DNA of 64,000 bases from Dysidea avara (taxonomy: Eukaryota > Porifera > Demospongiae > Dictyoceratida > Dysideidae). This document shows, one piece after another, positions 1 to 64,000 of the stretch (its first letter is position 1; each line of letters starts with the position of its first letter). Below the pieces are notes generated by a model. It made no database searches. It saw only the letters and a program-made list of their open reading frames with translations, and was not told where the DNA came from. The stretch is from NCBI RefSeq assembly GCF_963678975.1, contig NC_089274.1:44422075-44486074 (forward strand), in the 5' to 3' direction. The position numbers and the translations under genes were made by a program.

Positions 1-783
1 GTTAAAGGCTTCAGCTGCATTTTTAATGGCCTAAATGTTGATGATTTTACAGTAAAACATCGCTGGAGAGTCCACCATTATAAGAGTGGAACCCTCGCTT
101 TTAGAAGTCTGGATCCCAAGGTGGTTCTGCCCCTCAAAGACACAATTAGCTAGCTACCTCACAACAAAAAGCTAAACTGGTAATTAAGACTATGTAAAAC
201 GACTACCCAGCGTTAATAAATGCCAGAGACAACTCCTTGGGTACTACACCCGTTCACCCTCATCTTGTGCACATGTATTCACACTTCGTTAAAATCATGT
301 ATTTGGGTTGTGGCGTGTGCTGCAACTATTAAGTGCCGCAGCTATTAATTATCTTTCAAGAAGAACAAAGAAGAAATTGAATGATGAAAGCAAACAGCAT
401 GATGCGGTGGACAGAATGTAATCGGAACAACAGATTCGTGAATCTTCCGTCATTACCTTGGCTGTCTGAAATTTCTGGAGCCGTACACTTAGCACTACCA
501 GGTCTTACAGCTGGCAAACAGGCAGGCAGATGAAATGTAGGCGAATTTCAAAATTTTTTAGGGCTCGTTGTACATTGCAACACATTTGACTTTTTGCTTT
601 GTTTACCCAAGGTACAGCATCATTATAACAGTACTAATGCATTCCAGGTGGTTTTTTCGGCTAAAAATTATTGCAAGGCCATTTTTAAGGTGTGAAAATC
701 CACAACACCGTATGATTTCTTACCAACCCCTACTATGCGGTATTATCGTATTGTATGATATGTATAGTAGTTTCTGTGTATTT
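1..783. other. No recognisable gene; left flank of composite element
   Basis: No open frame here resembles a known protein. From about 690 to 783 the sequence, including a tagtttctgtgtatt motif, resembles the 163-bp unit found at 17 and 21-25 kb. This suggests the foldback that follows sits in or beside a diverged copy of that unit. Confidence 0.4.
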
Positions 784-1111
784 ATATCTAATCAAAAACA
801 GCCAAGCTGTAAAAAAAGGTGCGGCCCCCAAAAAGGCCATGGTGAAAAAAGATGTGAAATCCAAGGTGGCGGCCAAGAAATGGCTGTGATGGTAGGTTAA
901 TGGTTACATTTTAATAACGACAATTCAGGTGAATTTTGTGCCGCTTGGTTTTGGCACCAAATTCATCTGAATCGTTGTTATTAAAATGTAACCATTAACC
1001 TACCATCACAGCCATTTCTTGGCCGCCACCTTGGATTTCACATCTTTTTTCACCATGGCCTTTTTGGGGGCCGCACCTTTTTTTACAGCTTGGCTGTTTT
1101 TGATTAGATAT
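784..1111. repeat. Foldback with about 160-bp arms and a Lys/Ala-rich coding relic
   Basis: Left arm 784-945 and right arm about 952-1111 are near-perfect reverse complements around a very short loop. Read on the plus strand, the left arm encodes a basic Lys/Ala/Pro-rich stretch ending KVAAKKWL-stop, similar in composition to histone H1 tails. The right arm encodes the same on the minus strand. A diverged homologue lies at 19310-19650. Confidence 0.75.
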
Positions 1112-1324
1112 CACTTCTTTTTGTATTTGTATACTGCAAAGCCGGCCTATGGCTGGCTTTGGGGCTTTTTTAACCCATGTGTTTTTTTCTTTACTACAGG
1201 AAGAAGAAAAGAACTTAAAGAAGAATTTTAGTACTTCAATTATTTTTGATTTTATTAGTAATTATACAAATTATATACATATATTTATTACATGCCCATT
1301 ATTCTCCACAGGATATTTTTTTGC

Positions 1325-4300
1325 AGCTGATCTCTCTACTGGGTGATTTGAAATGTAGCTGAACTATATACAGGATGGTTTCTTTGTAGCTGAACTCTCT
1401 ACAAGGTAACCTCTTCTAGCTGGTCTCTCTACAGGGTATTTTGTTTCTAGCTGAACTCTCTACAGGTGATTTGTTTGCAGCTAAACTCTCTACATGGTGG
1501 TGTCTTTGTAGCCAAACTCTCTACATTATGGTTTCTTTGTAGCTGAACTCTCTATAAGGTGACTTCGTCTAGCTGAACTCTCTACAGGGTGATTTTTTTG
1601 TAGCTGAACTTTCTGCAGGGTGATTTGTTTGCAGCTGAACTCTCTACATGATGGTTTCTTTGTAGCTGAACTCTACAAGGTGACTTCGTCCAGCTGATCT
1701 CTCTACGGGGTGATTTGTTTCTAGCTGAACTCTCTACAGGTGATTTGTTTGCAGCTAAACTCTCTACATGGTGGTTTCTTTGTAGCTGAACTCCCTACAT
1801 GATGGTTTCTTTGTAGCTGAACTCTCTACAAGGTAACTTCTTCTCTACAGGGTGATTTGTTGTAGTTGAATTCTCTACAAGGTGGTTTGTATGAGGCTGA
1901 ACTCTCTACATGGCGGTTTCTTTGTAGCTGAACTCTCTACATAGTGATTTGTTTGCAGCTGAACTCTCTACATGATGGTTTCTTTGTAACTGAACACTCT
2001 ACAAGGTGACTTCTTCTAGCTGATCTTTCTACAGGGTGAATTGCTGTAGCTGAACTATCTACAAGGTAACTTCTTCTAGCTGATCTCTATACAGAGTGAT
2101 TTGTTTGTAGTTGAATTCTGTACAGGTGGTTTCTTTGTAGCTGAACTCTCTACAAGGTGAATTCTTCTACCTGATCTCTCTACAGGGTAATTTGTTTGTA
2201 ACTGAACTCTGTACAAGAGCGTTTTTGTGGGTGATCTCACTGCAGGTTGATTTGTTTGTAGCTGAACTCACTAAAGGGTGATTTTGCTTGTAGCTGAACT
2301 CCTTGCATTGTATCTAGTTTCTAGCTGATCTCTCTACAGGGTGATTTGTTTGTAGCTGATCTCTCTACAAGTTGATTTGTGTGTAGCTGATCTCTCTGCA
2401 GGTTGATTAATTTGCAGCCGATCTCTCTACAAGGTAATTTGTTTGTAGCTGAACTGTCTATAAAGTGATTTATTTGTAGCTGATCTCTCTGCAGGTTGAT
2501 TTGTTTTAGCTGAACTCTCTACAGGGCGATTTACTTGTAGCTGAACTCCTTACATTGTGTCTAGTTTCTAGCTGATCTCTCTATAGGGTGATTTGTTTGT
2601 AGCTGATCTCTCTACAAGTTGATTTGTGCGTAGCTGATCTTTCTACAGGTTGATTTGTTTGTAGCCGATCTCTCTACATGGTAATTTGTTTGTAGCTGAA
2701 CTCTGTACAAGGTGCTTTTTTGTAGGTGATCTCACTGCAGGTTGATTTGTTTGTAGCTGAACTCACTAAAGGGTGATTTGCATGTAGCTGAACTCCTTAC
2801 ATTGTGTCTAGTTTCTAGCTGATCTCTCTACAGGGTGATTTGTTTGTAGCTGAACTCTCTATAAGGTGATTTGTTTGCAGCTGAACTCTCTACATGGTGG
2901 TTTCTTTGTTGCTGAACTCTCTACAGGGTGTTTTGCTTGTAGCTGAACTCTCTACAGGGTGATTTGTTTCTAGCTTATCTCTCTACAGGTTGATTTGTGT
3001 GTAACTGATCTCCCTACAAGCTGATTTGTTTGTAGCTGAATTCTCTGCAAGGTGTTTTGTTTGTAGCTGACCTCTCTTCAGGGTGATTTGTTTCTAGCTG
3101 ATCTCTCTACAGGTGATTTTTTTTGTAGCTGACCTCTCTTCAGGGTGATTTGTTTCTAGCTGATCTCTCTACAGGGTGATTTTTTGTAGCTGATCTCTCT
3201 TCAGGGTGATTTGTTTCTAGCTGATTGCTCTGCAGGTTGATTTGCTTGTAGATGAACTCTCTACAGGGTAACTTGCTTGTAGCTGAACTCCTTACTTTGT
3301 GTCTAGTTTGTAGCTGATCTCTCTACAGGGTGATTTGTTTGTAGCTAAACTCCTTACATTGTGTGTAGTTTCTAGCTGATCTCTCTACAGGGTGATTTGT
3401 TTGTAGCTGATCTCTATACAAGTTGATTTGTGTGTAGCTGATCTCTCTGCAGGGTGATTTGTTTGTAGCCGATCTCTCTACAAGGTAATTTGTTTGTAGC
3501 TGAACTATCTATAAGGTGATTTGTATGTAGCTAATCTCTCTGCAGATTGATTTGTTTTAGCTGAACTCTGATTTGTTTTTAGCTTATCTCTGTACAGGTT
3601 GATTTGTGTGTAACTGATCTCTCTACAAGCTGATTTGTTTGTAGCTGAACTCTCTGCAAAGTGTTTTGTTTGTAGTTGATTTCTCTACAAAGTGATTTTT
3701 TGCAGCTGACCTCTCTTAGGGGTGATTTGTTTCTAGCTGATATCTCTACAGTGTGATTTTTTGTAGCTGACCTCTCTTCAGGGTGATTTGTTTCTAGCTG
3801 ATCGCTCTACAGGTTGGTTTGTTTGTAGCTGAACTCTCTACAGGGTGATTTGCTTGTAGCTGAACTCCTTACATTGTGTCTAGTTTCTAGCTGATCTCTC
3901 TACAGGGTGATTTGTTTGTAGCTGATCTCTCTACAAGTTGAATTGTGTGTAGCTGATCTCTCTGCAGGTTGATTTGTTTGTAGCCGATCTCTCTACAAGG
4001 TAATTTGTTTGTAGCTGAACTGTCTATAAGGTGATTTGTTTGTAGCTGATCTCTCTGCAGGTTGATTTGTTTTAGCTGAACTCTCTACAGGGTGATTTGC
4101 TTGTAGCTGAACTCCTTACATTGTGTGTAGTTTCTAGCTGATCTCTCTGCAGGTTGATTTGTTTGTAGCCGATCTCTCTACAGGGTAATTTGTTTGTAGC
4201 TGAACTCTGTACAAGGTGCTTTTTTGTAGGTGATCTCACTGCAGGTTGATTTGTTTGTAGCTGAACTCACTAAAGGGTGATTTGCTTGTAGCTGAACTCC

Positions 4301-4760
4301 TTACATTGTGTCTAGTTTCTAGCTGATCTCTCTACAGGGTGATTTGTTTGTAGCTGAACTCTCTATAAGGTGATTTGTTTCTAGCTTATCTCTCTACAGG
4401 TAGATTTGTGTTGATTTGTTGATTTGCTGATCGCTCTAAAGGTTGATTTGTCGCAGCTGAACACCCTGCAAAGTGTTTTGTTTGTAGCTGATCACTCTAA
4501 AGGGTAATTTTTTTGTAGCTGAACTCTCTCCACAGTGACTTGTGTGTAGCTGAATTCTGTGTAACTGAATTCTCTAGAGAGTGACTTAATTGTAGCTGAA
4601 TTCTCTACACAGTGCATGACTTGTTTATAGCTGAACTTTCTTCAGTGTGACTTGTAATGTTCTGAATCTCTATAGTGATATATTTGCTTAACTCTCCACA
4701 TGGTGACTGTCTTCTTGCTGAACTGTCTATAAGATTAACTGTTTGCAGCTGAACTCCCTA
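1325..4760 (+). repeat. 31-bp tandem array, roughly 110 units
   Basis: The unit reads approximately TGTTTGTAGCTGAWCTCTCT followed by ACAGGGTGATT, with variants. Most units contain TGTAG and CTACA about nine bases apart, so each can form a small stem-loop. Groups of variant units recur in the same order (for example around the gtgtctagtttctagctga variant near 2310, 2555, 2800, 3870 and 4300), which indicates higher-order amplification. Confidence 0.9.
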
Positions 4761-5654
4761 CAGAATAACTTGTGATGTAATAAAATTCTATAACGGAATA
4801 AATAAATTATCCGAATGCTCTATTAGGGTGACTGTTCTATTAGAGTATCTCGATCTCGCATTTGCTACACGGAGTTGGCTTTCGAATCATAACTCAGTGG
4901 TTTGTAATTCGATTCTTCTGTACTACTGCAAGGACTTTCTATGAAGATTATTCCAGCTATACACCGATTTTCAGCTCATTGCTCTAAGCGGTTTGCCTAG
5001 TAGGCGTGAAAACTAATACTTTTTTATTCATAAAAATCGATCGCGTGATTGTGACACAGGTTGGGTTTTGTGTCATATCTCCGTGGTCTTTATCTCGATT
5101 CCTTTCAAACCACCAAAAGGCACTCCTACGATGGTTACTCCATCTACATAGCAATTTTCAACTCATTCCATGAAGCGGTTTACCCTGTAGGCGTGACAAC
5201 AAATCGATCTTGTTTTACGCGAATAATCGGTCATAACTCCTGAACCTTTCATAGGATTTGTACCAAATTTGATGCTAGGATTCGCCTTTGGACTCCCTTT
5301 CTGTGTGCCAAATTTCAAGGCGATCGGAGTACGCGTTTGCTTGTTATAGCAATTTTTGCAAGTGTGCGAAAAGACGAAGAAGAAAAAAAACGAAACTTTG
5401 GCAGCTCGTATCTCGGAAATGGCTTGAGCGATTTCCTTCAAATTTGGAATGTAGACTCCCCTAGCTGGCGGGCAACTGTGTAGCAAATTTGGTTTCAATC
5501 AGATAAGTGATCACCGAGATACAAAGGTGTGAAAATGACGTTTTCGTTCTTCCTGTCAATATACTCACGGGTGTGGCGCGCCGGCTTCTTGGGCCGCACG
5601 ATACACTACCGTGTGTCTTGATGTTTGTTTGTGTACCTGTTGTGGTGAAAATGA

Positions 5655-5953
5655 CAAGTACACAGAAAAATTTGGAAATTTCAACTAGAGTAGGGACCGT
5701 AACACATCAATAAAAAGTACTGAAACAAGCTGGAGTAGTGCACGATATTAATTCACAGTAAAACTATAAGAAGTGTTATATCCCTACTGTGCATTTCCAT
5801 TATGGTATCTTGAGCACAGTAAGGATATAACACTTCTTATAGTTTTACTGTGAATCAATATCGTGCACTACTCCAGCTTGTTTCAGTACTTTTTTATCGA
5901 TGTGTTATGGTCCCTATTCTAGTTGAAATTTCCAAATTTTTCTGCGTACTTGT
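5655..5953. mobile_element. MITE-like foldback (family Y), intact copy
   Basis: Arms of about 135 bp are inverted around a loop near 5800-5815. The ends are ACAAGTACACAG and its complement CTGCGTACTTGT. It interrupts the tail of composite copy A. The right arm and part of the loop recur at 53330-54293, where this copy serves as the uninterrupted reference for another insertion. No coding capacity and no clear target duplication. Confidence 0.7.
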
Positions 5954-5959
5954 TTGTTA

Positions 5960-6360
5960 ACTTCTTTTTTGTAAATAATAATTATGACTGGTGAACCCAC
6001 GCACACCACATCTGAAATGGCGCCGCGAGCCCCAATTATCATCTGAAAAATGAAGTATCCATTACACTTCGTTGTCAGCTATGTTCAACCCGTTACGCAG
6101 CATTTCGAATCAAGAACTGTTCGAAAAGCACCTCTGCAATTCACGCATGCCAAAAGAAAAAAATGGTGTCGCGCGCCCCAGTTATTGGGGCGAGCCTAAG
6201 CGAGCCCCACACTAGTGAGAGAGCTGTCAGTCATTGTCCATTACACGGCAATATATGATTAAATATGAAAAGCTGTCAGTATACGGCAACTTCACGATTA
6301 TATATGAAAAACAAACCTTACAAGTTGTTTAGTGTCACACAAGAACGCGATAGTATAACA
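5960..6360. repeat. Dispersed repeat shared with 16.4 kb
   Basis: About 110 bp near 6033-6145 match 16418-16515 closely. A short motif, actggtgaaccmacrcay, recurs near 48957. At 6186-6220 a block with gagcctaagcgagccccaca resembles 26640-26670. No gene seen. Confidence 0.5.
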
Positions 6361-6366
6361 AGAAGT

Positions 6367-6750
6367 GTCTGTCATTGTCAATGTCATGGAGGAAATTAAT
6401 GTTGTAGATTACTGGACTTCCTTATTTGTACTTGTCATCGTCAATGCCACGGGCAAATTAACGGCGTAGATTACTGGACTTCCTTATTTGTACTTGTCAT
6501 CGTCAATGCCACAGGCAAATTAACGGCATAGATTACTGGACTTCCTTATTTGTACTTGTCATCGTCAATGCCACGGGCAAATTAACGGCGTAGATTACTG
6601 GACTTCCTTATTTGTAATTGTCATCATCAATGCCACGGTCAAGTTGAACGGCGTAGATTACTGGACTTCCTTATTTGTATGTGTCCTTGTCATTGTCAAT
6701 GTCACAATAAATTAACAGCGTAGATTACTGGAATTTCTTATTTGTACAAT
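6367..6750. repeat. 62-bp tandem repeat, about 6 units
   Basis: The segment tagattactggacttcctt recurs at 6405, 6467, 6529, 6591 and about 6654, with a diverged copy near 6719. The spacing is 62-63 bp for the first units. Inner units are nearly identical and the outer ones diverge, as in a minisatellite. Confidence 0.9.
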
Positions 6751-6838
6751 GCGAGGATTTCTCTTTTCGCACGTGTGTTCGTATAGAACCTCATGTACCA
6801 CGTGCTGCTACCAGTTTTCATAATGGAAGACACCAATC

Positions 6839-7006
6839 ATGGCTGACAACGATGTAAGACAGTGTAGGAATGCTAGGAGAAGAGAATTGTACAGAATGCA
6901 GAGAGCTGCAGAAACACCTACGGAGACTGAAGAAAGGAGACGTAGACACCGTGAATACATGCGAAGAAGACAAGCAAACATTAGTTCTGATGAACAAAAT
7001 GAATAA
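6839..7006 (+). CDS. Small Arg-rich STPR-like ORF (55 aa)
   Basis: The ORF starts at ATG 6839 and stops at TAA 7004-7006. The product is extremely basic and contains RRRELYRMQRAAETPTETEE followed by RRRRHREYMRRRQ. This resembles the 23-residue STPR repeats of FMBP-1-type DNA-binding proteins, which share an RAAETPE...RRRRREY pattern. Only about two repeats are present, so it may be a fragment. A related string (RQERLRRKRNND) is encoded around 27085-27150. A 48-bp minisatellite follows directly. Function as a DNA-binding peptide is inference; it may be a relic carried by a repeat element. Confidence 0.4.
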   Translation: MADNDVRQCRNARRRELYRMQRAAETPTETEERRRRHREYMRRRQANISSDEQNE

Positions 7007-7184
7007 ACCAAGGGTACACACAAAGGAGAACACCAGCATCAACGTATGATCAAGGGCTAACACACAATCAAACCTCATCATCACTGTTAGCATATGATGA
7101 AGACATGACACATAATCACGTGTCATTCTTATCATTAGCGTTTCATCAATATATGAGATATGATCAAACCCCATCAGGTTATGA

Positions 7185-7850
7185 TCAACATATGACACAT
7201 GATAACACCCCATCACTACTGTCAATGTATGATCAAGATGTGCCACATGATAACACCTCATCACCAGTGTCAGAGTATGATCAAGACGTGCCACATGATA
7301 ACACCTCATCACCAGTATCAGAGTATGATCAAAACATGGTAACACTCCATCACCACTGTCAGAGTATCATCAAAACATCGCACATCATAACACCCCATCA
7401 CCACTGTCAGAGTATGATCAAAACATCGAACATGATAACACTCCATCACCACTGTCAGGGTATGATCAAAGCACAACACATGATCACACCCCATTACCAC
7501 TATCAGAGTATGATCAAAACATTGAATGTGATAACACTCCATCACCACTGTCAGGGTATGATCAAGACATGTCACATGATGACACCCCATCACCACTGTC
7601 AATATATGACCTAGATATGCCACATGATCACACTCCATCACAACTGTCAGAATATAATCGAGACATTGCACATGATAACATCCCATCATCACTTTCAGGG
7701 TATGATCAACATGTCACACACAATTGCACTTCATCACAGTTCAATATGATTACACACCATCATCAGTGTATAATGAAAATACAAGACATGATCAAACCCC
7801 ATCACCACCATCATAATATTATAGTGAAGGCATCAAACTAGATCAAATCA
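7185..7850 (+). repeat. 48-bp minisatellite, partly open on the plus strand
   Basis: The 48-bp unit (catcaccactgtcagagtat as core) encodes a 16-residue repeat of the form YDQDMPHDNTPSPLSE on the plus strand. One frame is open from 7105, but a frame change near 7330 turns it into HHHCQSMIKT-type repeats. The original frame reappears from about 7569 to 7740. It could be a decayed repeat-rich exon following the 6839 ORF, or simply a minisatellite whose period is a multiple of three. Confidence 0.7.
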
Positions 7851-8147
7851 CCATCACCAGTACTTATCTTTAACATATGAACTATATGTATGCTTTACAA
7901 TCTTAGTACCAGGTGTACTTTAGAAGATTTAATGTTAATTTCAGATGTATTTTACACGATTTACAATAATTATTACACAATCAATGCAACCTAATTTGTA
8001 CTTAAATCAATACGAATCAAATAAAACTTGTCTGCCCAATGGGCCGTATCCACAATGACGTGTCATAATCACAAAACAAAATGGCCGTGTTAGTTGGGGG
8101 AAGTGTGCATTGAAGTGATTGGAGCAATGGAGGTTTCAAGCGAATTA

Positions 8148-10064
8148 TAGTACGTTCGCGTTGAGCTGAACCCTCAAAAACGATTAATAACTTACGATTG
8201 CTACATCGCATGGGGCTCCTGTATAGCTCGATACGTAGCGCTTCTCGATCCGCTAAAAATATATTAAAAGCGCTTCATTCGAATGTAAGACACTCCCGTT
8301 ATGGCACTGTAAAGTTTCGCCATACATTTTCAATGGGGAAGCCTCTAAAGCGCGGCCCTTTGATGGTCGTGTTGACACATGTTTGTGGCGAAGCCAGACG
8401 TCACATTCCCGCCCTCAACACGCATGATTTCACCATCCCTTATGTAAGAGGCTGTAATACACTTTTACAAGAAAAATAAAACAGATTTTGTGTGTGTAAA
8501 ACAGCTTATATTCAGGTAAAACATTCTTCAGCCTCAAAACAGAAAAAAACCAAATTATAACAGTTCAAAATCCGTTATGTAGCATTGGTGTTCCTGCAAG
8601 TGAGCCAAACAACATGTATTTTACTTCACATTATTCACCACAGCTGACTATCGTCTTCTGTTCCCATTTAGTCAATTTGTCATTTTAATACTTTTCTCAT
8701 CACTTCGCCACACATGTACACAGTTTTTCCAGCCAGCATTTTGTTTTTGAAGTTACATTCCCAAAAAACTCTAAAAGTTTCAACAAATGAAATAATACTG
8801 TTTGTATGAATTTGGGCTGATAGTACCTGTAGTGACTTCCAAACACTCCTGCACTGATTAAATATACAAGGGATGGTATGTTCAACTTCGGATAGCACAA
8901 TAAAGCAATGATATTTTTTATTAAAGTGCACACACTTACACGTACTTCATCTGTATTTTTATGTACTTCACAGAGTTTAATCCCAGCTACCTGATGACTC
9001 CTGGGGAACAAAATCAAGTTATAACACCAATGCTGCAAATATCAAACAATCTTACATCAGATGAAGTAAGCCCAGAAGAAGACTTGGACCCGCTGCTGCT
9101 AGTGGACAATTCATTAATACCACCATCACCATCTTCACTATCACTGCCGATTTGGATGAGGAATTGCTCTAGAAGTTCTTCATTACCCAAGTCTCATCCA
9201 AATACACAACTGGTCTTCCTTCAGTTCTGTTGCACCTCGTTCGTCTTTAATATTTATGATACTGATGGACTGTGCAGGGCTGCTCATAGCATACCCTGCA
9301 CATACGTGTAGTGAAATTAAAGCACAAACAGTTTCAATGCTAACCTCTTGTCATTAATTGTCTTGTACTTAAATCCCATATCACTCTTTAAAGCAATGTT
9401 CTACCCCCAGAGAAAACACCATCATTCTTAAGTTTGGCCTAAGACGGAGTAAGTGACAAAGTTCCAGGTTTCAAAATTTAACTTACCAAAATCTTTCAGA
9501 GCGATAGATTTCCTCCCTTCCGTACAATGAATGGATCTTGTCTGATAGTATCTGGGTTAAAACTGTCTGTATCAACAAGGACTCGTGAACATTTGTACCT
9601 GACGATTACAGAATTGAGCGGGCTTGTGTAAAGTGCATTTTGTACCTTTTTCTTGGCGTAAATAAATCGCCTTTCTAGCGGTGCTCCATTCTAATGGATG
9701 TCCTTGAAATCCCTGCGTGGCGTAATGTATGCCAAAACCCAGCAAAGAAGGCATGATACAATACCGGTGGCCTTCGAGATTCTCTCCGTGATGTTGATAG
9801 AAATTTTACATTTCTTCGCTTCTTGCTTAAAGTACTCCCATAGTTTCATAAGTAGATACTTCGTTTGGCTGTTTAACGTCTTCCCAAAAGGATTTCGCTC
9901 CGCACTCGCTGACGGTACACTGGACGCCATATTCTCAACAATTAAGTGCGCGCCCGTAACATGGGCTTACGAATAAATGCGTCATAAACATTATGTTTAA
10001 AGCCTTTGAACTTGTATGGCTTCTTAATCAACAACTCAGGATTCAGCTCAACGCGAACGTACTA
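8148..10064 (-). mobile_element. Tc1/mariner-like element nested in the TIR of transposon A
   Basis: The ends are TAGTACGTTCGCGTTGAGCT and its complement, each flanked by TA. The pre-insertion site is visible in the other TIR of transposon A: near 15255-15265 the complement reads gcgaattagacgg without interruption, whereas here gcgaatTA and TAgacgg flank the insert. That confirms both the borders and a TA duplication. Inside are minus-strand pieces of a DDE_3-type transposase with the middle deleted. Confidence 0.8.
9055..9930 (-). pseudogene. DDE_3-type transposase fragments, catalytic core deleted
   Basis: Minus-strand pieces occur in transposase order. An N-terminal segment (about 9930-9760) contains ERISKATGI, as in the helix-turn-helix region. 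A segment near 9590-9500 contains RVLVDTDSFNPDTIRQ. A segment near 9395-9340 reads LKSDMGFKYKTINDKR. A segment at 9224-9184 reads GRPVVYLDETWV, where the Asp is the first acid of the DDE catalytic triad in this family. It is followed almost at once by an acidic C-terminus (LLEQFLIQIGSDSEDGDGG). The region that should hold the other two catalytic acids is missing. Stops and frame changes separate some pieces. Identification of the family is from motif memory. Confidence 0.6.
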
Positions 10065-10066
10065 TA

Positions 10067-13000
10067 GACGGTGTCGAGGGTGTTATTCACGAAGGTACGG
10101 CTGAAAAACAAGACTGATCCAAAGTTGCAGTCTGGATTTTTGTTTTTAGGAACGTGTAGATTTCACTGGACCGAGAATGACAGTGAACTTGACTGTGAAA
10201 CAGCTATCACTAGAGTAGATGACAATGATCCCTTCATGAAGAACTGTGCTTTGGACGGCTTTCTGGTGCTGACCGAAAGTGATATTCCCGGTGCGTCACT
10301 CAATAGTAAACAGCCACAAGAATTGAACATACATCAACTGAAGAGATGGTTGGCCTGTCGTGGAGCACCAGTGACGGGTAAAAAACCAGATCTTGTTGAA
10401 AGGTAAAGCATCTTTTCTAATAGCAGTACGATTTTCTTAGTACATGACAGCTGAATAACTGTTACTTGGGCTCATCAGTTAGCTTTCACTTATAACAGTT
10501 AATCTAGCTATATGTTTCTCTTGCAGGATGCTTTGTTATATCAAGTATGGTTGGGATCAATACCTGGTCGACCCGGACAGAGGGGTTAACTGTCAGAAGA
10601 AATTGATGTCAATGTTACCACTGTCATATGACATACTTAGATCTCTCCCGGAATATGATTACCCACAATGGACTTCACAACTATACCAATTGCCTAAAGT
10701 AACTTTTAGTACAATTTACCATCTTATAGTTGATAGAAAGGTATATCTTAAGAAGGTCAGCTACTTAGAAGAGATTGCAGAAAAAAGCCCAGACAGCTCG
10801 AATGAAGAGGTTTTTCAAATGTGTGCTGAACAATCTGTACCGATTGAGTACACTAGAACACTTAGTAAAGCCTATGTTTTTTTTAAAGATGGTCATGTGC
10901 AGGATATGAAATATCATCTTTTTCCACAAAAGCCTGGTTATGTTTGTGTCGGGGCTACTGTTTTACCATCTATGCGCAAGGACCGTGTGTACACAACTGT
11001 TGTTTTTCTTCATGAATCTACTGCACATGTTACAAGTGCACACTGTGCTTGTCCAGCTGGGTTGCAACCATGTGACAACAATGCTGTACTGCTTGGAAGA
11101 ATACGTTTACCTAGGATTATATGAAGATGAGTTGAAAGGTTGTACAGATAGACTGCAAATGTGGAACCGACCTAGGAAACGAAATGTTGTGCCTCAGCCA
11201 ACTGATGAAGTAACTGTGTAAGTAAGACAGAATATGGCACTGACAAATGATCTAAAGTTCATCGTGTAAATTCTTGGGACTGTCGACCTGTTTCAAACAG
11301 AATCGTTGACCCGAATAAGGCAAGAAATCTACATAACCGTTTAGCTGTGCTTGAGCAGTGCAAGATTACTGCTGCTGATGAAGCTGTTTCATTAGCTTCC
11401 ACCCAGTCTGAGAAAAAAAAGGCTAGCCAAACTAAAGCAATGCTAACTAGATATGGAACTTCCTGTTTTCTCCAACTACTAGATGAAGACGTACCACCTG
11501 CTGTCGAAATAGAATAGAAGTGATGCAAAGTGAAAGACAAGAGCGACTAGAACGAGCAGTTGCAAAAAAGAAGAAATTTTTAAGTGAGCTTGCTACAGCA
11601 CAGCAATCCATTAGTCTGGATCATTCATATGCTTGTGCTCCAGATGCAAGCAAGTCTTGCATTCTCCAAGATCAGGTTACGCTTGTACAGCAGCAAGATT
11701 TGGTTGACAAGCTGTATCATAATCATGTCTGGTTGAACCCAGACTCTTGTAGACAACTTGCTGCAAACACACAGTCCCAGTCAGACCCTGAATGTTGGCA
11801 CAAAGAAAGGAAACTTAGGATCACAGCATCGATAATGAAAGAAGTGTGTCATCGGAAGGCTACTACTAGTTGCAAAGCTTTTGTTCGAAATAATTATCTC
11901 CTAGGCCCATTGATACTCCTGCCATTCGCTATGGCAATGATAATGAATCACTAGCGATTAAGTCGTATGTGGATTACCAAAGTAAAATGGGTAAATCTGT
12001 TGTTGTCAATTCATGTGGTTTGTCAGTGCACCCATCTATGCCTTGGCTTGCTGCAAGTCCTGATGGAATTGTCTATGATTCTTCAGAAGAACATTACAAG
12101 AGAGGGTGCTTAGAGGTGAAATGTCCTTTTTCATGAAAAAATATGCTATTTAATGTAGCATGCAAACAAGTGCCTAGTTTCTGTCTTGTGTTAGACAAGA
12201 CTGCAATGCCTTTATCAAAATTCCATACATAATAATTATTATCAAGTGCAGACCCAGATGTACGTCACTCAGCTTTTCTGGTGTGACTTTGTGGTGTGGT
12301 CACCGATTCAAAATGTCTTTGTAGAATGAGTTGTCTATGATATGAAATCAGCACTACAGAAAGCTCATGCTTTCTACTTCAAACAGTTTTTACCATCTAT
12401 AGTGTCTTGTATGATTTTCTCTGATAGTCCTATAACAAAGTCTCAAGCAAAGACCATTTCCTCTGTTTCTTTGTCACAGACTAATCTGCCTGTTTTTAAA
12501 ACAAAGACCATCACATCTGTTTCCCCATCAAAGACCATCACATCTGTTTCCCCATCAAAGACCAAGCCACCAGTATCTAAAGTATCAACTGTAAAAGCTA
12601 CTCCACCATTAGTTAAAACAATGACCATTACACCTGTTTCTTTATCAAAGACTACTCTGCCAGTGCCAGTATCTGAAACATCAACCGTAAAAGCTACTCC
12701 ACTGATATCTCCACCAATATCTAAAATGATGGCCATTACACCTGTTTCTTTATCAAAGACTACTGCACCATTATCTAAAACAACCTTTACACCAGTTACC
12801 CTTTCACAGACTGATCTACCTGCTGTTGTACCGAAAAAAGAGGAAGCGGAGATCATCTCCATAACAAGGCAAAGTTTACTGCCACTTTCCTGTGTTCTCC
12901 AGACTCTGAACTTACAGAAGCATTCAGTGTATGGTGACGACAGTTGCCTGTACCATGCTGTAGCCCACCAAGCTGGATTTGTTGACGACAGCAGTAGAGG

Positions 13001-13400
13001 TTGCAGGATCATTAGTGGGCATTTAAGACAAATGGTTGTAAAAGTAATGAGTGATTATCCTGCGGTTCGTTTAGGGGATGGCTTATCGACTACCCAGTGG
13101 TTGAAGAGACAGCAACCAATTGTTAATCCAGCAGAGTGGGGTGGCAATTTAGAAGTTCGGTTGTTAGCCATTGGACTTAAAAGAGATATAGTTGTGTTAA
13201 CTGATGCAAGTAACAGTGCTACTTATACTCGCAGGTTTCCTTGTCAGCCACCTCCAATCCCTAAGATGACAGGAGGAATTTTCATTCCAGTATCTACAGA
13301 AGAGCTGTGTAAACACTAGGAATCCTACAACCTTCAACCATTACTAATTATACACAATGGGCATAGTCATTATGATTCTGCAGTAAATGTAGTTGGATAG
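10067..13400 (+). pseudogene. SAP-SWIM-YqaJ-OTU accessory gene of transposon A, degenerate
   Basis: The likely start is ATG 8127 in the TIR, now separated by the nested element. Downstream exons encode, in order: a SAP-type DNA-binding motif (10325-10402, LNIHQLKRWLACRG); an exon from 10527 with a SWIM-like zinc finger (about 11038-11080, CACPAGLQPCD, final His lost); a coiled segment; and a YqaJ nuclease core with SPDGIV near 12056-12073 and LEVKCP near 12112-12127. The Asp and the E-x-K residues expected for this nuclease fold are present. A Thr/Ser/Pro-rich linker and an OTU domain follow in the same frame. Lesions include frame changes near 11080, 11515 and 11900, TGA at 12134-12136, TGA at 12327-12329 and TAG at 13317-13319. 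Both TGAs sit where the frame continues with recognisable domain sequence. Confidence 0.75.
12342..13400 (+). pseudogene. YqaJ C-terminus + Thr/Ser/Pro linker + OTU cysteine protease domain
   Basis: One frame of 325 codons is open from 12342 to TAG 13317. Residues 1-25 (SALQKAHAFYFKQFLPSIV) continue the YqaJ region. Residues about 35-165 are repeats of the type TITPVSLSKTT. Residues about 195-325 look like an OTU deubiquitinase: the D-x-x-C motif is GDDSCLYHA with Cys 202, and WGGNLEVRLLA lies near 266-276. The matching catalytic His lies beyond the stop, in frame: codon 13368-13370 within HSHYDSAV. The frame then ends at TAG 13398-13400. A single nonsense change at 13317 therefore separates nucleophile and His. 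OTU proteases remove ubiquitin; why a transposon protein would carry one is unknown. Confidence 0.7.
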
Positions 13401-13516
13401 TTACAAAATGTTTTAGTTTATTACTAGCACTGTGATACTTAAATTAATTTACATATAACATTATTAAAATTAATTAAGTTAATCACTGCTGTACAACTTT
13501 AACAATCACTAAAAGA

Positions 13517-15280
13517 TTAAGACACTAAAGGGGGGCTGAAGTTAGTTAACATGCAACACACAAATACAACTTCATTAATAGAATCCCATATTGAACTTGG
13601 AAGGATTTTCTGCAATATGTGAAATTCTTTGACTTTTCCAATGGCTCGTTTTACATGCACCCTTAACTGGGCTATTTTCTTTGTCACAGCCACATCTTCT
13701 GGCAGCATTTGGGAATTGGACTGCAGTAATGGAGGAACATTTAACCGAACACCAATTGGGGCAAGTAGATCTTGAATAAGGAACCCCTTGTCAGCCAATC
13801 ACTTCATCACCAGGTTCTAACATTTGCAGTAATCCACTCAGTTCTACCGATTTTCTGTCAGATATAGAACCTTCATAGGGTTGTGACACAAAAGATATGA
13901 CACCACTTGGTGTAATGCCTACCAGTACCTTAACAGTATTTCTGTTCTTGTAGTTTGAAAACGTAGCCGATTGATGTAACAGTGATGAAGGGCGTTCTAT
14001 AACAAGCTCAGTTACATCTATAATGATCCTGGTGTTTGGATATTCCCTTCTTAAAGATCTCTGGCATGTGTTTATTTACTACATTTTATGATGGAAATTT
14101 CACAATAGCCTTGAAATTGTGGTACATCAAATTGATCCATGTCAAGGTTATACGTGACACTGAAGATTGTGACACACCAAATCGGTTAGCAAGATCTAAC
14201 TCCGGTAATCCCAAGCGTCATAAAAAAACTGCTCCAATAACGAAAGTTTACTTGGCCATCCACACTTAACACAATCAAAATCATCTTTGCAATCTTTGCC
14301 CTTCCATAACCGCATTACTTCGGCATTGTCCTTCAAGACTTCCTCATAAAAAATCATCAGCGTATCAAAATCTGGGAATCCTGTATAAAGTTTAACTAGA
14401 CCAGCTTTCTGTTTAACATTTTCCAAACGAAAAAGTTGCTGTGCTGCATTATTCTTACTTTCTTGTAGCTTGCCTTTGAGTTTCTGCACTTTCACTTCCA
14501 ACTGCTTACAATCCATTTTCAGGTCTTTGTTTCCAAACCCTGACACTTATCCTTTAGTTCCTGAATTTCTAATTCCAAGTCCTGAATCCTTTCGTCAGCT
14601 TCCTAAAAAGTGGTATAACCATCTGTGAGATCATCAGGGATTTCATGGCTAAATGGTTCAGTCGAGTCTGTTGACCTTAGATCACACCGTTGCTGTGAAG
14701 AAGTAGCTATCTTTGATGTCATGATTGAACATTGTAACACTGTTTGAGTCCAAGGAAACACAGTTGGATATGCATTTGGCTTTAAACGAGGCCTGCATGA
14801 CTCCAGTTCTAACTCCAGTTGTAATTCACTAAAAACATAGTCCTCTGGTGTGAAATGCAAGGAGCAAATTTTAGTGTTTTTTGCAATGTTGAACTTGGGC
14901 CTTGGATCTCTGCGTATTCGTTTAATCCATTCCTTCCCTTTCTGCGTTTTGGGATCTGGGAAACAGTGAAATGAGACAGCTGGCAATCCTAGCCTCTTTC
15001 TTTCTGTATTCTCTCCTGATGAGCTGTGGCATAGCGGAACACAACAATAGGACCCTCGTCAAGCTTTACCTGCTGTCGATGTCACACGCTTTTTATGAAA
15101 AAAGCTAGGTGGAGACACGACCCCAGACATGACGGATTCGTCATCTATCCACTGAATATCACCCTTAGAGTCTCCTTGTTCTACAAGAGCATCGTTAAAT
15201 GTGCTGCTTCCTTATTATGATAGCGCCATATCTTCATGAATGATATCCTCAGCACCGTCTAATTCGCTCGAAACCTCCAT
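13517..15280 (-). pseudogene. THAP-DDE_Tnp_4 transposase of transposon A, degenerate
   Basis: Reading from the TIR ATG at 15280 leftward: a THAP zinc-finger region (about 15050-14760) with CCVPLC, VSFHCFP, CSLHF and a proline-rich end PTVFPW; a coiled coil (about 14540-14430); YTGFPDFDT; a helix-turn-helix (LANRFGVSQSSVSRI, about 14195-14150); then the DDE domain. The first catalytic Asp is visible in IIIDVTEL (about 14020) and the second in ADKGF (about 13795). The position expected for the catalytic Glu reads RVHVKRAIG, Lys instead of Glu (near 13645). Frame changes occur near 14050, 13800 and 14220, and two TAA codons follow MALS near 15218. The product would have cut and joined the transposon ends. 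Confidence 0.75.
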
Positions 15281-15286
15281 TGTTCC

Positions 15287-15972
15287 TAGAGGTGTACCGA
15301 TATAAGAAAACTATACCGATCCGATACCGATACCGATACGATATGGATTAATCATTTTCAAACCGATATGATACCGATACAATATACCGATATAACTAAG
15401 TGTAGCTATGTTTGAAGAACCACATATGCCATTTTTAGCTACTGAAGAAACTACTGAAGACAGTCTTAAGATTATTGGCTATGCTTGGTTACCCATGGTG
15501 GTGTGGCCTCTATTGACAGCTCAGACTATAAGGCACCCACAAATATTTTAATACATGCCCCTGCCAAGATTAGACCGGATTACTCCGCATTTTAATGGCT
15601 TGTAGAGATGGTTGGTTGTTTTATGCTGTTCTCTTGGTTCATCTTTTTGCTGTTTCCCCAGGCCCACCACTATGAGTGTTTGTTGTATGATTGGAAAGCT
15701 TTGTGACAACAAAACAGTAAGTATCCACGCACTTAGATGGCTTCGCATAGCGTACTGCTTTTATACAAGGAAGATAACTACTGTTTCCCGCCCTTGTTGG
15801 CTAAATAATAGGGTTTATAATATGGCTTGATCATTGGACAGTGTCCTCAAGATAGTTTGTATATCGGTGTATTGTATCAGTTTTTAGCAGCAATATCGGC
15901 TCCCACCGATATAGTAGAAATGTCTATATCGGCCACCGATACGATATGTATCGGTATATCGGTACACCTCTA
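15287..15972. mobile_element. hAT-like non-autonomous element (686 bp) in the right TIR of transposon A
   Basis: TIRs are TAGAGGTGTACCGATATA (15287) and its complement ending at 15972. The 8-bp duplication attgttcc occupies 15279-15286 and 15973-15980. The other TIR of transposon A (8121-8128) has a single copy of the equivalent site (ctccaatg complement), which confirms the insertion. Eight-bp duplications and this TIR form are typical of hAT elements. The subterminal regions are rich in ATACCGAT repeats. No transposase gene inside. Confidence 0.9.
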
Positions 15973-16062
15973 ATTGTTCCAATCACTTCAATACACATTT
16001 CCCCCAATTAACGTGGCCATTTTGTTTTGTGACGTTATGACACATCATTGTGGATACGGCCC

Positions 16063-17040
16063 ATTAGATATCGCATGTTCAGTAACACATCACATGCATG
16101 TTGAAACAGCTGACACAATATCTCTTTTGGTGATAGTAAACTGTAGTTCAGGTCCCGACAATAACTGTTCATATATACTGCAATCCTATTGTAGTAGCTA
16201 AATCATTCCCTACATTAATAAATGAATTAAACACAATTACTAGGTAAATACGTACACTTGCAAATTATATCACACAATACTTTTCAGAAGCTCTTCTTAG
16301 TTGTAAATCCAAGCTGCTATCATACTGCAACGTCCTTAATCATGATATATTGTACCCTGCACACACAAAACGCTCGCCCCTTGATGCTGATAGCATCTGT
16401 CTAGTATCAGTTATCGTCTGAAAAGTGAAGTATCCATTACGCTTCGTTGTCGGCTATGTTCAACCCGTTACACAGCAGTATGAATCAAGAACTGTTTGAA
16501 AAGCACCTCTGATATCAAAATAGCCACTATGACAAATACGGACGATTTCTGAGAAGCCATCACATGCTATCGCCAAATCAACACTTTTCGCTGTTAGCAA
16601 AGATGAATGGGACACAAAGGAGGACACTGGTAAGTCCATGAAGAAAGCATTGTACGTACTGCGGTGTGCCAAAAGGCAACTGTCGGGCTGAAACTATGTC
16701 GAACAATGAAACAATCAAGCCCATAGCCTTAGCTGTTATTGAGCTACACTTGTCTGAAGACATCAGTCAGTTACTTACTTACTTACATACTCAGTCAGTA
16801 GAAAATTCCGTTAAATAAATTATTTTTAAATTCCACAGCAACTTGTTGAAAGCATTTTAGGTCGATCTGAAAGCTTGTTTGGGCTTAGTTTCACCAACTA
16901 ATACTGCCTCATTGTCGTTAGGGGAAATTGAGGCTGATTTTGGGTGATATTATTTCATGGGCCACGCCTACCCCTTTGTGGTCCCTACTATGCACTACTA
17001 TCATAGTGTATGATACATATTGTAATTTGTAACTATTTTG
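16063..17040. other. Repeat-derived, no gene
   Basis: The stretch 16418-16515 matches 6033-6145. A short hairpin at 16384-16400 (gatgctgatagcatc) is followed by tgtctagta. Nothing convincingly coding. Confidence 0.4.
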
Positions 17041-17280
17041 CATTTGTTTTACTTTTCATGAACTTCTTTGTACAACTGTTTGATGCTAATATTGGTGGAT
17101 AATCAGCTCGTAAGTGATATTTTATCTCTGTAGTTTCCGTGTATTCATATTGTGTGTTTGCATAGGTGTTGTGGTGAAAATGATGCATATTGTAATTTTT
17201 GCATTTGTTTTACATTTCATGAACTTCCTTGCACAACTGTTTGATGATGCTAATATTGGTGTATAATCAGATCATAAGTT
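17041..17280 (+). repeat. Two units of the 163-bp intron-like repeat, outside the main array
   Basis: Unit ends occur at 17101-17115 (aatcag, then ctc at 17107-17109, then gtaagtgat) and at 17265-17280 (aatcag, atc at 17271-17273, then ataagtt, donor lost). They match the array at 20.8-25.7 kb in all landmarks: ttcatgaacttc, gctaatattggtg and gtggtgaaaatg. Confidence 0.8.
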
Positions 17281-17286
17281 ATAGTT

Positions 17287-17397
17287 GTAACACACCTATG
17301 AGGTTTGTATCTGATTTGTAAACACAACACCCAAGGGTTGCAGACCCAAGGGTGGAGCTGTTTACAAATCAGACAGAAACCAAATGGGTGTGTTATA
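17287..17397. repeat. Short foldback, about 45-bp arms
   Basis: The sequence taacacacc...ctgatttgtaaacac is inverted as gtttacaaatcag...ggtgtgtta around a loop at about 17330-17350. It resembles a minimal MITE directly after the second 163-bp unit. Confidence 0.6.
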
Positions 17398-18196
17398 AAG
17401 CTGATTTGTGGTATGGGGCGTGCGAAGATCAACTGTACCCACTTGCAACACTGAAAGAACAAGAAGGCAAGTCTAATACTGGCTATCACTGAGCGCTATG
17501 TACAAGGAATAGTTTTACTGTCTTCATGTTTAGTTATAGTTCCTTGTTAGCTAGTTTGTTCATTGGTAGTACGTTTCCTATGCACAAGCACAAGGTACCA
17601 TATCAATGCCAATTACTCCAGCTATTGTACTGCTTTCACATCATTTAGACAGGTGTAGATGAAGTGTCTGATATTCATTCTTCAGTGGTCCAGCACTACA
17701 GTAGTCTTGGTTAGCTTAATTTATTGGCAAATGAGCGTGTAGTACATATGTACCGACTCAGCCCAGCAATTGTACTGCTTCCCATTCATTCAGAAGAATG
17801 CAGTGCTGTGCAGTGGTAGATACAGGTGGGGGAGGGGGGGTGGGGCAAGGGGGCTCTTGACCACTCCTCCAAGAATTTTCAGTATACCAAGATCAAGATA
17901 CTCTAATAGAGCAGTCACTCTAATAAAGCAGTCACAGTATTTAGAGTAGCATGTAGAAAGCTATGTAAGGATTTTTATGTAGTCTATCAGTGATAAATGC
18001 ATAATTGGTGGGGTGGGCAGCTATTTTCAGCATGCAGGCCATGCTGTGACCTTTGTATTTTTTTGTTTTTTGGTCTCACATTACCAAACCAGACAATGTG
18101 GTGCCATTTCATTTTGATCCCACCTTTCCAAAAGTGTGGATCCACCCCTGGTGCTGTGTGTTTATTTGTTTCAGAGTGATTCATCTCCTTGATGTA
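17398..18196. other. No gene seen
   Basis: A G-rich run lies at 17824-17850. The dispersed motif actctaatagagcagtcac is at 17901-17920, followed by a variant. No supportable ORF. Confidence 0.4.
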
Positions 18197-18200
18197 TTAA

Positions 18201-18873
18201 CCCTTAAACGCGCATGAAACTTTTAAGGAATTAGTCCTGAATGCGCACAGACCATTTATGGAATGCGTGTTTACGCAAAACAAACTTATATGGTGAGGTA
18301 AGACAGCCTTTCCTACATCTATTAGCCTAAAACCATATATCAATAGAAAGCTTATTCATTGGTCTACTTGGGGAAGGCTAAATAACCACTGTAACAACAA
18401 TGGCTTACTTGTTATAAAGCGAAGAAGATCTATGTCTCGCTTTATCGCAACGCCACATTCTTCGCTTCAATCGTAGTTTCGATTGTGGGTTTAGTCACGT
18501 GAGCTATATATGGCCTGATTCGCCATTGAATGGCCATTCGAATAGTACTTGTTTGAAGCAAATCAGACGAACTGTCAAGGAGTTATGGATCATTTTCTAA
18601 AGGTATGTAATATATTTTTTGTGGTTAGTTGTTGAAAATTATTTTCATGGCGATTTTTGGTCTTATGCTTTGGTCGTAGGGTAAACCCCTAGGTATCATT
18701 TTAATGCTTATTACATCACGAGTAGAATGGCACAAGTTACAAAGCCATATGGTAAACGCTTCAAAAGTTACAGCGCTTTGTTTACAACCATGCGTAAAAG
18801 CCTATATATAGGCTTATGCGTTTTCAAGGCCATGCGTAATCTGCCTATATATAGGCTTACGTGCGTTTAAGGG
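18201..18873. mobile_element. piggyBac-like MITE (673 bp)
   Basis: TTAA at 18197-18200 and 18874-18877 flanks inverted ends CCCTTAAACGCGCATG and CGTGCGTTTAAGGG. A TTAA duplication with CCC/GGG ends is characteristic of piggyBac elements. The right subterminal region holds a tandem motif with cctatatataggctta. No transposase frame, so mobility would depend on another element. Confidence 0.85.
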
Positions 18874-18877
18874 TTAA

Positions 18878-19309
18878 CCAAATTCATTGCCTTGTATTTG
18901 TATTGTGACTTCCTTTATTGATCTTGTGTATGGTTTCGTTTGATGTCTTTGAACTACTGTACCGTAATTTGTTTTTTTCGTTGTAAATAATTTTCTTATG
19001 CAAAACTTGCACAAAAATTTCTTACACAAAAATTTTTGCACAAAATCGAACTACTCTATAGAGCAGTCATTCACGTAAATCATACGAAAATATTTTTACA
19101 CTAAAATTTTTATTACTAAAAATGTTTGCACAAAAATAAAGCGAATTACGGTAATTAGTGGCCAGACTGTGTGGCCAATTGGAGGTACTTGGCCATGTTA
19201 CAATTATTTCTAAACCGGTTTGCAACTGATTTGTAACACTGGCGGCAGCCTTTGATCTGCCCACGCACCATACTACAAATGATATATTTCCCCTGTAGTT
19301 TCTGTGTAT
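18878..19309. other. Non-coding, low complexity
   Basis: Several cttrcacaaaaatttt-type repeats lie at 19000-19140. The end (about 19285-19309) carries the tagtttctgtgtatt motif of the 163-bp unit, as at the left border of composite copy A. Confidence 0.4.
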
Positions 19310-19650
19310 TATTATCTAATGAAAAACAGCCAAGCTGTAAAAAAAGAGTAAGGCCCCCAAAAAGGCTGTGGTGAAAAAAGATGTGAACACTAAAGTGGCA
19401 GCCAGGAAAAGGCTGTGATGGTAGATTAATGGCAAAAATTTTAATAACAACCATTCAGGTGAATTTGTGTTGCCACCTCCAAGATTCGGCACCAAATTCA
19501 CCTGAATTGTCGTTATTAAAATTTTTGCCATTAACCTACCATCACAGCCATTTCTTGGCCACCACTTTGGATTTCTCATCTTTTTTTTCACCATAGCCTT
19601 TTTTGGGGGTCACACTCTTTTTTACAGCTTGGCTGTTTTTGAGTAGATAT
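19310..19650. repeat. Foldback of composite copy B
   Basis: Arms of about 160 bp are inverted around 19480. The right arm read on the minus strand retains a basic frame ending KSKVVAKKWL-stop, parallel to copy A. The left arm has an in-frame TAA. Confidence 0.75.
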
Positions 19651-19787
19651 CACTTCTTTATGTATTTGTATACCCCAAATTTTTTAACGTATCTTTTTTT
19701 CTTTACCACAAGAAGAAGAAAAAGTTTTAAAGCAGATTTTTAATACTTTAACTATTTTTGATTTATCAGTAAATATATATACAAATG

Positions 19788-19819
<32 letters not shown>

Positions 19820-19861
19820 TACATGCAAATTATTCCGTACAGAATAAATTGTTTGCAGCTG

Positions 19862-20225
19862 ATCTCTCTACTGCGTAGGTGACTTGAAATGTCTCTACAG
19901 GATTCTCTCTACAGGATAGCTTGTTTCTAGCTGAACTCTCTACAGGGATATCTGTTTGTATAGTTGAACTTTTACAGGGTGGTTTGTTTGTAACTGAACT
20001 CTCTACAGGGTGATTTTGTTTGTAGTTGATCTCTCCACAGGGTGACCTGTTTCTAGCTAATCTCTCTACAAGATGACTTGTTTCTAGCTGATCTATCTAC
20101 AGGGTGATTTGTTTGCAACTGAATTTTCTACAGGGTGACTTGTTTTTATCTGATATCACTAGAGTGATTTGTTTGTAGCTGAACTCTTTACAGGGTGACT
20201 TGTTTGTAGCTGATCTCTCTACAGT
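19862..20225 (+). repeat. 31-bp tandem array, short version
   Basis: About 12 diverged units of the same tgtttgtagctgaactctct unit as at 1325-4760. Confidence 0.85.
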
Positions 20226-21316
20226 GTGGTACAGGTTGGGTTTTGTGTCGTATCTTCATAGTCTTTATCTTGATTCTTTTCAAACCACAAAAAGGCACTC
20301 CTATGAAGGTTACTCCATCTACATAGCAATTCTCAGCTCATTCCTTCTAGGGGTTTACCCTGTAGACGTGACAGACCTTCAACCTTATTATACGCCAACA
20401 ATCTGTCATAACTCCATGAATAATCATTGGATTCCTACCAAACTTGGTACTGCGAACAGCTGTAATACGCTCTTTGAGTGTGCCAAATTTCAGCTCAACT
20501 GGAGCACGCATTTGTATTTTATGGTGGATTTTGCAAAGTGTGCAAAACGAAGAAGAATAATAAGAAAAAATGAAGAAATTAGAACAAAATTTTGGTCACT
20601 CGTATCTTGAAAATGTCTGGAACAATTCTCGTAGAATTTGGTATGTAGACTCCCCTAACTGGCCAGCACTTCTGAAGCAAATTTGGTTTCAATCGGATAA
20701 GGGATCGCAGAGCTACATAGGTGTGAAAATAGTGTTTTCTTTCTTCCTGTCAATATACTCACAGTGTGGAGTGCTGGCTTCTTGGGCTGCACTACACACT
20801 ACTGTATGTCTTGATGTGTGTGTTGCATACCTGTTATGGTAAAAATGATGCATATTGTAATTTGCAATTATTTTGCATTGGTTTTTATTTTTCATGAACT
20901 TCTTTGTACAACTGTTTGATAATGCTAACATTGGTGGATAATCAGGTCGTAAGTTTTGTTTTACCACTGTAGTTTCTGTGTATTTGTATGTGTGTTTGCA
21001 TACCTGTTGTGGTGAAAATGTGATGCTTATTGTAATTTTTGCATTCATTTTACTTTTCATGAACTTCTTTGTACAACTGTTTGATGATGCTAATATTGGT
21101 GGATAATCAGGTCGTAAGTTTTATTTTACCCCTGTAGTTTCTGTGTATTTGTATGTGTGTTTGTGTACCTGGTGTGTTGAAAATGATGAATATTGTAATT
21201 TGTAACTATTTTGCATTTGTTTTTACTTTTCATGAACTTCCTTGTACAACTGCTCATGATGCTAATATTGGTGGATAATCAGCTGGTAAGTGATATTTTA
21301 CCTCTATAGTTTCTGT

Positions 21317-22105
21317 GCACACCTGTTGGATTTTGCAACTATTTAGCATTTATTGTACAACTGTTTATGATACTAATATTGGTGAATAATCAGTGTATAA
21401 TTAATAGTTATGGCTGCAAGGGATTTTGCTGATATATGCACCCAAAGCCGGAGAGCCGCACAAGCAGCTGTGGCATAAGTGATATTTATTATATTACTCA
21501 GTGCACAGGTGAAAGAACTACAGAGCACTCACCCCATTTGTTTTATACACTAGCATCTATTGATCAATTGTGGTTTCAATTGCGCAGGCAAATAGCTCTA
21601 AGAACGTTATTCCTATGTCAGTATGTTTCAAGACACACCAGGAATTTTCGGTTGTCGGATTGCTTTTTGGGGTGTTAAGGAGGACTATAAGCTACTTACC
21701 TAGTTGTCATATTCTTCTTGCTTTGTCGTCTGCTCAATGGCTGACATGCCCCCCTGTGCAGTAGGTAGAAATACTCATCCACGCATCGTCCAATTTCTCA
21801 TTACTGTTTACAGATCATTTGTCTTAGAATATACGTAGTTTAGTTTACTGTAAAATAATCTAAACTTAGCAAGTACACTGAGCCGAGCCTAACTTGTAAA
21901 CTCAAACCCATAATGAAATGCTCTGTGTCGCTCAATATAACGAATCAAAGACTAAACATATCTCGTATCTTTGAACTGGTTGGGCATCAAAGCCATGAAT
22001 AACCGCGTTCCTATTTTATTGCGCAGGTAATATCTAGATATTGTCTGGAAAATACACCAGTTAAACCCTGAAAGTCGCCACACTAAAGTGGTATACGTGA
22101 TATTT
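21317..22105 (+). repeat. Left copy of an about 0.8-kb duplicated segment
   Basis: Closely matches 24715-25555. It starts within a unit variant with caacta/tatttagcattt and includes gttatggctgcaagggattt, a stretch with gtgcacaggtgaaagaacta, and ttgcgcaggtaatatctag near the end. No convincing protein. The two copies flank the uniform core of the 163-bp array as direct repeats. Confidence 0.8.
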
Positions 22106-24714
22106 TACCCCTGTAGTTTGTTTTGTGTGTTTGTGTACCTGTTGTGTTGAAAATGATGCATATTGTAATTTGTTACTATTTTGCAATTTTTTTTACTTTT
22201 CATGAACTTCTGTTTATGATACTAATATTGGTGGATTATCAGAACGTAAGTGATATTTTACCCCTGTAGTTTCTGTGTATTTGTATGTGTGTTTGTATAC
22301 CTGTTGTGGTGAAAATGATGCATATTGTAATTTTTGCATTTGTTTTACTTTTCATGAACTTCTTTGTACAACTGTTCGATGATGCTAATATTGGTGGATA
22401 ATCAGCAAGTAAGTGATATTTTACCCCTGTAGTTTCTGTGTATTTGTATGTGTGTTTGCATACCTGTTGTGGTGAAAATGATACATATTGTAATTTTTGC
22501 ATTTGTTTTACTTTTCATGAACTTCTTTGTACAACTGTTCGATGATGCTAATGTTGGTGGATAATCAGTTGGTAAGTGATATTTTACCCCTGTAGTTTCT
22601 GTGTATTTGTATGTGTGTTTGTATACATGTTGTGGTGAAAATGATGCATATTGTAATTTTTTCATCTGTTTTACTTTTCATGAACTTCTTTGTACAACTG
22701 TTCGATGATGCTAATATTGGTGGATAATCAGATGGTAAGTGATATTTTACCCCTGTAGTTTCTGTGTATTTGTATGTGTGTTTGTATACATGTTGTGGTG
22801 AAAATGATGCATATTGTAATTTTTGCATTTGTTTTACTTTTCATGAACTTCTTTGTACAACTGTTCGATGATGCTAATCAGGAAGTAAGTGATATTTTAC
22901 CCCTGTAATTTCTGTGTATTTGTATGTGTGTTTACATACATGTTGTGGTGAAAATGATGCGTATTGTAATTTTTGCATTTGTTTTACTTTTCATGAACTT
23001 CTTTGTACAACTGTTCGATGATGCTAATATTGGTGGATAATTAGCTCGTAAGTGATATTTTACCCCTGTAGTTTCTGTGTATTTGTATGTGTGTTTACAT
23101 ACATGTTGTGGTGAAAATGATGCATATTGTAATTTTTGCATTTGTTTTACTTTTCATGAACTTCTTTGTACAACTGTTCGATGATGCTAATGTTGGTGGA
23201 TAATCAGAATGTAAGTGATATTTTACCCCTGTAGTTTCTGTGTATTTGTATGTGTGTTTGCATACATGTTGTGGTGAAAATGATGCATATTGTAATTTTT
23301 GCATTTGTTTTACTTTTCATGAACTACTTTGTACAACTGTTTGATAATGCTAATATTGGTGGATAATCAGTTGGTAAGTGATATTTTACCCCTGTAGTTT
23401 CTGTGTATTTGTATGTGTGTCTGCATACATGTTGTGGTGAAAATGATGCATATTGTAATTTTTGCATTTGTTTTACTTTTCATGAACTTCTTTGTACAAC
23501 TGTTTGATAATGCTAATATTGGTGGATAATCAGGAAGTAAGTGATATTTTACCCCTGTAGTTTCTGTGTATTTGTATGTGTTTGCATACATGTTGTGGTG
23601 AAAATGATGCATATTGTAATTTTTGCATTTGTTTTACTTTTCATGAACTTCTTTGTACAACTGTTTGATAATGCTAATATTGGTGGATAATCAGGAAGTA
23701 AGTGATATTTTATCCCTGTAGTTTCTGTGTATTTGTATGTGTTTGCATACATGTTGTGGTGAAAATGATGCATATTGTAATTTTTGCATTTGTTTTACTT
23801 TTCATGAACTTCTTTGTACAACTGTTTGATAATGCTAATATTGGTGGATGATCAGTTGGTAAGTGATATTTTACCCCTGTAGTTTCTGTGTATTTGTATG
23901 TGTGTTTGCATACATGTTGTGGTGAAAATGATGCATATTGTAATTTTTTCATTTGTTTTACTTTTCATAAACTTCTTTGTACAACTGTTCGATGATGCTA
24001 ATATTGGTGGATAATCAGGAAGTAAGTGATATTTTACCCCTGTAGTTTCTGTGTATTTGTATGTGTGTTTGCATACCTGTTGTGGTGAAAATGATGCATA
24101 TTGTAATTTTTGCATTTGTTTTACTTTTCATGAACTTCTTTGTACAACTGTTCGATGATGCTAATATTGGTGGATAATCAGATGGTAAGTGATATTTTAC
24201 CCCTGTAGTTTCTGTGTATTTGTATGTGTGTTTGTATACATGTTGTGGTGAAAATGATGCATATTGTAATTTTTGCATTTGTTTTACTTTTCATGAACTT
24301 CTTTGTACAACTGTTCGATGATGCTAATGTTGGTGGATAATCAGCAAGTAAGTGATATTTTACCCCTGTAGTTTCTGTGTATTTGTATGTGTGTTTGCAT
24401 ACATGTTGTGGTGAAAATGATGCATATTGTAATTTTGCATTTGTTTTACTTTTCATGAACTTCTTTGTACAACTGTTCGATGATGCTAATGTTGGTGGAT
24501 AATCAGGAAGTAAGTGATATTTTACCCCTGTAGTTTCTGTGTATTTGTATGTGTGTTTACATATATGTTGTGGTGAAAATGATGCGTATTGTAATTTTTG
24601 CATTTTTTTTACTTTTCATGAACTTCTGTTTATGGTACCAATATTGGTGGATAATCAGAAAGTAAGTGATATTTTACCCCTGTAGTTTCTGTGTATTTGT
24701 ATGTGTGTTTGCAC

Positions 24715-25555
24715 ACGTGTGGATTTTGTAACTATCTAGCATTTGTTATACAACTGTGTATGATACTAATATTGGTGAATAATCAGTGCGTAATTAATAG
24801 TTATGACTGCAAGGGATTTTGCTGATATTTATACCCAAAGCTGGAGGGCCGCACAAGCAGCTGTGGTATAAGTGATATTTCTTATATTGCTCATTGCACA
24901 GGTGAAAGAACTACAGCGCACTCATCCCATTTGTTTTATACACTAGCATCTAATGATCAATTGTGGTCTCAATTGTGCAGGCAAACATCTCTCAGAACGT
25001 TATTCCTATATCGGTATGTTTCAAGACACACCAGATGTTTTCAATTATGAGATTGCTTTTTGGGGTGTTAAGTTTTAATACTACATCAAACCTTTGCTAT
25101 TGTGGCAGTAAGTTAATACATTAAGTTAAGTGCTTAGGACTATAAGCTACTCACCTAGTTGTCATATTCTTCTTGTTTTGTTGTCTACTCAATGGCTGAC
25201 TTGCCCCCCCCGCTGTGCAGTGGGTAGAAATACTCTTCCACACATTGTCCAATTGCTCAATATAGTTTAGTTTACTGTCAAATAATCTAAACCTAGCAAG
25301 TACACTGAGCCGAGCCTAACTTGTAAACCCAAACCCAAAATTAAATGCTCTGTGTCGCTGAGTATAATGAATCAAAGACTAAATGTATCACATATCTTTT
25401 AACTGGTTGGGCATCAAAGCCATGAGTAACCGCGTTCCCATTTTATTGCCCAGGTAATATCTAGATATTGCCTGAGAAAGATGCCAGTTATACTCTAAAA
25501 GGCACCTTTGATTGGCCACAATAAAGTGGTATACGTGATATTTTACCCCTATAGT
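24715..25555 (+). repeat. Right copy of the about 0.8-kb duplicated segment
   Basis: Homologous to 21317-22105. It contains about 70 extra bases near 25070-25135 and lacks about 45 bases near the left copy's 21800-21835. Divergence is greater than between array units, so the core has been homogenised more recently. Confidence 0.8.
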
Positions 25556-25715
25556 TTCCTGTTGTGTTGAAAATGATACCTATTGTAATTTGTACCTGTT
25601 TTGCATTTGTTTTACTTTTCATAAACGTCTTTGTAGAACTGTTTGCTGATGCTAATATTGGTGGATAATCAGCTCTTTAGTTATATTTTACCCCTGTAGT
25701 TTCTATGTATTAGAG

Positions 25716-25976
25716 TATTTTGAAAAATTGTTAATTTAAAAATGAAGTAGGGATCTATGCAATATAAAGTAATGAAACAAGAGATGAATGATGGTATTAC
25801 AGCATAGCTCAATTGGAAGTCCCTACTTTGGCATTGAACAAAATTATAATAACTAGTGTGCGAAAGTAGGGACTTTCTCACTGAGCTATGCTGTAATACC
25901 ATCATTCATCTCTTGTTTCATTACTTTATATTGCATAGATTCCTGCTTCGTTTTTAATTAAGTATTTTTTTAAATA
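25716..25976. mobile_element. MITE-like foldback (family Z), copy 1
   Basis: Arms with aaaatgaagtagggatc and gattcctgcttcgttttt ends are inverted around about 25850. The inner part includes gtattacagcatagctca. It interrupts a 163-bp unit. A second copy lies at 63151-63374. Confidence 0.75.
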
Positions 25977-26023
25977 CTAGTTTGTTTAGTTTTTTGTTGT
26001 GATACAGCTAGCTACAATGTATC

Positions 26024-26284
26024 TTGTATTGGTCTACTTGTATTTTCCATATTTGTAGGTATAGGGAGACAGATACCATCACTTATAAACATCTTGCCTA
26101 TTTACTCAGTGAGAAGTGGAGTTCCCCATATTCTGTGGTTATGGGCTGGCTTTGCTGTAGTTTAGAGTTCTCCTTGCTGCATTCTTCAGTAATGTGTATC
26201 AAGGATCACGTTCTAGATCCAAGCATCTCTGTGTGCCTCCAGCTGTTGACCTTGCTGTTGTTGAGGGGCACCTGTCTCCTTTAG
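26024..26284 (+). pseudogene. Unidentified ORF remnant, possibly transposon-derived
   Basis: An open frame of 86 codons contains TYKHLAYLLSEKW and VVMGWLCCSLEFSLLHSSVM, preceded by a plausible 3' splice site (tttgtag at 26053-26059). The second string resembles C-terminal segments that recur in repetitive ORFs of cnidarians and sponges, but I cannot name the family. It is not a confident gene. Confidence 0.3.
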
Positions 26285-26635
26285 AACAATAATGTTTTTA
26301 TATTGTGTTTGGTTCTTTTTCTTATAAAAGTATGTCTACCAGAACAATGTAATTTGTAACTGTTCTATCATACATAACTATATGGACTAGTAATATTCCG
26401 TAAAGGTGAATTTCATCGCAAAAAAAAATGTCTTTAGGATGATTTTTAAAGGTGGAATTTTTGATGGCGCACAAAATTTTCACAACGATCCCTACTTAAA
26501 CGGTACTACTGTACCATTTGATTTTGTATGTTTGCGTACCTGTTGTGGCGAAGATGATGCATATTGTAATCATATGTTTTACTTTTCATGAACTTCTTTG
26601 AACTATTTGATCATTTTAGGACATATGGCCCAGCT

Positions 26636-27258
26636 TGTTGGGGTGAGCCTGAGTGAGCCCCACATTGGCAGTAGTCACTTCGTATAACTGATTGTACATC
26701 CGACCATTCCAAAGAGTTTACATAATGAACACGGACAGCCCACACTAGTTGTACTCGCTCACATACGTACGACCATTCCTGAGAGTTTATGTAATGAACA
26801 CAGAAAGCCCCACACTGGTAGTGCTGAACCATACATACGACCATTCCTGAGAGTTTACGTAATGAACATAGAAAGCCTCACACTGACTTGGCCCATTCCA
26901 ACAGTATGGAACTTCAATAATCTATTCTGTATGTATTTTCAAAGTGTGTATTAATTTATGGTGCCTAAAAACACTGGTAGTGCTCAACCGTACGTACGAC
27001 CATTTCCGAGAGTTTACATAATGAGACGTGGAAGCGATACTTACCATCAACCTCTCCTTTGCATGGCAAGCAATGTGCAGACTGATGAAGCTAGACAAGA
27101 AAGGCTTAGAAGAAAGAGAAACAACGATAGAGCAAAGAGAAACTTCTGAAGAAAGGGATGCAAGGTTTATTTTTGACACGCAAAACAATCGTGTCACTTC
27201 ACGACTACAGATTAACTAACTAATATTATAAAAACTCAGGCTCACCCCAACATGCTTT
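26636..27258. repeat. Inverted-ended repeat with internal 70-80-bp tandem units and an STPR-like fragment
   Basis: The ends carry tgttggggtgagcctgag (26636) and ctcaggctcaccccaaca (about 27258), an inverted pair. Inside, three to four units with cgaccattcctgagagttta recur between 26700 and 27020. A plus-strand stretch around 27070-27150 encodes RQERLRRKRNND and, in another frame, TSEERDAR, as in STPR-type repeats. This is related to the region around 6186-7006. Confidence 0.5.
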
Positions 27259-29495
27259 AGCATCTGTCTAGTATTAAAATTAACTCAGATAACAGTTTCC
27301 AGTGACAGACAGTTGAAATACTCTGCTTCTTTTATCATTAAGGTCTGCTCTTGGCAACTCCAGCAGCCATGTCTTAATCCAGTATCCTGCTCTATCCTCA
27401 TTAAACAACTGGTATTGCATGAGGAGAATGACACAAATTTTGTAATGATACTAAATTTATGGACTGTTTAATGGATGTTGCTTGCAGGCGTGAGATTCAA
27501 TACTATAGATGTGAGAGCACCTCAACTTGTGAGAATTATGCAGGAGGGGTGACAATGCATGATGTGATCTTCCATGGTCATGTAATGAAGACAACGTAAC
27601 AGTAACAGGCCCTCACGATTGTAAATGCATCACTTATGTTTACTATATGTGCTACTGTTTATGCGCATCTTTTCCACCCACACACACTGTGAAGGCCATG
27701 CACTGTTTGTACATACCCTATTAGTGGATATTCCCATCGGTAGTTGTACTTGGTTGTATGTGCCCCGGGCCTATAGTAATAATAATAGTACATAATATTG
27801 ATCCTTTATCATCAACTTGTGCAGTCTGACTACATTCATAATTAAATCCCTTCAACTCTAATTTGCTGGCAATTTGGGAATTGTCATTGTACAGGAAAAT
27901 ATTACTAGCCAAATAGAGTTACAGAGAATTAAGTAGGAATGCAGTAGGACTGCACGAGTCAATGATAAAGGACCAAATTTTTATAGTTAGTTATTAACAT
28001 TCAGTTCTTGGCCTCACCAGATATTAACTTCTTTAGTCATCAGTTACTTTTAGCTTTATGGACACGTCATTTTTGTACAGCCTAGCTTTTTACATGGGGC
28101 ATTGCTGTGCCACAAATCAGATATTACTCTGACTTTTCTAAGCATGTGGCAGATCAATAAGACCATCCTATGGGGATACACTCTAAGACAAGTGTATAAT
28201 CATTAAAGTAAAACAGTCTGTATAAAGAGGTGGCCTTTGTTAGGGGGTGATCTTGTAAAGAGGTGATCACTGGGTGAAATTAACTAATCACCATTCCATT
28301 TCAGTCCACCATTCCGTTCCACCATTTTGGTCCATTCCACCATTTTAGTCCATTTCACCACTCCAGTCCACCATTCCATTCCACCATTCCATTCCACTGA
28401 ATCCAAACACTCCCAGTGGTCCAGGACCATCAGTACATTGCAGAGTTTTGATTGGCTCCAGTTGGTTGACTTATGTAGCAAATTATGACAATTGTAAAGT
28501 ATTTGAAAGTACCGAGTTGGCTTCTCTGTGATATTTGGTACCTCCCTCGTGTTTCCTGGGTGTAGAAAAGGCGGATATGGCAGACACGGACATAGACACA
28601 GACATTTTCAAAACACACTTTTGCATCTATACAACAGTTAATTCTCATACCTAGCATTGTTCTGTACAGTAGTCTTTGCTTCTAGGCCCAGACATGGTCT
28701 TCACGCATACAGATTATCCATTTATAAGCGCATGTGCGGAGGATTGGCTAGCATGCTGCAAGTGTTATAGGCCATAGACTGTTGTACAAATTCTCTAGAA
28801 ATCTAATGCAGTTTTGTAATTGTAGAGATCCACCCTAATTTACTGTCTCAGGCCAGATCCAGGAGTTCTCATCAGTGTAAAGCACAGGCACTTATACTTA
28901 CTAAGGTCCTGGCTTGCGAGGCTGAGTTGGGGCATGCCAGCTGAATCTCTGTGAGTATGCATTAGGGTGTACACCAGTACACCAGTACGTATATGGTGTA
29001 TGGTACTCTGTAGCATGCTCCGTACATTTGCTTATAATTAAGCGCTACTCAAAGTTGATCTCTGTGTCTGAAAGCGAAGACTACTATACAGAACAACACT
29101 AGGTATGAAAAATAACTGTTGTATAAATGTAAAAGTGTATTTTGAAAATGTCTGTGTCTGCATCCACATCCATGTCCAACCATACTGCCTTTTCCAACTA
29201 CCCTGGGTGTGTATCAAAGTGTAAAAGAAGCCACTGGGGCAATACCATCAGTGTATCAGTACTCATTGGAATTGTTGTGACCTGTTTTGAAAGTGTTTTG
29301 GACAACAGTTGGCTTTTGGTTAATAATTTTTGTGTCAAAAATGGCTATAACTTTTGATTATTATTCACTGTAATAAAATTTAATAAATAATCAAAGCAGA
29401 TGATTATTAGGTTCTAGCCATGATAGAGTTCCTCCCTGCATGCTTATTTTGTGTTAGGTATATACATATATGTGAATTTTATGAAATGTCTGCAG
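27259..29495. other. No gene recognised; CCATT minisatellite at 28289-28397
   Basis: A CCATTCCATTtcagtccacc-type minisatellite occupies about 28289-28397. The rest shows no supportable coding region. A hairpin followed by tgtctagta lies at 27250-27275. Confidence 0.4.
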
Positions 29496-29552
29496 ATGCC
29501 AGTTTGAATATTCAACCGGAAACATATGACAACATTTCAGATATACCTCATC
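29496..29552 (+). CDS. Candidate 57-bp symmetric exon
   Basis: Flanked by gtctgcag on the left and gtaagtcatt on the right. It is phase 1 at both ends (57 nt, 19 codons), encoding DASLNIQPETYDNISDIPH. The YDNI string is the kind of Tyr motif seen in cytoplasmic tails. It could belong to the same gene as the small exons at 32012 and 48469 and the Roc-COR exon at 54462, because all have compatible phases. RNA evidence is lacking, so this is only a candidate. Confidence 0.3.
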
Positions 29553-29599
29553 GTAAGTCATTCTCATATAGTGCATGCTTCATGTTAATGTACTACAGG

Positions 29600-29800
29600 T
29601 TTTTGCTATTGAATTCGTCACCTTTGCAATTGACTTTGTTTTGTTTGTAATTGAATTCATTGCTTTTGCAATAGAATTGTCACTCTTGCAATTGAATTCA
29701 TCGCCTCGACAATTAAATATGACATGCCTGCAGTAGAATTAGGATCTATTGCATTAGAATTAGTTGTGTTTGCAGAACTTTCATCATGACTCATTGTTTG
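29600..29800 (-). repeat. Degenerate about 24-bp repeats, inverted partner at 31780-31915
   Basis: Units of the type gcaattgaattcatcgcttt appear here. Their reverse complements (attctactgcaaaagtgac) appear at 31780-31915, so the two blocks form an inverted pair about 2 kb apart. Confidence 0.5.
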
Positions 29801-30042
29801 TTTTACAGGATAGAAGTAAATTTCTTTCAGTGAGTTGTTGTTGGCATACTTCCATGTATGCATAAAGCCGTTTCTAAATGTATGACTGGATATCTAGTGT
29901 TTTCAGAGGTGTAAAATTTGGGTGCGCACCTGACCCCGCTTCTGAGTCCTGCTGGCTCTGGAATCCCCTATTAAAAATCCTAGATCTGCCGCTGTCAATA
30001 TTGATAGTATTATGATGTCATGCAACCCCCAAATGCTTATAA

Positions 30043-30731
30043 TTATTATTATTATTATTATGTATAATTGGTCAAAAAGAAGACAGAGTCTTATAAAACC
30101 AATCTCAATTAAATCATACAAATGAAAAACGTTGATTATACAAAAAATAATCTAAATTAGTCTTAAAACTTAGTACATTGGGAGAAGTGGCGATTTCATA
30201 GGGTAAAGAATTCTAGTTATTAATTATTCTCTGTGAAAAAGCAAAACGTCGTGTTGAAGTCTTATTAAATTTCTTATAAATCTTAAATCCATTAGATCTA
30301 GTACTGTAACTGGTGTTCATTGTAAAAAAATATTCTTTGTCTACTAATACTGCTCCATTCAAAATTTTATACATCATAATTAAGTCCATACGATTTCGAC
30401 GGTAAGATAAACTAGGCAAATTGAGGCTTTGTAGTCTGTCAGAATAGAGTAAGTTTTGAAGGGTAGGTATCAACTTTGTGGCTCTTCTTTGAATATTTTC
30501 CAGCTCACGGATGTTTCCCAAATGATGAGGATTCCATATGGTAGAGGCATAGTCTAGAATTGGTCTTACAAGTGTGGTGTAAAGTAATCGTATTACAACA
30601 GGATCTCTGGAATTAAAGTTTCGTTTAATGGTGCCTAACACATTGTTGGCTTTGTGTATTATTTGGTTAATATGTGTCTTGAAATGTAAGTTGAAGTTTA
30701 ATAAATCTTGATGTTTACAACTACTATACAC
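30043..30731 (-). mobile_element. 5'-truncated LINE (RT C-terminus) with (TAA)n tail
   Basis: The minus-strand frame from about 30731 encodes the C-terminal part of a non-LTR retrotransposon reverse transcriptase: HINQIIHKANNVLGTIKRNF, LLYTTLVRPILDYASTIWNP and IQRRATKLI. These match the region after the polymerase palm in CR1/Jockey-like LINEs. A TAG at 30213-30215 replaces a residue that is usually Trp in this motif; the frame then continues (NSLPYEIATSP) to TGA at 30114-30116. A (TAA)n run on the minus strand at 30043-30062 marks the 3' end. The 5' half is absent, as is usual for incomplete reverse transcription. Confidence 0.75.
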
Positions 30732-31779
30732 ATTAGATTTTAATGTAGTTATTGATTATCATCTAATGCAGTTTCTGAGCACTTCTTGAACTTCTGCATT
30801 GCAGAAATACAATGGTGTCTTCACCAGCTTATTAATTTTACCAGACTCTAAGACAAGGTACAATACTTACGGTATATGTTATACATTCTATCTATACTGT
30901 GATAAGTATGCAATCCATTCACACTCATTAAATCATGTTCAGTTAAAAGATCAATGCTTTTCATACTCTTGCAGGAAACTTAAAAAGCACTAGCTATGTA
31001 CAATACAATGGGACTTTAGGCCTAAACTTCTCTTCATCTGAATCAAAGCCTTCCTCCAATAAAATCATGGTTGCCCTTGTAGTTTCTACTCACAAAATAT
31101 AATTGCAGCTGGGCTACTGTATAGCTAGCTAAATTTATATACCAATAGTTATGTATAGCTAGCTTTGTTGGATGTCAATGTCTAGGTTAGCTATACCTAT
31201 CTACTGAATCCTTATATGGTTAGCTTATTTGGCTTACTACTGATGATTCTACTTATCAACTCTTTTCTTCTTCATAGTACTTGGCATTTGTCCCTCATGT
31301 ACTCTTGGAAGACTTATTACTAATAATGTGCAAATTATTAAACTATTAATCTACTACACAATAGGCATTAATTAGAAATTCAAAAACTTGGGGTGTGATC
31401 CTCAGCTAAGTTTTGCTGTGAGGAAAAGTGATGGTATCAGTTAGCTGATGAGCATTGGTGAGTACTATTTGTGCTATGGAGTGGTTTAGTTATAGTTAAG
31501 GAAAGAATCAGTGTAATTCTAGCTAATAGCTGGTTGCCTAATGGCTGGACAGCTTTTCTGAAGTAAGCCAATCCCAAAGTGGTTTTCAGAAACCTCAGAA
31601 ACTCCCCTAAAACTGCCCCTGAGTGAACTACGTGCAGTGAAAGAAATCTTTATCAAGTGTGCTCTAGACAAATTAAATACTGAATACAATTAAGTACTGC
31701 AATTTTTTTTGTTTTTCAGCTGCTTTGCATAGTATTCTTAGTTTAGCCAGGTGCTCACTGATCTATTGTAACAAAATTT
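30732..31779. other. No gene seen
   Basis: AT-rich, no persuasive ORF or repeat structure. Confidence 0.4.
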
Positions 31780-32011
31780 CCTGCAAATGTGATGAATTGT
31801 AATGCAGCAGCGCCTAATTCTACTGCAAGTGTGTTAAATTAATTTGCAAAAGTGATGGATTCTACTGCAAAAGTGACAAATTTAATTGCAAAGGTGTCAA
31901 ATTCAATAGCAAAGACCTGTACTATATGGATAAATGTTTATACTACAGGAAAACCTATACAGTTCAAGGTTGCAGGTTACATTTACATGCTAATTTTGTT
32001 TTTACCTACAG

Positions 32012-32044
32012 GAGATTCTAATATTTCACTCAATAGTGACAATG
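32012..32044 (+). CDS. Candidate 33-bp symmetric exon
   Basis: Flanked by a pyrimidine-rich stretch with cctacag and by gtaagg. It is phase 1 at both ends, encoding DSNISLNSDN. The preceding intron end (gttacatttacatgctaatt...acag) closely resembles that before 48469, so the two are likely duplicated cassettes. Confidence 0.3.
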
Positions 32045-32879
32045 GTAAGGCCAATTGTAATTGCATATGTAGTGTTTTGAATATTGTGTACCAGTTATGA
32101 TGTATAATCAAATTTGAGTAAGTTTGCATTTCACACAAAAGCTTATGTACGCTAAAAAGGTATACTGAAACAAGGGGATCATCACTTAATGTGCAAACTT
32201 AATCACTTAATCCCTACTTGCCAACCCAAGTAATACTTGTGTGACAAGTAATACTTGTGCAAGCTACAGTAATTCATATGTCAGTCGATGCATGGCAGAG
32301 GGAAGTTGTTGATGTGAGGTTGGGATGAACAATGACTGAGAACTAGCTGCTGGAACCCACTTTTCTTGAAATCAAAACACATGATAGGGTGTTGTGTTGC
32401 CAGTGCGGGCGCGAGACAGACAAGTTGTTATACAGGTACCAAGAAAACATCATTTTCATGCATCCGTAGCTCAATAGTGCCTGACTGGAAATTAACCATT
32501 TTTGCTTTGGTAACTTCCTCGGGGTGGGGTCTTCTTAGTTTTTTCATAATTTTTCTTCTTTTTGCAACACTTAGAATGATCATTATAACTTGCACATGCT
32601 TTAGTTGACTTTCTTCAAATTTGGAGAGCAGCAAGAATGTAATGCAGCTTGTTTACAGTCTAACATTCGTACACATTGGATAAAGAACAAAGGAGTTATA
32701 CGTGATTTTAAAAAAATCAATAGTGTTTTTTGTCACTGTCACAGGTTAAATTGCTGGAAGGAATAACTTAAAATTCAGTCTGCACATAAAGCAACTATTG
32801 TAGTACAAAGCTTTTGTGGTCTGAAAGAAATTGCACCAATTGCCATGGAGTGATAACAAAAACGCCAACTATGTTAGGG
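32045..32879. other. No gene seen
   Basis: No frame with family resemblance; ordinary non-coding composition. Confidence 0.4.
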
Positions 32880-33275
32880 TCCTCAATGCAAAAAATTAAT
32901 ATCTACCGATACTACCCAACTATTGTCATGTGTTAGGCTAAGTGTAACTTGAGCGTGGCAGCCAAGTTTGTCATTTTCCTCTTGTAGAAACCTCTTTAAA
33001 TTATGTGATTTTTCATTGCAGCAGTTCGTAGGGTGCTTTGTATGCTACGATATTCACTCTCAACATTATTCAAGTAGTCTATCATTAATTCAAAGTATCA
33101 GCAGTTTGATTTTATTGGTCAGTTTGGTGGCAGCACAATCTGTGCAACTTTTCGGTGACAAACAAAAAGTTTTTTTCTTCTGGAGCATAGGACAAGCAGA
33201 GCAGCAACTGCACCGTCGGTCAGCAATGACCAGTAATACTAGGTAAAGTACCTGCATGCGGAGTATAGTTAATGT
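32880..33275 (+). repeat. Left member of an about 400-bp inverted repeat pair
   Basis: Reverse-complement match to about 40055-40445. Shared landmarks include catgtgttaggctaagtgta, cagccaagtttgtc and gaccagtaatactaggtaaa. The copies differ by many substitutions and small indels. Confidence 0.75.
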
Positions 33276-36200
33276 TGATTACTTGACTCACCTTTGACCT
33301 GTCTGGGGCCATAGATTATATATACTACGTATCCGGGATTGGAAACGCCAGTTTTTATCCAAATTATCCACGTTGGAGCGCACCCTTATGACAGCAAAAC
33401 GCCTAGCCAGGCAAGTAGTTGATTCTTTTCATTTTCTTGTGAGTTCATAGCTAGCTAATAGAGATATAAAGGCTACTTAACTCCACATTTCGTATTTCGT
33501 AGGTTTACTAAATGAAGGCATTATTTGGAGTTAGACCAGGTGAACTCGACATGAGGGGTGCGACACCTTTGTAAATCTGTACGTGATTTGAAACCTGATT
33601 TATGATTTGAAAATGGATTTGTGATTTGAACTTGATTTGAAACTTCACGCGTGATTGCCGTAGTGTGATTTGTGATGTTAATAGTGTGTTCTGAAGGACA
33701 GTAGTTCATGATTAAAACTAGTATTGTATCACTGTGAGCTTAGAAATATGGTTTCGAGAGTAGTTGTCAAGCAGTTTTAATTATTTGCGTGGGCAAAAAT
33801 GCTCGATATTTGTTGATTTGTGATTTGGTAGCTGGAGGGCATACGTAATTTGGAGAGGTGTCATATCCCCCAACTTGATAGGAATGGGCGGTCAGCGGCA
33901 AGGTTCATTGAATTCGAGGTTGAATTACTCAGACCATGCTCAGACACAATGGTACATACATTATTGTTACAGAGCAGACAGCACAGGTGATATGGCTAGG
34001 GAAATTACAAAACAAATTAAATTTTATGTATTTCAAAAATTAGAGTGCTTTTCTAGATGGAAAATAGCCCTTAGAGTAGAAACTTTGCTGGTGTGAATAG
34101 GTAGATGAGTTTGGGAGAATGAAACAATGACATTGATGGTGTGGTGTAATTGCTGTGTATTATTAAGAATCAGTGGAGTGATTGCAGGTGATATTACCTC
34201 ATGCTCAGTAGTTGAGTCGTCGGAGATAGATTTAACAGCTTATTGTTAAATCAACTACAGATGGTATAGCCTGGTGGATCTTTCCATTGTAATGAAATAG
34301 TCGAACCATCCAGTTGGTATTTAAAGTTGTATTGGAATCTACCAATGATTGAAGTCTTCTGGTTGTCATAATGTAATGTAATTTAAGCACGCGGGGTCAC
34401 TAATACTGCATGCTTGTGAAGTAACCTCATGACATGTCAAAACAATTGGGGATTTGAAACAGACCATTACTCTCCCTACCCAATGACAAAGAGAAAAATG
34501 GAACCTGTCCTGTATAGAAAGGTCATCTCTCTAAAATAGCCTAATTGGCCAACTTTAATTCCTTTTGTGAGGCAGCTATACACTAACCCGATTGTATAAA
34601 GCAAACATCAAGAAATGTTGGCCTGAAGGTGACCAGCTTAGGACAGGTTCTACTGTACATCAAACACATTGATGTCATGCATTCACAATGCAACAGTCAA
34701 AAGAGAGGGAAATCACAGTAATCATATACTGCACTGTGCTAAGCAGAGATGCCATGTACGTTTATCACCACTACTCTTGCCACTGCTATGGTACATTCAC
34801 TTTAAGGTAAGTGAGAGCGGGTAATTCTGGACACTTAGCTTGTCCTCAGCAATGGAAGAATCCCACAATGGTTAATTGTATTACAACATATAATTGTACA
34901 GGAAATGCACCATAAGATAGGCCTTGCAACCATAGCTACAGTTACTGTTAACTCGTCAATGGAACATGCTGCAGTTGTTTTAGGACTGGTACCCATACCG
35001 TTAGGCCAGACCACTTGTACATTGTACAATGTTAGTGTTGCATTTGCTAATGTAGCTCAGTACTTATGTAGACTGTTTTTGTAGGTCAACAAAACCCTTC
35101 CTGTGCTGTGTCTTTCTACCACCTGTCAAGGAATACAGTGACAGTGTTTGTTGCTGTGAAAGATTCATCTCACATTGAAACTGATAGGATTTTGTAACAG
35201 ACAAGTTGACTATTGAAACTTACGTAATTTCTATGCTGTACCAAGTTCAGGCTGTTCTTAGTAATAAATTAACAACATGATGGTACGGCACAACAGTGTA
35301 TGTTGCAACATATAGCTAGAGGGATGGTTGTACTTATCTAGCAATGGAGTCAGCTGTGACGTTATGTAACTTATCTAGAGTCTGTAGTTGCTGTGAATAG
35401 CTAAAACAGCCACTGCCATGAAATTGAGTATGGTGGTAGGAACCATATAACATACTCTATTACAACATTCATTATGTACACTCAATTGACTTTCTGTTCC
35501 AACACAGAAACATGCACAACACTGTACACTTGTAATCAGTGCTCCATGTGACTATCAATTGTTAAAACTGTGTAGCTATTAGTAGGTCTTTATTGGATAA
35601 ATATTTCGACTAGCTGAAGTACTATTCAAGTTTGAGAGCTGTACAGTACCACTCTATACAGAATTGCCTATCATTTTAACTTCTGAAATTGTCAGGTTTA
35701 CAAATGATTGAGACCAGAAGCACTTAAGAGTTTTACCATATTCTTGTACAGGCTAGAGACCAGGTACTATCACATTCCCTCTGTCAGGAATGGAGATGCT
35801 GCATATGCAGCTAGAGCTGTTTTAATGCTCTGCTTCAGAGTGGAATGACCAACATTGGCACAGGGCAGCCATGTGTTGATCTACCTCTGAAATGTGTGGA
35901 ATTGGCTGATGAGCGAGTCATAGGGATGGCATTCCACTTGGAGAGGTAGCAGTTGTTTGGATAAACATCATGCTGGGCTCTCTGAAGATTAGAAGCTGAA
36001 TTGTGCCCATAAAAGAGCAACACCTCCACGCTTCTGTCTGAGAGGTAACACCTACTGGGAAGCAGTGTGTTACACTCCTTGCAACATGGAGCTGACACTA
36101 TCCAGCTGTGGCTTAGCTGCGAGTCAACACTCCTGTTGGGGGAGCTGACATTGACCCATGACGAGGGTCACACACCAGGCGCTCCCATGCTTGTATCAAC

Positions 36201-36820
36201 ACTCCTGTTGGTGGAGGTGACATTGACCCATGAGGGAGTCACATGCCAGGCGCTCCCATGCTTGTAGAGGAGTTGACAGTGGCCCATGATAGCATTGCCA
36301 GTTGGCACTTGGTCACCTGCAGTGAGCTAACGAGTACATCAGAGTGTGACAGTAACATGTAACAACAAAAGCAGTTATACAATCTGCAGTATTGACTAAT
36401 AATTGTATCGGCACTGACAAAGCAGAGCTGTGGGAGAGCTGGCATTGACCCGTGACAGAGCCACATGCCAGGCATTCCCGTGTTTTAGAAGAGCTGGCAA
36501 TGGCCCATGATAGGTGCCTGTCTGTACCCCCACTTAGAAGAGCAGAGATATAGGTTCACCTGCAGTGAGCCAATGAGTACATCAAATTAGACAATATCAT
36601 GTCAACACAATAACATTGCCACAGCATGCAGTATTGGCTAGTAATACATAGTTGTATTGGCAATAATATGCTTGCAATATTTGTGCTGCCACTGAAGCGG
36701 TGGATTGTGTAAAGTTATGTATAAATTATGTGTGCCAACAATGTGTGCCATGCCCCTGTATGTGTGTCAACCACATTATTTTGCCATTGATATGTATCAT
36801 TATGAGCATATGTTGCTATT
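33276..36820. other. No gene; MITE at 34497-34655 and tandem repeats at 36110-36620
   Basis: At 34497-34655 an element has ends aatggaacctgtcct and aggacaggttctactg (inverted), the same end type as 59529-59704. Between 36110 and 36270 a roughly 75-bp unit (acactcctgttggtggaggt, catgccaggcgctcccatgc) is repeated. A larger roughly 230-bp unit (cacctgcagtgagc, gagtacatca) recurs to about 36620. No coding region is supportable. Confidence 0.5.
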
Positions 36821-39161
36821 GGGTCATTCCGTGTCAAATCAACAAGGAATTTAGGGTCACCTCTCGGATTTTGACGAAACTTGGTGTGTTTGTACTACCT
36901 ATGGTGCTTATCACTCATGCTAATTTTTAGCTCCATACATTCCATAGTTTCTGATTTATGACCACAAATATTTTGAATATTTCATGAAAATTTGGTCCAT
37001 CTCTTGTTACAAAATCAATTGCAACCTTGCACTGTGTAAATATTTGTAAACACAATTTTCAGTGATTGAAGACTGTTGATTGACCTTTCCAGTGATCCCT
37101 AAATTATGGGATATCTACTTAATTATGGTTCAAAAGTACTTCATTGAAAACTTTAATCCCTTATATTTTGAAAAATGCTGCTTGACATTTTTCGAATTCT
37201 TTTGTGAATAATGATTGGGTCATAGTCTATGTTCGATAAAATTTTTGTGGTGGGACCACAATGGGCTCAAGAGATATAATGAATTATGTTGTGGTATGCA
37301 GTGGAATTTGCCATCTATTATTGCTGTATTGGAGTGTACACCTCCAATAACCACTCGCAACAAGGCCATGCCAAGTTTGTCTTACAGAGTGAAGGTGTCT
37401 AGGTGCATTGCAATCTGTATTAATGACCACCTGTATTGAAAGGCCATCTATGTGCTGCAGTTAAGTTATACTTCATTAATGTATAGCACCAAAGCATCAA
37501 CCCTTTCTAGCAAATCCAAAAATGGTCCTTATTAGACAGGTTGACTATAAATTACTGATCTGACCACCATGTGTCCATGAACATCATGTAAATGTACTAT
37601 CTCTTCACAAATACCTTCTTTATTAAGTTGAATACCACTGTAGTAGACTTAGCCATATTTAAGTTGCGTATGTGGCTACATAGATACATACAACAGAACT
37701 CCTCAGAAGGGATACCTGGATATCTTGATAACCAGGACACCTGTTTATACACTGTACTCCCACTCTAGTGGTGCACATACATTTAGACCAAGATACGTCT
37801 GTGGCTTCTGTAATATGAGCACTTTATTATGGTCCTAGCAATGGAGGGGTTTTACCATACATGCATTAATTGTACCTCAATATGTGAAATTAATTACTAC
37901 ATTACTTTACATTCATGACCACTTTGAAGATCAAGTCATAAACTCATGCACATACTCACATAGGACATGCTGACCACATACTTAACATTTGCCTGTACTG
38001 ATCTTCAAAGCGTCAACCCAAAATACTTTGAAAAACCGTTTTAGTAATTACAGTACTATAAATCACATATTGAGGTGCAAGCAAGTGTTAACAATATAAA
38101 AACTCTTGGTACAAGTAATGCATCTACCGTATATAGTGTAACTCTTCTATTCCCTGGACCATTGATGAAGTGTTCATTTTTGAGAAACCACAGACTTGTC
38201 TTGGGCCCAAAATGTACGTACAATTATAAAGTAAGATCATGAGGCTATTAAGGTGCCCAGGTATCCTTTTTGAGGAGGTCTATTGTACCTATGCAGCCAT
38301 GTACATAACTTGAATAGTGTAGAGTGGGGATATGTATGTGAGTGCACTACGACAAGATTTTACTTAATAAATAAGGTATAACTGAAGAGATGGTACAACA
38401 TTAATGTGTTTATGGACGCATGATAATCTCATTTATAGTCAACCTGTCTAATAAGGACCATTTTTGGATTTGCTAGAAAGGGTTGATGCTTTGGTGCTAT
38501 ACATTAATATCCAATTAAAGTATAAATTAGCTACAGCTTATAGATGGTCTTTCAATACAGGTGGTCATTAATACAGGTTGCAATGCACCTAGACACCTTC
38601 ACTCTGTAAGACAAACTTGGCATGGCCTTGTTGTAAGTGGTTATTGGAGGTGTACACTCCAATACAGCAATAATAGACTGCAAATTCCACTACATACCAC
38701 AACATAATTCATTATATCTCTTGAGCCCATTGTGGTCCCACCATAAAAATTTTATCAAACATAGACTATGACCCAATCATTATTCACAAAAGAATTCAAA
38801 AAATGTCAAGCAGCATTTTTCAAAATATAAGGGATTAAAGTTTTCAATGAAGTACTTTTGAACCATAATTAAGTAGATATCCCATAATTTAGGGATCACT
38901 GGAAAGGTCAATCAATAGTCTTCCATCACTGAAAAGTGTGTTTAAAAATATTTACACAGTACAAAGTTGCAGTTGATTTTGTAACAAGAGATGGACCAAA
39001 TTTTCATGAAATATTCAAAATATTTGTGGTCATAAATCAGAAACTATGGAGCTAAAAATTTGCATGAGTGATAAGCACCATAGGTACTACAAACACACCA
39101 AGTTTCATCAAAATCCGAGAGGTGACCCTAAATTCCTTGTTGATTTGACATGGAATGACCC
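36821..39161. mobile_element. 2.34-kb near-complete palindrome (foldback element)
   Basis: The arms 36821-37552 and 38431-39161 are highly similar reverse complements. The ends are GGGTCATTCCGTGTCAAATC and its near complement, with TATT outside each end (36817-36820, 39162-39165). The intervening 0.88 kb is itself a more diverged inverted repeat (for example acctcaatatgtga against tcacatattgaggt), so the whole element folds around about 37950-38000. No transposase seen. Family not named. Confidence 0.8.
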
Positions 39162-39393
39162 TATTTTAATCCTGCGGCTGTGAAAATGGGGTGAAGTACA
39201 AATACAGGGATGGGAGAGGAGGGTAACACTTGACAGCCACTTGTCAAATGGTTGACGCCACGTGCTACTACGCATGTGTTAGTACTCTTATTAAAGCACT
39301 GTTATTCCTATATTGTCTCGCATCTATGGATGATTATTTGGGGCCGCCGTCATCTTTAACCTTAACTTTGTTTAAAGGTATTTTAAACTACAT

Positions 39394-40046
39394 TTATAAT
39401 TGAAGCTTGTTTACCATCTGGCTAAGCCATCTATATGCTGAAATTTTGTCAAAACAAGGAGATTTTTACAAACAAATACCAGAATGGTTGATAAATCAAT
39501 GAAGCAGTCTCCAACAGCAAGGATATGAAGCTTACAAATACCTAAAAATATGACTATCTTGCCCAAAAACACATAGAGTAATCCATTGCATGAAATAGGC
39601 ACTGACGTGATCAAATCGCAGACCATAATCTATTCCAATGCCAGACCTAAATCTCTTGAAATCAAATGACAATAAATGCTTTAGATTCAGCCTCTCTATG
39701 ATGCCATCACAGTATAAGACACACCTGCAAAGTCCCAGACCATGCCTGAGTGAACAGTTTAACACAAATATTTACAAAAGGAGCACACTGTAAGGTTCCT
39801 TTTCAGAAATGAAAGTGATTTGATGGGTATTTCAGCAATTTGAATTTCAATCATGTGAGTGCCTATTTCATGCATTGGATTGTTCTATGCATTTACTAGG
39901 CAAGATAGCCGTATTGTTAGGCGTTTATAAGTTTCATATCCTTGCTGTTGGAAACTGCTTCACTGATTTATTAGTTGTTTGCAAAAATCACATCATTTGG
40001 CTGAATTTCAGCATATAGATGGAATGGCTAACAAGCTTCAATTATA
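39394..40046. repeat. Second foldback, about 220-bp arms
   Basis: Left arm from ttataattgaagcttgtt and right arm ending aacaagcttcaattataa are inverted, with a loop around 39690-39820. Shared internal sequence includes aaggatatgaagctt and its complement. It abuts the 40055 inverted-repeat member. Confidence 0.7.
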
Positions 40047-40054
40047 ACCATACT

Positions 40055-40445
40055 CCACATGCAGGTATGCAGTATACTTTACCTAGTACTGGTCATTGCC
40101 AACTCACGGTGCAGTTGCTGCTCTGCTTGTCCTGTGCTCCAAAGGAAAAGAAATTGTTTGTTGCCAAAAAATCCCACAGACCGTGCTGCCACCAAACTGA
40201 CCAATAAAATCAAACCGCCAATACTTTGAGTTGATAATAGACTACTTGAACAATGTAGATAGTGAATATCGTGTCATACAAAGAACCCTTTGAACTGCTC
40301 CAATGAAAAGTCATGTGGTATAAAGAAGTTTGTATCGTTTTCTACGAGAAGAAAGTGACAAACTTGGCTGCCATGCTGGTATTATTCAAGTTACACTTAG
40401 CCTAACACATGACAATAGTTAAGTAGTTGATTGGAGGATATTGAT
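40055..40445 (-). repeat. Right member of the about 400-bp inverted repeat pair
   Basis: Reverse complement of 32880-33275. Together with it, this brackets about 6.8 kb that includes the 2.34-kb palindrome. Confidence 0.75.
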
Positions 40446-41106
40446 TTTTTAATTGAGTTTTGTTAATAAAAAAATATTGCTTGCCATGCCTACCAGGTAA
40501 ACTAGTTAATGGAATCATAAGTAGAGAGATATATTAATTATTTTAGTGGAACGATCTTTCAATGGTTTATAAGGAATCAGATTAAAAACCACTGAGTTAC
40601 CACGCTGAGTTATTTACTTGAGTTATTCGCCCTCAAGATACGTGCACTGGTAGTTATGTATCTCGCTTGTTCGCGACAACCTCGGTCACAACTTTATTTG
40701 CACAGTGTTATAGAGGCCTAGCAATGTACCAATCATTGTCTCATCAGCACTTGCATGGGCATACATTTACACTAACATAAACAGAAATAGCTACTTGTAA
40801 TGGACTCACCGGACTCAACATACGTAGGCACATTCCCAGACTGGTCCTTTGCTGGCTGGCGTGCCACTTCCTCAGACAGCCTCTAGCAGCACCTCTCTAG
40901 TTCAATTTCACGATGATGCGCTTAAACTTGTCGCGCACAGTTCTCCCAGGGCTGACACTAGCAGGCTCTACTTCTGTCTGGCACGACAGTGAAAGGCCTC
41001 TCTTTCTCATTCCAGATTACGAGTTCCCATTCCAGATTACGAGCTGTTTTAACTCCACTCCACTACTATTACATGTGGTGCTATTTATCACATGCATAAT
41101 TCCAAT
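40446..41106. other. No gene seen
   Basis: A short direct duplication (cattccagattacgag) lies at 41008-41044. No supportable ORF. Confidence 0.4.
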
Positions 41107-41391
41107 TTAATCCCAGTGTGTGGGAGTATCAAAGCACCGTGCTGGGTTATAACTACCATACAGCTAGACAGAGCGGCACTGCTACTGTACGATATATTAG
41201 TTATCACCCAGTGATAACTAACTTATCACCCTGTTGCGGAGCCACTCAGTCTCGTTGTGACATCTTAATAACCGCGAATGGTATAGAGAGATTGCACGCG
41301 TGATGCGTTATGACGTATACACACGCGTATTACGTATACGCTTGACAACGGTTGTTATCCCGCCATTTGTGAGGTTGGTAGCTAATGTCTA

Positions 41392-43687
41392 ATGGCCCAG
41401 CTAACTGCTCCGTGTTTGGCTAAGAGTTCAGAGTATGTAACGAAGCTATCGTTAGAAGCTAGAGAGAGATACGAGAGAAAAGTTTTAAAGTCCGGGTTGA
41501 CTGTAGACCCGTACGTTATTGCACCAGGAGGGTGGACTCGGGAGCCAAGCAACTTACCACATGTACAATGGACTGATTTAGTATTGTATATGGTCACTAC
41601 TCCGAGTCCTTACACAGCAGAAACTGTAAAAGTAAGCAGTGTTTGAGCTATTGTGTACAGTTATGCATTAGCTATTGGCCGGGCGCCGCTTTCTCCATAA
41701 ACTTAATATAGGCTTGGAAAGGAATGCAAGATTCTGCCGGATTCGTAAAAGCTGGCTGGGTCCATGATATGTTGTTACATCATATTTCAATACCAGATGA
41801 GAGGTTCATCATCAAAGGAAAGGTATAACTTTATATGCAGTGCACAAAGCTATACATGCTTATTTTTTTGGTATAGTTAGCTAAGTAGCTATAAAGTCAG
41901 TAAAAAAATCACTGAACGGATTTTTCCCCATGTAGATTAAGCATTCACAGAAGATGGCAGCCACACCATTATTACCTTGGGCAGTGATAGAGAAGGAAGA
42001 GAAAATATTGGCTTGCCACTGTACATGCATGGCTGGGTAAGATGCAGTTTGCTATATTTATATATAATGCAGCCATATTGCACACCTTATATTGTAGGCT
42101 TGGTGAGGCATGTAGTCACATTGCAGCATTGATATCTTGTGTGATTGCTGCTGTAGAGAGTAGGGAGAAAGCTGGTATTGACTCAGTTACATCACAGAAC
42201 TGCAAGTGGCTACCACCAGCTAGAAATGTATGGTGCCAGAATATCTTGGTATATGCTGGTCATAACATTTTAAAATTGTTTAGGTTACCCCAGCTAAAAT
42301 TTGTGAGATCAAATTTAGTAATCCAATTAGTAACACAGATGCTCATGGAAAGTCATTATTGCCTGTCAAGCCAAGAAAGTCCCTTCCTGAAGATGAATTC
42401 AAATCATTCTTAGACTACATCAGTGGTTCTGTCCATAAACCTGGACTCTTCAAGATAACTATGCCATTTGCTAATAAATTTGTTCCGAAGGCATATAATT
42501 CCAAGCTGCCTCAACCCCTATCCATTTTATACTCACCAGAAGCTTTACATTTGAACTACCTCTCTCTACTGCATGAATGTGAGGCAGTGTTTCAAACTAT
42601 CAAGGTACATACATACTTACAATAATGCAGTTATATTTGTCATGAGAAGTTTTTACTGTGTTTTATATAGGCCACAAAAGATGAAATTGATGAACTAGAG
42701 CGTAGTTCCAGAGGACAGTCTTTGAATAAAGTATGGTATACCTTTAAAGCTGGTAGAATCACTGCTTCTCTGATGAAGTCTGTTGTTCAAACAAACCATG
42801 CTATGCCGTCTCAGAGCCTAATTTGTAGAATATGCTACCCAGAAGCATTTAAGTTTTCCACTGAAGCTACAAGGTGATTATTTCATATTCTATATACCGT
42901 GCATGCATAGCTAATGCTGCATCTGTTGCACAGATGGGGTTGCGTATATGAGCAAGGTGCAGTAAAGGCTTATAAACATCATGCTGAATTACATCATCAA
43001 GGATTCAGAATTGAATATGCTGGCCTTTTCTTGCATTTGGATGATCCATACATAGGAGCATCGCCAGACAGAATTGTCTGCTGTGACTGTCATGGAAAAG
43101 GTGTGCTAGAGGTCAAGTGTCCATTTTGTATGAAAGATGGACTGCCAGACAACGACAAAGAGAATATCTTCATGGTGTTGAAGGATGGTAAATGGACATT
43201 GAAACATGATCATGCATACTTCTATCAAGTGCAGACTCAGCTTAATGTTTGTCAAATGCCCTATGCTGACTTTGTTGTATGGACAAAGAATGGAATGACC
43301 TTTGAACGGATCCCCAGAGAAACCCAGTTTTTGGAAATATACTCCGAAACCATTAAACATTTTTTCACATACGGTATTTTGCCTGAGATTGTAGGAAAGT
43401 GGTACACCAGACAACCAATTGCTGGTGATGATGGCATCGTTGATTGTGTAACAAATACAAAGCCTGTTGGTAGCAGTGGAGGTGATGATGATGAGGAGGA
43501 TTATGAAAAAGATTGGTGTTATTGTGTCCAACCAAGTTTTGGACGGATGATTCTGTGTGATAATGTAGCTTGTCCAATTCAATGGTTTCACTGTGAATGT
43601 CTCAGAATTCGAGGAAAACCGAAAGGAAAATGGTACTGTCCAGGGTGTGCAAAGATGAAAACCAGAAAGAAAAGTAAAGAAGAATAA
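41392..43687 (+). CDS. SWIM-YqaJ-PHD accessory protein of transposon B, seven exons, 619 aa
   Basis: Predicted exons: 41392-41631, 41712-41822, 41936-42036, 42098-42227, 42284-42604, 42671-42873 and 42934-43687. All junctions are GT...AG, and phases join without a stop (1860 nt). A SWIM zinc finger is split between exons 3 and 4: C146, C148, C156, H158 (CTCMAGLGEACSH). The YqaJ nuclease core has AGRITASLM in exon 6, ASPDRIV with Asp 414, LEVKCP with Glu 428 and Lys 430, and YQVQTQ near 466-471. The C-terminus is an ING-like PHD finger with C564, C566, C577, C582, H588, C591, C604, C607, a fold that often reads methylated histone H3. A nuclease assisting transposition and chromatin targeting by PHD are inferences. 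The start is the first ATG after the TIR that opens the joined frame. No lesion seen. Confidence 0.8.
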
Positions 43688-44697
43688 CTATAGTATACTT
43701 GTACTTATTGCTTTATATATATATATATATCATAGTACCAAGAGTACATAATAAAGTACACACAACAATAATAATATTCATTAAACATGTCAGTCTTGTG
43801 GCACAACAGAAGGACACAAGTTTACCAGAGCACAGCTCACTTGTACAATCTTGTCTAAAGTTTACAGATTTCCATCACCTCCTGATATGAGGCTGATGGG
43901 TAATACACCTTGTAGAATGGTATATTTCTGTTTCAACACCCCGATAACCCTTTCAACATGAATTCTTACTAAAGACAGCTCTCTACTCCAGTCAACTTCA
44001 AGCTTTTCAAGCTGGCTTTTACCCTTTGTGAAAGGTGGAGTCTTTACTTCTGCCATCACCATTCTAGCATAATCATCACAGGTAAAACCTCGATCGGCCA
44101 ATATTACATCACCTATGTGAACATACATAAATACTTTAAAACTAAATAGAGGCCAACCTGGAAGAAGAAAACTAATAAGGTTTGATTGCTCAACAATTTC
44201 TTTGTCAGATATTCTTCCACCATAACAATTTGACACATATGAAATAGTGCCTTGGGGAGTTATGCCAATAAGAAATTTTGCAGTTGAATGGTGTTTATAG
44301 TTGCTCCAAACCTGAGCCCTGGCCAACAAATCAGATGGTCGCTCAATGAAAACCTCATTATTACAGCACACTTTTTGAAAAACTTTCTGAAGGAAGCAGG
44401 CATTGTCAACCTCAATACATCTCTGTCGGGCCACTTTATGCAGTTTGCTGTACACATTACCAGCACATCCAGGACTTTGTGAAAGTATCTAGACACTGTT
44501 GAAGCATGGCATCCAAATCTAAACCCTATATCTTCATCAAATAAATTCTCATGAAAAACATCACAAAAGCTGAGAATTTAGAGATTTTTGTTCCACTATT
44601 CATGTACCTGGAAGCAAGCTAGCTTGAACAGGCCTTCAAAAACACACCATTCATGTATTCCTATGAATATAGCAAACAGCTGTAATCACACAATAAC

Positions 44698-45193
44698 CAG
44701 TGTTGGGCAAGTTACTTTGTAAAAGTAACTAGTTACATATTACATATTACTTGCAACTGAACTATTTAGTTACAGTTACATATTACTCATAAAATAAAGA
44801 TATTACATATTATATTACTTTGTGTCCACAGCCTTAAGCTGTCACGTGTGAAACTACCACTTTATCACGTGACATGATTGCGTTGTTGGAAAATGTGCAA
44901 ATCTTGGTTTTAAGTAAGAAGCTGGTGAATAAGCTTCATTCAGTAGGCTTCGTTACTTCGTTGTGGCTAGGCGTTACTGAGAGGATAACTAACGAGATTA
45001 GTAACTTCGTTACTTGTAGTAATAATATTATGTAATATTAGACTCGTTACAGTAACTATATCACTTAGGTAACGCGTTACATTTGTAAGTAAAGTAACTT
45101 GAGTTATATTACCCGTTTTTATAGCGTATTTTGTTATATTACTTAGTTACCACAAAAGTAATAATATTATGTAATGCGTTACTCCCAACACTG
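44698..45193. mobile_element. hAT-like MITE (496 bp) inside the transposase gene of transposon B
   Basis: Ends CAGTGTTGGG and CCCAACACTG, with 8-bp duplications acaataac at 44690-44697 and 45194-45201. Subterminal regions are rich in agttac/gtaact repeats, typical of widespread hAT MITEs. It sits between the coiled-coil and DDE exons, probably in an intron. Confidence 0.9.
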
Positions 45194-45544
45194 ACAATAA
45201 CACAATGCATGTAAAAGACATACCTGTATAAAACTTCAACAACTGGTTATTCTTCTTCAGCATTTCCTCAGTTAGTGTCCGCATATCAAGCTGTTCTTGT
45301 AGTTGTGAAATCTTGTCATTAAGATTAAGTATTTCCAACTGAAGTCCTTTGATTTTTGCTCTTACTTAGTGACATCATCTTCACACAAGTCGGTTTGACT
45401 ACCAGTTTTGATGATGGTAACATTACCATCTTCAATCCAATCTAAATCTATGCCTGATATATCAGTCTAACATTCAGCATCTACCACCTTTATGCATACT
45501 GGCTGTTCATGTGCAGGTGGTTGTTCTTGCGCTACTTGCATCTG

Positions 45545-45716
45545 GCACTACTTGCATCTCAGATGGCACTACTAGCATCTTAGATAGCACTGCATGTATC
45601 TCAGATGGCACTGTGTGTATCTCAGATGGTGCTGTGTGAATTTCAGATGGCACTGTGTGTATCTTAGATGGCACTGTGTGTATCTCAAATGGCACTGTGG
45701 GTATCTCAGATGGTAA
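45545..45716 (-). repeat. 21-bp repeat encoding PSEIHTV units
   Basis: About eight units of 21 bp (gatggcactgtgtgtatctca on plus, with variants) encode, on minus, seven-residue repeats such as PSEIHTV within the transposase gene between the THAP and coiled-coil regions. It is probably a flexible linker. Confidence 0.7.
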
Positions 45717-46045
45717 TCGTCTATGTGATGTCTGCACAGGAATATTTTCATTGCCTAAGTATATATAGTACAGCTAGCTACACCATTAAAGAAAACTAGT
45801 AAGCTCACTTTCATTTGAAGTGGTCTGCTTTCTTTTCTTTGTATCAGACTGACAATCCAACTGCTGCTGCTGCCTTTTTTTCTGCTGTCGCTTCTGTAGC
45901 CTGTTGTATCGATCCATTGTGCTCAGCATCACACGTCTTATATCCCATACAGAGACTAGGCACCCAATCAGGATGGTTCATTTCATAGTTGACAGCAGGT
46001 TTTCCTTTAAAGAAAGCACTATAGACTGAAGAGCAGCTTAGCTAC

Positions 46046-46222
46046 CTCCCCCCCCCCCCCAAAAAAAAAAAAAATTTATACTAAAATCAAGATACTCTAA
46101 TAGAGCATTCAATCAAATATTCTAATAGAGCAGTTACCGTATGCCCATAACCATAGATAGTGTATAGACTGTCGCAGTTACCGTATGCCCATAACCATAG
46201 ATATTATGTATAGACTGTCATA
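46046..46222. repeat. Poly-C/poly-A run and a short tandem duplication
   Basis: A C10A13 run lies at about 46050-46073. The dispersed tactctaatagagca motif is near 46088. A roughly 50-bp duplication (gcccataaccatagata) lies at 46141-46220, all within transposon B upstream of the THAP-linked exon. Confidence 0.7.
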
Positions 46223-47363
46223 AACTAATGATTGTTACTCTAAAAATGTACCAGCTAAGTAGTGTGATTTACATATTTGAGCTACATCAAAATTTTGAGT
46301 CCTGAAACACGATGTCGAAATAGCTTTAGCTCAGTATAGACTGGAATGCTTGCCGGGGATATATGACCCGTCACGTACTGAGCTATACGCAGTTCACTGA
46401 GCCTAACTACAATAACTATACACTATACATTACCTGAAAAAAAGTGCCTTGAACATATTCGTGTATTGTCTGAGGGTGACCACTTCTTCCTGTTTATCTT
46501 CGCTAGCCATGCATTTCGACGACGAGTAGTTATTTCTAAAGTCTTGGCTCCTTGACTGGTAATTATCGTAGGTATTTTATAAAACGAGACTCCACTACTC
46601 TTTACACGTATACCACGACAGTCCACTACGCAACAAACAAACACCATTGCTGTCTCTCAGTACAAGAGTGAGCAAGTAGGAGTAACTACTAACCTCACAA
46701 ATGGCGGGATAACAACGGTTGTCAAGCGTATACGTAATATGCGCGTAAATAAGTCATAACGCATCACGCGTGCAATCCCTCTATTGTTTACCAATGGAAC
46801 AAAAAGCTAAATAAGGAAATATTGATACAAAACACACCAATACAGTACTTAAACCAGCTAAATCTTACAAAAAAAACTGTTAATCCTTTACACAGTAACA
46901 CTACAAGTTACCAATACGATAGTTTAACAAATGTCAAGAACAGTCTGTGACGATTTTCGCTCCAGCAATCACTCCCAACAGTCACTATGATGAAGAACTA
47001 ACTTCCTCTAGCTTCATCATTCTATCTCGGACTACGATAGCTACTTGTTGATCTTTTTTCCTCTTACACACCATGCGACACCACCATACCAACTTCTGAT
47101 GAAGGCGAATTGTACCTGGAACCGCTGCTTCGTAACATCGCCCTTCACTACAGTTTGTAGACAGTATGCAAGGTCTCTCTTGTAGCTACGAAGTAGAATC
47201 TCCACACAATTCGGACGAAATCTTGAACACAGTGACAGGAACTCAAACCGGAACTTAATTTACTATCCGTAAACTTCTGCACACTCCCGCACACTGGGAT
47301 ATAAAATAGTTATATCCCATATACTCGGATGATATCACCCTCGTAATGGGATATAACTATAAC

Positions 47364-48468
47364 TAAGCACACACATGTGTACACGTGATATAGCAACACC
47401 GACTCACTCAACTGATGGATCACTGTTTAATTGCAGCCCTACCCACATTAACTTGGTTTAAGGTCTTAAACTTCATCATCACACATTCGTTTACTGACTT
47501 CTTCCACCTGCAGCCAAAGTTCCAGGGACAATGATTACTTACTGATTAATTATCAAATTCTAGAAATTTATTTACCCTTGGGTATAAATTACCAATGAGC
47601 AAGTAATCTTATATAATTTCATAGCTAATATAAATGGTCATAACTGTGAAACAAAATCATCTAATGACTTCAAATAAAAACCACATTGTTACTTTAAACA
47701 AGGCCATTAATTTGAAACCATGTTTTAACCATGTAAAATAATGCCTCAGGAAGAAAAAGGCAAAAAGGATGAATTGTCAATTCAAAGATGAATGTAAATA
47801 TCACTAAAGGTCAAATATGTGGTGGCACTATATCAAAAAATAGATGTCATAAGAAGTACAATCTGTGTTGAAAGTTTCAGAATTGTATCAAAAATTATGC
47901 ATTTTTGCACTATACTGCTCTACTATAAGCTAAATACAACACAAAGAACAGTTGTAACTATAGCTCTCTACACGAACTGAAGATGGAGGGCATTTCTACA
48001 CAAACAAAGTGTCTCATTTTGTAAGAGCAGCTTGGAGCTGCAAATGCGTGAAAATGCATTTTCTTCCTGTAAATTTGCTCACAGTGTGGTATGCCAGCTT
48101 CTTGGGCCACACAACACACTACCGTGTGTCTTGATATTGGCAAATGTGTTATCATTGGATCAATATTCATTGTGAAAGTGTGTTTGGACTGAATTTTACC
48201 CAGCCAATATTACCAAGGCACTGTAAAGGTACGTAGCATGAGGTTTTGTTTCTGGTCAATATGTTTCTGGCAGAAATAAAGCAAACCTTTTGTTATCCTT
48301 ACTGTAAAATACTGCCATATTTGTGATAATATAGCTGTGGAGTAAATACAATTTGTATGCAGATAATAGTTTATTGCTGTGTGGTTTATACTTCTAGTAC
48401 ATCCATGCAGTTTTTTAGAAGAGGTTTCAGGTTGCATTTACACATGCTAATTTTTTTTTTTGCTACAG
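47364..48468. other. Non-coding with a fragment of the composite tail
   Basis: About 48057-48140 (attttcttcctgtaaatttg, agcttcttgggccacac, accgtgtgtcttgat) matches the tail of the composite element at 5550-5625 and 20735-20815. No gene seen. Confidence 0.5.
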
Positions 48469-48498
48469 ATGATGAAGATTTTCTAACAAGCAATGCAG
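48469..48498 (+). CDS. Candidate 30-bp symmetric exon
   Basis: Preceded by a T-rich tract and ctacag, followed by gtatca. It is phase 1 at both ends, encoding DDEDFLTSNA. The phase would allow direct joining to the Roc-COR exon at 54462. The intron end before it is homologous to that before 32012. Confidence 0.3.
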
Positions 48499-51400
48499 GT
48501 ATCAAAATTAATGTTTTATTAAATGCAATTAATAGTAGTAATCTATAGTTGAATAATCATGTTAGCTCAAAAGTTCCTTTAATAATATTTAATACTTTTT
48601 GATTTCTTGAGTATATATCAATTGTGTGAGGAAGCATGCACCTCAATGCAATATGTTAGCTACAATTTATCCTCAAAATGTATGTATATGTATATAATAT
48701 ATATATACATAATTCAATTCTACAAAAGACTAATTTCTCATAATATTTGCTTTCATAAGTAGTGGACATTTATTTCCTACTTCAGTCATATACAGGGTAT
48801 AGCCATGGCCAAAGGAGAAAATAAATTTCCGCTCATACATCTGCAGGTGTAGATAACCTCCCTTGTTTCATTGTTGTTTTTATTTCTATGATGCCTACTC
48901 AATTATAAAATTTCTCCTTACATTTCTTTTTTACTTCTTTGTAACATAATTTATTACTGGTGAACCAACACATACTGTGTCGAAGTGCTGCATGGTCAGA
49001 CATAGCATTGTTGAAATTAATTTAGTGACCTAACACTAATAATGCACAGAAGTATCTTCTCAACTGTTTTGTAGTTTGTCTATAGCATTTTCTTACACAA
49101 ATTCTCCAGACAAAGCCTCAAAGCTGCTATTAATGTTCATTTGCATATCTACAGGCATGCCTCCTTTCAAATTCATTATGCCTGGTAGCCTAAAAGGCCA
49201 GTCGTGTTGTTTTTCAGTTGTTTGACACCTGTATAGCCCATTGGGAAAGGCCTTCACCGCTGTCTTTATACAATCGTTTCAAACATATTTCAAACCTCTT
49301 TGTATTAACTGCAAATTTAATACAGGCTGTATATTATATTATGGCCTTTATTTCTCACATAAAGGCTGTTTTTAGCGAGCAAGGTTTTGCTCATGTGGGA
49401 CAAACAAATATGCTTAATACATGCATGCTTGCATGTACACTTTTTGGAAATCAATTTCAGTAAACCAGGCACGCACCTCATTTAAAAACATTTTTGTTAT
49501 GCCTTTCATGTAAACCATCAAGGAATAAGCTGAGAACTAGTCATTCCAAAAATATAGTTTTGACCGCTTCTTGGAAAAGAGTACTCTTTCTACCTTTTCA
49601 TTGTCTGTACTTAAAACGCAAAAGCACCTGTAGCTTTTACTAGCTTCCTTTGTAGTACATATGAAAATTTTAGAGGGAGGGAATGTTTCGGCACCTCAAT
49701 TAAAGCTACCAAAAGCTAAATACTTTAATAGAACAGTCAACTAAGTACTCTGCTGATTCTATAAAGCTGAAATACCGGTGTGTGAGCTGAAATCAAACTT
49801 CTTCATTATTTGTGCACTGTAATCTCACCATTGTACCAAAGATTCTGTCATATTTTATACTTTTATGTGGTGAACCATGATGGCACTTTCAAAAACCATT
49901 CTGAATGAATAACTATATGGTGGGTATTTTCAGTTTGATTACAACTTGATGCATGGGGATTTTAATGGTTCCTTTTGCAACTAAAACATTAATTCTAGTA
50001 AACTTTTAAGCTTCTTAGTATTACAGCATCTGGATCCAGACTCACTGTTACCGCGGTTTCCATACAAACTTGATCAAGCTGCACACATCGTATATGTGAC
50101 TGGATTTTGGAAAAACGATCCAAATCGTACATTAGAAGTTTCGAGATAAGCGGTTTTAAAGAATACAAGTCAGCATAACTTGCCAAGGATAGCAAGCATT
50201 AGGGTCGTATCCAGGATTTTTATAATAGGGTTTCCCTCAGTAAGAATATGGACAGCTACACAGTTAAAACAATTGTGTAATATTAAATAGTTAGCACTAA
50301 ACTACTCAGCAATAATCATTAAGACAAATAATACATTACTATAATATATGCACCTTCTCTTTGTTTGAAAAAAGCCATCTGTCGTCACCTGTCACTTGTT
50401 AGAAGGCATTTCCATAGTAAACTTAAAAACCCACAATCGATTATAACAATACTCTAATTAAAGCACAAATTACTGGTATTACTGCTGTGAGTGATAGTGA
50501 GACTCAAAGTGAGACTGATTCTGAAAGGTAGTATATTGTATTTGTACTCTCTAGTTAGCTAGTATTAATAATTGCACACTTACTGAGGCAGGTTATTTTA
50601 TAAATTGTTTTCTGTCAAAGGGGTTTCCTGAAACCCCCTCTATAAACCCTTGAGCATGCGTATGAAAATTACACAAAAGATGCATCAATCTATTTCCTTT
50701 CAGGCCACTTCCAGCACTTGTAGCTGCTTGTAGAGTTTCCCACAAAATAAGATAGAAAATGTGAGCAGTTGGATGAGCGAAGTAGTATCACGAGTGCTCA
50801 CAAAGGGGTGGAGAGGGGTAGCGGGGAGAGTGAGAGATAGACTTCAAAATGGAGGCAGACCACGATTGGAGTCCAGACACAAGATTTCAGGGCTGTGCTG
50901 GCTCCTTAGTGGCTGATATGTAGCAGAATCAACAGACAAAATGTCTGGCCAACATTATCAGGCTGTCCACCAGTAAACCCCTGATTCTTGCCAAGCCAGG
51001 TCCTTCACAAGGCCAGAAACTGCCATTCGAGCTCTCCACATCACCCAGAAAAGATGTCTGTTAAAACCAGCCTCAAGTAGTTTGAGTAGTACTGAGGGTT
51101 AAAACTAGTATATAGTACGATAGTGTAGCTATCCACTGGTGGTGTTAGTTTGATTTTGCCTGATGTACGATTTGGATCGGTTTTGTAAAACGCTGTGCCT
51201 AGAGTCACAGCACCGTGACTGGACATTTTGCTGCTAAAGTCACGGCGCAGTCACCCAGAATTCACATACTAGTTGTATGAAGGTAAGTTTTTGTTGAGTT
51301 TGAGGCGAGCTAGGGTTAGCACGAATCTAGTATGCCCCGAGCATTCAACTTTAGGGGATGCGCCTAGTAGTATTCCCCAAGCATTCAACTTTAGGGGATG

Positions 51401-51525
51401 CATCTTGTACTTTAGAGTTAGGGTTAGAGTTCAGGTTTAGTTTCTTCTTTACTGGTGTTATTTATATAGGCTTCTTCGTGAATGACATATGTAAGGTACA
51501 AACTAAGGGAGTAGGGTAGCTGGAA
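48499..51525. other. Non-coding; possible element with ends near 50090 and 51685
   Basis: The ends tatatgtgactggatttt (50090) and aaaatctggtcacatata (about 51685) are inverted and resemble the TIR of 60565-61212. That suggests a roughly 1.6-kb element. The string cgatccaaatcgtac near 50118 has an inverted match near 51166. A direct repeat, gcattcaactttaggggatgc, lies at 51340-51403. No gene seen. Confidence 0.4.
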
Positions 51526-51528
51526 CCG

Positions 51529-51595
51529 CAGTGATACAGTGGTAGAGCGTTGGGCTAGAGTGTGGTTCGAGCCTCGCTTTAGCCAAAAAAAAAAT
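51529..51595 (+). ncRNA. tRNA-like SINE fragment with A/B boxes and A tail
   Basis: At 51536-51550 an A-box-like string, cagtggtagagcg, precedes a B box, ggttcgagcct (51564-51574), and ttagcc is followed by nine or ten A. The distance between boxes is too short for a full tRNA, so a tRNA-derived SINE or tRNA pseudogene is more likely than a working tRNA. Confidence 0.4.
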
Positions 51596-51731
51596 TCGTT
51601 TTCTTAGGTTTTTTGTCTAAGTTTTTTTTTATTCACGTGATTGCCGTGACTCTAGACACAGCCTTTGTAAAATCTGGTCACATATAATAACTTTGGTGCA
51701 AAATACATATTTATGTCCACTGTCCTACATG

Positions 51732-51962
51732 TACGGTAGCCCAAGCACAATGTCGCACTCGCTCGCACACACAATTTTGCTCAAGATTAAAGAAATCGCT
51801 AATTAAGGGGCATGGCAATGTTTCACTTGCGATTCTCATGAATGAAACAGCTTCCACACTGTCTTGCAGGCGAAACTGTTTCCATGCCCCTTAATTAGCA
51901 ATCTTGATCAAAATTGTGCGTGTGAGTGAGTGAGTGCGATGTTGCACTTGGGCAGTACCGTA
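51732..51962. mobile_element. MITE-like foldback (231 bp)
   Basis: Ends tacggtagcccaagcac and gcacttgggcagtaccgta are inverted. The arms include gggcatgg and its complement, with a loop near 51830-51865. No coding capacity. Confidence 0.75.
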
Positions 51963-53329
51963 TATTGCATTTGAGGGGATGTAGTTTTACATGAGCTTTT
52001 TCTTTAAAATTCCAAACTTCCAAAGGAGATAAGAATAACCACAGTATCAAGCAGTATTGTAGTACTAACATAGTAATAATAAATAAATATAGGGTTCTCC
52101 CCAAAATGAATGGCACACACTGAAATATTTCCATTACAAACCGTCATAGATATGACATGCGACAAAAGCCATCTATACTGCCAGTGCATCTAACATCAAA
52201 TCCAGTGTCAAAAACAAGAAGACAGACTAGACATCTACAGAAAACTGAGTATTGATTTTAAAGCAAAAGATTGCCAAAACCCATTTTATATAGTCTGCCA
52301 GCCTGCCTTCCTTACTACAGTTACAAGGTAGAGGATAAACCAAGCATTGCAGGGCCACCATTTTACACCACAATAAAACTCCCATGTGGCATGTGTCTTT
52401 TCTGGTTCCAGCAAGAGCCCTTTGTCTTTCCTTTTATCTTCAATTACATGGCCTATGCAAGGAAACCATATTGAGGCAATGATTTTCTATAACAACACTT
52501 TCCTTAGAAGAGCGCATATACATGTAGATTTAGATGCTGCAAAACTATTAAAGTGCTTAAGCTACTATAAGAGGAAGTAGTATTGAGTGGTACTAACAAT
52601 TTTAAAATAGTACTGTTCTAGTATTGCAGTATGATTACAGTATTACAAACTTTGCAATACGTATATGTAGCACATTGATTTCAGCACTCTGACATGGTAC
52701 AGTAATAATTATTATGTTTGTACATTTTCTAGCTGGTCATAGTAGACTACAAGTTGTAGACTCAAAATCACACAGTAATATTTATATTGGGAGGTAGTGA
52801 GTCAGCTGTCTTGTTCATAGCAACAATACTTCAACTTCATTTTCCACTGCACACTACAGTGTAATTTCATTTTACATTACATTATTTTGAATGCTGCTTT
52901 GATATGTTGAATGCTTTCAGTTAGTTTGGGGTGGTACAATTTAATATTAATATGATCCACATCTTGCATAATGTGAAAAGATACAAGTGCTGTTTGAGAT
53001 GTTATAACAGTGTAGGACTTGGTTTAATGGTATATACCACTATAATGCAACGGTATTTGTGTTTAGTAGTTTAATATGATTGCAGTATTGTAGTATTACT
53101 GAACACTAAGAGGAAGTAAATACATGTAACTGCACTTCTAAATGATTACATGGCATGACCACGCCCTTAAATATTAGAACATGCTACCATGCCCTTACTG
53201 AGCAAAGTTGAGTGACCACATCCCTTAATTATCTAGTTGCAATTTTGCTATAGAAAACAACACACGACAACCATACCTCTTATACTCTATTGCTCTCTCA
53301 AGATAAGCAGTGAGATCAAGATACTCTAA
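51963..53329. other. No gene recognised
   Basis: Open frames of 60-80 codons show no recognisable family and no splice context. Possible upstream exons of the 54462 gene could hide here but cannot be picked out. Confidence 0.35.
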
Positions 53330-54293
53330 TAAATGTTATGGTAACTTGAGCACAGTAGGGATATAACACTTCTTAAACCCCAGTGCGTGGGAGTATCAAA
53401 GCGCCGCACTGGGTTATAACTACCATACAGCTAGACAGAGCGGCGCTGCTACTGTACGATATATTAGTTATCACCCAGTGATAACTAACTTATCACCCTG
53501 TTGCGGAGCCACTCAGTCTATTTCGTGACATCATAATAACCGCAAATGGCATTGTTTACCGATGGAACAAAGAGCCAAATAAGGAAATATTGATACAAAA
53601 CACACCAATACAGCACTTAAAACTAGCTAAATCTTACAAGAAAACTGTTAATCCTTTACACAATAACACTACATAGTTTAACAAATGTCAAGAATAGTAC
53701 GTGACGATTTTCGCTCCAGCAATCACTCCCAACGGTCACTATGGTGAAGAACTAACTTCCTCTAGCTTCATCGTTCTATCTTGGACTATGGTAGCCACTT
53801 GTTGGTCTTTATTTTTCTCTTGCACACCACGCCACACCACTATACCAATTTCTGACGAAGGCGAATCGTACCTGGAACCGCTGCTTCATAACACCGCCCT
53901 TTGCTACAGTTTTGTAGGCAGTATGTAAGGCCTCTCTTGTGGCTACGAAGTAGAATCTCCACACAATTCGGACAAAATCTTGAGCACAGTGACAGGAACT
54001 CAAACCGGAACTTAATTTACTATCCGTAAACTTCTGCGCACTCCCGCGCACTGGGATATAAAACAGTTATATCCCGTATACTCGGATGATATCATTGTTA
54101 TTACACTCGTCCTCGGCTCCGCCTCGGACTCATGTAATAACAATGATATCACCCTCGTACCGGGATATAACTATAACTTATTGTTTTACTGTGATTTAAT
54201 ATCGTGCACTACTCCAACTTGTTTCAGTACTTTTTATTGATGTGCTATGGTCCCTACTCTAGTTGAAAATTCCAATTTTTTTGTGTACTTCCA
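53330..54293. mobile_element. Family Y element, partial copy, split by element X
   Basis: The left piece 53330-53375 corresponds to the loop and start of the right arm of the intact Y at 5655-5953. The right piece 54181-54293 carries the remainder of that arm (ttactgtgatttaatatcgt ... ttttgtgtactt). The left arm is missing. Confidence 0.75.
53376..54177. mobile_element. Element X, copy 2, uninterrupted (802 bp)
   Basis: Inserted in family Y with TTA on both sides (53373-53375, 54178-54180). Comparison with intact Y (cttcttatagttttactg near 5842) shows a single TTA before insertion, supporting a 2- or 3-bp duplication. It matches 41110-41284 plus 46783-47363. It carries an extra roughly 50-bp palindrome at about 54094-54148 absent from copy 1. 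Confidence 0.85.
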
Positions 54294-54461
54294 AGATTTC
54301 ACAATGGAACCTGTCAATCAGGACAAAGTTAATCAGGACACTTGATAATCAGGACACTTTTGGTCAGTCCCAAGTAGACTTAGTTTCATGACAAAGTGAT
54401 TAGTTACACATTGCTGCATGTCTAATGCTTTTGTATTCACTGCGTATATTTGTTTTTGTAG

Positions 54462-56347
54462 AGTTTTCTACTGAACGCTATTTACAGTGCAAAAAACAAG
54501 GGTTTGGAAAAGAAAAGCTGCAACTGTACAAATTGCTGATATTTGGTCCTCCTGGAGTAGGAAAATCATCACTATTTCAAGTTTTAGTTGGTGAAAATCC
54601 TAGTGATGTTAGAAACAGCACTGGTGTCTTGAAAGTTGTGCAAGTGCAGGTCAAAATTGCAACCACCAAACAATCCTCCTGGCATTTGTTTAGTCGAAAA
54701 GAGGAAATAGCGCGACTACGTGGTGTTATAAAAACGCAATTTGAGAATCATTGTAAATGGAACACCTTTTTCACTGACCATGATGACACACTGATGAGTG
54801 TAGAAAGAACCATAGTGCAAGACACAACTTCAATATCAGATAAATATGTTGAAACCATACTAATTTGCTATGACAGTGGGGGACACTTAGAATTTTTTGA
54901 TGTAATGCCAGCCTTATCTACACTTCCCACAGGAAATATCATGGTGTTTGATATGGAAAAGGGATTGGGGTCATGCACTGTAGATGGGTTTTATATAGAT
55001 GGTGAATGTCACTCATCACAAGGTCAGGATCAGTTTGATTGCACTACACTGCTTCAAACTGCTGTAGCCAACATTCAGTCTTTAACTAAAAGGAAAGTTT
55101 CTAATGCCAGTGCTACTTCCTCTCATAACTTATTAGTAGTTGGCACTCATTTGGATAAATGTGTTGAAAAACAGAAAACCTTAAAATGTTTAGACAAGAA
55201 ATTTTATGAAGATGTTCTTTCAAAAGATACTTGTATGGTAAAGAGACGTCAAAGGGGACAAAATAGTCTAATAATACATCCCATTTCCAATACTGATGCT
55301 TCAACTGAAAGGGACAAAATTGCTCAAGAAATACGTACTGCGATCGAAGAAATGTCTAAAGATGAAATAGATTACAGTGAAATTCAAGTAGAATGGCATT
55401 TATTCCAGCTTGAAATTCAGGAAACTCAAAAAAGTTACATTGGGCGAAGTGAGTATCTGCACATAGCTAGGAGCTGCAATATGAGTGAAGATGATACCCC
55501 AAAGGCATTGCAGTTCTTTCATGAACTTGGAATTTTGTTTTATTATAAAGCAGCTGTGGATGTTGTATTTTGTTATCCTCAGTGGCTGTTTGATCGTCTA
55601 ACGGATTTAATAGTTCAGAAATATAGGCCAAATAGTTATGATATTGAAGAAAACACGAAGAAAGGTAAATTCAGCATTCAGGATTTGGATACCATATATA
55701 AAGAACACATTTATCATGATGGTCCTTTAAAGCTAGAAGATCTTCTCAACATTTTTGTGCATCACAACATAATGGCATGTTTGCCAAATAGTAATGAGTA
55801 CTTCATGCCTGCACTTTTGAAACCCTCACCAGCAAGTTTCTCTTTATCACAGTTATGTGGCGAACAAATTGGCTCCACTTTGTTTGTACAGTTTGAGAAT
55901 ACGTATGTTCCTCGAGGTGTGTTCTGCTGCTTAGTTGTTAACTTGGCACAAGAGGACTGGCTTGTCAATGAAAATAATTCTTATAAAGATTTGATCATAT
56001 TTCAAATTGCAAGCAATCAACAGGTTGTACTATTTGATAAAATTAAATATATTGGATTGAAAATGTATGTAAAAGAGGATAAAACGCTGAAAACAAACCA
56101 TTTTGACATTTGCAAAACTTTTGATTTGAAACTGAAGAACATTTGCTCACAGATGAGGATAGACTGGAATTTCAAGTTTGGATTTCCTTGTAAAAATCCT
56201 GATTGCTCTGACATTGTTTGTATAGATTTCCGCTTTCCGTGCTCTTTAGAAACAAAATGTAATAACTGTTTTAAAAGAAATTCCTTGGATTATGATCACC
56301 TTGTTTGGCTTTTTCCACCACAGTTCACTGATGGACTAAAGCTGCAG
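54462..56347 (+). CDS. Roc-COR (ROCO-type) GTPase, large internal exon
   Basis: Exon after tttttgtag (acceptor at 54460-54461) ending ctgcag before gtatgt; about 628 codons, no stop. Numbering from the ATG at 54425: P-loop GPPGVGKSS at 41-49; STGV near 65; a DxGGH switch motif, YDSGGHLEFF, at 149-158; and a G4-like THLD at 241-244. A COR-like region follows (about 310-560) with HELGILFYY, YPQWLFDRLTDLIV, YFMPALLKP and PRGVFCCLV. A Cys-rich segment CKNPDCSD...CNNC (about 594-628) could bind zinc. ROCO GTPases act in signalling by dimerising through COR; partners here are unknown. The ATG lies in the intron, so the true N-terminus is upstream. It has the longest intact frame and best host-gene character in the window. 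Confidence 0.8.
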
Positions 56348-58424
56348 GTATGTATATGCCAAGTTACATCTTACATGTTATCTTTGAGTAAGTACTACAT
56401 AGCATAATTACATTATAAAACCAATTTTTTTGTGCAAAGTTTTCTGCCTAAAAGGTTTGCAAATGCTTCTGTAATACCATACTTAGACGTGGCAAAGACA
56501 GCTGTTGTTTTTATCAATTAACTAGCAAGCAACATGGGATTGTGTTATGGCAGTGATCTCACTCATCTCAGTACACATATATGCTTTTCTACTTATCCAA
56601 TGATATACATATCACCATCAGACGGAGTATTACCTTATCCATTGAGTCCCAATAGAGATCTGTGTATGACAATTTCTAGTGTTAGACTTAAAAGTGTGTG
56701 ACATGCTCCATTGTAGTTCTAGAATAGATAGCATGCATACTTGTTTGACTCTTGTCTCTTTTTTTCAGCTATCTCTGTTTTGATTTCTTTACCTACATAT
56801 TAGCATTGGCTTTATTACAAGCATAGTTTTACTTGCACATGATGATAGGTTCACTCGATACTCTATTTTTATGTAATAGAATATTCATATGAAAACCTTC
56901 ATCAGGAGCTTATAAGCACCAAAGTAAGCTCCTGCATTCATGGAAAATTATTTTCGTATGATTTGCACTGTACAAAATTTATTTTACTGTTAGAATGTTA
57001 ACACAAGCTGTCAATTTTTTAATAAATGACTGTCTTCATGATAGCTACAAGTCTACAGGTATTAAAAACTATCCAACTATGCCAGAACAATATTAAATTA
57101 ATAGTATTGTAGTCAGAAGCACAGTAGCATTTCACTTTTGGTTAACCGAATGCTGAAAATGATTGTTTTGTTAGAATAGTAGAGAATTCATAATAGTTTA
57201 CAAAGGTGTTAAATTTCTTGTGTAATTTTGTACACTCAACTTCAAAGGTATGGCCTTTTCAGTTATTTTAGCACTCTCAAGTTAATGTAGCTATGGTATA
57301 CAAAAAGCATGTTTCTAGCCTAAGCAATATTGTATATAGGAAAAAATCAAGTTATGCTACCAGTTAGCTGGCTAATTAAAATCAGTTAGTAGAAATTAGT
57401 TTATAAACATTTTAAAATTATGCAGTAACTTGTCAGAAGCATTTTGGTCTGTATAAAAGGCAGATTTGCGCTTAATTGTACCTACCAAGTAGAGAAGCAG
57501 GAAAGTACGATCTTCATGATCACTACTATACAGTATATACTGTATAATATGCCATAGAGTTGGGTTGTTAAGTGCATGTATCTATTAAGTGCATATTATT
57601 TGTTAAGTGCATACACATTTCTTGTGCTTAACCATGGCTGATAAGCACACATGAGCAAATGCGAGCTAGGCTCAACACGTGACAAAGCTACACACAGGAA
57701 GAAAAGCTGGAATAACTGGAAAAGGAATGTCTTCTCGAGCACTTGCATCTCTCTTGAGGTCTCCCTTCACTATGTATACAGCAAATCAGTCTTTCTGGAT
57801 TGCAATATTCTAGATCATCACGAAGGATTTCACCCAGAAATGGAGTCAAATATCCTTATACACTGGTGTGGTGACCGGAACGAACTACTAACTACACTAG
57901 TAATTCAGTGTTAAACACACCATAATTATTTAATAGGCATGTGCGCCTAACAGATAGTATTATTTTTTACAAAAGTTTTCTCGGAAAATTATAAGTGCAT
58001 GTGCTTAACAACCGGACTCTATGGTAGCTAGGTAGTTTTTTGATTAAGTATTTTGTACAACTTTTGCATAAGAATTCATTGTACAACAATAAAAACCAAA
58101 GTATGAAACCACTGTGTATTTGTGTAGCACCATCATTGGTGCTTAGTTGAAAGTTAATAGGTACAGTATATTTAAAGGAAATAATTCATGAATATATATA
58201 GAAGACAAAATTATGGCTATATATTGTGTTAAAAGTGTTGGGAATTCTTTTGTACAATGTTTGCATACAAAATTTGTTTTATTGAATTGTGTTAGGCAAA
58301 TTTGTCATTTATAGTATATAGAAAACATATGGAGTGATATGTGTAGTAAAGTTATTGCCAGTAGCTATTATTTTATAAGCTACTCATTTTCATATAATTA
58401 TAAATTTTACTTGATTTTTTACAG
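56348..58424. other. Intron of the Roc-COR gene with MITE at 57552-58024
   Basis: The intron begins gtatgtat. At 57552-58024 an element with inverted ends ccatagagttgggttgttaa and ttaacaaccggactctatgg contains several ttaagtgcat motifs and no clear gene. Its 57651 frame is not convincing. Confidence 0.55.
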
Positions 58425-58461
58425 CCACTACCAATATCACATGAACAGCAAGTACAGAGTG
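58425..58461 (+). CDS. Candidate small exon of the Roc-COR gene (37 bp)
   Basis: Preceded by cttgattttttacag and followed by gtacgt. It enters in phase 0, matching the end of the previous exon, and encodes PLPISHEQQVQS, leaving phase 1. Splice sites are good; coding character cannot be judged from 37 bp. Confidence 0.45.
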
Positions 58462-59528
58462 GTACGTATGTATTATGTTTAATTGTTAAGTATGCATGCC
58501 AAGAGGCCAAGAGTTCATAATATAATATTATGAACTCTTAATAGTATGTGATATAAGAGTTTTAAATTAAACACTTTGTTTTTCCAACCAAATTTAAAAC
58601 TTCACGTATATTTGTCAAAGGGTCTTAAATATGATAAGAGGCCAAACATACAGCAACACTGGGCTGATTACAATGCAATTGATTTGGCCATTAGAGTTGT
58701 ACACATATTCACTACTTTAGTTTATTCATGGCTAGTAAAGTAATAGTAGAGCGGCTAAGCAACAAATTCTGATGAAATCGTTAACTTTATGATAAAAGCA
58801 CCAAATTTTTCTGTGGAAGTTGAGTAAGGTATACCAAATCATTTGAGATATGGTGCCACGTCAAAATCATTGCCTTAAGGCATGTTTTGAAACTGTTAAA
58901 CTAGGTTATAATCCCAATTCTAGGTACTCAGAAAACCATACAAGTGTATCCAAAATCTTCGTTTTTGCTTAAATAGCTTGAATGTATCTCAAATTTACAA
59001 GTGTAATCAGAAAATCTTTCAAAATGTGGTAAAATAACCTGTTTTTAAACACTTCTAATGCAGCCAGTATTTCAGTGTTAAAAGTACAGGTATGATCGAA
59101 TAGAAATAATGTGATGTACATATATGGCTTCATACACCATGACCCTCCATGCTGTAGCTAATGACCTGGATGGACACCTCCCTTGTCCAGCTTTTGGATA
59201 TGACCATCCTTTTCTTGTCTATTCAGATGCAAAGTTTCAGTTTACTAAATATTGAGCCAGCTGAGAGTACCTTTATGGCTTCCCAATACATTTTCTGCTG
59301 ATTTTACTTTTCAGGTTCTATGAGCATGACATGATTGGTAATTTTAATGGCACCGTATCTAATATGAAATAGTATAAATTAAACAAATGTTGTACCAAGT
59401 TTGGTGCTTTTATCAAAAAGTGAATAATTTTTTCACTTAGTCGCTCTATACTATAAGTACTTTAGTGTACTTAAATGAGCTTGCATTTTTGTCTTTATGT
59501 TGTTGTTTTGTAAACACCTGGTGCTGTA

Positions 59529-59704
59529 CAATGGGACCTTTCTATTACGAACATTTTGGGACTCTGAATTTCTGGTCAGCATATTTTGCTGTACTATAGA
59601 GGTTAAAAATGTATCAATCAGACATCCTGTTGGGACCAAAAATTTTGTCCTTATTATGGATTGTGTCCTTAATTCGGGGGAGTTTGTTAATAGAGGTTTC
59701 ACTG
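59529..59704. mobile_element. MITE with CARTGRRACC ends
   Basis: Ends caatgggacctttctattac and ttaatagaggtttcactg are inverted. Internal halves share fragments of the type tttgggac and tccttaattc. Related ends occur at 34497-34655, and a single left end near 54305. Confidence 0.6.
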
Positions 59705-60029
59705 TGTGTATGTAGCACTGGGTGTGGCATTTAATTAATTTGGCCATTAGCGCTGTAAACATATTTACTACTTTAGTTTATTCATAGCTAGGAAGTAAGC
59801 ACTTTAGTGCACTTGATTATGAGCTCATGTTTTGGTTTTCTGTGTTCAATGAGTACCAACAATTGCATGCTCATGTCCATTTTGTCTCAGCAATGTCTTG
59901 TCTTTGTTCTATTTTATCCACAATTGAAATTCACTCATGAAGCATTCAATCATACGAAAATATTTTTACACAAAATTGTTATCATGATTTTTTTTTGCAC
60001 GAAAATAAAGCAAATTATGGTATATATAG

Positions 60030-60295
60030 CTTTTATATCTGGTTTTGATAATGATCAGTATGAAAGAGCATCTCTCAATAGCAATCTAGATGGGAGAGTG
60101 TCTCCCAATGGCAGTCTGGATGAGGGAGTATCTCCTGATAGCAATTTGATCTGTAGAGCATCCTTCAATAGCAATTCAGACTGGAGAGCATTCTCAGTAC
60201 AGGGCACAAAAGTGCATATATTTGTTAGAATAGGAAACTTATATTTTGTGTACAATGGCTCGGAACAACTGGATGCAAGTACAGCAAATATATAA
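60030..60295 (+). CDS. Candidate terminal exon of the Roc-COR gene with 10-residue repeats
   Basis: After tatatatag the frame continues in the phase left by the 58461 exon and stays open to TAA 60293-60295. It encodes four diverged 10-residue repeats (ASLNSNLDGR, VSPNGSLDEG, VSPDSNLICR, ASFNSNSDWR), then KVHIFVRIGNLYFVYNG. Without RNA data the link to the upstream exons rests on phase alone. Confidence 0.35.
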
Positions 60296-60564
60296 GTACA
60301 TCACTACAGTCTACTCTAGTGCTACAGAAGTATGTGCAGGGGAATACTATATATCTATATTAGCACACAATAACTGCTATGTGAATATGCTACTTGCATG
60401 CTGTAAACTTTTTAGTGGGTAGGGATAGCTTAGTTTCTTCCAACAAGTATGAATCACTGCCAAGGTGTTGAGCACATGGTGCTGTGCATGCTAGAGCTCT
60501 AATAGTTCTTGCATTTTAGGGACTTGCACTAACTGTGCTCCGCAATATTAACTGCGTTTGCTAT

Positions 60565-61212
60565 ATGTGACTGGATCAGCGAAAACCCGACACAATCGCG
60601 CATTTTTCAAATTCCTGTTTATTAAATATTTATAATCTACTTAGCCAAGTGTACCCTCTGGCAAAGTTTCAGCCTCATATGCCAATAGCTTTCAAAGTTA
60701 CAGCCCTACAAAGTAGCAACAACAGAAAAATCGATTTGTACAGTAAGTATAGGGAAAATAAATTACAGGCACCTACAAAATCAGTTGTAACTTACCAACG
60801 AATGGAGGTACGGAGCTACTATTTTCACCATCGTGTTCGCCATGAACAGGGGGATCAATTACTGGGTAAGTTGTTCTTTTACTCACCCTTCTTCACTATA
60901 TACAAAGGTGGAATCCGTGAAGAAAAATCGATCGCGTACAATCGCTTTGACGTGACATGAACAAACGCTCATAACTTCTGTATCCTAATTGGGTCTACTG
61001 CAACAAAACAAAGATTTTCCAACTCCTCTTGAGCAGGCGAATAAGATGATATCCAGGGTTTTATTGTTAGTCCCTTCCTTCACTAAGAAAGAGGCGTTCA
61101 AAAAATTTACAGAATTTTTTCAATAATACGCCAGTACAATAATACGCAAGTACTATACTGTAAATTTAGGCTTGCGCGATTGTGTCGGGTTTTTGCAGAT
61201 CCGGTCACATAT
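60565..61212. mobile_element. MITE (about 648 bp) with TATGTGACYGGAT ends
   Basis: Inverted ends of about 37 bp, sharing aaaacccgacacaatcgcgc, at about 60584 and near 61175. Internal stretches (aaaatcgatcgcgt, acgctcataacttctg) resemble part of the composite tail near 5034-5240. No transposase. Confidence 0.75.
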
Positions 61213-61898
61213 GTACTTCATGTAATGTTAGCACTCCCAGTGTTTGTTAAAGTGTATCTATGTATAATTTCTATTAGAGTATGTTGACCTTTGCACAAAA
61301 AATCAAACTTATTTGCCTCAATTGCTTCACAGTGTATAGTTTATAACTATTTAACTTGTTTCCTATCTGCCCATTGGCTGTCTGTACTTTAATGCAGTGC
61401 AAATGTTCCCATTTGGTGTCGATATAGTCATGTTAAGTCCAAGAGGGGGTTGGTGGGTATCCCATGGCCTCCCCTCAGATCTGCCTATGGCCTCATCTGC
61501 CATGGTTGACGCTCTTGGTGTAGTTGTATAATTCGAGGAGGACCAAAGTAGAAATAGGAGTTTTGGTTTAGTGATGGTTTAGTGATGGTTGGGTAATGAA
61601 AAATTTTAAAGCGTATCCATCCTTCTAAACTCTACAGCAGAGGCTATATGTAGGCCACAATAAGCATGTCATGATAGCCCCCCCAAGCATCAAGATGCAT
61701 GTTTATATCAGGAAAGGTAGTATACAAACTCATACAGATGGGAAAAATTGTCTCCAAGGTGGAATTAATATAGCTGTATGGTTTAAAATTACAATAAAAC
61801 AGAATAAATAACAAGCAATGTGGCAGTGGCCAGATATAAGACAAGCAGTGGCAACAGTAGCATACCATGGATGACAACATGCTAAATAAGCAGTGGTA
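61213..61898. other. No gene seen
   Basis: No family-like ORF. The end (61800-61896) has loose gcagtggcaaca-type repeats that continue after the next element, near 62740-62840. Confidence 0.4.
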
Positions 61899-62680
61899 GC
61901 GTAAGTGACCAATTATCGAACAAGGTTTATACTTTACTTCATAAATATCTCCAGGAAAATAGTATCAACCTCGAATTTTCACCAGGAGGTAGCGCCTTTC
62001 TCATAGAATACCTCATGTAAGTTTGAGCAATAGTATCCGATTAGTGTCCGTGTTATGAGTGTATTTCTGCATTCCATAAAATATGAATTATCGAACACTG
62101 ATACCTATTATCGAACGCCCATTAATTTCTGTTAATCAATTATCGAACATTTTGCACCTTTTCTACTCTGGTGACCTCAGTGCAACCTACACACTCTTGA
62201 TTATTATATCAACGTGTTATCTGAAGTACCAAATATAGTTCTGATACAAGCATGCACTTGTGAGTTACAACGGCAAATCATTTAGTGTTAAATGCATACA
62301 GTTAAAAATCAGCATATTACGAAAAATAACACAGTCTTATCATCCTTGTTTGCAACAACTCCTTCTGTACAGTCTTCGTGGATACATCTTTTACTCAGGA
62401 AAATGATAAACAGTTGGCCAATTCCGCCGCCAAAGTCACGCTCAAGTTGTAGTTCTTTCATGGCAATTCCTGTGTTCTTTTCTTCATTTCTTCGTCAGTG
62501 GTGATGAGTATCAAGACTGTTGTGATGTCCACACATAAACTCTAAGGATGGAAAGCTCATTAAGAATAGGCTGGAATTCTCCATATAAACACCTTACGGA
62601 ATAAAATTGTGAACTTCCGAATACATTACGTGATTTTTATGTTCGATAATAGGTACCGTTCGATAATAGGTCACTTACGC
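61899..62680. mobile_element. Tc1/mariner-type MITE (782 bp) with TA duplication
   Basis: Ends GCGTAAGTGACC and its complement GGTCACTTACGC, each flanked by TA (61897-61898, 62681-62682). The motif attatcgaac recurs several times within the subterminal regions, as expected for transposase-binding repeats. No gene. Confidence 0.75.
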
Positions 62681-62682
62681 TA

Positions 62683-63150
62683 GCAGGCATAAAATTATTG
62701 ATTGTATTCATAAACTTGAGCTTTTGACATGTACAAAAAGTGATGGTAGCAACATGCAGCAGTATACAACATAAACAGCAGCAGCAATATCAAGTGGTAT
62801 ACAAAGCAAACAATGGCAGTGACATACGTACAAAAATAAGCAAAGATGGCAACATAATTGTATTTATTCCAGAAATTGTAACATACAGGGCAAACCACTG
62901 CACAGCACATAAGCAATCAGCAACACTGTGACATGGCTTGCAACACTAATGCGACGAAATTATTTAAAGCACTTACACTACTGTCAGATACCTGTAACTT
63001 TCGAAACCATGATCTAGGTTACTAATAATGATCAAGAATAGTGACCATGCCCCTTGGTAGGTGGGACACTGGGTTAAAATACTCTAATGCAGCAGTCACC
63101 CTAATAGAACAGTCACACATGTAAAGCTGTATGCAAAACTAAATAAACTA
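62683..63150. other. No gene seen; dispersed motif at 63078-63115
   Basis: Contains variants of the tactctaatagagcagtcac motif. No gene. Confidence 0.4.
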
Positions 63151-63374
63151 GTATATTTTATAAAATGAAGTAGGATTCCAAGCAATAAAAAGTTTTGAAA
63201 CAGATGGCATTACAGCACAGCTCAGTGGAAAAATTCCTACTTTGGCATTGAACAAAATAATTGTTATACCATGCCAATGTATGGGAACTGTGCTGTAATA
63301 TCATCATTCATCTCTTGTTTCACTAATTTTTATCATTTGGATCCCTACTTAATTTTTATATTTTTAAATATAGT
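63151..63374. mobile_element. MITE-like foldback (family Z), copy 2
   Basis: Same plan as 25716-25976: aaaatgaagtaggatt at left, tggatccctacttaattttt at right, and acagcacagctcagtgg inside. Arms are more diverged. Confidence 0.7.
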
Positions 63375-64000
63375 ATAGTACTACTGCACCGTATGATAAA
63401 TAACAACAAATTGAATAACTATAAAGTTGCAAATGCTGTGATGAATAATTATACCAGTACATTAAGAAAGCCAAAGAAATACTGATACCATTCCAAAGCA
63501 GACAAAAAAGATTAAATTAAAAAGGATGCAACCTTCAAACATAATCCATGTGAAATCAAAAGTGGAAGCCAAAAATGACTGCAGTAGTGTAAAGGTCCAT
63601 CACTTTGATTAATAGTCATGGCGTACATATTATTAGAGCAAAAATTGTAAGAAAGAGGAAGTTTTTAAATACATGAAGGAATCACAGATATAATTTTGTA
63701 AAAAAGCAACAAGGATCTAATCTATACATATCAATTCACAATAACATGCATTTCAATCCTTACTTCATTCTTTTAGCTTGTAAATATTTAACACACTAAT
63801 TAATTGTATTACTGAGGTATAAGGGATTAAGGTTACACTGCATGGTCTGACATTGCAACCATATTGTCACCAAAACAAATTTCCACTCTCCAACTGTAAC
63901 GGAGTCTAGGAGAGGCGTTTCCAATTGGTAGAACAGCCAAGACGATCTGAGCGCCAACACGTGTCAAGGACCTTATTACTCACGTGACCCAACTCAAACC
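63375..64000. other. No gene seen
   Basis: AT-rich sequence without a supportable frame or repeat up to the window end. Confidence 0.4.

Follow-up and report, generated by a model that had tools for sequence, protein, structure and literature searches.

Near-identical intron-like units separated by hypervariable base triplets in Dysidea avara: a candidate tandem array of single-codon exons

Introduction

In a 64,000-nucleotide stretch of the Dysidea avara genome (the window), almost identical units follow one another in tandem, and at each boundary an acceptor-like AG and a donor-like GTAAGT enclose three bases that differ from unit to unit. The locus raises the question of whether these triplets are single-codon exons between amplified introns or the variable spot of a repeat that is never spliced. 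The layout, its variability, its splice-like and coding signals and its relatives elsewhere are considered in turn.

Results

Layout of the array

Scanning of both strands of the window bore out the AG-NNN-GTAAGT layout described in the first-pass annotation, giving 20 junctions (19 CAG and one TAG, the latter at triplet 23045 as claimed), of which 19 lie in 20839–25680 and one at 17107, with the same ten triplet values (gtc, ctg, aac, caa, ttg, atg, gaa, ctc, aat, aaa). The exact CAG-NNN-GTAAGT sequence occurs at 19 sites in the window, every one within the repeat family of the array, and the core triplets read, in order, AAC CAA TTG ATG GAA CTC AAT TTG GAA GAA TTG GAA ATG CAA GAA AAA. Two details required revision: the unit before 22882 has lost 13 bp rather than 11, between two TAAT copies; and, while the 20 intact junctions stood, a profile search raised the number of unit 3′ ends to 24, four above the earlier count. 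These four are ATC at 17271 (then ATAAGT), CTC at 25673 (then TTTAGT), and TGT at 21394 and TGC at 24787, where a dispersed element breaks the donor in its first bases. Four of the 24 ends (two on the margins of surviving blocks, two element-interrupted) are without a usable donor, and were counted against the single-codon-exon reading. Because the pattern scan had a fixed 3-nt gap, spacing was rechecked on the profile matches: the distance from unit end to next unit start is 3 nt at 21 of 24, and at the remaining three the 3-nt spacing rests on a donor remnant read by eye. The features are collected in Table 1.

Table 1 Features of the array and its surroundings, in positions of the window.
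Feature	Positions	Strand	Basis or remark
Outlying units; CTC with GTAAGT at 17107–17109, ATC with ATAAGT at 17271–17273 (latter spacing by eye)	17010..17285	+	Pattern scan, profile
Unit 5′ fragment, profile positions 4–39	19278..19313	+	Profile
Dispersed repeat, similar to stretches of 767–5654, apparently within a unit	19314..20803	+	Presumed insertion
Older, more divergent units; GTC 20946, GTC 21111, CTG 21283, GTAAGT donors	20804..21393	+	
Putative TGT triplet with what remains of its donor (as far as ATAA), broken by dispersed element	21394..21400	+	
Dispersed element copy A, outside array proper	21398..22095	+	Left border not base-exact
Core array, 16 junction triplets, intron-like units of 147–160 nt between	22243..24661	+	
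Unit with 13-bp deletion between TAAT repeats	22735..22881	+	
TAG-CTC-GTA junction, TAG replacing CAG	23042..23050	+	
Putative TGC triplet with what remains of its donor (as far as GTAA), broken by same element as 21394 junction	24787..24793	+	
Dispersed element copy B	24791..25531	+	Left border not base-exact
Final well-preserved unit and start of next; CTC at 25673, donor TTTAGT	25532..25713	+	
Decayed unit fragment, profile positions 36–138	26524..26614	+	

Variability is concentrated in the triplet

The comparison of the triplet with neighbouring positions that had been proposed earlier, made here across the units of the locus, showed the triplet to be far more variable. Mean pairwise divergence is 65% for the triplets, where three free bases would give 75%, and 3.1% for the 15 core introns. 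In the alignment of the 16 core units, the three columns of the triplet exceed all others in variability, and no column varies in the 15 nt downstream. The estimated triplet rate ratio is 29-fold (2ΔlnL, 40) for the 16 core units and 13-fold (2ΔlnL, 36) for 20 units, values that are approximate because the units recombine whereas the core tree was built as if they did not, and for which the equal-rate fit used a tree of its own choosing. Among the seven arrays scored (period of at least 25, at least five copies, in the window and 100 kb of flank), the three-column excess was largest here, at 18.0-fold, so that the variability is not spread over the unit as expected of an ordinary satellite. 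The other six gave 10.3, 7.6, 5.1, 4.0, 2.7 and 2.7-fold, the runner-up having five copies and a poor alignment; no clean variable block was seen by eye in the four of these six that were inspected.

The middle base of the triplet is A or T at 22 of the 24 unit ends. A strict rule to this effect is broken by TGT and TGC, which are probably one event duplicated together with its block. Some triplet differences are apparently silent (three Leu codons, two Asn codons) and are therefore not expected from selection on amino acids alone. One equal adjacent pair, GTC-GTC at 20946/21111, occurs outside the core.

Splice-like signals and coding potential

The variable block sits exactly at the sole AG-NNN-GT, and abuts the sole GTRAGT, of the 163-nt consensus unit. 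Under the unit base composition, the chance of a random triplet falling between CAG and GTAAGT is about 2e-6, rising to about 0.4% if only AG and GT are required, both by hand arithmetic and post hoc. A branch-site-like TGCTAAT is also present, with the presumed branch A located, by eye, 17 nt upstream of the intron end. The coincidence of borders, together with this motif, favours units made of an intron and a 3-nt exon over a random satellite hotspot. In the unit at 22735..22881, the 13-bp deletion brings the branch-like A to within 5 nt of AG; this loss of space was likewise counted against the single-codon-exon reading.

Codon usage was neutral, with log-odds of −1.8 bits for the ten triplet values versus +2.4 for their reverse complements, and helical amphipathicity was not significant (P = 0.41 at 100 degrees). 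A codon scan, which short exons would escape, detected no coding segment beside the array above its background: plus-strand segments near the array score 7–11 bits, the same level as elsewhere on both strands, the scan being trained on nine ORFs and judged against other segments without a computed null. Near 18588, an ATG that resembled an exon was rejected, since by eye it falls within an inverted-repeat element whose ends read TTAA/CCCTTAAACGC. Neither PDB sequences, queried with the 20-residue concatenation of the triplets, nor a further protein search gave a match. The earlier caution that missing stops are no evidence was justified, as ten distinct random triplets have no stop with P = 0.51. 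Of the earlier interpretation, the splice-site layout is upheld by the unique AG-NNN-GT and GTRAGT, and the coding use found no independent support.

Copies elsewhere, dispersed elements and RNA structure

A DNA search with the unit against the 551-Mb genome gave at least 25 matches, all in the window among the matches listed; since this search ignores very common words and scores the best candidates, its counts are lower bounds. No unit copy was found in 100 kb of flank. With matches so confined, the unit behaves like a feature of the locus, and a transposon-derived unit was rejected as the main account. A similar array is present on another contig, where five of seven decoded junctions are 3 nt long, each of them consistent with one of the window triplets, and two are 2 or 4 nt long and would shift the frame. 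Unless these two are sequence errors, the claim that a triplet exon always preserves the frame therefore fails for some of the known copies. The junction pattern and two further patterns were absent from public viral contigs; in bacterial and archaeal contigs the junction pattern occurs at 14 loci versus about 7.5 expected (a hand estimate for an 18-base pattern at uniform base composition).

The apparent long units, which contain short open stretches, had been taken for parts of a multi-exon gene until a genome search showed a dispersed element inside them (for copy B, 1,296 first-look candidates in the genome, 40 of them scored). The end of the repeat at 19314..20803 resembles P0003–P0008 from other contigs. 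A spliced-leader or other structured RNA repeat was likewise rejected: the window contains no Rfam match at gathering score and no tRNA, and two frames of one unit showed no unusually stable fold (z, −0.19 and 0.45). A DNA hairpin at the junction was also dismissed, its stability being ordinary (z, −0.25).

Discussion

On the DNA evidence, we tentatively favour, at a little below even likelihood, a locus-specific tandem amplification of a spliceosomal intron with a 3-nt exon, after which the introns remained similar and the exons became diverse. An intron of about 160 nt (GTAAGT...TGCTAAT...CAG) would have been amplified carrying one 3-nt exon along with it; to the spliceosome, each triplet could then be a symmetric micro-exon, in which case any subset of units might be included without a frame change, and a peptide would gain 0–20 or so residues, mostly L, E, Q, N, K, M and V. 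Unequal exchange and conversion presumably keep the introns alike, and either selection or a site-specific mutational process may have diversified the triplets. The stronger proposal, a single-locus cassette array of at least 20 one-codon exons with nearly the same introns, from which splicing would write peptides codon by codon in a preserved frame, seems unlikely.

A rather unlikely alternative is a non-coding satellite with a three-base hotspot of mutation or repair, its splice-like borders being chance or relic. The neutral codon usage, the want of clear host exons in the codon scan and the variable spacer length on the second contig agree with it, as do the nearly random first triplet base (entropy, 1.95 of 2 bits) and the lack of relation between triplet and intron differences (Spearman, about 0; 105 pairs). 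However, no process is known to us that exchanges a block of three bases while keeping its length constant, the block borders are the unit's unique splice-site pair, and the six other arrays show a smaller excess without a clean block where inspected. It is quite improbable that the triplets are old exons retained, either from a coding stretch split by a proliferating intron or as codons kept by purifying selection while conversion homogenised the introns: near-saturated triplets, silent differences included, do stand beside introns about 97% alike, but triplet diversity is higher in the young core (65%, at 4.4% flank divergence) than in the older units (CTC, ATC, GTC, GTC, CTG, CTC; 36%, at 15.5%).

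The array might also have arisen from a reverse transcriptase that moved from one intron RNA to another. Non-LTR enzymes perform such template jumping with untemplated additions, and intron-like ends do adjoin short variable spacers here; yet these additions vary in length, whereas within the window 21 of the 24 unit ends have a 3-nt spacer by profile and the other three are compatible with one, which makes this concatemer very improbable indeed. As little credence as to retained exons is given to introner- or transposon-like units whose triplet would represent either a target duplication of 3 nt or the spacer of a circle junction. The constant length and the A or T bias of the middle base would suit such an origin, and introner families with 3–9-bp duplications do exist, as described in PMC9860276; like introners, the units are near-identical and intron-like. 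However, the array is tandem at one locus with mostly unequal neighbouring triplets, whereas target duplications predict equal neighbours: among the 15 neighbouring pairs of the core, one is equal (mean in shuffles, 1.9). Nor were dispersed copies in different genes seen among the unit matches listed, or any copy in the 100-kb flank.

If the intron and 3-nt exon units are indeed spliced, the array would be an extreme variant of micro-exon genes and an extreme exon duplication, in which the smallest in-frame exon was amplified and diversified, and would put to the test the spliceosome's handling of 3-nt exons that lie next to one another, as well as the routes to peptide diversity; on the cassette proposal, an animal would write short variable peptides by choosing and combining one-codon cassettes. 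Without splicing, the array would still call for an explanation: its three-base block, almost fixed in length, changes at a rate an order of magnitude above that of the flanking sequence, which would suggest some local process of mutation or repair not yet known.

Among the papers listed in searches of the open-access literature, none dealt with tandem single-codon exons, an absence that proves nothing. The micro-exon genes (MEGs) of Schistosoma have symmetric exons and vary their products through splicing. Zero-nucleotide recursive splice sites, in which an acceptor AG lies beside a donor GU within long intronic sequence (PMC13149111), differ in that the array keeps 3 nt between acceptor and donor at its 20 intact junctions; the two GTC units also contain AG|GT. 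A single 3-bp micro-exon is truly and alternatively spliced in Drosophila homothorax, where, according to PMC7392893, it is a lone conserved exon that makes up the initial 3 bp of an alternative exon of 48 bp, whereas the triplets here are many and hypervariable. In these MEGs of Schistosoma, according to PMC10526429, exons of 3–81 bp alternate regularly with introns and the products are secreted. The array, without known transcript or signal-peptide exon, differs from them in that its candidate exons are all single triplets, its core introns are about 97% alike and it occupies one locus; if its triplets are exons, it would share with MEGs the tandem succession of very short exons in multiples of three.

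Organization of the repeat array

The window (positions 44422075–44486074 of its contig, in a genome of 550.8 Mb and 108 contigs) has an animal-like gene content, as judged from ORFs matching THAP, DDE_Tnp_4, OTU, and COR-A, and carries a tandem array of a 163-nt unit. The complete unit reads GTAAGT...TGCTAAT...ATAATCAG, followed by three bases (hereafter designated the triplet). The 20 AG-NNN-GT units described in the first-pass annotation were recovered as 19 exact CAG-NNN-GTAAGT sites, the only ones in the window and all inside the array, and one TAG-NNN-GTAAGT site. A profile search detected 24 unit 3' ends, with exactly 3 nt to the next unit start at 21 of them; the 3-nt spacing at 17271, 21394, and 24787 was judged by eye from donor remnants.

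Two extra segments of about 700 bp, which do not belong to the array itself, are copies A and B of a dispersed element (1,296 first-look candidates genome-wide, 40 scored). Its right end was exactly AAGTGGTATA in five of 11 copies read and a variant of it in the other six, and its left border in the window was located approximately. The element breaks the donor of one unit within the first few bases, and the block appears to have been duplicated after this interruption.

Features in and around the array (window positions unless another stretch is named)
Feature	Position	Strand	Remarks
Array of 163-nt unit	~17.0 to 26.6 kb		Broken up by other repeats
Dispersed element, copy A	about 21398-22095		Contains cagTAGgt (21759-21766), another AG-NNN-GT
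Dispersed element, copy B	about 24791-25531		Contains cagTGGgt (25218-25225), another AG-NNN-GT
Second dispersed repeat	19314-20803		Appears inserted within a unit; relatives at 767-5654, and of its end on other contigs
31-bp minisatellite in second repeat	1303-4558; 19905-20228		Consensus ctctctacagggtgacttgtttgtagctgaa; first copy greatly expanded
Element with inverted ends	18196-18878		TTAACCCTTAAACGC...GCGTTTAAGGGTTAA (by eye); internal ATG, then donor-like GTATGT
Fold-back elements	25733-25993; 63135-63362; also 5689-5890		AGTAGGGA ends; near array fragments
Related 62-bp repeat	6370-6747; L024 9113-9419; L032 8346-8750		Shares GTAGATTAC; three separate arrays within 164 kb (L024 and L032, other stretches)
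48-bp repeat array	7003-7841	+	Repeated units open; ORFs of 203 and 170 aa
YqaJ ORF	42911-44488	+	Sub-threshold PHD match; adjoins a minus-strand DDE_Tnp_4 ORF, with which it may form one transposon
Codon-scan segments (examples)	16539-16682; 17331-17474; 27082-27177	+	7-11 bits

Hypervariability of the triplet

The triplet is hypervariable. The 15 putative introns between the 16 junctions of the core (22243–24661) showed a mean pairwise divergence of 3.1%, with 112 of 160 columns invariant, against 65% for the core triplets, whose positions 0, 2, and 1 ranked first, second, and third in column diversity; the 15 nt downstream contained no variable column. Two introns that are identical or differ at one position can accompany wholly different triplets, and across 105 pairs the divergence of the introns did not correlate with that of the triplets. 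The comparison with flanking positions proposed in the first-pass annotation gave, under proportional branch lengths, a rate for the triplet that exceeds that of the flanks 29-fold in the 16 core units and 13-fold when 20 units are used; a model of equal rates is poorer by 20.1 and 18.1 log units, respectively. Among seven arrays (period at least 25, at least five copies) in the window and its 100-kb flank, the excess in the three most variable columns was 18.0-fold here and 10.3-, 7.6-, 5.1-, 4.0-, 2.7-, and 2.7-fold in the others, of which four were viewed by eye; the 10.3-fold array consists of five copies, one of them highly diverged and another bearing a deletion.

The first base of the triplet is nearly uniform, and the second and third are mainly AA, TG, or TC. 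Of the 24 unit ends, 22 are followed by a triplet with A or T in the middle; the exceptions, TGT and TGC, probably represent one event because both adjoin copies of the same dispersed element. In the older units, which are more divergent, the triplets read CTC, ATC, GTC, GTC, CTG, and CTC; here triplets diverge by 36% and flanks by 15.5%, versus 65% and 4.4% in the core. Triplet diversity is thus concentrated in the young core, which favors active diversification over the simple survival of ancient codons.

Interpretation of the junctions

A circular 163-nt consensus contains a single AG-NNN-GT and a single GTRAGT, both located at the hypervariable block, and the case for introns with 3-nt exons rests chiefly on this position. 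A hand calculation from base composition puts the probability of such flanking at about 2e-6 or, with AG and GT alone required, at about 0.4%; the smaller figure exaggerates the argument, since the coincidence was noticed first and tested later. We tentatively favor, at somewhat less than even probability, tandemly amplified units of one intron plus a 3-nt exon, the exons diversifying. The units would be spliced, a choice among them would be frame-neutral, and some force would diversify the triplets. The leading rival, a three-base hotspot within a satellite, we consider rather unlikely. Junctions left by mobile elements were rejected as the main account on neighboring triplets and on dispersion: neighbors were equal in one of 15 core pairs, versus 1.9 in shuffles (one further equal pair, GTC-GTC, lies outside the core), and the matches to unit DNA, at least those listed, all fell in the window and none in the 100-kb flank.

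As coding sequence, the ten triplet values would encode L, V, M, N, Q, E, and K. Log-odds under codon usage learned from six ORFs gave no support (−1.8 bits for the ten values, +2.4 for their reverse complements), and the first-pass annotation rightly cautioned that missing stops are not evidence by themselves, the probability of none among ten distinct random triplets being 0.51. An all-A/T middle base among the ten, computed without TGT and TGC as junctions, has a probability of 0.004 if composition is genomic and of 0.003 if it is coding, and therefore fails to separate the two. The amphipathicity of the core residue order did not stand out from that of shuffled orders (P = 0.41 at 100 degrees). 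A codon scan beside the array, which would miss short exons and has no computed null, gave plus-strand segments only, with scores that either strand also reaches in other places.

A similar array lies on a contig of 988,140 bp (ENA), which may be another haplotype, assembly, or species, and two minus-strand ORF translations from it, P0001 and P0002, together hold seven junctions. Five are 3 nt long (G?A, TT?, T?G, A?A, and A?G), each compatible with some window triplet, one base of each being undecoded. The order TT?, A?, G?A in P0001 is compatible with TTG-ATG-GAA at 22569–22884; that of the P0002 junctions is absent from the window. The other two, of 2 nt (A?) and 4 nt (RTG?), may reflect errors in the G run beside ATG|GTAAGT or true changes in length; if true, they count against the earlier claim that the exon never shifts the frame.

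Comparison with known systems

Exons of 3–81 bp occur in schistosome micro-exon genes (PMC10526429), and fly homothorax offers a documented example of an exon of 3 bp that is spliced (PMC7392893). Zero nucleotides separate AG and GU at recursive splice sites (PMC13149111), and some introners have 3–9 bp duplications (PMC9860276). Hypervariable one-codon units in tandem, as proposed for the present locus, appear in none of these systems in the excerpts of the four sources.
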